From Streptomyces durocortorensis (GTDB lineage Bacteria > Actinomycetota > Actinomycetes > Streptomycetales > Streptomycetaceae): a stretch of DNA of 37,311 nt. Below the pieces are notes generated by a model, which was given only the letters and a program-made list of their open reading frames with translations, did not search any database and was not told the origin of the DNA. A program made the position numbers and the translations under genes. The DNA lies in the NCBI RefSeq assembly GCF_016901035.1, contig NZ_JAFEUF010000006.1:6839-44149 (forward strand), written 5' to 3'. Of this stretch, positions 1 to 37,311 are shown one piece after another; positions within the stretch are counted from its first letter, which is position 1, and each line of letters begins with the position of its first letter.

Positions 1-45
1 CGCCGCTGTGCTCACGCGGGCGGTTCCACCCGCGCCCCGGCGCTT

Positions 46-480
46 TTGGGCGGGGGGGGGGGGGGGGGCCCCCCCCCGGGGCGGGGGGGGGGGGGGCCCC
101 CCGCGGCCGAGGCAGAGGTCCCCGACGACGCCCGCCGAGTGGGCTGGTACCGCTTCGGTCCGGCCCCCGGCGCCGCCGAAGGGTCCTCGGTGATCGTCGG
201 CCACGTCGACTCGCAGACCCAGGGCCTGGGCGTGCTGGCCGAGCTCAGCGACGTCGAGCAGAACGACCGTGTCGAGGTGCGTGCCGCCGACGGGGCGACT
301 CGCGTGTACCGGATCGCCTCCCGCGAGACGGTGCCCAAGGAAGAACTCGCGGATTCCGGGGTCTTTCGAAGGGACGGCCCGCCCGTCCTCACCTTGATCA
401 CCTGCACGGGACCGTACCTGAAGGACCGAGGCGGATATCAGGACAACCTGGTGGTCACTGCCGTACCGGAATCGAGCTGA
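46..480 (+). CDS. Class F sortase, C-terminal part (5' end unreliable)
   Basis: Cysteine transpeptidase domain of the class F (actinobacterial) sortases, which act outside the membrane. The recognisable part begins near position 103. It carries the catalytic histidine in IVGHVDS, the catalytic cysteine in TLITCTGPY, and a C-terminal arginine in LKDRGGYQDN; a histidine, cysteine and arginine are the family's catalytic set. Family members normally have a signal or membrane anchor and a linker before the domain. Here that part is replaced by pure glycine/proline coding from G and C homopolymers, so the true start cannot be chosen. The stop lies just upstream of the sigma-factor gene, so the two could be cotranscribed. 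The family call is firm; whether the gene is intact is not. Confidence 0.75.
   Translation: MGGGGGGGPPPGRGGGGPPAAEAEVPDDARRVGWYRFGPAPGAAEGSSVIVGHVDSQTQGLGVLAELSDVEQNDRVEVRAADGATRVYRIASRETVPKEELADSGVFRRDGPPVLTLITCTGPYLKDRGGYQDNLVVTAVPESS
51..102. repeat. G/C homopolymer tract
   Basis: A run of about 17 G, then 9 C, a short G block, 14 G and 6 C. The G and C blocks can fold back on each other. It lies where the linker of the sortase should be. Such a tract is either a true low-complexity tract or a base-calling/assembly artefact at a contig edge; the second is more likely because the expected sortase N-terminal half is missing. Confidence 0.8.
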
Positions 481-527
481 CGATGTCCTGGGGTGGACCT
501 CGGGTTCTTGCTACTAGTCTGTACGGC

Positions 528-1085
528 GTGCCGACGACGGATGAGGATATTGCCAAGGGGTTCGCTCTGGGCGATGAAGCGTGTCTGGCCGCGGCCTATC
601 GCCGATGGGGCTCCCTCGTCTACAGCGCGGCCAGCCGCGCGCTGGGGGACTCGGAGGAGGCGAAGGACGTGGCGCAGCAGGTCTTCATCGGAGCCTGGCG
701 CGGGAGGGCGGGGTTCCGGCCGGAGCGGGGCACGCTTCCCGGCTGGCTGATGGGTATCACGCGCTTCAAGATCGCCGACGCTCTGGATCAGCGGTCGCGC
801 CGCCGGCGTGACCTTGAGGCGGTGTCCGCCGCCAAGGCCGAGGACACGCTGGTGGCCGAGGCCACCCCGAACGCGATCGTCGATCAACTCCTGGTGCGGG
901 AGTGTCTCGCCGATCTCTCCGATGCCCAGCGTCAGGTGCTGGAGATGACCTTTTTCGACGATCTGACTCAGATGCAGATCGCCGAGCGCACCGGACTTCC
1001 CCTGGGCACGGTGAAGACGCATGCACGGCGTGGACTCATCGCGCTGAAGCGCAAGATGGAGGAGGTGGACGGTGCCGCACAGTGA
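528..1085 (+). CDS. ECF RNA polymerase sigma factor
   Basis: Extracytoplasmic-function sigma factor with region 2 (EEAKDVAQQVFIGAWRGR) and region 4 with a helix-turn-helix (AERTGLPLGTVKTHARRGL). It has no other domain, and its length is normal for the class. I prefer the GTG at 528 (protein beginning VPTTDEDIAKGF) because family members start at about this point. An ATG at 483 in the same frame would add 15 unconserved residues. Neither start has a strong ribosome-binding site, so a leaderless transcript is possible. The 3' end overlaps the downstream anti-sigma gene by 14 bases, the usual sign of a sigma/anti-sigma pair. The signal sensed is unknown. It lies 1.8 kb from crtY and could control the pigment genes, but nothing in the sequence proves it. 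Confidence 0.85.
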   Translation: MPTTDEDIAKGFALGDEACLAAAYRRWGSLVYSAASRALGDSEEAKDVAQQVFIGAWRGRAGFRPERGTLPGWLMGITRFKIADALDQRSRRRRDLEAVSAAKAEDTLVAEATPNAIVDQLLVRECLADLSDAQRQVLEMTFFDDLTQMQIAERTGLPLGTVKTHARRGLIALKRKMEEVDGAAQ

Positions 1086-1854
1086 TCTGGACGAGTTGGC
1101 GATGCTCGCCTTGGGCGACGTACCGCCGCCTTCCGTCGCGGCTCATGTACTCGACTGCACCGAGTGTGCGGCGGAGCTGGCCGACCTGCGCCGGGTGCTC
1201 GATGTCGGCCGATCGGCTGCTGAGCCACTGGAACTCGTTGAGCCGCCGCCGGAGGTGTGGTCAGGCATCTGCGCTGAACTGGGGTTGTCTTCCCAGGGAG
1301 CGGACTCGCCCACCCTCGATGAGGATTCCCCGGCGTACGGTTCGCGGCCGAGCTCGCAGGAAGATGTCAGCATCGTCGCGGACGGTAAGGCCGGGGGCGA
1401 CGGAAGCAGACGCAGGCGGTGGCGCTCCGCTCTCGCGCTGGCGGCGGCGGCCGCGCTTCTCGGCGCCGCAGCGGGCAGCGGTCTCACTTGGTGGGCGGTG
1501 GATCGCCAGGAGCCGTCCACCGTCGCCGGAACGAGCAGGGCCCTCGACCCCTTGCTGCCGAGCGCGCTCGGCTCCGCACGGATGGGCGATGCGGCGGGGC
1601 AGCGAAAGCTGGACGTCAAGGTCAAGGGTCTGCCGAAGACCACAGGCTACTTCGAGGTCTGGCTCATGGACCGCAGCCACAAGAAACTCATCTCCATGGG
1701 TGTCCTGGGCTCCGACGGTCATGCTGTCCTGCCCGTGCCGGACAACGTCGACCTCGTCGAATACCCGATCGTTGATGTATCGGTACAGGAGTTCAACGGC
1801 AGTCCCGAGCACTCGGGCAACAGCGTGGTCCGCGGAGCCTTCGCCTCGACCTGA
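1072..1854 (+). CDS. Anti-sigma factor, zinc-finger and RskA-like domains
   Basis: Membrane-bound partner that should hold the upstream sigma factor inactive. The N-terminus has the HxxxCxxC zinc-associated anti-sigma motif (H25, C29, C32 in HVLDCTEC). A charged linker follows, then one membrane helix at about residues 122-146 (Ala/Leu-rich, ending GLTWWAV). The C-terminal extracytoplasmic domain resembles RskA (GYFEVWLMDRSHKKLISMGVL). The length of 260 residues is typical. The GTG start at 1072 follows a GGAGG-rich stretch inside the sigma gene, so translation is probably coupled. In this class the extracytoplasmic domain usually receives a signal and the protein is then released or cleaved; here that is inferred from the family. 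Confidence 0.85.
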   Translation: MPHSDLDELAMLALGDVPPPSVAAHVLDCTECAAELADLRRVLDVGRSAAEPLELVEPPPEVWSGICAELGLSSQGADSPTLDEDSPAYGSRPSSQEDVSIVADGKAGGDGSRRRRWRSALALAAAAALLGAAAGSGLTWWAVDRQEPSTVAGTSRALDPLLPSALGSARMGDAAGQRKLDVKVKGLPKTTGYFEVWLMDRSHKKLISMGVLGSDGHAVLPVPDNVDLVEYPIVDVSVQEFNGSPEHSGNSVVRGAFAST

Positions 1855-1880
1855 CTCCAGAGGTCTCACCCTTGCCCAGG

Positions 1881-1920
1881 GCGGTTGGGGGCCGCGGCCA
1901 CGCCGCAGGCCCTAACCGGC
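1881..1920. terminator. Hairpin between convergent genes
   Basis: An imperfect inverted repeat (GGTT-GGGGGCC against GGCCCTAACC) fills the 67-base gap between the anti-sigma gene and the oppositely oriented membrane-protein gene. It is GC-rich and has no T run, as is common in Streptomyces. It could end transcription from both sides. Confidence 0.5.
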
Positions 1921-1921
1921 C

Positions 1922-2506
1922 TCAGGGAGTGCTGGTGCCGTCCTCTCGTACAAGCGGGTGTCGGCGTTCCGTGCCGGACTGTTCCACCGAGTTCGTCGCC
2001 GACGCGATGGCGATACGGCGTTTGAGAGCCGCCTCCCGAGCAGCCTCGCGCGGGTGCCGCCTGCGCCAGTAGGGATTGTCGTGCGACAGCTTGCTGGAAA
2101 CCCGCCCGTACATGCCGAACGTCAGAATCAGCAGACCCATGACGAAGCTGAAAATGACGTTCGTCATACCGAAGTCGAGGAAGTTGGCCGACCTGTCCAG
2201 AACGAACAGATGATAGAAGCCGCTCAGGATGAAGAGCGCTCCGACTGTCATGTTCAACGTGGAGGCGAAGTTCCCGCCTACTGCGGCCCCGGCGAGCAGG
2301 GCCAGGCCGACGACGACGGAGACCCAACTGAGAGCGATGTTGGTCGTCATGCCCGCGATGCGGTCGCCCGACGTGTTGAAGGGGCTCAGAGCGTCCGCGA
2401 AGCCCAGACATCCGAAGGCGAGCAGAATGCACCCGCACACAGCAGCTCCCACCCGGTACACCCTGACCAGATGGTGATCGGTGGGGAGTTCGTCACTGAG
2501 TTTCAT
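1922..2506 (-). CDS. DUF4383-type four-helix membrane protein
   Basis: Integral membrane protein of 194 residues with four predicted helices (about 16-38, 54-75, 82-104 and 110-132) followed by a basic, Arg-rich cytoplasmic tail. The pattern LSWVSVVVGLALLAGA...LNMTVGALFILSGFYHLFVL fits the DUF4383 family, which has no known biochemical function. The ATG at 2506 is preceded by GGTGGGAGCG, a reasonable ribosome-binding site. Transcription runs away from crtY and the two share the region between them, so a common light- or stress-responsive control is possible but not shown. Confidence 0.7.
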   Translation of the reverse strand: MKLSDELPTDHHLVRVYRVGAAVCGCILLAFGCLGFADALSPFNTSGDRIAGMTTNIALSWVSVVVGLALLAGAAVGGNFASTLNMTVGALFILSGFYHLFVLDRSANFLDFGMTNVIFSFVMGLLILTFGMYGRVSSKLSHDNPYWRRRHPREAAREAALKRRIAIASATNSVEQSGTERRHPLVREDGTSTP

Positions 2507-2845
2507 CGCGCTCCCACCCGTCGACGTACAGCGGACGAGAAAATGTACGGGTGTGGTTGCCCTCCGACCATCATGAACACCATGCGTTTCCTTTCGAACG
2601 TGAGCACCAGTACTCCTTGCCTCTGGGACGGACGGAACTATCCGTGACTTCGCGGAGATCCATGATTCGGATGCAGGTGGAAGGTGTTGAACACGCAGAA
2701 TTCGTCCGATCGGGCGGGCCGCCGTGCTTCCGGAGCCACGCACCCCAACCGGGCTGCTCACGGGGGAGCGGTGATGGGACAATTCGTGATCTCTGATGGC
2801 GGACAGCGCGCCGAAGTCGCCTTGCGTGAGGAGAGACAGGTACTT
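2507..2845. promoter_or_regulatory. Divergent promoter region of DUF4383 gene and crtY
   Basis: No convincing gene. The region must hold the promoters of the divergent membrane-protein gene and of crtY. GGAACT at 2634-2639 resembles the -35 element of many ECF-sigma promoters (GGAAC), but I cannot point to a convincing -10 element at the right distance. Two other possible crtY starts lie here (ATG at 2774 with GGGGAG upstream, and a distal start at 2684). Confidence 0.4.
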
Positions 2846-4078
2846 GTGACAGACGCCGACATCGTCATTGTCGGGGCGGGGGCCGCTGGGCTGTCGCTCG
2901 CCTACCGGCTCACGTCCCCGCCCGCCCGCCTCGGTGAGGCATCTGCGAGCCGCGGCGGTCGCCCCGCCCCACGTGTGCTTTTGATCGATGCTCCGCCGGG
3001 CCCTCTGCGTCCTCCGGAGCGCACGTGGTGCTTCTGGGAGCGAGGCCGGGGCGACTTCGACGATGTGGTGGTCCGATCATGGGAGCGGCTGAGCGTCCGC
3101 GGGCCGGACGGACAGGAGTGGGAAAGCCGGCCGCACCCGTGGCGCTACAAGATGATTCGCTCACGCGGATTCGAGGAGTTCGTCGATCTCCGGCTGGCAG
3201 GCTCCTCCCTCGTGGAGCGGCTGACCGCCACCGTCGACCGTGTGGCGGATCTGCCCGACGGCGCCCAGGTCACGGCCACCACACCTGATGGGGAACAGGT
3301 GCTGCTGCACGCACGCTGGGTGTACGACTCGCGGCCGCGGCGGGAACTGCCCCCCCCCCCCACCACGATGCTGCAGCACTTCCGCGGCTGGTTCGTCCGT
3401 ACCGATGCCCCCCTGGCCGGTGCTACCGCGCCCTTCGCCGAAGATACCGCCTGCCTCATGGACTTCCGCACCCCGCAACCGGCGCACGGGCTCTCGTTCG
3501 GCTATCTCCTCCCCCTCGGGCCCGACCGGGCACTGGTGGAGTACACGGAGTTCTCCGCGGCACCGCTGTCGCGGGCGTCCTACGACGCCGCGCTGGAGCA
3601 CTACACGACCCAGATCCTCGGTCTCGGGCCGTTCGAGGTCTGGGACACCGAGCAGGGCGTCATTCCGATGACAGACGCACGGTTCCCGCGGCAGATCGGG
3701 CGCCACACCTTTCGCATCGGTACCAGCGGAGGCGCGACCAGGCCCGCGACCGGCTACACCTTCGCCTCCGTGCAACGCCAGAGCCTCGCGATCGCCACCG
3801 CCTATCGTCGGGGTGCGCTGCCCGCTCCACCACAGGCTCACTCCCGGCGTTCGCTCGCCCTGGACTCCGTCATGCTGCGTGCCCTCGACAGCGGACGCGT
3901 GGACGGTGCGGACTTCTTCACCCGCCTCTTCGAACAAGTCCCCATGGAGCGGATGCTGCGCTTCCTCGACGGCCGGACCAGCGTCCGCGAGGATCTCACC
4001 ATCGGGTTCGCCACTCCCGTGCTGCCGATGCTGCGCACCGTCGCCGAGATGCCGTTCCTGCGCCGCGGGGCTTCGTGA
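2846..4078 (+). CDS. crtY: Lycopene beta-cyclase CrtY
   Basis: FAD-dependent lycopene cyclase of the CrtY type; it closes the psi ends of lycopene into beta rings, giving beta-carotene. The protein opens with a dinucleotide-binding fold (IVIVGAGAAGLSLAYRL). It also has the family signatures RTWCFWE and, near the C-terminus, SGGATRPATGYTFASVQRQS. From the GTG at 2846 (preceded by GAGGAGAG) it has 410 residues, normal for actinobacterial CrtY. Starting at the ATG at 2774 would add 24 unconserved residues. It is followed by crtU after 135 bases, in the same direction, so they probably form one operon. The coding sequence contains a run of 12 C (3350-3361), which in the given sequence stays in frame. 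Confidence 0.93.
   Translation: MTDADIVIVGAGAAGLSLAYRLTSPPARLGEASASRGGRPAPRVLLIDAPPGPLRPPERTWCFWERGRGDFDDVVVRSWERLSVRGPDGQEWESRPHPWRYKMIRSRGFEEFVDLRLAGSSLVERLTATVDRVADLPDGAQVTATTPDGEQVLLHARWVYDSRPRRELPPPPTTMLQHFRGWFVRTDAPLAGATAPFAEDTACLMDFRTPQPAHGLSFGYLLPLGPDRALVEYTEFSAAPLSRASYDAALEHYTTQILGLGPFEVWDTEQGVIPMTDARFPRQIGRHTFRIGTSGGATRPATGYTFASVQRQSLAIATAYRRGALPAPPQAHSRRSLALDSVMLRALDSGRVDGADFFTRLFEQVPMERMLRFLDGRTSVREDLTIGFATPVLPMLRTVAEMPFLRRGAS
3350..3361 (+). repeat. Run of 12 C inside crtY
   Basis: Twelve consecutive C encode the prolines in RELPPPPTTML of CrtY. The reading frame is intact as given. Such a run is prone to replication slippage and also to sequencing errors. Confidence 0.9.
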
Positions 4079-4213
4079 TGAACGCGTCGTTCGCGTCCAG
4101 GTCCGCCGGTTGGCCGCAGACCTGAGCTTCTCCGCCCGGCCTACGTGCTCCGCCCGCGCGACTGCCCTCCCCATGACCCCTACTCGTCCGCCCGCCTGAC
4201 AAGGAACACACAG

Positions 4214-5779
4214 ATGTCACCACGCTGGAACGCTGACCGCAGTGCCCCTCGCCGGGGAAGGGACAGGCAGGCGGAGGTTCTGCGTCCGAAGCCGGGGCTC
4301 TCCCGGTTCGCCGGTGACACGCCACGCGTGGCGGTGGTCGGCGGGGGCATCGCCGGTCTGGCCGCCGCGACCGGCCTCGCCGAACGCGGCGCGCAGGTCA
4401 CCCTGTACGAGAGCGAGACGACGCTCGGCGGCCGGCTCGCGGGCTGGCCGGTGGAACTGGCCGACGGTTCGACGGCCACCATGAGCCGCGGCTTCCACGC
4501 GTTCTTCCGGCAGTACTACAATCTCCGCGGCCTCTTGCGTCGTGCCGACGGCAACCTCGGCATGCTGACGTCCGTACCGGACTACCCGCTGCAGCACAGT
4601 TCGGGTCTCTACGACAGTTTCGCCAAAGTCCCTCGCACGCCGCCGTGGAGTGCGCTGGGGTTCGCGGCGCTCAGTCCCAGCTTCGGCTGGCGCGACATGG
4701 CACGTATGGACCCGCGTGCCGCGCTTCCGCTGCTGGACGTCCGTGTGCCGGAGGTCTACAGCCGGCTCGACTCGATGAGCGCTCATGACTTCCTGGCCGG
4801 TATCCGTTTCCCCGAGGCCGCCCAGCATCTGGCCTTCGAGGTCTTCTCCCGCAGCTTCTTCGCCGATCCGCGCGAACTGTCCGCCGCGGAACTGGTCCTG
4901 ATGTTCCACATCTACTTCCTGGGGTCCAGCGAGGGCCTGCTCTTCGATGTTCCCGACGAGCCGTTCCCGCAGGCTCTGTGGGATCCACTTGCCGACTACC
5001 TGGAGGGTCACCGCGTCCAGTTGCGCACCGGCAGCGCTGTGGAGACGGTCGCACCGCAGCGCTCCGGCGGTTACCGGATCACGGCCGGCGGAGCACCCGA
5101 GCACTTCGACGCGACCGTTCTCGCCCTGGACGTTCCGGGCTTGCGGGGACTGGTCGAGGCATCGCCCGACCTCGTCGACACCGAGTGGCGTGACGGCATC
5201 TCCCGGCTTCGCAGCGCCCCGCCCTTCCTGGTCTCCCGCCTGTGGCTGGACCGTCCGGTACGAGCAGGCAGAGCGGGCTTCCTCGGCACGGGTGGCTACG
5301 AGTCGCTCGACAACATCAGCGTCCTGGAGCGCTGGGAAGGGGAAGCAGCCCGCTGGGCCGCCCGCACCGGAGGTTCGGTGGTGGAGCTCCACGCCTACGC
5401 TGTCGCACCGGGTGCCGACAGGCCGGTCGAACAGGAACGGCTGCTGAACCAGCTGTACCGCGTCTATCCGGAGACCCGGGACGCGAAGATCGTCGACGCC
5501 CGGCACGAGTGGCGAGCGGACTGCCCCCTGTTCCCCGTGGGCTCCTATGCCGACCGGCCCGAGGTGCGCACCGCGGATCCCACGCTCGTACTGGCGGGTG
5601 ACCTGGTGCGGACCGACCTGCCCGTCGCTCTGATGGAGCGCGCCGCGACCAGCGGATTCCTCGCCGCGAACGCCCTGCTCGAAAGGTGGGGAGTGCGGGG
5701 GCAGGCGTTGTGGACGGTGCCGCGCAGCGGCAGGTCCCGGGCGATGCGTCTGCTTGCCCAGATGGCCACGAGCGGATGA
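4214..5779 (+). CDS. crtU: Carotene desaturase/methyltransferase CrtU
   Basis: FAD-dependent amine-oxidase-fold protein of the CrtU type, which converts the beta rings of beta-carotene to aromatic phi rings (isorenieratene pathway) by desaturation and methyl migration. After a basic N-terminal segment of about 35 residues comes the nucleotide-binding motif VAVVGGGIAGLAAATGLAERG, one residue over this summary's limit if extended and so quoted here only as VVGGGIAGLAAATGL. It then has YESETTLGGRLAGW and a C-terminal FAD segment, VLAGDLVRTDLPVALMERA. The length (521 residues) fits the family. The ATG at 4214 is preceded by AAGGAA. It follows crtY in the same operon. CrtI-like desaturases share the fold, but the TMSRGFHAFFRQYYNLR segment and pairing with crtY favour CrtU. 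Neighbouring crtT, often found in this operon, is absent. Confidence 0.85.
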   Translation: MSPRWNADRSAPRRGRDRQAEVLRPKPGLSRFAGDTPRVAVVGGGIAGLAAATGLAERGAQVTLYESETTLGGRLAGWPVELADGSTATMSRGFHAFFRQYYNLRGLLRRADGNLGMLTSVPDYPLQHSSGLYDSFAKVPRTPPWSALGFAALSPSFGWRDMARMDPRAALPLLDVRVPEVYSRLDSMSAHDFLAGIRFPEAAQHLAFEVFSRSFFADPRELSAAELVLMFHIYFLGSSEGLLFDVPDEPFPQALWDPLADYLEGHRVQLRTGSAVETVAPQRSGGYRITAGGAPEHFDATVLALDVPGLRGLVEASPDLVDTEWRDGISRLRSAPPFLVSRLWLDRPVRAGRAGFLGTGGYESLDNISVLERWEGEAARWAARTGGSVVELHAYAVAPGADRPVEQERLLNQLYRVYPETRDAKIVDARHEWRADCPLFPVGSYADRPEVRTADPTLVLAGDLVRTDLPVALMERAATSGFLAANALLERWGVRGQALWTVPRSGRSRAMRLLAQMATSG

Positions 5780-5798
5780 CCCTTCCCGCTGACCTGAG

Positions 5799-5831
5799 GC
5801 TGGGCCGTCGGTACGCTCCGACGGTCCCAGC
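5799..5831. terminator. Bidirectional terminator between crtU and the Rieske gene
   Basis: A strong hairpin: GCTGGGCCGTCGG pairs with CCGACGGTCCCAGC around a 6-base loop with a single bulged base. It sits in the 103-base gap between two convergent genes and so can stop transcription from both. Confidence 0.75.
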
Positions 5832-5882
5832 TGGTCTCTTGATGACGGAGAGACTCCGGCTCTTCCCGCTCCGCACCGTTGC

Positions 5883-6929
5883 TCAGCCCGGGAACTGTCC
5901 CTTGCTGCGCAGGTGCCGGCGCCGCTCCGCGTAGGCCAGATCGTCGCGCCACAGCCGTCCCGCCGCGCTGCGCATCAAGGGCCGAAGCAGCGGCGCGGCT
6001 GCCCTGGCGATGGCGAACCCGGGGCGGCCGGAGGTAGCGATGACCGCCTCGATGACCGCTGTGCGAGGGTTGCCCAGCGCGTCGGGCTCCAGCGGGGTGG
6101 CGTGCGTCTCGACGACTGAGCCCGCACCCTCACCCTCGGTGATGTGCATGACCACGGTGCGAGGCTCCGGCGTGGTGAAGACCGCCCGCACGGGCACCAC
6201 GGCACGGCCGGCGACCTTGAAGGAGACATCGACCGCGAAGCCGTCCTCATGATCTGGCGATGATCCGTGTGACGTGTCGAGGACTTTCAGGTCGACGAAC
6301 GAATACGGGTGGAACCAGGCGCCGTGCCACGGATCCAGCCGGTTGGCGACGATGTCCTCCGGCTCACAGGTGCCCACGGTTGTGTAGACGGCGGCGACGG
6401 AACTCATGAGATCGGGGCGCACCGGCAGTACGGGCCGGTCAAGGGGCGCTTCCCCGCCGGTGGCGTCCAGACGGACCCAGACCAGCACGCCGTCGTCGTA
6501 CACCGGATAGGGCGTCCACCCGGCGAACGCGTCGCCCTGTAGAGCCAGTCCATGCCAGTGACAGACCAGGGTTCCGCACACCACCGGGCTGTCCCGCAGC
6601 GGAGCACCCAGGTGCGGGCAGCTACCGGGGCCCGCCTTGAGACGGCCCTTCGTGTCTCTCCAGACGACGACATCGGTTCCCGCGACGCTCCGGCCGAAGG
6701 GCGTCCGCCCTCCGATCTCCCGGCTCGCCCCGATCACGTACCAGTTCCCGGAGGGCAGCACTTTCGCCCGCTTGAGAGCCGCCGCGATGGTCGCCGGTTT
6801 CGCCTCCCGCCAGGTGGGTCCTTGCCGGTGCCAGGCAACCGGCTTCCGCAGACGCAGCGGAACACGGTCGCGCAGGCTGCGGCGGCGTTCCGGCCGACTG
6901 GATCCGCCGCCGTTGTCCGGTCCTGTCAT
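5883..6929 (-). CDS. Rieske [2Fe-2S] protein of the carotenoid cluster (DUF5914 type)
   Basis: Protein of 348 residues with one Rieske domain: C104-P-H106 (SCPHLGAPL) and C123-H-W-H126 (CHWHG) are the four cluster ligands. The C-terminal about 190 residues resemble the catalytic part of Rieske oxygenases only loosely. It contains WHGAWFHPYSFVDLKVLD, which has histidines that could bind a metal, but a clear mononuclear-iron facial triad is not certain. Proteins of this kind (DUF5914) are often encoded in actinobacterial carotenoid clusters; their role is unknown. It could hydroxylate or desaturate the carotenoid ring or supply electrons to CrtU; both are inference. The ATG at 6929 follows GAGGAGAG. 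It is the last gene of the leftward crtE-crtI-crtB unit, 82 bases after crtB. Confidence 0.8.
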   Translation of the reverse strand: MTGPDNGGGSSRPERRRSLRDRVPLRLRKPVAWHRQGPTWREAKPATIAAALKRAKVLPSGNWYVIGASREIGGRTPFGRSVAGTDVVVWRDTKGRLKAGPGSCPHLGAPLRDSPVVCGTLVCHWHGLALQGDAFAGWTPYPVYDDGVLVWVRLDATGGEAPLDRPVLPVRPDLMSSVAAVYTTVGTCEPEDIVANRLDPWHGAWFHPYSFVDLKVLDTSHGSSPDHEDGFAVDVSFKVAGRAVVPVRAVFTTPEPRTVVMHITEGEGAGSVVETHATPLEPDALGNPRTAVIEAVIATSGRPGFAIARAAAPLLRPLMRSAAGRLWRDDLAYAERRRHLRSKGQFPG

Positions 6930-7011
6930 GTCGTGATCTCTCCTCATAAGGTCGCTGTACACAGCCCGCGGGGCCGGTTCTCCCTTCGCGTCGGAACGAA
7001 CCGGCGAAGCG

Positions 7012-8064
7012 TCACGGGTGAGGCGGCAGCCGAGGCAGTTCCTTCTCCTGCCGCAGTGCGGACTGCTGGTGAAGGAACGGCTCTTCTCCCGGGGCGGTCT
7101 GGGCAGTGTCGCGCAGGCCCCCCGGACGGCCGCCGCCCGCGCGGTGGGCCGTTGCCATCCGGATCGCCCCCGCGAGGGCGACCGCAACCCTGCGTCGCCG
7201 CGGCACCACCGAACGGCGGTGTACGACCTGGAAGCCGTCCGCCTCGATCGCCCCCAGGATGTCGCGGTACAGCGTGAACGCCGTTCGCATGCAGGGCCGC
7301 GTGACCGGATCGAGCATGTCCAGCCCCGGTTCCGCCTGCCGGTAGACATCTTGCGTCAGTGCCACGACGTCCAGGACGGCCGCCCGGATCCGTGGGTCGT
7401 CCCGTCCGCTTCTGCGGCTCCACAGCAGAAGTTCGCGGTCCACACCGTGGGCTGCCAGAAGGTCGGCGGGCAGGTAGACCCGTCCCCGGTCGAGATCCTC
7501 GCCGACATCTCGGAGAAAATTGGTGAGCTGGAAAGCGACACCCAGGGCCGCCGCATGCGGTGCTGCTTCCTCCCTGGGCGTCACGGTCCCGAGCACCGGC
7601 AGCATCTGCAGACCGATCACCGCGGCCGAGCCGTGCATGTACCTGGCGAGATGCTCGTACGTGGGGTAGTCGGTGACGTCGAGGTCGCTCAGCATCGAGG
7701 CCATGAAGTCGACGAAGTAGCTGTGGTCGATGTCGTACCGCACGGCCGTGTGAACCAGTGCCTGAACCACCGGCTCCTCGCTCCTGCCGGTGCGCAGACC
7801 GGTGTCCAGGCGGTCCCGCAGCGTGTGCAGGGTCCTGTCACGCTGGGCTCGCGTGGCGTTGCCGCTGAGATCGTCCACGATGTCGTCGGCCCAGCGGGCG
7901 AACCCGTACAGGGCGTGAACGGCGGGCCTGCGGGAGAGCGGCAGCAGGCGAGTGGCGAGGAAGTAGGTCTTGCCGTGCCGCGCGTTGAGTCGCCGGCAGT
8001 GCGTGTACGCCGCGCGCAGTGCGGGCTCCTCGATGCCCGCGGCGTCGAGCTCTCGGCGCGTCAT
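7012..8064 (-). CDS. crtB: Phytoene synthase CrtB
   Basis: Condenses two geranylgeranyl diphosphates head-to-head into phytoene. Both aspartate-rich diphosphate-binding motifs are present: ADDIVDD in [11 protein letters not shown] and DVGED in [18 protein letters not shown]. The core is about 290 residues; the C-terminal 50 residues are Arg/Gln-rich and probably disordered. The ATG at 8064 overlaps the stop of crtI by four bases (ATGA), so translation is coupled and the two products should be made together. It lies in the operon crtE-crtI-crtB-Rieske. Confidence 0.95.
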
Positions 8065-9623
8065 GAGTTCACACCCTTGGTGGAGGCTGTCCGGCCGGAG
8101 GGGCCGCTGCGTCGAGCCGCGGACGTCCCACGTGGTGCGCCGGCACGCCCGGTGACGCGGGACGCCGCGAGTTTCCCGGAGATCAGCACGGTGGGCACGC
8201 CGACGCCGGGTGTGGTGCCGCAGCCCGCGATGACGGCGTTGTCGATCCCGCGCAGCAGGTTGCGTGGCCGGAAGGGGCCGGTCTGGGCGAAGGTGTGTGC
8301 GGCCGAGAAGGGTGTACCTGCCGCATGCCCCTGGGCCGTCCAGTCGGCCGGAGTGACGAGGCACTCTTCCTCGATCGACGCGCCGAGGCCGTCCAGGCCG
8401 CGGCGTTCCAGCTCGGTGACGAGGCTGTCGCGGTAGCGCGGCGACAGGTCCTGCCACTCGCGCACCCCGGGGCCGATGTCCGTGTTGGGGCACGGAGCCA
8501 GGATGTAGTGGAGGTGTTTGCCCTCGGGAGCCAGCGAGGAGTCGTGCGTCGTGGGTCGGGTGATCAGGAGCGAGGGGTCGCTCATCACGCGCCCATCGAC
8601 GGTCAGCTCCCGGAACGTGGTCCTCCAGGCCGCGCCGAAGGAGATGGTGTGGTGGGCCAGCTGAGGCCAGGTCCGGTCCGTTCCGGCGTGCAGGATCACG
8701 GCGGACGGAGAATGCTGAAGTTTCACCGCTCGTCGGGGAGCCCTCTCCAGCAGCCGGTAGACGACGGGAAGATCCGGGGTGAGGACCACGGCGTCGCACG
8801 GGATGCGCTCACCTTGCGCCGTCACCACGGCGGTGATCCGGCTTCCGCTGTGCTCGAGGCGCTCGACCTCGGTACTCCAGCGGAAATCCGCTCCCGCCCG
8901 CGCAGCCGATTCGGCCATCCCGCGCGGGAGAGCGTGCATCCCGCCGCGAGGGAAGTACACGCCCGCCACGGTGTCCATGTAGGCGATCACCGCATAAGCG
9001 GCCAGTGCGCGTTCGGGGGCCACGCCCGCGTACAGGGCCTGGAAGGAGAAGACCCGTCGCAGGCGCTCGTCCGAGAGGAACCGGCCGATCTGGGGATCCA
9101 GCCGTCCGAAGGCGCGCAGGCGCGCCAGCCGTGCCAGGTCGGGGTGCACCAACTGGAGGGGCGAGTCGAAGTTGGTATCGATGAAGCGCCGCATCTGCGC
9201 GGCGTACAAGTCGGTGAGCCAGGCTCGCAGACGTCGGTATCCCGCCGCCTCGCGGTCGCCCGCGAAGCGGCGGATCTCGTCTTCCATGGCGTCTGCGGAG
9301 GTGTGTACATCCAGCTGGGCTCCGTCTGCGAATTGCGCCCGGTAGGCGGGATGCAGTTCCAGCAGCTCGACCCGGTCGGCCAGACGGTCGCCGACGGCGG
9401 CGAAGGCTTCGTCGGCGATTTCGGGCATGGTCATCACGGTGGGTCCGCTGTCGACGCGGAACCCGCCCATGTCGAAGCGTCCTGCGCGTCCGCCCGGTGA
9501 CGCCTCGCGTTCGATGACCGTGACACGCCGTTGGGCGCCCAGAAGATGCAGGGTGGCAGAGAGACCCGCCAGACCTGCTCCGACGACGACCACATGATCA
9601 GTCGGTCCCGGTACTGATTTCAC
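8061..9623 (-). CDS. crtI: Phytoene desaturase CrtI
   Basis: Bacterial-type FAD-dependent phytoene desaturase that carries phytoene through successive desaturations to lycopene. N-terminal FAD-binding motif [18 protein letters not shown] with [11 protein letters not shown], the segment [11 protein letters not shown], and the C-terminal CrtI signature ([19 protein letters not shown]). It has 520 residues; the last 30 are Arg/Ser/Gly-rich and unconserved. The start is the GTG at 9623 with AAAGGG upstream. The 3' end overlaps crtB by four bases; crtE ends 59 bases upstream of it. A related desaturase of a different carotenoid route (CrtN/CrtD) is less likely given the crtE/crtB partners. Confidence 0.95.
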
Positions 9624-9682
9624 CTGATTCCCTTTCCTGGGGAGGGGGCTTTCGCTGTCTCGCAGCAGGTGCTGGAGGGCCG

Positions 9683-10987
9683 CTACCGGACCACGTCGCT
9701 GTCGGGGACCCGGTAGGCGAGGGGCATGCCGACGACTGACCCGATCAGAGCGGAGAGGCGCCCGTGCACGGACGCGGAAAGTGCAGCCCTCAACAGATGT
9801 TCCTGACTGTCCGAGACCAGGCGGTCGATCTCCCTCTCTGTCGCCCTGCGTGCTCCCGTGTGTTCCAAGGTTCGGCGCAGCTCGTCCAGCCCGGCACCGG
9901 AAAGAGAGGGATCGCCAAGTGATCGGTTCAGCACGTGCCGGGCGGAGGTGTCCCCGGCCTCTTCCGACAACGTCCGAGCCACCGCGGTCAGGTAGGTGAG
10001 TTTCCCGGCGCGAATGTCCTCTCCAGAGGGCTTTCCGGTGACCGACGAGTCGCCGAAGACGCTCAGCAGGTCGTCGTACAGCTGAAAGGCGATACCTGCG
10101 CTGCGACCCGCGGAGCAGAGAGCGGACGTTGTCCGGCCGTCGGCTCCGGCGAGTGCCGCGCCGAGAGCCAGGGGTCGTTCGACCGTGTAGAGAGCCGTTT
10201 TGAGACAGGCGATACGCAAAGCCCGATCCGTAGTGGATGAGCCGTCCGCTTGGGCGCGCATGTCCAGATACTGGCCCGCGACCATTTCACCGCGCATCGC
10301 ACGCCACAGCCTCTGAACGTGCTCGCGGTTCGCTGATCCGGTCAGGATGTCGGCGACAAGATCGTCCGCCCAGGCCAGGGCCAGGTCGCCGGCCAGGATC
10401 GCCGCTGCCCGCCCGTGAGCGTTGTGGTCTCCCCGCATACCGGACCGTACGTGGTTGTCGGCGAACTCGACGTGGAGCGCCGGCGACCCGCGGCGAAGTG
10501 ACGACCCGTCCATCACATCGTCGTGGATGAGCGCGCAGGTCTGGATCAACTCCAAAGCGGCTCCGAGCCGGAGGGCGGACTCGGCGCCCTTCCCGATCGG
10601 GGAGCCGCCACCCGCGCGCCAGCCCCACCAGGCGAACCGCGCCCGCATGCGTTTACCGCCGCGCAGCGCGAAGAGCCGCACTCGCTCAGCGACCTCCTGC
10701 GAGAACAACGGGTCGACAGTCCGGGCGTCGCGTACGCGCTGCCCGGTGTAGACATCCAGCATGTGCTCCACGGCTCTCGCCGTGTCGGTGTCATGGTCCG
10801 GCGCGTGTTCGGCTGACTGCCTGTCGGGCGGCCCGGCGAAGCTCGGGACGTGGCCCTTCCTCTCCTTCCCACTTTGATCCTCGGGAGACGCGGAGCGGGA
10901 CGCTTCGACCGCCGGCGCCCGTTGGGCGTGTTGGTCGTGAGTCGTATACGGCGAGGCTGGAGCCCGCACAGCACGACGGCGTGACAT
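9683..10987 (-). CDS. crtE: Geranylgeranyl diphosphate synthase CrtE
   Basis: Trans-prenyltransferase that supplies the C20 precursor for phytoene. First aspartate-rich motif DDVMD (D156, D157, D160), preceded by the GGKRMRARF substrate-binding segment. The second aspartate motif is the degenerate YDDLLSVFGD (D305, D306), followed by GKPSGEDIRAGKLTYL. The total of 434 residues includes an unusual, polar N-terminal extension of about 70 residues before the enzyme fold. The ATG at 10987 follows GAGAGGTGA; an ATG five codons upstream (11002) is less well placed. It is the first gene of the leftward operon and is divergent from the lipocalin gene. Confidence 0.93.
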   Translation of the reverse strand: MSRRRAVRAPASPYTTHDQHAQRAPAVEASRSASPEDQSGKERKGHVPSFAGPPDRQSAEHAPDHDTDTARAVEHMLDVYTGQRVRDARTVDPLFSQEVAERVRLFALRGGKRMRARFAWWGWRAGGGSPIGKGAESALRLGAALELIQTCALIHDDVMDGSSLRRGSPALHVEFADNHVRSGMRGDHNAHGRAAAILAGDLALAWADDLVADILTGSANREHVQRLWRAMRGEMVAGQYLDMRAQADGSSTTDRALRIACLKTALYTVERPLALGAALAGADGRTTSALCSAGRSAGIAFQLYDDLLSVFGDSSVTGKPSGEDIRAGKLTYLTAVARTLSEEAGDTSARHVLNRSLGDPSLSGAGLDELRRTLEHTGARRATEREIDRLVSDSQEHLLRAALSASVHGRLSALIGSVVGMPLAYRVPDSDVVR

Positions 10988-11320
10988 GTCTTCACCTCTC
11001 ATCGGAATAGCAGTTGCTCCCCAGGGGCCGGAAGTCCGATGCGGTGTCGATCGGAACGGGAAGAGCCCTGGTGGAGTCCTTGCGCTGTCTGTGAAGACCT
11101 CAGGAACGATGAAGAACCCAGAAACGATCTTCCTCGGGGCGACGCATCGCTGCCAGTTGAGCGAAGGGGGCACGCCGCCCGGGAAGACTCGCTTCGCCGT
11201 ACGCGCGTGCCGCCTCGGCGCCGTCCCGGCTGACTCCGGGGCTGGAATCTCGGGGGTGAATCCAAGGAGACCTCCACGGCTGAACACCGCGTGTCGTAGT
11301 CCACTGAGCAAGGAGTGATC
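10988..11320. promoter_or_regulatory. Divergent promoter region of crtE and the lipocalin gene
   Basis: 333 bases without a convincing gene. It must contain promoters for crtE (leftwards) and the lipocalin gene (rightwards). Two GGAAC hexamer starts (near 11056 and 11104) resemble ECF-type -35 elements; the second is followed 17 bases later by CGATC. These are weak matches. Co-regulation of lipocalin and carotenoid genes from this shared region is an inference. Confidence 0.4.
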
Positions 11321-11914
11321 GTGTCCGTTTCGTCTTTGATCCGGCGCGCCGCGGTAGTTGCTGTCAGCTCCGTTCTGACGCTCGCCGGGGCCGCCGACGC
11401 CAGCGCCGCCGACTCGCAGCAGGTCAGCCGGGTCGACCTCGGCCGGTATGCCGGTACCTGGTACCAGATTGCGGCAGTGCCGCAGCTGTTCGAGATTCAG
11501 TGCAAGAAGAACGTGCGGGCCCAGTACACGCCGCAGTCCGATGGCAGCGTCGGTGTCCGGAACTCCTGTACCACGTGGTGGGGGTCCACCAGCGAGGTGA
11601 ATGGCGCGGCACGACCGCTGGACGAATCGAACACGCGCCTCAACGTCTCTTTCACACCCCGGCCCGGCGGCGGCTTCGTCCACGGCAAGGATGCCAACTA
11701 CGTGGTGGTGGGACTGGCCCCGGACTACTCCTGGGCAGCCGTGACCAACGAGGAGCGGTCCGCAGGGTTCCTCCTGTCCCGGACACCGGCCCTCGGGTCC
11801 GAGGCATCGGCCGCGGCGATCGAGGCGTTCACCGATGCCGGTGTCGATCCGTGCGATCTTCGCCTCACGCGTCAGGACGGCGGCGTCGCCCGGCCGGCTT
11901 CGCTGTGCAGCTGA
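11321..11914 (+). CDS. Secreted lipocalin (Blc-like)
   Basis: Secreted eight-strand barrel protein of the lipocalin family, which binds small hydrophobic molecules. A signal peptide (RRAAVVAVSSVLTLAG, cleavage near ADASA-ADS) precedes the lipocalin signature LGRYAGTWYQIAAVP (conserved G-x-W), and later NYVVVGLAPDYSWAAVTNEE and the helix SAAAIEAFTDAGVD fit the bacterial Blc group. Cysteines in EIQCKKN, RNSCTTW, DPCDL and the terminal LCS could form two disulfides. The GTG at 11321 is chosen because AAGGAG ends five bases before it; a GTG two codons upstream overlaps that site. It is divergent from crtE. The ligand is unknown; a carotenoid or a membrane lipid are both possible. Confidence 0.88.
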   Translation: MSVSSLIRRAAVVAVSSVLTLAGAADASAADSQQVSRVDLGRYAGTWYQIAAVPQLFEIQCKKNVRAQYTPQSDGSVGVRNSCTTWWGSTSEVNGAARPLDESNTRLNVSFTPRPGGGFVHGKDANYVVVGLAPDYSWAAVTNEERSAGFLLSRTPALGSEASAAAIEAFTDAGVDPCDLRLTRQDGGVARPASLCS

Positions 11915-11936
11915 CTGCTGATCGTTGACGGCCGAC

Positions 11937-11974
11937 CCGAGGGCGGATCGGGATCCGGCAGGATCCGCCCTCGG
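11937..11974. terminator. Strong hairpin terminator, lipocalin/glycosyltransferase convergence
   Basis: A perfect 13-base inverted repeat (CCGAGGGCGGATC / GATCCGCCCTCGG) around a 12-base loop, 23 bases after the lipocalin stop and about 100 bases beyond the end of the leftward glycosyltransferase gene. It should terminate both transcripts. Confidence 0.8.
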
Positions 11975-12075
11975 AGCAGAGACCGAGGCCGCCATCCGGT
12001 CCGCCGTTCGCGAAACCTGGTGGCACCGCCTCGGGCAGCGTGCGCCCGCCGCTTCCGCCGTACCTCGCTCGCGCG

Positions 12076-14163
12076 TCATGAGCGGACGTGTGTGCGCGAT
12101 TGAAGGGTTCGGAGATGGCCTCCCGTCGCGCGACCCGCTTCTCTCGGCACGGACGCGTAGTGATCGGCCAGCGTCCGGGCCATCGCGGTCGACGAGTACG
12201 TTGAGCGGGCGAGGTTCTGGGCCCGGCGCGCCATCACACGGGCTTCCTCGTCGTCGATGCTGAGCAGGCGACTCAGCCCTTCGCCGAGAGTGCGCGAGTT
12301 CGAGGTGTCGAGCAGGAGGCCGTTCGTTCCGTCGACGAGGTAGTGCGGGACGCCCCCGCGCTTCGGAGCCGCCACCATGAGGCCGGCCTCCATTGCTTCG
12401 AGTACCGCGAGTCCGAACTCCTCCTTCGCACTCGGACATACGTACCGGGCGCGCATGCGCCTCGCCGGGTCCGCGAGTGAACGCTCCAGCAAGCGCACCT
12501 CCGCATTGGAAAGGGCCGGTAGGAGGAGCAGTCGCTTCCTGGCCTCGGGGGAGGAAGCGACGGCCTCGCCGATGCGGTCGCGCATGGAACGTTCCACGGA
12601 ATCCTCGTCCTCCGGCGGGCTGCCTCCCACAAGTACGAGAACCGACCTCTCGTAGCACCCCGAATCCACCCAGGAACGCACAAGGACGTCCTGCTGTTTG
12701 ACGGGGTGCAACCTGCCTACGGTGAGCAGAACTGCTGGTACGCGGGACGGGTCGGCAAGGGCGATCGCATCGATCCTGGCGAGGAGCTGCTCGCGGCGGC
12801 GAACCTCGTTCGACGGTGGCCGGTAGGGAGGGATGCCCTCCGGCGTCGTACGGACCGGCCCCTCCCCGGTCCGGTCGCTCAGTTGCGGGAAGTACGAGCG
12901 CAGTCCGGTCGACTCCTCGTCCCCGGCTGCGATCCCGAGGACGCGGTCGGCTCGCTGGATCAGCCGGTCCGCGAGGAACACCCGGTGCAGGTCATGGCGG
13001 AGGCTGTCGGGTTCCGCACCGGGCACGTCGTGCCTTTCGGTGATCTGGCGGTGCGGGTCCGGTGTCGCGGTGAAGACCAGCCCCAGTCCCGCCCTGCGTG
13101 CGGCTTCGGCAACCGCGAGCGAGCCGTCGTCGGCGTAGCGGACGTGAAGCACGTCGATCGGCCTGCCCAGCATTCCGAAGAGTCTGGCCGCCCACCATGC
13201 CATCGCTTCCCGATGGCTTCCCATCTCCTCGGGTCTCACGTGGCGGGGGCTGTCCACGGGAAGTCTGAGGATCCAGTGCCCGTTCGCGCGCCGGAGCAGA
13301 AGCACCGGATCTGCTTCCAGTTCCGGTCGGCTCGCGGTCACCACGGTGACCACGCCGGCGACACGTCCGGTCTGTGCCAGAGCGTCTCCCAGGGAGCCCA
13401 GAAGGACGCTGAGACCGCCGCTGAGGCCCTCGCCCGGACGGTCCAGGTGTCCGATGAGCATGGACTGCGCCACGAGGATTCCGGGAGGCAGGGTCACGGC
13501 CTCGGCACCTGCCAAGGGGACGTTGCGCAGGGTGCCTCTGAGCAGCCGTTCGTAGGTGTCTTCCCGGTGTTCGGCTCGGGTGGGCAGGAGATGGACGCGG
13601 TCGTAGGCGGCGAGAAGGCGCCAGGCGGCATGGCGCACTCCTCGGTTGCCTCCCATCGACAGCGCGAGCAGTTCCGCCTCGGGCAGTGGCCGCAGGTACG
13701 AGGATGCGGCCAGGTCGAGCAGGAACCGTACGGAGTCGGGGTTGCGAGCTTTTCGCAGGCCGTGTTCCAGGGCGGCACTGGCGCTCCTCGGCCCATGGCG
13801 CCGCACGGCGTAGGGCCATGCGTCGAAGACGGCTGCCCCGGTGAGGGCACCACCGTCGAGAAGCCGGACGCATTCCAGCGGCGGCGGTACGTTCCCGGAC
13901 CGCATCCGGTGACGCAATCGGGCCAGCGCCACATCCTGGCGGGAGGCGAGCGTCGGCGGACCATCCGTGCCCCCATCCGGGCGGTACTCGGCCTGAACCA
14001 GCTCGGCTAGCAGGTTCGGATGTGGCGCGCACCATTCTGGAGGGTCACCGGTCGACCGTCGCCAGTGGTCCGCCCTGGCCGCCACGAACGGATCGGACGG
14101 GAACGTCGCGCAGCTTCGCGGGGTGCGATCAGCGCTGGTCGCGGCAGGGTGCGAACGATTCAT
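12076..14163 (-). CDS. GT4-family glycosyltransferase with large N-terminal region
   Basis: Retaining GT-B glycosyltransferase of family GT4. The C-terminal nucleotide-sugar half is clear: VGRLHPVKQQDVLVRSW, then CPSAKEEFGLAVLEAMEAG with the E-x7-E motif, then GGVPHYLVDGTNGLLLDT. The acceptor-binding half begins near residue 240, with HVRYADDGSLAVAEAARRAG inside it. The overall pattern recalls the sucrose-phosphate-synthase-like subgroup. The first approximately 220 residues, with LRHRMRSGNVPPPLECVRLLDGG and several Arg-rich helices, match no domain I recognise. The ATG at 14163 follows GAGGAG. It is divergent from the GT1 gene across a short gap. Sugar donor and acceptor are unknown; neighbouring crt genes suggest, but do not prove, a carotenoid or membrane-lipid acceptor. 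Confidence 0.82.
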   Translation of the reverse strand: MNRSHPAATSADRTPRSCATFPSDPFVAARADHWRRSTGDPPEWCAPHPNLLAELVQAEYRPDGGTDGPPTLASRQDVALARLRHRMRSGNVPPPLECVRLLDGGALTGAAVFDAWPYAVRRHGPRSASAALEHGLRKARNPDSVRFLLDLAASSYLRPLPEAELLALSMGGNRGVRHAAWRLLAAYDRVHLLPTRAEHREDTYERLLRGTLRNVPLAGAEAVTLPPGILVAQSMLIGHLDRPGEGLSGGLSVLLGSLGDALAQTGRVAGVVTVVTASRPELEADPVLLLRRANGHWILRLPVDSPRHVRPEEMGSHREAMAWWAARLFGMLGRPIDVLHVRYADDGSLAVAEAARRAGLGLVFTATPDPHRQITERHDVPGAEPDSLRHDLHRVFLADRLIQRADRVLGIAAGDEESTGLRSYFPQLSDRTGEGPVRTTPEGIPPYRPPSNEVRRREQLLARIDAIALADPSRVPAVLLTVGRLHPVKQQDVLVRSWVDSGCYERSVLVLVGGSPPEDEDSVERSMRDRIGEAVASSPEARKRLLLLPALSNAEVRLLERSLADPARRMRARYVCPSAKEEFGLAVLEAMEAGLMVAAPKRGGVPHYLVDGTNGLLLDTSNSRTLGEGLSRLLSIDDEEARVMARRAQNLARSTYSSTAMARTLADHYASVPREAGRATGGHLRTLQSRTHVRS

Positions 14164-14230
14164 CGGAACTCCTCGACGACGACAGTCGGCCGGTAGTGCT
14201 TCGTCGCCAATCCGGAGAATGGATGCGCGA

Positions 14231-14253
14231 GCCGCAGAGAACTGCGGCTTTTT
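14231..14253 (+). terminator. Intrinsic-terminator-like hairpin before/at the start of the GT1 gene
   Basis: GCCGCAG and CTGCGGC pair around an AGAA loop and are followed by five T, a textbook intrinsic terminator reading rightwards. It lies 24 bases before the ATG at 14277, in the leader of the GT1 gene, or inside its first codons if translation begins at the ATG at 14223. It could attenuate transcription of that gene. Confidence 0.6.
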
Positions 14254-14276
14254 CCTCACGGCCGTGTGAAGGGGTG

Positions 14277-15689
14277 ATGGACCATGCATCCGTGACATCG
14301 ACACGAGGCGAATGCCTTGGCATGAGGTCCTTGCGTCCTGCCCGGCGGCCCCGCATCGCGGTCGTCAGTCCTCCCTTCCTTTCACACGCCCAGCCCCTGT
14401 CCGTGTTGGCGGGCGCGCTCGCCCGTTGCGGTGCCGACGTGTATTTCGTCAGCGCGCCCCCCTTCGCGCCGCTCGCCCGTTCGGCGGATGTCGAGTTCGT
14501 CTCTCTCACCGTCACCCCGAACGCGAACACGGGAATCGCCCAGCGCACCCGGCAGGGCGCGCGGGAGGCAGAGCGACTGGAGGAATTCCTCAGGTCGACG
14601 CGGGACGGTGCGATCGCGGCACTGCTCACCCAGGCCCGGCACCGCGGGGAGGACATGCTCTCGGACCCGGCGGGGGTGCTCGCCGGGATCCGGACCCTGG
14701 ACGCTCGGCTGTCCCCGGACTGGTACGTCGTCGACCAGTTGAGCTACCCGGTCACGCTGGCGCTTCACTGTCTCGAGCTGCGCTACGCCACATTCTGTCC
14801 AGGGCACCCGACGTACGTGCCCCAAACGGCGGACACCCTCTTCGGTGTTCCCTACGCCTGGCCCCGTGCGATCCAGCCCGCCCCGGGCCGTGTCGCCGAG
14901 CTGCGGCGGGCGGCGCGAGCCAACGACGCGGCGTTCACGGAACGATTCGCGGAAGTCGTGCGCACGCATGCGCCCACGGTCCGGACACCGGTTCGAGCCT
15001 TCGCTCTCGCCTCCCGGCATGCCGTGCTGTTCAACTATCCGCGATTCGAGTGGCTTCCGGAGCATCCACGGAACGGCACGAGGTTCTTGTACGGGGGCCA
15101 CTGCGCACCGGCCGCGGAGCCGAGCCCCGGCGAGGCGTGGGAGGGTCTCGTGCACAGGCTGAGAGAGACGCACAGCCGGTTGGTACTCGTGGCTCTCGGT
15201 ACCTTCCTGTCGGCTCGTGACGACGTACTGGCAAAGCTCGTACGAGGTGTGCTTCTCGAGGTCCCGGAGGCAGCGGTCGTCGTCGCCGCGGGAGAACGCG
15301 CAGCAGCGCTTGCCCATCTCTCCGCCCCGAACGTGCACATCGCGGATGTGGTTCCCCAGCGGTGGCTCCTCGGGCGGGCCGACGCCATGGTTCATCACGG
15401 TGGGAACAATTCCTTCACGGAATGCGTGGCATCCGGCACTCCAGCGCTCATCCTGCCGTTCTCCAGCGATCAGTTCTCGATCGCCCATGACGCCGAGAGG
15501 GCAGAGCTCGCGGTCTGTCTCGACCCGTCCCGGCTCGGTCCGCGCATGGCCGGAAGCGCGGTACGGCAGCTGCTGACGGACCTTCCCGCTGGTCTGTCGC
15601 GCTGGACGCGGGAGGTCGGACGGCGCGGACCGGACTGGATGGCCGGTCGGCTGATGCGGGCCATGGGCGGCATCGCGGAGGACCACTGA
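14277..15689 (+). CDS. GT1 (MGT-type) glycosyltransferase
   Basis: Inverting GT-B glycosyltransferase of the macrolide/zeaxanthin glucosyltransferase group, which uses a UDP- or TDP-sugar. N-terminal half IAVVSPPFLSHAQPLSVLAG; C-terminal donor-binding region with VVPQRWLLGRADAMVHHGG and NNSFTECVASGTPALILPF, ending in SSDQFSIAHDAE. It is 470 residues from the ATG at 14277. The start is uncertain: the ATG at 14223 has a better-spaced GGAGA, 14277 has GAAGGGG close to it, and 14322 is where conserved sequence begins. It is divergent from the GT4 gene and ends seven bases from the end of the convergent sigma gene. CrtX-like carotenoid glucosylation is possible given the cluster, but acceptors of other GT1 enzymes cannot be excluded. 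Confidence 0.83.
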   Translation: MDHASVTSTRGECLGMRSLRPARRPRIAVVSPPFLSHAQPLSVLAGALARCGADVYFVSAPPFAPLARSADVEFVSLTVTPNANTGIAQRTRQGAREAERLEEFLRSTRDGAIAALLTQARHRGEDMLSDPAGVLAGIRTLDARLSPDWYVVDQLSYPVTLALHCLELRYATFCPGHPTYVPQTADTLFGVPYAWPRAIQPAPGRVAELRRAARANDAAFTERFAEVVRTHAPTVRTPVRAFALASRHAVLFNYPRFEWLPEHPRNGTRFLYGGHCAPAAEPSPGEAWEGLVHRLRETHSRLVLVALGTFLSARDDVLAKLVRGVLLEVPEAAVVVAAGERAAALAHLSAPNVHIADVVPQRWLLGRADAMVHHGGNNSFTECVASGTPALILPFSSDQFSIAHDAERAELAVCLDPSRLGPRMAGSAVRQLLTDLPAGLSRWTREVGRRGPDWMAGRLMRAMGGIAEDH

Positions 15690-15696
15690 GCTACCT

Positions 15697-16263
15697 TCAC
15701 GCATGTGCGTCGAGGAGGTGGGCGAGAGCCCTGAGACCCCGTCTGGTGTGACTCTTGACCGTCCCCAAGGGCAAGTCGAGAAGCCGCGCAACCTCCGGCT
15801 GAGTCAGGTCCAGGTAATAGGCCAGGAAGAGGACCTCGCGCTTTCGGTCCGGCAATTCCGACAGGGAGGATGCCATGTGCACCCGCTCGACGGCTCCGGC
15901 ACCGACGTCAGGGTTCGCGGCGACGGGGCTCCGTATCAGACGGCGCAACCCCCCGTATCTGCGGGCGACGGCGGCAGACGCGTCGGCGGCCTTGTGCACC
16001 GTGATGCCGTAGATCCAGGGGCCGATCTCCCCCCGGCGAGAGCAGTACCTACCGGAGTAGCGCCAGACGTCGGCGAACACCTGCTGCGCGACATCCTCGG
16101 CCTCCTGAGGATCGACGCAGCGGCGTCTGGCCCAGCGAAGCACCTGTGGATGCCAGTGGGTGTAGATGCTCTCGAAGGAATCCCGCACGGTGTCGCCGTG
16201 CCTGAGGGCGCCGCAATCGTTCGGGCAACAGTCGGACGAAGTCGGAACAGTTCGCTCGGACAC
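15697..16263 (-). CDS. ECF RNA polymerase sigma factor
   Basis: ECF sigma factor of 188 residues. Region 2: PQEAEDVAQQVFADVWRY followed by GPWIYGITVHKAAD. Region 4: YYLDLTQPEVARLLDLPLG and TVKSHTRRGLRALAHLL. The N-terminal 20 residues contain three cysteines (DCCPNDC), unusual for the class and a possible metal or redox site. The GTG at 16263 follows CCGGAG. No anti-sigma gene adjoins it: downstream is the end of the convergent GT1 gene. Its region 4 is close in style to the sigma factor at the left end of the window. Pigment clusters of Streptomyces are often run by an ECF sigma (LitS); I cannot tell whether this is the functional counterpart. Confidence 0.85.
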   Translation of the reverse strand: MSERTVPTSSDCCPNDCGALRHGDTVRDSFESIYTHWHPQVLRWARRRCVDPQEAEDVAQQVFADVWRYSGRYCSRRGEIGPWIYGITVHKAADASAAVARRYGGLRRLIRSPVAANPDVGAGAVERVHMASSLSELPDRKREVLFLAYYLDLTQPEVARLLDLPLGTVKSHTRRGLRALAHLLDAHA

Positions 16264-16595
16264 CAGCCGTCTCCGGATGGGCTCGTTGGACTTGGGGAGG
16301 GTCGCGTTGCCGCCGGCCGTAGCGGGTCCCTCGGGACGAGGCCGTAGCTAAGTGGTGCCCGTAACGTCAGGTGACCACGAAGGCTCGGCGGGCGCATCTC
16401 GGCCGGTCCGTTCGCGCCACGGGGACGCCTGACTCCATGAATTCTGCCGATGCACGTTCGTCGAGTCCGTGCCGCTTGTTCAGCGGAGGCTGGGGCGTGG
16501 GGGCCTTCTTTTCACGGCTGCCGTACGGGCGGACTCGCACGAACGTCGACAACGCCAACGTCGTTGAGTCGGTGGGTCGGGCGGTGGTGGCGTGG
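16264..16595. other. Intergenic, promoter of the sigma gene; no gene seen
   Basis: The 332 bases between the sigma-factor start and the end of the phosphatase gene. Both flanking genes run leftwards, so the sigma promoter lies here. A 63-codon open frame on the minus strand (16367-16558) has no ribosome-binding site and no recognisable product, and I do not call it. Confidence 0.5.
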
Positions 16596-17834
16596 TCAAC
16601 GGTTGGGTGGGCGGGCGGCTGAGGCTTGGTGGGTGTCCGCGCCGGAGCTGACGTGGCGGTGGTCTTCTTGTGGGCCGTGCCAGTCCAGGCACACCACAGT
16701 GGCGTCGTCTTCGAGGCGGCCGCCAGCGGCGTCGCGTACGGCGGAGGTCAGCATCAGCGTGGTCTCGCGTGGGTGCAGGCTGCGGGTCTGCCGCAGCAAG
16801 GCAGCCACGTCGACCTTCTCTCCGTGTCGTTCGAGCATGCCGTCCGTCAGCATGAGGAGCCGGTCTCCGGGGCGCAGGTCCAGGGTCTGGACGCGGTAGG
16901 GCCGGGGTGAGACGACGGCCAGCCCGAAGGGCTGGTCGACCTGGCAGGGGACGGTTTCCACCAAGCCTGCACGCATGCGCAGGGGCCAGGGGTGGCCGGC
17001 GTTGACGAGCTTCGCTTGCCCGGTGTGGAGGTTGATGCGCAGCAGTTGTCCGGTGGCGTGGCCATGTCCGTGGGTGGCCAGGGCCTGGTCGCCCTGGCGG
17101 GCCTGTTCTGCGAGGGTGGCCCCGGCGCGGCGGGCTCTGCGCAGGGCGCCCACCAGGACGGTGGCCGCCAGGGCTGCGTCGAGGTCATGGCCCATGGGGT
17201 CGGTCACCGACAGGTGCAGGGTGTCGCGGTCCAGCGAGTAGTCGAACGTGTCGCCGCTGAGGTCCTCGGAGGGCTCCAGGCTCCCGCTGAAGGTGAACTG
17301 CGCGGCTTCGCAGGACAGGGCTTGCGGAAGCAGCTGGTACTGGATCTCCGCTGCCAGGGTGGGGGGCCTGGTGCGTTTGCCCCAGGTGTAGAAGTCGGTG
17401 AAGCGCCCGTTGGCGATCACGACGTAGGCCAGTGCGTGAGCGGCCTCCCCGACAGCGTGCACAACGTCTTCCTTGTTCCTGCCGGCCGGCAGGAGCAGTT
17501 CGAGCAGGCCGATCGCGTCCCCTCGGTTGGTCACAGGAACGATTACCCGCTGTTCTTGTCCGGCGGGCTCGTGATGCGGCCGCTGGGTGCGGATCACCTG
17601 CTCGTAGACGCTCCCGAACAGAGGGATCCGCTCCGTTTCCCCGCCGCTGCCCGTGGCGGTGGCGGTGGAGAGCCGCGCGAGCGCTCGGCCGGTCAGATCC
17701 ACGATGAGGAAGGAGACCTTTGTAGCCGCGAAACGCCTGCGCAGATCTTCCGCGACCACGGCCACGGCCTCAACCGGCGCTGCCGTCTCCGCCGCTGTCA
17801 GCAGCCGGGGAAGATCGCTCGGGCGACGGGTCAT
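16596..17834 (-). CDS. SpoIIE-type PP2C serine phosphatase with GAF-like sensor
   Basis: Protein of 412 residues. Residues of about 15-150 form a GAF-like sensor (VSFLIVDLTGRALARLS ... RVIVPVTNRGDAIGLLELLLP). Residues of about 165-395 form a PP2C/SpoIIE phosphatase: LAAEIQYQLLPQAL, SGDTFDYSLDRDTLHLSV with a metal-binding Asp, DPMGHDLDAALAATVLVGALR, GHPWPLRMR, LRPGDRLLMLTDGMLER and LEDDATVVCLDW. Such enzymes dephosphorylate anti-anti-sigma factors in sigma-B-like switches. No kinase (RsbW-like) or anti-anti-sigma gene is next to it. The canonical VGGDWYD is replaced by SGDTFDY, so one metal ligand position differs. The ATG at 17834 follows GAGAGGAG. Confidence 0.87.
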   Translation of the reverse strand: MTRRPSDLPRLLTAAETAAPVEAVAVVAEDLRRRFAATKVSFLIVDLTGRALARLSTATATGSGGETERIPLFGSVYEQVIRTQRPHHEPAGQEQRVIVPVTNRGDAIGLLELLLPAGRNKEDVVHAVGEAAHALAYVVIANGRFTDFYTWGKRTRPPTLAAEIQYQLLPQALSCEAAQFTFSGSLEPSEDLSGDTFDYSLDRDTLHLSVTDPMGHDLDAALAATVLVGALRRARRAGATLAEQARQGDQALATHGHGHATGQLLRINLHTGQAKLVNAGHPWPLRMRAGLVETVPCQVDQPFGLAVVSPRPYRVQTLDLRPGDRLLMLTDGMLERHGEKVDVAALLRQTRSLHPRETTLMLTSAVRDAAGGRLEDDATVVCLDWHGPQEDHRHVSSGADTHQASAARPPNR

Positions 17835-18172
17835 GGCCGCGACTCCTCTCTCGCAGGTTCGGGCCCGTTGGGCCCCGCTTCGCAGCCGACGCTCCTCATG
17901 TCTCCTCTGCGCTCCACGGTGATCGACCCCGGTCCTTCCGCAACAGGCACCCGTGCTTTTGCGCGATGGCCCTGCGGTTCCAGTCTGAACCTCAATAGGC
18001 TCTTTGTCCGGACGGGGTGCTTTGACTGGCCAGGGGCATGGCGTCATCGGTGAGGAAGGCGCCGACGGACGCCTCGCTGAGGTCGGGCCGGCCGGTCAGT
18101 GGGAGGGTGGGCGAAAGCGTGAGATGCCATAAAATGAAGGGAGCGGCTTGTGTTCGACGGCGTATTCCGATC
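17835..18172. promoter_or_regulatory. Divergent promoter region of the phosphatase and GH15 genes
   Basis: 338 bases with no convincing gene. TAAAAT at 18130-18135 is the most AT-rich stretch nearby and a possible -10 element for the GH15 gene 38 bases further on; no good -35 element accompanies it. Confidence 0.35.
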
Positions 18173-18532
18173 ATGAGTAAACCAATCGAGAACTACGCCC
18201 TCATAGGAGACCTCGAAAGCGCTGCCATGATTGCCCAGGATGGGGCGATCGACTGGCTCTGCCTTCCGCGCTTCGATTCCCCCGCATGCTTCGCTTCCCT
18301 GATCGGCACTGACGACAACGGCTTTTGGCGTGTCGCACCGGTGGGCGCGGAGCGATGTTCCCGTCGGGCCTATCGAGACGACACCCTCATCCTGGATACC
18401 TGGTGGGAGACTGAATCGGGAACGGTTCGAGTCACTGAGCTTCTTCAGCGTTGCCGCTCCAGTGTGAGGACTGCTTTGGCGATTGACGTCATGCGGTCCT
18501 ACCTTGTTCGCGGGTTGGACGGGCCGTCGTAA
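18173..18532 (+). pseudogene. GH15 glycosidase (trehalase/glucoamylase type), N-terminal fragment
   Basis: The first approximately 92 residues match the N-terminal domain of bacterial GH15 enzymes: ENYALIGDLESAAMIAQDG, IDWLCLPRFDSPACFASLIG, GFWRVAPVG and GTVRVTELLQ. The family is about 600 residues long. Here similarity ends near position 18449, and 27 unrelated codons lead to a stop at 18532. The catalytic (alpha/alpha)6 barrel and its glutamates are missing, so no activity is expected. The break coincides with the left side of the IS110 element. Confidence 0.85.
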
Positions 18533-18730
18533 GGTCCAGAGGCCCAGAGACACCGTGTATGGCTTTCATGCGGTTGCCCTCGATGGCTCCCCTAACCTGG
18601 CCGCCCGGTGTCTCACGATGACCCGGCCGCTGATTAGGAGCTGCGAACGCCCGCGAGCGGATCGCTGAGTAGGACCACGCCGGCGAGGTCGTCCGGGGAG
18701 CAGAGCTTCATCGAACGACCGGAGGAACTG
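18533..18730 (+). ncRNA. Possible IS110 bridge RNA region (left end)
   Basis: About 200 non-coding bases directly before the transposase. A perfect 9-base inverted repeat (GAGACACCG at 18547-18555, CGGTGTCTC at 18606-18614) encloses 50 bases. A second stem (GGTCGT...ACGACC) lies nearer the gene, and AGCG/CGCT pairs between. IS110 elements of the IS621 type encode a structured guide (bridge) RNA at this place. The assignment is by position and foldability only. Confidence 0.4.
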
Positions 18731-19921
18731 GTGGCCCAGATCTGGGCGGGTACAGACATCGGCAAGACCCATCACCACGGTGTGGTCCTGAACACTGAGG
18801 GCGCACGACTGCTGTCGCGACGTGTCCTGAACGACGAGCCGGAGCTCCTGGCCCTGCTTTCCGATGTGCTGGCCCTCGACGAGGACGTGGTCTGGGCGGT
18901 CGATGTCGCCGACGGCATGGCCGCACTGTGGATCAGCGTGCTGCTCAACCACGGCCAGCACCTCGTCTACATACCCGGCCTGGCGGTCAATCGGGCTTCG
19001 GCCGGCTACCGGGGCACGGGCAAGACCGACGCCAAGGACGCCACCGTCATCGCCGACCAGGCCCGGATGCGCCGGGACCTGACGGTCCTGAGGCCGGACG
19101 ACGAGCACGCCATCGAGTTGCGGGTCCTCACCAACCGCCGGAGCGACCTGAACGCCGACCGCACTCGCCGGATCAACCGCATTCGCGGTCAACTCACCGG
19201 AATATTACCGGCCTTGGAACGAATCCTCGACCTTGGCAACGCAGGGCCGCTGATGCTGCTCAGCGGCTACCAGACCCCCGCCGCCCTACGCCGGACCGGC
19301 GGGAAACGGCTGGCGACCTGGCTGCGTAACCGCAAGGTCCGCACCCCCGAAGCCCTGGCCGAGGCAGCCCTCGAAGCGGCCGAGCGCCAGCACACCGCCG
19401 TCCCCGGGGAGAAGATCACCGCGCAGGTGATCCACACCCTGGCCAACGAGGTGATGAGCCTCAACGAGCAGATCGCTGAGATCGACAAGCTCATCGCGGC
19501 CCGGTTTCGCGCCCACGAACTCGCCGAAGTGATCTCCAGCGTGCCCGGCATCGGCCCCCTGCTGGGCGCTGAGTTCCTCGCCGCCACCGCCGGTGACATG
19601 AGCCGCTACGGCACCGCCGACCGCCTGGCCAGCCTTGCCGGAGTCGCTCCGGTTCCCCGGGACTCCGGCAACATCAGCGGCAACCTTCACCGGCCCAGGC
19701 GCTACCACCGAGGGCTGCAGCGCGTCTTCTACACCTCCGCGCTCATCAGCATCCGCACCTGCGACGCGTCGCGCCGGTTCTACGAACGCAAACGCGCTGA
19801 AGGAAAACGGCACACCCAGGCCGTGCTCGCCCTGGCCCGCCGACGGGTGAACGTCTTGTGGGCCCTCATCCGTGACGGACAGTGCTACCAAAGCGACCTC
19901 CCCGTCACTGCCTCGACTTGA
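18731..19921 (+). CDS. IS110-family transposase (DEDD recombinase)
   Basis: Full-length IS110 recombinase, 396 residues. N-terminal RuvC-like DEDD domain (WAGTDIGKTHHHGVVL; later GTGKTDAKDATVIADQARM). A coiled-coil linker (about residues 200-265) precedes the C-terminal Transposase_20 domain with the nucleophilic-serine region (SSVPGIGPLLGAEFLA; LASLAGVAPVPRDSGN; the RYHRGLQRVFYTSAL helix). It acts with a bridge RNA in characterised members. The GTG at 18731 follows GGAGGAAC. Codon 159 is TTA (19205-19207), rare in Streptomyces and read by the bldA tRNA. The protein shows no truncation, so the element may be active. Confidence 0.93.
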   Translation: MAQIWAGTDIGKTHHHGVVLNTEGARLLSRRVLNDEPELLALLSDVLALDEDVVWAVDVADGMAALWISVLLNHGQHLVYIPGLAVNRASAGYRGTGKTDAKDATVIADQARMRRDLTVLRPDDEHAIELRVLTNRRSDLNADRTRRINRIRGQLTGILPALERILDLGNAGPLMLLSGYQTPAALRRTGGKRLATWLRNRKVRTPEALAEAALEAAERQHTAVPGEKITAQVIHTLANEVMSLNEQIAEIDKLIAARFRAHELAEVISSVPGIGPLLGAEFLAATAGDMSRYGTADRLASLAGVAPVPRDSGNISGNLHRPRRYHRGLQRVFYTSALISIRTCDASRRFYERKRAEGKRHTQAVLALARRRVNVLWALIRDGQCYQSDLPVTAST

Positions 19922-19939
19922 CAACACCATTAGGAGGTT

Positions 19940-20628
19940 GGGGCTGCATCGGGACCTGCGGAAGATCCGCCAGGACTTCAGCCTTGCGACGCCGCGTTCG
20001 ACGGGTGCTCGCGCTGCGGCCAGTGCCTGATTGAGGGTCTTTTCGGTGGGGGTGAGTTCCTGCAGCGTTTGATGCCGGTGGTCAGCCACGGGCCGGCGCC
20101 CTGGTAGGCGAGATCGGCCAGGATCGGGACGCCCTGGCGCTCGCAGATCCGGATGATCCGGTGGGTGCGGGCGGCGGTCAGGTCGCGGGTGCGGCCCGGC
20201 AGGGCGGGCGAGAGCCACAGCAGCCGGCCGCCGGGGTCGGTGACGACCTGCACGTTCACTCCGTGGCGCCGGTGTTTGTGGGAGTAGTCGGCCCGGCCGT
20301 CGCCGACCCGGTCGCATTCGGCGAGGGTGCCGTCGAGCAGGACGAAGTCGGGTTCGTGCTCGCGCAGCGTCTTCAGCAGGCCCGGTGCACGTTCGGCGAG
20401 CAGGTCGACGACCGTGCTGGTGTAGGCGTGGGCGGTGGACTCGCTGATCCCGAACCCGGCGGCGATCTTCGCGAGCGTGGTGTGTTCGCGCAGGTACACC
20501 AGTGCCACCATCGCGCGCTGGGACGGGCGGAGCTTGCAGCGCCGGTCGCCCTCACGGGTGATGACCAGCATGGTGACCCACTCCACGAGTGCATCCGGCA
20601 GGTCGAGTGCGGCAGGATGGATGACCAA
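19940..20628 (-). pseudogene. IS5-family transposase (frameshifted, C-terminus lost)
   Basis: DDE transposase with an N-terminal helix-turn-helix ([29 protein letters not shown], seen in segments) and a DDE domain ([39 protein letters not shown]). Near position 20060 the frame shifts: the first frame ends in an unrelated Arg/Pro-rich tail, while the alternative frame continues with [17 protein letters not shown] and [19 protein letters not shown]. Similarity then stops at CSPN, where the IS110 right end begins. Start is TTG at 20628. Not expected to work. Confidence 0.8.
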
Positions 20629-20691
20629 CGAGGCCCCCGAGCAGTGTTGTCGAGACGTCAGACATCTCGATCAACAGCCCGGGGGCCTCGT
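20628..20691. repeat. Long hairpin at the IS5 end
   Basis: ACGAGGCCCCCG (20628-20639) and CGGGGGCCTCGT (20680-20691) are perfect 12-base inverted repeats. Inside, TGTTGTCGAGA and TCTCGATCAACA pair nearly fully, so almost all 64 bases can fold. It lies just before the IS5 transposase start and may be the IS end, or a structure that blocks outside transcription from entering the transposase gene. Confidence 0.7.
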
Positions 20692-21022
20692 CCGTTGCGC
20701 CCCACGGCCCATCACCCGATCGGTGGCCAACTCGAAGAAGCTCATTGTCCGGCCCAGTGATGTAGGACTGCCAATTGCTATCGGCCCAGACTTCTGATGC
20801 CGAGCGGATCTCCTCGCCCAGGTTCCACCAGCTTGACGCAGGGTGAGACAGGGTGAGGTGGCCGTTGATCTGCACCGGCGCATACGCGTCGACGATCTGT
20901 TTGTAGTCCCCCGGAAACGTCCTGCCGAGTTCTTCCTCCAGGCTGAGCCAGGCCGCAGGGTCGGCGTGGCGTTCCTCTCCGGGGCCCAGCATCGCGTAGA
21001 CGGCCTGCAGGTAGTCGGTCAT
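20692..21022 (-). pseudogene. SUKH (SMI1/KNR4) family protein, C-terminus cut off
   Basis: The N-terminal part matches the SMI1/KNR4 (SUKH) fold: WLSLEEELGRTFPGDYKQIVDAYAP, quoted in pieces as WLSLEEELGRTFPGDYK and QIVDAYAPVQING, then HPASSWWNLGEEIRSASEVW. SUKH proteins often serve as immunity proteins for contact-dependent toxins, but many are solitary. The ATG at 21022 has AGAGG ten bases upstream. The coding frame runs into the IS5 end at about 20691 and then through it, so the last part of the domain is lost. No toxin gene is near. Confidence 0.7.
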
Positions 21023-21293
21023 GGCGGTGATGCCTCTCGAAGATGCTTGCCGGGAATCGTTCGAGCCAGCATCGAGCGCCATTCCTGTCGACGGTTGGCC
21101 GGGGCCCTCGTTGTCCATGGCATGGAGGTGGGGCGGCAACTGGTGCCAGACAGGTTGTGGGAGCTTTTCCTTTGCGTGATACCCGAGGCGCCTGTCCGAT
21201 GACTAACAAAATGTCCGCCGAACTGACCGAAGAATCCGTCCCAACCTGGCGAATGGAAACGGATATATCACCTACATCGGCGTGAAAAGCTGA

Positions 21294-22577
21294 TCAGATG
21301 CCCTGCTGGTGGTGTGTGCTGACGCGGCGGATGCCGTACGTGGCTGCGCCCATGAGGAGGACGGCGGCTCCGGTGAGTACGGAGGACAGCGGCAGGGCGA
21401 AGGCCAGGACGAGGCATCCCGCCACGCCGGTGACTGGGATGATCCGCGCCGGGCGGCCTTCGTCGGGGGTCAGGGTCCAGGCGGAGGCGTTGGCGATGGC
21501 GTAGTACGCCAGGACGCCGAAGGAGGAGAACCCGATAGCTCCGCGTACGTCCGTGGTCGCGGCGGCCACGGCGACGACGGCGCCGACGAGGAGTTCGGCC
21601 CGGTGAGGGACCTTGAAGCGCGGGTGCACAGCGGCCAGGGCGTGGGGGAGGTGATGATCGCGGGCCATGGCCAGGGTGGTGCGGGAGACACCGAGGATGA
21701 GGGCGAGCAGGGAGCCGAGGGCTGCGACGGCCGCGCCGACGCGTACGGCGGGGACGAGCCAGGCGGCGTCGGCTGCCCGGGCGGCGTCCGTGAGTGGGGC
21801 GGTGGCGGAGGCGAGCCCGCCGGGCCCGAGGACGAGGAGGACGGAGACGGCGACGAGGGCGTAGACGACGAGGGTGATGCCGAGGGCGATCGGGATGGCC
21901 CGAGGGATGGTGCGGGCCGGGTCGCGGGCCTCCTCGCCGAGGGTGGCGATGCGGGCATATCCGGCGAACGCGAAGAACAGCAGCCCGGCCGCCTGCAGCA
22001 CACCGGCCGCCGTGGCGTCCGCACCGATCCCCAGGCGGGCCGTGTCCACCCCGTCGGACGTCAGGGAGGCGGTCGCGACGGCGGCGAGCACCGCCAGGAC
22101 GAACGCCACGATGCCGCGCGTGAGCAGGACGGACTTCTGGATGCCCGCGTAGTTGATGGCGGTCAGGGCCACCACGGCGGCCACCGCGATCGCGTGGGCA
22201 TGGCCCGGCCAGACGTAGGAGCCGACGGTCAGCGCCATCGCCGCGCAGGAGGCGGTCTTGCCCACGACGAACGCCCAGCCGGCCAGGTAGCCCCAGAAGG
22301 GGCCGAGCCGTTCGCGCCCGTAGACGTAGGTACCGCCCGAGGCCGGGTAGAGGGCGGCGAGCCGGGCGGAAGAGGTGGCGTTGCAGTAGGCAACGACCGC
22401 AGCCAGGGCCAGTCCGAGCAGCAGGCCGGATCCGGCCGCGCGGGCGGCCGGGGCCAGCGAGGCGAAGATTCCGGCGCCGATCATCGACCCCAGCCCGATC
22501 ATCACCGCGTCCGGCACGCCGAGGCGCCTCCGGAGTTCGCCCGGCAGCCCGACTGCGGGCGGAGGCATGCTGCTCAC
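21294..22577 (-). CDS. APC-family amino acid permease
   Basis: Secondary transporter of the amino acid-polyamine-organocation superfamily, 427 residues with about 12 membrane helices. The first helix carries the substrate-binding signature IGLGSMIGAGIFASLAPAA; ARLAALYPASGGTYVYGRERLG matches the conserved TM2-TM3 part; FFAFAGYARIATLGEE matches TM6 and its loop. This subgroup includes basic amino acid exporters/antiporters, but the substrate cannot be read from the sequence. The GTG at 22577 is chosen because AAGGAGAG lies just before it; an ATG three codons later is also possible. No operon partner. Confidence 0.88.
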   Translation of the reverse strand: MSSMPPPAVGLPGELRRRLGVPDAVMIGLGSMIGAGIFASLAPAARAAGSGLLLGLALAAVVAYCNATSSARLAALYPASGGTYVYGRERLGPFWGYLAGWAFVVGKTASCAAMALTVGSYVWPGHAHAIAVAAVVALTAINYAGIQKSVLLTRGIVAFVLAVLAAVATASLTSDGVDTARLGIGADATAAGVLQAAGLLFFAFAGYARIATLGEEARDPARTIPRAIPIALGITLVVYALVAVSVLLVLGPGGLASATAPLTDAARAADAAWLVPAVRVGAAVAALGSLLALILGVSRTTLAMARDHHLPHALAAVHPRFKVPHRAELLVGAVVAVAAATTDVRGAIGFSSFGVLAYYAIANASAWTLTPDEGRPARIIPVTGVAGCLVLAFALPLSSVLTGAAVLLMGAATYGIRRVSTHHQQGI

Positions 22578-22679
22578 GGTGTTCTCTCCTTGCCGAATGC
22601 GCTCGCGGACAGTTTCGCGGTGCGCGGGCACGATAAGCGATCGACCTGAACAGCACGCGGCTTGCCCCACCTGTGGGCC

Positions 22680-22900
22680 GGGGTACTGGTGTCAGTCGGC
22701 GGTCGCTGCTCGTCGCGGAGTCCGGCGCGCGCGGTGCGAGGGGATGAACGCGTAGAGGTCGAGAATGCCGGGCGGCTCGGTGACGCCGGGGCCGGCATAC
22801 ACCTTCAGCGCGTGAAGCTCACGGTCATCCGCGGTCAGACTCCAGCGGATCTTCGCGGCTACGCACTCCCCGAGGCAGTCGGCTCGGCCCGGAGCGTGCG
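22680..22900 (-). pseudogene. Remnant of an unknown small protein
   Basis: In the gap between permease and monooxygenase (22578-22970), the minus strand encodes, without a start codon in frame, LTADDRELHALKVYAGPG and PGILDLYAFIPSHR and then a stop. It resembles a plus-strand fragment near 35950 (TADDRALEALQVYAEGPC). I do not recognise the family. A preceding stretch (QLVTNRGAPDELVQLLTEEG) in another frame looks like further decayed coding. Confidence 0.35.
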
Positions 22901-22970
22901 AACTCGGACGTCGCGCATGGGCCTTCTTCGGTCAGTAGCTGGACCAGCTCGTCGGGGGCACCCCGGTTGG

Positions 22971-24374
22971 TCACGAGCTGCAGCAGCCGCTTGCTGGAGC
23001 CTTTTCGGCAGTTGCGCCGACCGTGGTGGGGGTGCCGAGCTGGACGAGAGGCGGGGTGGGCGCGCAGCAGCCCTCGCTGTCGGGTTCCCTGGTGTCGGAG
23101 GTGTCGAAAAGGCCGGCTCCGCCGCAGACTCCGGTCTCGGGGAGGGTGAGTTCGACGCGGTCGGCGGAGGCGAGGTCACCGGCGATCGCGGCGGCTACCG
23201 AGCGGACCTGCTCGTAGCCGGTCATCGCGAGGAACGTCGGGGCGCGGCCGTAGGACTTCATCCCGACGAGGTACACGCCGGGTTCGGGGTGGGAGAGCTC
23301 TCGGTGGCCGTGGGGGTAGACGGTGCCGCAGGAGTGCTGGTTGGGGTCGATCAGCGGCGCGAGCTCGGACGGGGCCTGGAGGCGCTCGTCGAGGTCCAGG
23401 CGCAGTTCGTTGACGAAGGACAGGTCGGGGCGGAAGCCGGTCAGCACGATCAGCTCGTCGACGGCGTCCAGGCGGCGCCCGTCCTCGCCGACGAGGGTCA
23501 GGCGGCCGTCGGTGTCGCGTTCGACCGCTTCGGTGCGGAAGCCGGTCACGGCGTCCGCGTGGCCCTCGTCGACGGCGGCCTTCGCTGCGAGGCCCAGGGC
23601 GCCGCGGGCGGGGAGCTGGTCGGCTTCGCCGCCGCCGAAGGTGGAGCCGGAGATGCCCCGGCGCAGGATCCAGACGCCCTTGGTGCCTGTGCCGTCCTTG
23701 GACTTGGCGAGGTCGGCGAGGTAGGCGAGGGCGGTGAACGCGGAGGCGCCGGATCCGATCACGGCGGTGCGCCTGCCGGCGTAGCGGGCGCGGGTGGCGG
23801 GGTTCTTGAGGTTCGGGACGCGGTAGGTGATCCGGTCGCTCGCCGCGTGTTCCCCGAGGGCGGCCAGCCCACTGCCGCCGGCCGGGCCGGGCGTGGCCCA
23901 GGTGCCGGAGGCGTCGATGACGGAGCGGGCGAAGATGCGTTCCTCGCGGCCGTCGGCGTGGGTGAGGTGCACGACGAAGGGCTGCTGCTCGCGGTCGGCG
24001 TCGACGATGCGGTCGCGGCCGGTGCGCGAGACGCCGGTGACCGTGGTGCCGAGGCGGACCCGGTCGCCGAGGGCGTCGGCGAGCGGCTGGAGGTACTGCT
24101 CGGCCCAGTCGCCGCCGGAGGGGTAGGTGGCCGGGTCGGGACGGGTCCAGCCGGTGGGGGCGAGGAGCTTCTCGGCAGCGGGGTCGACGACCTCACCCCA
24201 GGTGGAGAACAGGCGGACGTGCGCCCACTCGCGGACCGCTGCGCCGGCGGCGGGACCGGCTTCGAGGACCAGGGGCTCGATGCCCTGGTCGAGCAGGTGG
24301 GCGGCGGCGGCCAGGCCGGAGGGACCGGCTCCGATCACGGCGACGGGCAGCTCGGGGGTGGCGGGCGCGTTCAC
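22971..24374 (-). CDS. Flavin-dependent monooxygenase of the arsenic island (ArsO-like)
   Basis: FAD/NADPH-dependent oxidoreductase, 467 residues. N-terminal FAD motif VAVIGAGPSGLAAAAHLLDQG; central NADP-binding motif RTAVIGSGASAFTALAYLA; LIVLTGFRPDLSFVNELRL near the end. The C-terminus is unusual: about 50 residues with one single and two paired cysteines (GVCGG, EGCCAP and SGCCSS at the very end), suggesting metal(loid) or redox chemistry. Flavin monooxygenases are common in Streptomyces ars clusters (ArsO), but their reaction is unsettled. The GTG at 24374 follows AAGGAG by five bases. It is divergent from the broken monooxygenase and arsR, with an ArsR-type operator candidate between them, so arsenite induction is likely. 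Confidence 0.82.
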   Translation of the reverse strand: MNAPATPELPVAVIGAGPSGLAAAAHLLDQGIEPLVLEAGPAAGAAVREWAHVRLFSTWGEVVDPAAEKLLAPTGWTRPDPATYPSGGDWAEQYLQPLADALGDRVRLGTTVTGVSRTGRDRIVDADREQQPFVVHLTHADGREERIFARSVIDASGTWATPGPAGGSGLAALGEHAASDRITYRVPNLKNPATRARYAGRRTAVIGSGASAFTALAYLADLAKSKDGTGTKGVWILRRGISGSTFGGGEADQLPARGALGLAAKAAVDEGHADAVTGFRTEAVERDTDGRLTLVGEDGRRLDAVDELIVLTGFRPDLSFVNELRLDLDERLQAPSELAPLIDPNQHSCGTVYPHGHRELSHPEPGVYLVGMKSYGRAPTFLAMTGYEQVRSVAAAIAGDLASADRVELTLPETGVCGGAGLFDTSDTREPDSEGCCAPTPPLVQLGTPTTVGATAEKAPASGCCSS

Positions 24375-24387
24375 GGTGACTCCTTGC

Positions 24388-24404
24388 GTGGTTCGACATC
24401 TGTC
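24388..24404. promoter_or_regulatory. Possible operator half-sites upstream of the monooxygenase
   Basis: TTCGACATCTGTCGATG contains TCGACA and TGTCGA as an inverted repeat (the central ATC/TGT region is imperfect). It shares TTCGACAT with the complement of the stronger site at 25291. It lies just before the leftward monooxygenase. Confidence 0.35.
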
Positions 24405-24445
24405 GATGGCTTGCGCGGCCCAGCATCGCACCTGTATTGATGGGC

Positions 24446-24470
24446 GTCAACATAGACATTTATCGAATTC
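24446..24470. promoter_or_regulatory. ArsR operator candidate, copy 1
   Basis: GTCAACATAGAC followed by ATTTATCGAATTC. Its first 12 bases are identical to copy 2 (25292-25303), and the right half (TTAT-TCGAA) is similar. It lies between the divergent monooxygenase genes, 72 bases upstream of the GTG at 24374. The local AT-richness contrasts with the surroundings. Confidence 0.55.
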
Positions 24471-24475
24471 AGGGG

Positions 24476-25260
24476 ATGCTTCACGGAGCACATCAACGTT
24501 GCCGCCATCGGTGGCGGCCGGTCCGGACTCGCCACCGCCCGCGCGCTGCTGGGCCGCGGGCTGGGGCCGGTGGCGCTGGAGGCATCCGACCGTGCGGCCG
24601 GGTCGTGGCCGCGCTACTACGACAGCCTCACGCTGTTCTCGCCGGCCCGGTACAGCTCCCTGCCCGCGATGTCGTTCCCCGGCGCCGACCGGGACCGCTA
24701 CCCGCATCGCGACGAGGTTGTGGCCTATCTCACCGCCTATGCCGACCGCCTGGACGCCGACATCCGCACCGCTCGGCGCGTCACCTCCGTACGCCGAACC
24801 GGATTTGCGTTCGGCGTGGTCCTCGAAGGTGGCGACCGGCTCAGGGCGCGGGCCGTCGTCGCGGCTTCCCTGCACCTTCGGTCGACCGCCCCGGCCGGCG
24901 CTGCCGGGTCTGGCAGAGTTCACCGGGCAGGTGCTGCATGCTGCCGACTGCCGCAGCCGCCCCCTTCGCCGGCGGCCGACTGGTGGTGGTCGGGGCCAGC
25001 AGCTCCGCGGCGCAGATCGCCGCCGAGCTCGCCGTAACCGCCCGCGTCACGCTCGCCACCCGCGGGCCGGTGCAGTTCGCCGCCCAGTGAATCCTCGGCC
25101 GGGACCTGCACTTCTGGACGGCCCGCACCGGCCTGGACGCCGCGCCTCTCGGCCGGCTTCCGGTGCGCCCTCCGGGGCAGCTCGTTCGAACTGGCTGCGT
25201 GGTGTCGGCCGGGACGCGGAGCGGATCGCCCGGCGCGTGGCCGCCCGGCTCGTGTGCCGA
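24476..25260 (+). pseudogene. Flavin monooxygenase (ArsO/CzcO-like), multiply frameshifted
   Basis: Pieces of one FMO-like protein appear in three frames in order. First: VAAIGGGRSGLATARALLGRG, quoted here as AAIGGGRSGLATARALLG, then YYDSLTLFSPARYSSLPAM and YPHRDEVVAYLTAYADRL. After a shift: PALPGLAEFTGQVLHAADC. After another: FAGGRLVVVGASSSAAQIAAE and TLATRGPVQFAAQ, where an in-frame TGA stops it, followed by ILGRDLHFWTARTGLD. The ATG at 24476 is not in the frame of the FAD motif. At least three lesions make it non-functional. It sits upstream of arsR in the same direction, where ars clusters commonly carry an intact copy. Confidence 0.82.
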
Positions 25261-25290
25261 TGACGACCCTCCCCAGGCTGGTTCGACGTG

Positions 25291-25314
25291 TGTCAACATA
25301 GACTTATGTCGAAC
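25291..25314. promoter_or_regulatory. ArsR operator candidate, copy 2 (overlaps arsR start)
   Basis: An imperfect palindrome centred on GACT: CAACATA-GACT-TATGTCG. The arsR ATG (25306) lies inside its right arm, so a bound repressor would cover the translation start of its own gene. This suggests autoregulation and a very short or absent 5' leader. Confidence 0.6.
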
Positions 25315-25680
25315 GTGCAGGAGCTGCCGCTACTCGAACCCACCGGTGGCCAGGGTGTGGTGCCGTGCTGCCCGCCGCTGACCGAGCGCCCCATGAGTGC
25401 CCCGGAGGCCGAAACCGCGGCGCGGATGTTCAAGGCGCTCGGTGACCCGGTGCGGCTGCGGCTCTTCTCCGCCGTCGCCTCGCACGAGGGCGGGGAGGCG
25501 TGCGTGTGCGACATCTCCGACGTCGGCGTGTCCCAGCCCACCGTCTCCCACCACCTGAAGAAGCTCAAGGAGGCCGGTCTGCTCACCTCCGAGCGGCGCG
25601 GCACCTGGGTGTACTACCGGGTCGAGCCGTCGGTGCTCGCCGCGATGGGCCAGTTGCTGGCCATGCCGGCCGCGGCCTGA
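25306..25680 (+). CDS. arsR: ArsR-family arsenite-responsive repressor
   Basis: Winged-helix repressor of the ArsR/SmtB family, 124 residues, with MFKALGDPVRLRLFSAVAS, DISDVGVSQPTVSHHLKKL and SERRGTWVYYRVEP. Four cysteines are placed to bind As(III): C21-C22 (VVPCCPPL) in the N-terminal tail and C66, C68 (ACVCDIS) at the helix before the reader helix. The paired N-terminal cysteines plus one in the winged-helix domain recall the Corynebacterium-type ArsR site. The ATG at 25306 is preferred to the GTG at 25288 although no ribosome-binding site precedes it, because the operator covers this position. It is followed by the arsN-type gene after 27 bases. Confidence 0.9.
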   Translation: MSNVQELPLLEPTGGQGVVPCCPPLTERPMSAPEAETAARMFKALGDPVRLRLFSAVASHEGGEACVCDISDVGVSQPTVSHHLKKLKEAGLLTSERRGTWVYYRVEPSVLAAMGQLLAMPAAA

Positions 25681-25707
25681 CAACCGGACGGACAGGGGGC
25701 GGGTGCG

Positions 25708-26214
25708 GTGGGCGGGGCACTGAGTGTGATGGTCGTGCCACTGGCGGCAGAGCACGCCGAGCAGGTGCTGGCGATCTACCAGGCGGGGGTCGACGAAGGG
25801 AACGCCACCTTCGAGACCACCGCCCCGGCGTGGGAAGCGTTCGACGCGGCGAAGCTGCCCGAGCACCGCTTCGCCGCCGTCGAGGCGAACGGGAAGGTGC
25901 TGGGGTGGGTCGCGGCGAGCCGGGTTTCCGACCGGTGCTCGTACGCGGGGGTGGTCGAGCACTCCGTCTACGTCCATCCGGCGGCCCGCGGTCGCGGGAT
26001 CGCTGCCACCCTGCTCAGGGCGCTGATCGAATCGACCGAGCGGGCCGGTATCTGGACCGTCCAGTCCGGGATCTTCCCCGAGAACGCCGCCAGCCTCGCC
26101 GTGCATCAGCGGGCCGGCTTCCGGGTCATCGGCACGCGGGAGCGGATCGGGCGCCATCACGGCGTCTGGCGCGATGTCCTCCTTCTCGAGCGCCGCAGCC
26201 CGGCCATCACTTGA
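25708..26214 (+). CDS. arsN: GNAT acetyltransferase, ArsN/Pat type
   Basis: N-acetyltransferase of the phosphinothricin acetyltransferase-like group, 168 residues. YQAGVDEGNATFETTAPAWE near the start and the acetyl-CoA motif VHPAARGRGIAATLLRALI are typical, as are the C-terminal GFRVIGTRERIGRHHGVWRDV segments. ArsN1 proteins in ars operons acetylate arsinothricin, an organoarsenical glutamate analogue, and can also act on phosphinothricin. The link with arsR (27 bases away, same strand) supports ArsN, but the exact substrate needs testing. The GTG at 25708 follows AGGGGG; an ATG at 25729 is the alternative. Confidence 0.82.
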   Translation: MGGALSVMVVPLAAEHAEQVLAIYQAGVDEGNATFETTAPAWEAFDAAKLPEHRFAAVEANGKVLGWVAASRVSDRCSYAGVVEHSVYVHPAARGRGIAATLLRALIESTERAGIWTVQSGIFPENAASLAVHQRAGFRVIGTRERIGRHHGVWRDVLLLERRSPAIT

Positions 26215-26217
26215 GCG

Positions 26218-26914
26218 TCAGCTCGGCTGTGCGATCTCGTGTGCGGCATCGCGGGCAGGGCGACCGACGCCGATGAGTGGGGCTGACGCCGGGCCGGTCC
26301 GGTCGCCATGGCCGAGCAGGTTCAGCCGCGGCCGGCTCAGAGCCCGGGTGCCGGCGGTGGGTAGGGCTTCGTCACCGGCCACGCGGGAAGCGGTGATGCC
26401 GGCCTCCGGCGCGGCGGCGATCATCTCCTGTGCCAGACAGGGCTCGGTGGCGAACTGCACCGTCTCGGGTATGCCAGCGGCGTTCGGGGTCATGGGACCA
26501 GGATGCTCGGGCAGGTAGAGCCGACGGTTGATCAGGACCCGTCCCCGCTCGGTGGCCAAGTCGAGGAACACCCCGACCTGGGCGTTCTCGATGCGTCCCG
26601 CAGTGCCGGTGCACGGCCGCTGCACTCCCGCCGAAGCCCGGCCCTTCTTCAGGAAGCCGGTCTCGTCGAGCACGGGAACGCCGTCAGCACCGAGGTATTC
26701 GACGGCGTAGGCACGCAGGTCATCGCGGACGGCATCGGCGTCCCAACAGGCGCTGTATCGGCCCGGGCTGGGTGCGGCCGGCCTGTTCGGCCAGTTGCCA
26801 ACCGTTCTTCCGCTCGACGCTCGACAGTCGTCCGAGCAGGTAGGTGCGGGCCGTGGCCCGGGGTTCAACTCGCCCGAACCGGCCTGCGATCCGGACCGTG
26901 ACTTGGCCGGACAT
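26218..26914 (-). pseudogene. IS701-family transposase remnant
   Basis: Decayed IS701-type DDE transposase in two frames. [19 protein letters not shown] and [16 protein letters not shown] are the N-terminal signature; after a frameshift come [59 protein letters not shown] and [15 protein letters not shown]. The rest, [20 protein letters not shown], is degenerate and ends early (family about 400 residues). No terminal repeats were identified. It separates the arsR-arsN pair from the rest of the ars island. Confidence 0.8.
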
Positions 26915-27046
26915 CGCCCGCCAGCGGGTCGGGTCTCGCTGTGGCCTGCGGCCACCACCGCACGCTCTTCAGGAGTCCGCACAACCGCCGATGATCACGC
27001 GGTGGCCGCACGCGTCGTCAGCCGGGTCCGTTGCGAGATCGCCACA

Positions 27047-27550
27047 TCAGACCGGGTTACCAGAGGCTCCGTCGCCCTCGACATTGGCCACCATCGTGCG
27101 AAGTACCTTCAGCGCGGCCACGTACTCCTCGTCGCTGATCCCCTTGTGGACTACGGCGCGTACCTCGGTCGCCAACTTACGAAGCCGCGCTCTGGCGGCC
27201 TCCCCGGCATCCGTGAGGTGCAGGCGCTGCCTGTCGTCGATCCGCAGCCATGCGCGGTGGAGCAACTGGTCGACGACCCCGGCGATTTCGTGGGGGCCGT
27301 CGGCAAGGTGCGTCAACTGGGCGACGACTTCCTCGCGGCTCGGAGCCGCAGGGCCGCCGTTGACACGGTTGAGTACCCAGTACTGCGGCTGCGTGACGTC
27401 AAGCTTGGCCATCGCGTCACGCAGATGCCGAGTGACGGCCGCGTGTACCAAGCCACTCCAGTATCCGATCGGCTGAGTGGCCAGCATGTCATCGGTGGCG
27501 GCCGGGTTCGCCGGTGCCTGGTCAGTGGTCGTACCCATCAGCGATTCCAT
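27047..27550 (-). CDS. MarR-family transcriptional regulator
   Basis: MarR-type winged-helix protein, 167 residues, with dimerisation helix YWSGLVHAAVTRHLRDAMAK, recognition region (TQPQYWVLNRVNGGPAAPSR, VVAQLTHLADGPHEIAGVVD) and the wing (RAWLRIDDRQRLHLTDAGE). It probably represses a neighbouring gene in response to a small molecule; no obvious target is intact next to it. The ATG at 27550 or the ATG four codons later (27538) may be the start; neither has a strong ribosome-binding site. A role in arsenic resistance is not implied by its sequence. Confidence 0.78.
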   Translation of the reverse strand: MESLMGTTTDQAPANPAATDDMLATQPIGYWSGLVHAAVTRHLRDAMAKLDVTQPQYWVLNRVNGGPAAPSREEVVAQLTHLADGPHEIAGVVDQLLHRAWLRIDDRQRLHLTDAGEAARARLRKLATEVRAVVHKGISDEEYVAALKVLRTMVANVEGDGASGNPV

Positions 27551-27651
27551 GATCGCGACGCTACGTTTTCTCCGGAGCGCTGAACCACCGGAATGAACTA
27601 TTCACTGCAACTCGCCCTGGCTGTGCGCCGGAACGCCGACCACCGTCATCC

Positions 27652-28170
27652 TCAGGGTCGCCGCAGCCTCACGACACCCCGCCCGGCCCGACGCGGTGAC
27701 GGCCGACGACCGCTCGCCCCCGCGGTCAGCGGGTCGATCACGAAACCGCAGTGGAGTGTTGGGACGGCGGGAGGGAAGGGCCGCGTCCAGGTGCCGGTGG
27801 CGCTGATGACCGCACGGGCTCGCCAGGTGCCCGCGTCGGCCTCGACCCGGAGTCTCGCGCCGCCGCGGCGCACGGCGCCCGCGCGGGCGCCGTGCAGGAC
27901 GGTCAGTTCGTAGCGCTTCTCGCAGTCGGTGGGGTGGTGCACCACGTGCCCGGCTTCCGGGTACCTCCCGCCCGGCTGGGCGGGCATGGGCCGTCCGGGC
28001 AGCGAGGAATCGGCGGCCGGGGAGAACAGGTGCAGCGAGTCCCGCATGTGCTGCCGGGAGGACCTGCCCGGCGTCGCCTCCGCGTCCAGGATGACGAAGT
28101 CGAGGTCGCGTCGGGGCACGTGGTAGCCGGTGGCGAGCCCAGCCTGGCCGCCGTCGACCACCACATCTGC
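27652..28170 (-). pseudogene. Flavin monooxygenase (ArsO-like), truncated and degenerate
   Basis: Third monooxygenase copy of the island. The FAD motif reads VVVDGGQAGLATGYH, with Asp where the first glycine of GxGxxG should be. Then come DSLHLFSPAADSSLPGRPM, RYPEAGHVV and ARAVISATGTWTRPFPPAV. About half the usual length (350-400 residues) is missing, including the NADP-binding motif; the end is Arg-rich and unrelated. It follows acr3 with almost no gap, as the intact gene does in many Streptomyces ars operons. There is no ATG; a GTG near 28158 might have served. Confidence 0.78.
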
Positions 28171-28178
28171 GTCCTGGG

Positions 28179-29291
28179 TCAGGGGGCCGTCGTCACCGTG
28201 CCGGGGGCGAACCTCCTTCGCCAGGCGAGCGCGACGTAGACCAGGCCGATCAGCACCGGGACTTCGATGAGCGGGCCGACGACTCCGGACAGCGCCTGAC
28301 CGGAGGTGACGCCGAAGGTGGCGATGGCGACCGCGATGGCCAGTTCGAAGTTGTTGCCCGCTGCGGTGAACGCCAGCGTCGTGGTGCGGTCGTACGCCAG
28401 GCCCAGGCCCTTGCCGAGCAGGAACGTGCCGAAGAACATGACGGCGAAGTAGACCAGCAGTGGCAGAGCGATCCGCACCACGTCCAACGGCTGCGAGGTG
28501 ATGGTCTTCCCCTGCAGGGCGAAGAGGATGACGATGGTGAACAGCAGCCCGTACAGGGCCCAGGGGCCGATCTTCGGCAGGAACCTCTGCTCGTAGGTGT
28601 CGCGGCCCATCTTCTGCTCGCCGATACGGCGGGTGAGGAAGCCGGCCAGCAGCGGGATGCCGAGGAAGATGACGACGTTCAGGGCGATGTGCCACACAGA
28701 CACATCGAGGCCCTGGCCGTCACCGAGGTTCATCCACCGGGGCAGCAGGTCGAGGTAGAACCAGCCCAGCAGGCCGAACGCGAACACCTGGAACACCGAG
28801 TTCAGCGCGACCAGGACGGCGGCGGCCTCGCGGTCACCGCAGGCGAGGTCGTTCCAGATGATGACCATGGCGATGCACCGGGCGAGGCCGACGATGATCA
28901 GGCCGGTGCGGTATTCGGGCAGGTCAGGCAGGAAGATCCACGCCAGGGCGAACATCACCGCCGGGCCGACGATCCAGTTGATGACCAGCGAGGAGACCAG
29001 CAGCTTGCGGTCGCCGGTCACACGGTCGAGCCGGTCGTAGCGGACCTTCGCCAGGACCGGGTACATCATGACCAGCAGGCCGAGCGCGATCGGCAGGGAG
29101 ATCCCGCCGATCTCGATCTTCGCGAGCGCGTCGTTCATCCCCGGGATGAGGCGGCCCAGGCCCAGGCCGACGGCCATGGCGAGCAGGATCCACACCGCGA
29201 GGTAACGGTCGAGGGTGGAGAGCTTCTTGACGATCGAGTCGTCCCCACCGCCGGCCGGAGCGGGGACGGTGGTGGGCTCGGTGGAGGTCAC
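28179..29291 (-). CDS. acr3: Arsenite efflux permease Acr3
   Basis: Arsenite/H+ antiporter of the ACR3 (bile/arsenite/riboflavin transporter) superfamily, with about ten membrane helices and 370 residues. Conserved features: the motif GLARCIAMVIIWNDLACGD with C139, the cysteine essential in characterised Acr3 proteins, and FTAAGNNFELAIAVAIATFG. It pumps As(III) out after arsenate is reduced by ArsC. The start overlaps the arsR stop by four bases (ATGA), so the two are translationally coupled. The broken monooxygenase follows directly. Confidence 0.93.
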   Translation of the reverse strand: MTSTEPTTVPAPAGGGDDSIVKKLSTLDRYLAVWILLAMAVGLGLGRLIPGMNDALAKIEIGGISLPIALGLLVMMYPVLAKVRYDRLDRVTGDRKLLVSSLVINWIVGPAVMFALAWIFLPDLPEYRTGLIIVGLARCIAMVIIWNDLACGDREAAAVLVALNSVFQVFAFGLLGWFYLDLLPRWMNLGDGQGLDVSVWHIALNVVIFLGIPLLAGFLTRRIGEQKMGRDTYEQRFLPKIGPWALYGLLFTIVILFALQGKTITSQPLDVVRIALPLLVYFAVMFFGTFLLGKGLGLAYDRTTTLAFTAAGNNFELAIAVAIATFGVTSGQALSGVVGPLIEVPVLIGLVYVALAWRRRFAPGTVTTAP

Positions 29292-29596
29292 GGGCAGGCC
29301 CTCTTGTTCTCGGTGGCGGTGCGGGCGGAGTCGGCCAGTGCGGCGAACTGCTCGGACAGCCCGGCCAGGACCTCGGGCTTGAGCTTGTAGTAGGTGAAGC
29401 GGCCGCAGGGCTCGGTCTCCACGATCCCGGCCTCGCGCAGCACCTTCATGTGGTTGGACAAGTTGGTCTGCCTGGCTCCGGTCTCCTCGACCAGGTGCGT
29501 CGTGCAGAGCGTCTCGCGCGCGAGCAGGGTCACGATCTGGAGGCGGAGCGGATCGCCCAGCACCCGGATCACATCAGGATCGACTGAAGTCAGCAT
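29288..29596 (-). CDS. arsR: ArsR-family repressor of the acr3 operon
   Basis: Small ArsR/SmtB repressor, 102 residues: DVIRVLGDPLRLQIVTLLA, TGARQTNLSNHMKVLREAG (recognition helix) and CGRFTYYKLKPE (wing). The usual ELCVCDL metal motif at the recognition-helix base is replaced by ETLCTTHL with one cysteine (C31); a second cysteine is C64 (EPCGR) in the wing, and C101 lies at the end. These could form a different As(III) site. It is first in the leftward operon arsR-acr3-(broken monooxygenase) and divergent from arsC. Confidence 0.9.
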   Translation of the reverse strand: MLTSVDPDVIRVLGDPLRLQIVTLLARETLCTTHLVEETGARQTNLSNHMKVLREAGIVETEPCGRFTYYKLKPEVLAGLSEQFAALADSARTATENKRACP

Positions 29597-29692
29597 GCAC
29601 TGATACTCTCACATCATCACCCGCTGATACCAGCGGGAGCTGAAGTCATTGGCGGGCCGGGTTCCGCCATGCGACGAGAGAGAGCGATCACC
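29597..29692. promoter_or_regulatory. Divergent arsR2/arsC operator-promoter
   Basis: A 96-base gap, AT-richer than its surroundings. CTGATAC occurs at 29600-29606 and 29624-29630, and the second copy lies in the inverted repeat CCGCTG-ATAC-CAGCGG (29621-29636). These are the best candidates for binding of the adjacent ArsR, which would control both arsR-acr3 and arsC. They differ from the operators at the other arsR. Confidence 0.5.
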
Positions 29693-30115
29693 ATGGCCGA
29701 CAAGCCGTCCGTCCTGTTCGTCTGCGTCCACAATGCCGGCCGCTCCCAGATGGCCGCCGCGTGGCTGACCCATCTGGCCGGAGATCGCGTCGAGGTCCGC
29801 TCCGCCGGCTCCAACCCGGGCGCCGCCGTGAATCCGGCCGCAGTCGAGGCCATGGCCGAGGTCGGCATCGACATCTCCCAGGAGGCGCCGAAGATCCTCA
29901 CCGTCGACGCGGTCCGCGAGTCGGACGTCTGCATCACCATGGGCTGTGGAGACACCTGCCCCGTCTTCCCCGGCAAGCGCTACCTCGACTGGAAGCTGGA
30001 GGACCCGGCCGGCCAGGGTGTCGACGCCGTCCGCCCGATCCGCGACGAGATCAAGACCCTCGTCGAGGGCCTGATCGCCGAGATCGCCCCGGCGAAGCCG
30101 GAGGCGACGGCGTGA
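29693..30115 (+). CDS. arsC: Thioredoxin-linked arsenate reductase
   Basis: Arsenate reductase of the low-molecular-weight phosphatase fold, 140 residues. The P-loop C11-VHNAGR-S (CX5R) attacks arsenate; C80, C85 and C89 ([15 protein letters not shown]) provide the resolving cysteines used by thioredoxin-coupled enzymes. Product arsenite is exported by Acr3, encoded on the other strand. The ATG at 29693 is preferred because the sequence [16 protein letters not shown] is the family start; an ATG eight codons upstream is possible. Its 3' end overlaps the broken trxB by four bases. Confidence 0.93.
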
Positions 30116-30329
30116 GCGAGATACGCGAGGTCGTCATCATCGGCTCCGGCCCCGCCGGATACACCGCCGCCCTCTACACCGCCCGCGCCCAGCTGAGGCC
30201 ACTGCTGTTCGGCAGCAGTGTCATCGTCGGCGGCTCCCTCACGACCACCACCGAGGTCGAGAACTTTCCCGGTTTCCCCGACGGCGTCGACGGGCCGGTC
30301 CTGATGGAGAACATCTCGGTCGGTCCTGA
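30112..30329 (+). pseudogene. Thioredoxin reductase (trxB/arsT), N-terminal fragment
   Basis: The first about 70 residues match bacterial thioredoxin reductase: [21 protein letters not shown], given in part as [17 protein letters not shown], and [21 protein letters not shown]. The family is about 320 residues with a CxxC centre; both the NADPH domain and CxxC are missing. Similarity stops at about 30329, precisely where repeat copy A begins. The start overlaps arsC by four bases, so this was the arsenic-linked reductase that regenerates thioredoxin for ArsC. Confidence 0.85.
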
Positions 30330-30505
30330 CGGAGTTTGGTGGACGCGAAACGGGACAATCCGGACCGTCAGGTTCGTCTGAGCTTCCTCGGCTGAACAAG
30401 ATCGTTCAGCTGGGGTGTGCCGGCCGATTCTCCGTACTGTGCGCGCTCGAGCGGCGAGAAGACCTGCGCGGTGCGGACCTCAATGCGGTCGAACGAACTT
30501 ACGAC
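30330..30505 (+). repeat. Junction repeat, copy A
   Basis: From CGGAGTTTGGTGGAC onwards this sequence matches copy B at 36941 without gaps for 66 bases (about 50 identities). After some unalignable bases it matches again (TGCGCGGTGCGGACCT against TGCGCAGTACGGACCT, then ATCGAAC-like), with a net 5-base offset. It begins where trxB similarity ends. Probably the end of a mobile element I cannot name. Confidence 0.65.
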
Positions 30506-30539
30506 GGATGCGGCAAGTGCCTGCTCGGAGTGCGGCGGC

Positions 30540-30924
30540 TGTCGCGCGTGAAGCTGGCGACGTCTTCGCCTGAGCGCCAGTGCGAGCATGTGCTCACGGC
30601 CGCCGCCGTCGGGGCCTGCACCATCGGCTGGGCGGACGACTGGGAGGTCTCCGGCGACCGGCCTGTACGCCGCCGTGTGGTTTCCGGGACTGGTGTGCCG
30701 CGCCGGGACGGGAGCTCGACGCTCTCGAGGCTGAACCATGGCGGCAGCCCGGCATGGTCCGGCGGCCGACCGGCGAGACGGTCGCCGACCGTTGGTTCCG
30801 TGCAGCGGATGTACAGGCGCTGAAGGAAATCCTGATCGACTTCGGCGTACGGGTGACACTCTTCCCGGCCAGGGCTCCCGTTCGCTGGGTGCCCGGTTTC
30901 CTTCACGGCCCCGAGCAGGACTGA
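30540..30924 (+). pseudogene. Unrecognised frameshifted gene
   Basis: Coding-like pieces in successive frames: LTAAAVGACTIGWADDWEV, then AAVWFPGLVCRAG, then LDALEAEPWRQPGMVRRPTG and VADRWFRAADVQALKEILID with FGVRVTLFPARAP and a stop at 30924. The composition and the continuity suggest one decayed gene with two frameshifts. I do not recognise the family. Confidence 0.3.
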
Positions 30925-30931
30925 GCTGGGG

Positions 30932-31093
30932 ATGGCGCCCGGCCGGCACCGACCGGTTGAGAGCGGCGGCGACGCTGCGCGCCTGCTCGCCAACGCCCCG
31001 CGGTTGGAGGAGGCCGCGGCCCGGATGCGGGAGGCATGGCAGACCTCGCCGACGAGATGTGGTTACCGGACAGAGCTGCCGCTGCCGAAGTGA
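30932..31093 (+). CDS. Possible small ORF or gene end
   Basis: A 53-codon frame beginning ATG: DAARLLANAPRLEEAAARMR and EAWQTSPTRCGYRTELPLPK. The helical, alanine-rich sequence looks like real coding, perhaps the C-terminal end of a lost gene. GGGG precedes the ATG. Not recognised; 31094-31267 holds nothing I can support. Confidence 0.25.
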   Translation: MAPGRHRPVESGGDAARLLANAPRLEEAAARMREAWQTSPTRCGYRTELPLPK

Positions 31094-31267
31094 ATCGGGC
31101 ATCTGCGCCAAGGGTGACGGGTCCCCGTTCGGCCGGTCAGCGCCCTTCCGTGCCGCCAGACTCCGAGGAGGGAACGCTCCGGTGGAGCGTGGGTACGGGC
31201 GATACGGGGCGGGCGTGATCGAGCGGGGTAAGACCGATCGTGCCGCCCCGGGGGAGACGGGGCTGGG

Positions 31268-32083
31268 TTGACCGATCACGGTGTCCATCGCGCATACAAG
31301 GCGACGGGAGGCGCGCCGGGTGGGCGACGGCCCGGCGACGACCAACGCCGGGACACTGGGCCGGTGCGCGCGGTGCCGCGGCACGTGGCCTGCGTGATGG
31401 ACGGCAACGGCCGCTGGGCCAAGCGGCGTTCGCTTCCACGGACGGCGGGCCATCGGGCTGCCGAAGCCACCGTCATCGACATCATCGAGGCGGCTCGGGC
31501 GGCCGGAGTCGAGTGGCTCAGCCTGTACGCCTTCTCCACCGAGAACTGGAACCGCCCCGGCACCGAGGTCGACTACCTGATGCGCCTGGTCCGCCGGGTT
31601 GTGCGCAAGCACGCACCCCTGCTGCTCGCCCGCGGCATCCGCTGCCGTTTCCTCGGAGCCGCCGACCCACGCATCCCCCGGGAGCTGGCCCAGGATTTCG
31701 ACGACCTTGCGGCGCTGACCGCCGACAACCGGGGGATGACGCTCACCGTCGCCTTTGACCACGGCGGGCGCCGAGACATCGTCGAAGCCGCCAGATCGCT
31801 GATCCGTAACGGGACGCAAGCCGACGACGTGACCGAGCGGCTTTTCGCGGACCACCTGCCGTTTCCCGACACCCCCGACGTCGACCTCGTCATCCGCACC
31901 TCCGGCGAGCAGCGGATCTCCAACTTCATGCTCTGGCAGGTCGCCTACGCCGAGTGGGTCTTTCCCGCCGTGCTCTGGCCGGACTTCCGGGCCCCTGACT
32001 TCCTCACCTGCCTGCACACCTACCGGTGCCGTGACCGCCGCTTCGGCGGCATCCCGCCCCAGATGAACGGAGACCTGTCATGA
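31268..32083 (+). CDS. cis-Prenyltransferase (UppS-like)
   Basis: Undecaprenyl-diphosphate-synthase-type enzyme adding isopentenyl units in cis to an allylic diphosphate. Conserved features: VMDGNGRWAKRR (catalytic D45), TAGHRAAEAT, LYAFSTENWNRP, RTSGEQRISNFMLWQ and YAEWVFPAVLWPDF, with RCRDRRFGGI near the end. AFDHGGRRDI replaces the more usual N-Y-G-G-R. From the TTG at 31268 it has 271 residues; about 30 N-terminal residues are Gly/Arg-rich and unconserved, so a GTG near 31364 is also possible. It overlaps the next gene by four bases (ATGA), so the two should act together. Streptomyces normally has housekeeping cis-prenyltransferases elsewhere; this copy is likely specialised. Product length is unknown. 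Confidence 0.88.
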   Translation: MTDHGVHRAYKATGGAPGGRRPGDDQRRDTGPVRAVPRHVACVMDGNGRWAKRRSLPRTAGHRAAEATVIDIIEAARAAGVEWLSLYAFSTENWNRPGTEVDYLMRLVRRVVRKHAPLLLARGIRCRFLGAADPRIPRELAQDFDDLAALTADNRGMTLTVAFDHGGRRDIVEAARSLIRNGTQADDVTERLFADHLPFPDTPDVDLVIRTSGEQRISNFMLWQVAYAEWVFPAVLWPDFRAPDFLTCLHTYRCRDRRFGGIPPQMNGDLS

Positions 32084-33549
32084 CGACCGGAACCACCGGA
32101 ACGGCCGACGATGCACCCCTGCTCGCCATGCAACCGCCGTTCCGCGCCTTCTTCGACGACCCGCGCTGGGCGCTGGCCATCATCCGCGCCACCGTACTGG
32201 AGGCCGCCCACCCGCAGATCGGAGCCGCTCTCGCCGACAACTCCACCTTCGTCGCCCACCCCTGGCGCCGACTGCGCAACACCTTCCTCAGCATGCGGCG
32301 CATGTTCGACGCCGACCCAGCGGTACGAGACCGGGAGGCCGCCCGGCTCAACAGGCTCCACGCCCGCATGAGCGGCTCCGACTCCCGCGGCCGCGCCTAC
32401 GACGCCATGGACCGCGCGACCCGCGCCTGGGTGGTCGCCACCCTCTTCGAGAGCGCCGTCACCATGTGCCGGCTCAGCGGCCAGCCGCTCGACCAGGCCA
32501 CGATGGAGCGGCTGTACGGCGAGTACCGTGCGTTCCTCGCCGCACTCGACGGCGACGCCGGTGAACTGCCCGAGGACCTCAACGACTTCTGGCGCTACTT
32601 CGACAGGGTCGTCGAGGACGAGCTGGAGAACACCGAGGCCGCCCGCCTCATCCTCTACCGGCTCTTCGACCACCTGCCCGCCCCGGCACTGCTGGACGGC
32701 ATGCCGGCCCTGTGGGCGGCCGGCCGCGCTGTCGTCGGCCCCCTCCTCGGCGCGATCACCGTCGCCTCGCTCCCCGAGCCCTACCGGCGCAAGGCCGGCC
32801 TGGCCGAGATGCCGGGCACCCCGACCCTCATGCAGGGCGCCTACCTCGCCGCCGGTCTCACCCGGTTCCTGCCCGAGGGCTGGATCAATGCCGAAACCAT
32901 CATCGAGACCCTTTCCCTCTCGCCCGACAGCGACGACCCCCGCGCCCGGACCGTGACCGCGCTGCGCGCCCGCATGAAACAAGCCTCGGCCCTGCTCCGC
33001 CTCCTCACACCACTGAGCGGCGACGCAGGCCCCGGCCCGGACCCCGCTACCTCACAGGGCACGGGAGGAGGCCAACGCTCGGCGGAGGAGTTCTTCCGTC
33101 AGGTGCTGGACCAGACCGGCGACGGCTACCTCGACTGGCCCGACCTCGCCGCCATGGCACGCGAACTGGCCACCCGACTCGACCTGGACGAACCCGAGGA
33201 GACCCGGCTCTACGACGCCTTCGCCGCATGGTGGCGCGAACTCCAGGCCGCCCTCGACACGGACGGTGACGGCCGTGTCAGCGCCGACGAGTACGCCGCA
33301 GCCGTCCCCTCCCTCGCCGGGCCCGCGCTCATCCGCGTTGCCGAGGTGCTCTTCGACGCGACCGACAAGGACGGCAGCGGCACCATCAACGCCGAAGAAC
33401 ACCGGGCGCTCTTCCGCACCGCCTTCCACCGCGACATCACCGTCACCGACGGCACCTACGGCCGCAGCGCCTTCGTGGGCGACTTCCTCGCCTTCATGGC
33501 AGGCCAACGCAGGAACACCGCGTACGACGCCCTGCTGGCCGACGCCTGA
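32080..33549 (+). CDS. DUF2236 (MpaB/Lcp-like) protein with C-terminal EF-hands
   Basis: 489 residues. Residues of about 15-310 match DUF2236, the superfamily of MpaB (farnesyl side-chain cleavage in mycophenolate synthesis) and the Lcp rubber oxygenases: EAAHPQIGAALADNSTFVAH, PWRRLRNTFLSMRR, ARLNRLHARMSGSDSRGRAY and RAWVVATLFESAV. After a Gly/Pro-rich linker come three EF-hands: D344-D355 (DQTGDGYLDWPD), D393-E404 (DTDGDGRVSADE) and D429-E440 (DKDGSGTINAEE). The last two are canonical calcium loops. The usual WVHA motif reads WVVA (117-120), so a heme ligand position may be altered. No signal peptide. Translationally coupled to the cis-prenyltransferase, so the likely substrate is its prenyl product; that is inference. 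Confidence 0.85.
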   Translation: MTTGTTGTADDAPLLAMQPPFRAFFDDPRWALAIIRATVLEAAHPQIGAALADNSTFVAHPWRRLRNTFLSMRRMFDADPAVRDREAARLNRLHARMSGSDSRGRAYDAMDRATRAWVVATLFESAVTMCRLSGQPLDQATMERLYGEYRAFLAALDGDAGELPEDLNDFWRYFDRVVEDELENTEAARLILYRLFDHLPAPALLDGMPALWAAGRAVVGPLLGAITVASLPEPYRRKAGLAEMPGTPTLMQGAYLAAGLTRFLPEGWINAETIIETLSLSPDSDDPRARTVTALRARMKQASALLRLLTPLSGDAGPGPDPATSQGTGGGQRSAEEFFRQVLDQTGDGYLDWPDLAAMARELATRLDLDEPEETRLYDAFAAWWRELQAALDTDGDGRVSADEYAAAVPSLAGPALIRVAEVLFDATDKDGSGTINAEEHRALFRTAFHRDITVTDGTYGRSAFVGDFLAFMAGQRRNTAYDALLADA

Positions 33550-33555
33550 CGAACT

Positions 33556-33583
33556 CGTGCAGGTCGGCGGCCACGGCTGCACG
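33556..33583 (+). terminator. Possible terminator after the DUF2236 gene
   Basis: CGTGCAG and CTGCACG form a 7-base stem around a 14-base loop, six bases after the stop codon. No T run follows. From here to about 33880 I see no gene. Confidence 0.4.
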
Positions 33584-33879
33584 CTCTCCTGCGGGACGGT
33601 GGTGGCGCGATTGTTTCGGTGAGGCCTCGGCCGAGGGCGGACAGGTGCGGCCGGTGCAGGTCAGGGGGTGTCAGACGCGGTGCACCCCTCGGGGTGATGG
33701 GCGAGTTGCCCCCGGGAACTCCTGATCCCTGTCCAGGAGCATGGGCCGGACGCCCGATCACGGGTACGGCGGGGGCTCGGGCGCCGACCGGCTTTGGAGC
33801 AGTTTCCGGCCCCGCTCGGTGCGGAGCATGAGCCGGCCGTGCTCCGGCCTCGTCACCGAGTGGTGGCGGCCGCCCGCAT

Positions 33880-34440
33880 CGTACTCACTGCGAGCAGCGG
33901 ATGGCCCGTACGGGGCGGGTGACGCAGTCCCTCGTGCCGAGTGTGCTGGAGCAGCGGATCACTACCGGCGCCGCCCACTGCACCAGGCGGCGCCTGCTGA
34001 ACCGTTACGTGGAGAAACCCCGGGCCCGGTCCCTGAGGGGATGCGGATCCTGCCGTCGGCCGCCGCCTGGCGGATGGTGCCGAGCCGGGAGTGGCCCCGG
34101 GCCGGAGCAGCCGAGATCCTGCGCGGCTGCTTCTACGCCCCGCGCCTGGAAGAAGCCGCAGACACGATTTTGCCGGAGGCGATGACCCGCCTCCAACTCG
34201 CTCCCGGCATCGGCGCGTGGACCGCCGCCGCAGAAGCGCTGCAACGTACCCCTGGAGCCCCGACGCCCTCCCCCTCGGCGACTTCCACCTTCCCGTCCAG
34301 ATCGGCTACGCCCGCGGCGGCGCCGACGAGCAGGTGCTTCAGCTGCTGGAGTCGTACAGAGGGCAGCGCCACCGCGCCGCCCCCATCCTGCTCGGGTGCC
34401 GGCAGCCGGCGGCTGGCTGCCGAACCGCCGGGCCCACCGG
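33880..34440 (+). pseudogene. AlkA-type DNA-3-methyladenine glycosylase, decayed
   Basis: C-terminal part of a HhH-GPD base-excision glycosylase (AlkA class) in several frames: VLTASSGWPVRGG; VPEGMRILPSAAAWRMVPS; RLEEAADTILPEAMTRLQLAPG with IGAWTAAAEALQRTPGAP (the helix-hairpin-helix region, LAPGIGAWTA); then, after a shift, PDALPLGDFHLPVQIGYARG with DFHLP (catalytic Asp region) and LLESYRGQRHRAAPILLG. At least two frameshifts and a stop break it; the first half of the gene is not seen. Confidence 0.75.
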
Positions 34441-34498
34441 ACAGCCGCATCGCCCATCTGCGGCGCGGCGCGCGGCGCGGCGTTCGGCACGGTGCGGG

Positions 34499-34948
34499 TC
34501 AGACGGTGCCGCGCCAGCTGCCGGTCTCGGTGCCGCGGGCTTCGATGAACTGCTTGAAGCGCTTGAGGTCGCCGGTGGCCTGGCGCTTGACGAAGCCGAG
34601 CTTGTCGCCGACGGTCTCGGCCAGGCCCTCGGGGTCGTGGTCGAGCTGGAGCATGATCTTGGTGGTGGTGTCGTCGATGTAGTGGAAGGTCACCACGCCG
34701 GCCTGCTTGGCCTCGCCACCGACGCTGGTCCAGGCGACCCGCTCGTCGGGGACCTGCTCGGTGATCTCCGCGTCGAACTCCCGCTCGACACCGGCGATCC
34801 TCGTCTTCCAGTGCGTCAGGGTCTGCGTACGCTGCTCGATCCGCTCGACCCCCTCCATGAACTGCGGGAAGCTCTCGAACTGCGTCCACTGGTTGTACGC
34901 GGCACTGACCGGGACGTTGACCTCGATGGACTATTCAACCTGCGACAC
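34499..34948 (-). pseudogene. SRPBCC/polyketide cyclase-like protein with a premature stop
   Basis: SRPBCC-fold (START/Bet v1-like) protein of 149 codons: SIEVNVPVSAAYNQWTQFES, FPQFMEGVERIEQRTQT, WTSVGGEAKQAGVVTFHYID and FVKRQATGDLKRFKQFIEAR. A full-length start exists (GTG at 34948 with AAGGAG six bases upstream), but codon 6 is TAG (34933-34931), in VSQVE-stop-SIEV. Family members have a lysine (AAG) or similar there, so one base change explains it. Reinitiation at the ATG at 34858 would lose about 30 residues of the fold. The rest is well preserved, so the lesion is recent or the base is a sequencing error. Members of this family commonly bind hydrophobic ligands; function unknown. Confidence 0.8.
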
Positions 34949-34959
34949 GATGCTCTCCT

Positions 34960-35367
34960 TCGTGGGGGATGTCCCCCTGGGGTGCCCCCGATCACGCCCG
35001 GCACACCCCGGCACCCGCCCGCTGGTGGCACGAACAGACCGAACTCTTCAGAACGCCCCTCCACCGACCAGCCCGTCACCGCGGCGAAGAGCCTGACAGC
35101 GAGACCGACGGCGTCCCCTCCGCCTTCACCACCGTACTCAGTGAGGTATCCACCACCCACGCGAGCCTGCTGCCCACCGCCCTCCTCACCGCCACAGACA
35201 CCACCCCCACCCGAGTCCGCAACCGACTCCTCTCACGCCCGAGAGCAACGCGGCCCTTGACCGCCGCCCGCCGGCACCGAGCCTGGGCATGGGGTTGATG
35301 GCGGGGCATCCATGTAAGGGCCCGTGGTCACCGCTCCGGTGGCCGGCGCTGATCATCGGGAGACGGC
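34960..35367. other. Intergenic, no gene supported
   Basis: About 400 bases. A plus-strand frame (34969-35298) has a Pro/Thr/Arg-rich composition and may be the end of some gene, but neither a start nor a family can be recognised. Confidence 0.4.
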
Positions 35368-35410
35368 AGAGTGAAGGGGCGGAGCCATTACGGCGCAGGC
35401 CCTTCACTCT
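35368..35410 (-). terminator. Terminator downstream of the small secreted protein gene
   Basis: A perfect 11-base inverted repeat (AGAGTGAAGGG / CCCTTCACTCT) with a 21-base loop, 43 bases past the stop of the leftward gene at 35454. Confidence 0.7.
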
Positions 35411-35453
35411 CATCCGGGAGCCATGCGGCGGTTGTGTACGCCTGGTGGCGGGG

Positions 35454-35681
35454 TCAGCGAACGATCCAGCCGCGCTCCGCGTCGAAGTAGGCTGCCTGAC
35501 CCTTCACGGTGGTGATGCCGTACGGGCCGCCGAGGTTCTGGTACTCGCCGATGGCCCACCCCGCCTCGATGCCCGCGTGGCCGCCGGCGTGGGCGTCGAG
35601 GCCGTTCGCCGAAGCGGGGGCCGCGGCGATGAAACCGGCTGCGGTGACAGCTGCCAGGGTGATGGCGATACGACGGATCAT
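35454..35681 (-). CDS. Small secreted protein
   Basis: 75-residue protein. A clear Sec signal peptide (MIRRIAITLAAVTAAGFIAA, cleavage after APASA) is followed by a mature part of about 50 residues: NGLDAHAGGHAGIEAGWAIG, YQNLGGPYGITTVKGQAAYF and ERGWIVR. No cysteines, so no disulfides. The mature chain is rich in glycine and aromatic residues and matches no family I can name. The ATG at 35681 follows AAGGAGAG. It is a single gene with its own terminator. Possible roles (inhibitor, signalling, hydrophobin-like) are not decided by the sequence. Confidence 0.72.
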   Translation of the reverse strand: MIRRIAITLAAVTAAGFIAAAPASANGLDAHAGGHAGIEAGWAIGEYQNLGGPYGITTVKGQAAYFDAERGWIVR

Positions 35682-35939
35682 GAGCGGTCTCTCCTTCGTG
35701 TCATAGGCATATGCGTGTGAAGTCACCCTGACCACAAGACCGGTGGGTGATGGACGCGGCACGCGGGGATCCCGGCACGGAAGACCTGATCGGCCCTGCG
35801 GCGGTACCTGTGGAGAAGAGCGCACCGGCCCCGGCCTGACACCGGACGCCCAAAGCGGCGAGCCCGCTTCTGGGCGGACGGTCTCTGAACCGGCAGAGTC
35901 TCCACCCGCATCGTGGCTGCCCCCTTCACCACCCGGCAG

Positions 35940-36032
35940 CCCACCGCGGATGACCGCGCACTCGAAGCGCTGCAGGTCTACGCCGAGGGGCCGTGCGAGG
36001 GCACCATCGTGCACTACGCCTCGGTTGCCTGA
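35940..36032 (+). pseudogene. Remnant similar to the fragment near 22.8 kb
   Basis: Frame without a start codon encoding TADDRALEALQVYAEGPC and EGTIVHYASVA, then a stop. The first part matches the minus-strand remnant near 22800 (TADDRELHALKVYAGPG), and the DNA shares a 14-base identical stretch, ACCGCGGATGACCG. Family unknown. Apart from this, 35682-36114 holds nothing I can support. Confidence 0.35.
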
Positions 36033-36114
36033 CCGTGCGTCCGTTGAGGAACGCCGACGGGTGCTGGGGAGGGTGGCCTCGCCCCCGGCGCTTGCTCGAG
36101 CTTGAGGCTGGTCC

Positions 36115-36138
36115 GACCGCCGAGGCGCCTCGGCGGTC
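36115..36138. terminator. 24-base perfect palindrome
   Basis: A perfect palindrome (GACCGCCGAGGC and its complement with no loop). It lies about 30 bases past the end of the Rrf2-like fragment on the minus strand and could be that gene's terminator. Confidence 0.55.
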
Positions 36139-36167
36139 CGAGCCCCGCCCGTGCCGGGTGGTGGTGC

Positions 36168-36360
36168 TCAGGTGCCGGCTGTGTTCAGCCAGGTACTGAT
36201 CCTGCCCAGGGCCCCGGGGCCGTAGTCGGAGGTGACGTCGGTGGCGAGGTCGGCGATGGTGATCGAGCGGAGGGTTTCCCGCCAGGCGGTCTCGGCCCGG
36301 GCCATGGCGCGGCTGATGGCGCAAGGTGCGGTGCAGGCTTCCCCGTACGCTGCGCCCGAC
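36168..36360 (-). pseudogene. Rrf2-family regulator, C-terminal fragment
   Basis: C-terminal part of an Rrf2 regulator: AAYGEACTAPCAISRAMAR with two of the three cysteines usual for an iron-sulfur site, then ETLRSITIADLATDVTSDYG. The N-terminal winged-helix domain is absent; upstream coding is in another frame and unrelated. It should not bind DNA. Confidence 0.6.
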
Positions 36361-36517
36361 CGGGACCGCGCTGCGGACCGGACCCACGAACACACCCCTC
36401 GGCGCACCGACCGACGGCACGGGGCCCAGCGGTGCCCGGCCTGAGGGCACCCCACCGGGCGGTGCCCCGACGGCCGGTTCGCGAGCGCGACCTACGGGCC
36501 CCGGTGCGGTACCGGCC

Positions 36518-36932
36518 GTGCCTGCCGAGCGCGCATCCGACCGACCCGCTGCTGAGTACGAACTGCACCACCGCCGCCTCGCGGTGGAGCCGGACACCGA
36601 GACGGTCTTCCGCGACCTCTTCTCCGCCGGCACGCACGCCTTCTGGCTCGACAGCTCACGCGTGGAACGCGGCCGGTCGCGCTTCTCCTTCCTCGGCGAC
36701 GCCTCGGGCCCTCTGTCCGAGACCGTCCGCTACCGCGCCGGTTCCGGGACGGTGGCCGTGACCGGCGCCGACGGCCACCACCGAGGTAAGGGGCACCGTC
36801 TTCGACTATCTGCACGACGAGCTGGAGCGGCGCCGTATCCCCTCCCGCGATCTGCCGTTCGATTTCGTCTGCGGCTACGTCGGCTACGTCGGCTACGTCG
36901 GCTATCTCGGCTACGAGTTGCGGGCAGACAGT
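36518..36932 (+). pseudogene. PabB-like aminodeoxychorismate synthase, N-terminal fragment
   Basis: Matches the start of PabB/component I of aminodeoxychorismate synthase: YELHHRRLAVEPDTETVFRD, AFWLDSSRVERGRSRFSFLG. A frameshift near 36785 is followed by TEVRGTVFDYLHDELERRRI and FDFVCGYVGYVGYVGYLGYEL. Five consecutive 9-base units (36873-36917; three GGCTACGTC, one GGCTATCTC, one GGCTACGAG) form a Gly-Tyr-Val/Leu repeat where family members have about two such units. Similarity ends at about 36932, just before repeat copy B. The chorismate-binding domain is absent. Confidence 0.75.
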
Positions 36933-36940
36933 TGTCTCAA

Positions 36941-37110
36941 CGGAGTTTGGTGGACACGAATATCTCTCATCCCAACCGTCAAGTTCGGTTGAGCTTCCTG
37001 AGCTGACCGCACAGCTTCGCAGGCCATGCCGCTGATCTTTGGTGGCATGGGGATCCCGACGGAGACGCCTTGCGCAGTACGGACCTGAACGTGATCGAAC
37101 ACCGAGAAGG
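36941..37110 (+). repeat. Junction repeat, copy B
   Basis: Diverged match to copy A at 30330-30505, in the same orientation, beginning immediately after the end of pabB similarity. The remaining bases to the window end (37111-37311) show no gene I can support. See copy A. Confidence 0.65.
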
Positions 37111-37311
37111 GCCCTACGACGGTCTCGTCGCCGCTGCGGTGGACCGCGCCTCGGCCGCAGCTTGTCGACCGTCTGAACACCGGCTACGAGATGCGTGACG
37201 AGGGGAAACTGCTCGTCGCGCTCGGGCCTGAACCGGGCGGGGCGTGGGGCGGGAGTCCGGGGCGGACGCGACCGCTCAACGGGACCGGGACCGCTTGGTG
37301 GAGGTCGGGTG

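Follow-up and report, generated by a model that had tools for sequence, protein, structure and literature searches.

A cis-prenyltransferase coupled to an EF-hand protein of the MpaB/Lcp family in Streptomyces: a candidate prenyl-processing cassette

Here we analysed a stretch of 37,311 nucleotides of Streptomyces durocortorensis DNA (the window; host genome 7.96 Mb) and found that a gene for a cis-prenyltransferase (CPT) and an overlapping gene for a protein joining a DUF2236 domain of the MpaB/Lcp type to three EF-hands make up a real and conserved functional unit, the coupling of the two genes being well supported. Sequence comparison shows no other conserved neighbour beside the pair, and copies occur on plasmids as well as in another family of the class; the two genes are therefore a self-contained cassette, and purifying selection acts on both. 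Taken singly, both protein families are known, public records naming them 'polyprenyl diphosphate synthase' and 'oxygenase MpaB family protein'; the pair may be a terpenoid synthase-oxygenase module whose chemistry is new.

Organization of the gene pair

The features of the cassette as a whole are as follows, with coordinates counted in the window:

31060..31360, forward strand: upstream block of the cassette, a probable promoter or leader with possible N-terminal codons of the synthase (DNA conservation with relatives)
31268..32083, forward strand: cis-prenyltransferase (Z-isoprenyl diphosphate synthase), 271 residues (PF01255, TIGR00055, match to 7cpn, catalytic residues)
32080..32083, forward strand: ATGA stop-start overlap, translational coupling (read directly in the sequence)
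32080..33549, forward strand: MpaB/Lcp-family (DUF2236) protein with C-terminal EF-hands, 489 residues (PF09995 and EF-hand Pfams, AlphaFold2 model, structural matches)

A preliminary description of this DNA had claimed that a complete cis-prenyltransferase adjoins a 489-residue DUF2236 protein with a four-base overlap, and that DUF2236 is joined there to three EF-hands. All of this stood, since both open reading frames are present, the overlap reads ATGA, the PF01255 profile (Prenyltransf, E = 8.9e-74) is covered in full from position 1 to 219 of 219, and the second protein matches PF09995 and has three loops with intact ligands. The four-base overlap recurs at 104 of 119 loci, a count that pools relatives from several searches, with starts picked automatically and some species counted twice. 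For the synthase start codon TTG at 31268 is one option and GTG at 31361 the alternative; the plasmid relatives have the synthase annotated about 31 codons shorter, equivalent to GTG 31361, and in many relatives the similarity of the aligned sequences extends farther upstream.

Two upstream blocks, GAGCCAAGGGTGA and CAGACTCC, are common to most of 29 aligned sequences. Between 31060 and 31270 these and a further noncoding stretch, GGGGTGGGCGTGA, are conserved upstream of the synthase in many Streptomyces and are a candidate regulatory element of the cassette; a promoter scan of the upstream block found no match to the sigma-70 consensus.

Conservation of the pairing across genomes

We gathered 80 genome loci through relatives of the DUF2236-EF protein, the synthase not being used in the selection, and in every one of the 80 the synthase is the next gene upstream, in the same orientation. 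Of 294 genomes sampled evenly from the order Streptomycetales, 68 have the oxygenase clade, 68 the synthase clade and 67 both (Fisher P = 2e-64, relatedness being ignored), and the cassette is present in about 23% of the sample. In these 67 genomes the two genes share a contig and are always adjacent, with a gap of at most 198 bp. The one oxygenase that lacks a synthase is truncated (genome G129), and the sole synthase without this oxygenase clade belongs to G137 (locus L144). Pairing was also found for all five copies that a class-wide single-sequence search gave in the second family, and in other genera of the order (both copies, L122 and L123); on plasmids, the four cassette-clade oxygenases inspected all have a synthase, annotated uppS, immediately upstream. 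The tree distances of synthase and oxygenase are correlated (r = 0.94). Counting neighbours, which bears on the earlier proposal that the two genes belong together, thus gave a strongly positive answer, and chance neighbourhood or the curiosity of a single strain is ruled out because adjacency is complete (80/80) and co-occurrence reciprocal in 67 of 68.

A compact cassette in variable ground

DNA similarity to more distant relatives extends from about 31060-31110 to about 33552-33585, so that the shared unit is about 2.5 kb long and contains the upstream block with its conserved stretches, the two genes and little else. Besides the pair, no family lies within 6 kb at more than 9 of the 80 loci, and the 80 genes that come first downstream belong to 74 different families (neighbours were predicted by a simple gene finder, and hence some are spurious). 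Only the pair is conserved, and not a set of more than two pathway genes as a terpenoid cluster would have.

Among the 20 genomes with a long main contig, 14 have the cassette within about 1 Mb of the contig end (sizes rounded). In the trees of both genes the Microtetraspora glauca copy (L070) is nested among Streptomyces copies, which suggests horizontal transfer; other copies that do not come from the order fall outside the Streptomyces group. The nearest named relative of the cassette is that of Streptomyces globisporus JCM 4378 (98%), and no relatives were found in viral contigs. Comparison of the window with ten relatives gave dN/dS values of 0.19-0.35 for both genes, which indicates that both are maintained, and the selection suspected earlier is purifying. 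Copies of the cassette also decay, as can be seen from fragments in G129, G213, G051 and G241 and from a second DUF2236-EF copy in the same genome as the window (L142 1868-3190, C123); with about 72% identity, a broken N-terminal end and no synthase, this copy is a duplicate in decay. The earlier statement that nearly every other gene around the pair is broken holds locally, between about 30.1 and 36.5 kb, but not beyond, where the carotenoid genes, the arsenic-type genes at 28.2-30.1 kb and other genes of the window look intact. Since the breakage is confined to this section and nearly every genome has flanks of its own, the pair is a mobile cassette in variable ground and not the survivor of one decayed cluster.

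The synthase

31754..31771, forward strand: FDHGGR clade signature, at E. coli UppS A143-N144-Y145-GGR (alignment of cassette copies)

The synthase also matches TIGR00055 (E = 9.4e-69), and its closest solved structure is 7cpn (E = 6e-66). The catalytic residues D26, N28, R30, R39, H43, S71, E73, N74, W75, R77, R194, E198, R200 and E213 (E. coli numbering) are all kept in the window and are conserved in 84-87 of the 87 cassette copies. The family and the intact active site strongly indicate that the enzyme makes a Z-prenyl diphosphate.

Which chain it makes is hinted at by the clade signature, whose F and H are found in all 87 cassette copies and whose D in 84, and which is accompanied in the window synthase by a four-residue deletion. 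The L144 synthase has both signature and deletion; the housekeeping UppS-like copy of the same genome as the window (L010, 48%) reads VNYGGR and has neither. At E. coli position 69 the window synthase keeps Ala, and two other CPTs of its genome have a bulky residue there, as do the short-chain enzymes of the Rv1086 type. Position 69 and the positions of the FDH signature presumably line the chain tunnel of CPTs, and with tunnel-lining positions changed the product may differ from C55; the sequence hints at chain length appear to conflict, Ala at 69 standing against Phe at 143.

A housekeeping UppS would be the sole or universal copy of its genome. This genome has three further CPTs, one of them UppS-like at 48%, the cassette occurs in only about 23% of the sampled genomes, and the cassette synthase is not the housekeeping UppS here. 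It resembles housekeeping UppS enzymes (about 48-53%) to a degree similar to their likeness to one another. When the whole phylum was searched for additional synthases of this clade, the matches from outside the genus were all enzymes at about 47-53%, which were taken as housekeeping UppS.

The oxygenase domain

32152..32817, forward strand: DUF2236 / MPAB_Lcp_cat domain, residues 25-246 (Pfam and fold matches of the model)
32236..32361, forward strand: putative haem-site residues D53, R64, N67, T68 and H94, for Lcp E148, R164, K167, T168 and H198 (mapping via PMC5522427, PMC12724181)

The domain matches PF09995 (MPAB_Lcp_cat) with E = 1.8e-47 and 162.8 bits against a curated cut-off of 23. 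Searching the PDB with its sequence returned EF-hand proteins or noise only, and a fold search was therefore needed. From 46 family sequences we obtained an AlphaFold2 model of moderate quality (mean pLDDT 67, pTM 0.50), in which the core helices at residues 30-190 have pLDDT values mostly of 75-92. Aligned with VIA-align, and read with the moderate model in mind, residues 7-280 match the t-anethole oxygenase 8s1j (Z 18.7 over 252 residues) and residues 19-266 match Lcp 5o1l (Z 15.0 over 233 residues), the next unrelated fold over the domain reaching Z 9.7.

The haem site of LcpK30 comprises E148, R164, K167, T168 and H198, with D57, R68, K71, R72 and H104 as counterparts in the nitrile rubber oxygenase Nro1 of the MpaB family (PMC5522427, PMC12724181). 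In the window protein the probable counterparts are D53, R64, N67, T68 and H94, mapped from spacing and the helix layout of the model and not from a superposed haem. All 46 sequences have R64, N67, T68 and H94, and 45 of them have an acidic residue, D or E, at the position of D53. The MpaB/Lcp-type assignment given to the DUF2236 part in the preliminary description is thus consistent with the modelled fold and with the retention of these putative haem-site residues.

The WVH motif of canonical Streptomyces DUF2236 proteins, a motif not known to be family-defining, is replaced by WVV, WVI or WVA in 77 of 79 cassette copies, with WVV in the window; L133 and L144 keep WVH. This replacement means that the active site may differ from that of canonical members, with activity possibly changed or removed. 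We reject the reading that it amounts to loss of the haem ligand, as the mapping on Lcp and Nro1 would put the proximal His at the invariant H94. On inspection, the N-terminus MTTGTTGTADDAPLLAMQPPFRAFFDD shows neither a twin-arginine motif nor a hydrophobic stretch of the signal type, and extracellular degradation of rubber as by Lcp is unlikely because no secretion signal is evident.

The EF-hands

33109..33144, forward strand: EF-hand loop 1 (DQTGDGYLDWPD), residues 344-355 (ligand columns conserved in the alignment)
33256..33291, forward strand: EF-hand loop 2 (DTDGDGRVSADE), residues 393-404 (ligand columns conserved in the alignment)
33364..33399, forward strand: EF-hand loop 3 (DKDGSGTINAEE), residues 429-440 (ligand columns conserved in the alignment)

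Several EF-hand Pfam models match this part of the protein, and in the fold search the C-terminal part of the model resembles 3akb, a calcium-binding protein of S. coelicolor (Z 14.2). Three loops of the form D-x-[DT]-x-D-G with an acidic position 12 are conserved over 46 sequences, and a fourth position, at about residues 451-462, is degenerate. From its sequence the protein is likely to bind calcium. Other Streptomyces have EF-hand DUF2236 proteins at 30-36% identity without a CPT neighbour, and therefore the domain fusion is wider than the pairing and the architecture needs no prenyl supply from an adjacent gene. A second EF-hand DUF2236 group (L124-L132, L134-L141) stands alone, with neither a CPT nor a conserved neighbour, and its aligned members have a complete fourth EF-hand.

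Related operons

In L144 (4130-6798) a CPT, a squalene/phytoene synthase-like gene and a DUF2236 gene follow in a row. The DUF2236 protein has no EF-hands, and the locus is placed beside the cassette in the synthase tree and close to it in the oxygenase tree. In L133 (3990-7374) a divergent squalene/phytoene synthase-like gene lies beside a CPT and a DUF2236-EF gene. Both sets support a role of the DUF2236 protein on isoprenoids and would also fit a joined chain as its substrate. In L175 (1-2424) a frame that by eye resembles a prenyl synthase, a cis-prenyltransferase and a gene of the same squalene/phytoene synthase-like family as in L144 and L133 stand in a row, and this family has matches in 84 of the 294 genomes at E <= 1e-22.

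A proposed route and its alternatives

We think it somewhat more probable than the contrary that the synthase builds a cis-prenyl chain and that the oxygenase oxidises or cleaves this chain or its alcohol, the reading that fits best because of the families, the intact active sites, the cytosolic location and the obligatory coupling. In the cytosol, the CPT would condense IPP onto an allylic diphosphate and form a Z-prenyl diphosphate. The co-translated MpaB/Lcp-type protein would then act as a cytosolic b-haem oxygenase, oxidising or cleaving, with O2, a C=C bond in the chain or in the alcohol derived from it, with an oxidised or shortened prenyl compound, for example an aldehyde or ketone, as the product. 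The three EF-hands would bind Ca2+ and so stabilise the oxygenase or set its activity. Counting for this direct route are the exclusive pairing, the ATGA overlaps (104/119), the fold matches, the invariant inferred haem residues, the intact CPT and the dN/dS values; counting against it are the moderate model, the change from WVH to WVV and the EF-hand DUF2236 proteins without a CPT neighbour.

The same coupling and obligatory pairing, together with the change from WVH to WVV in the clade and the three intact EF-hands, could also be read as signs of a DUF2236-EF protein that is no enzyme, being an accessory subunit or calcium-responsive regulator of the CPT much as NgBR/Nus1 and rubber-particle proteins are accessory partners of eukaryotic CPTs. 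We regard such a role as rather unlikely, as a mere scaffold would have no need of the inferred haem residues, all of which are invariant, the synthase keeps every catalytic residue like the self-sufficient homodimeric CPTs of bacteria, and L144 pairs an EF-hand-free DUF2236 protein with a related CPT. It is likewise unlikely, though to be taken seriously, that the pair serves a larger terpenoid pathway in which an unlinked enzyme, squalene/phytoene synthase-like or of carotenoid type, joins or cyclises the chain before the DUF2236 protein oxidises it. Squalene/phytoene synthase-like genes in or beside L144 and L133 would agree with this, as would a carotenoid cluster in the flanks of L048 and L068 and about 19 kb off in the window, but across 80 genomes the cassette has no conserved third gene next to it and carotenoid genes are nearby at just 2 of the 80 loci.

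The likeness of the synthase to housekeeping UppS enzymes (about 48-53%, as these to one another) and the accessory distribution on plasmids and at chromosome ends would suit a protective or housekeeping back-up, in which an extra UppS-like enzyme is accompanied by an oxygenase for the removal or repair of polyprenyl lipids that are oxidised or foreign. This is improbable, however, since the clade-specific signature near the chain tunnel suggests a specialised product, as does the exclusive coupling to an oxygenase. Finally, the two genes might have no functional link and hitch-hike together, for which only the possibility of one ancestral insertion spreading as a block can be cited. We give this hardly any credence, given that the pair stays together in surroundings that are new in nearly every genome, that purifying selection acts on each gene, and that the only intact lone copy among the 294 genomes is the CPT of G137, which is itself separated from a DUF2236 gene by a single gene.

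Going beyond direct oxidation of the chain, we tentatively suggest that the cassette could be make-and-cut rubber chemistry in miniature, a mobile pathway in which both steps take place in the same cytosol under calcium control and an apo-isoprenoid aldehyde or ketone is released as a signal, odorant or antibiotic-like compound. We know of no precedent for it.

Relation to known systems and significance

The bacterial MpaB-type alkene-cleaving oxygenases (8s1j; Nro1, PMC12724181) and MpaB of mycophenolic acid biosynthesis share the Pfam family MPAB_Lcp_cat with the window protein, which matches their fold (Z 18.7 to 8s1j) and has in common with them the R-x-x-[KN]-[TR] motif and an upstream acid; unlike them it has C-terminal EF-hands, WVV in place of WVH and a constant cis-prenyltransferase partner. 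LcpK30 (5o1l; PMC5522427), an enzyme of the Lcp type that cleaves cis-polyisoprene, is matched in fold (Z 15.0), and its R164, T168, H198 and the acid E148 have counterparts in the window protein. The latter differs in having no evident secretion signal, Asn for Lys167, about 13% identity and EF-hands, and in being linked to a synthase, whereas Lcp is used for degradation. With undecaprenyl and short- and medium-chain CPTs (E. coli UppS; 7cpn; Rv1086-type) the window synthase shares a full-length PF01255 and every catalytic residue, and with E. coli UppS the small Ala at the position of A69; in contrast to E. coli UppS and its kin it has FDHGGR for xNYGGR, with a bulky Phe at A143, and a four-residue deletion, and it is extra to the housekeeping copy. 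The EF-hand part matches the S. coelicolor calcium-binding protein 3aka/3akb (Z about 14), but in the window the EF-hands are fused to an oxygenase domain and the fourth hand is degenerate.

The open-access papers searched contained no description of a CPT paired with a DUF2236-EF protein, in agreement with the earlier remark that no characterised system with this pairing is known. The pairing suggests a two-step pathway not yet described. Actinobacteria have many MpaB-type oxygenases, few of them with a known natural substrate, and here the cassette brings its own candidate substrate maker. Since only two genes are involved and about a quarter of the sampled Streptomycetales genomes have them, the substrate question is directly testable. 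The cassette could further provide one of the few cases of an enzyme that binds calcium in the specialised metabolism of bacteria, and could serve as a compact means of producing functionalised oligo-isoprenoids.

Other genes of the window

The window also contains a carotenoid set at 2684-12658, accompanied by regulatory genes, and a transposase:

1072-1854: RskA-type anti-sigma factor near the carotenoid set
2684-4078: lycopene cyclase
4145-5779 and 8061-9623: CrtI/CrtU-type oxidoreductases
7012-8799: phytoene synthase
9683-12658: polyprenyl synthetase
15697-16263: ECF-type sigma factor near the carotenoid set
18731-19921: IS110-family transposase

That the cassette is part of this carotenoid cluster is ruled out by the presence of carotenoid genes in the flanks of just 2 of the 80 loci. 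At these two, L048 and L068, only a few kb separate the cassette from a carotenoid cluster, perhaps slightly more often than chance would give. Arsenic-type genes at 28179-30381 encode an SBF-family transporter, an ArsR-type regulator and a low-molecular-weight phosphatase family protein, the last frame of the block being a truncated, reductase-like one that ends near 30381.
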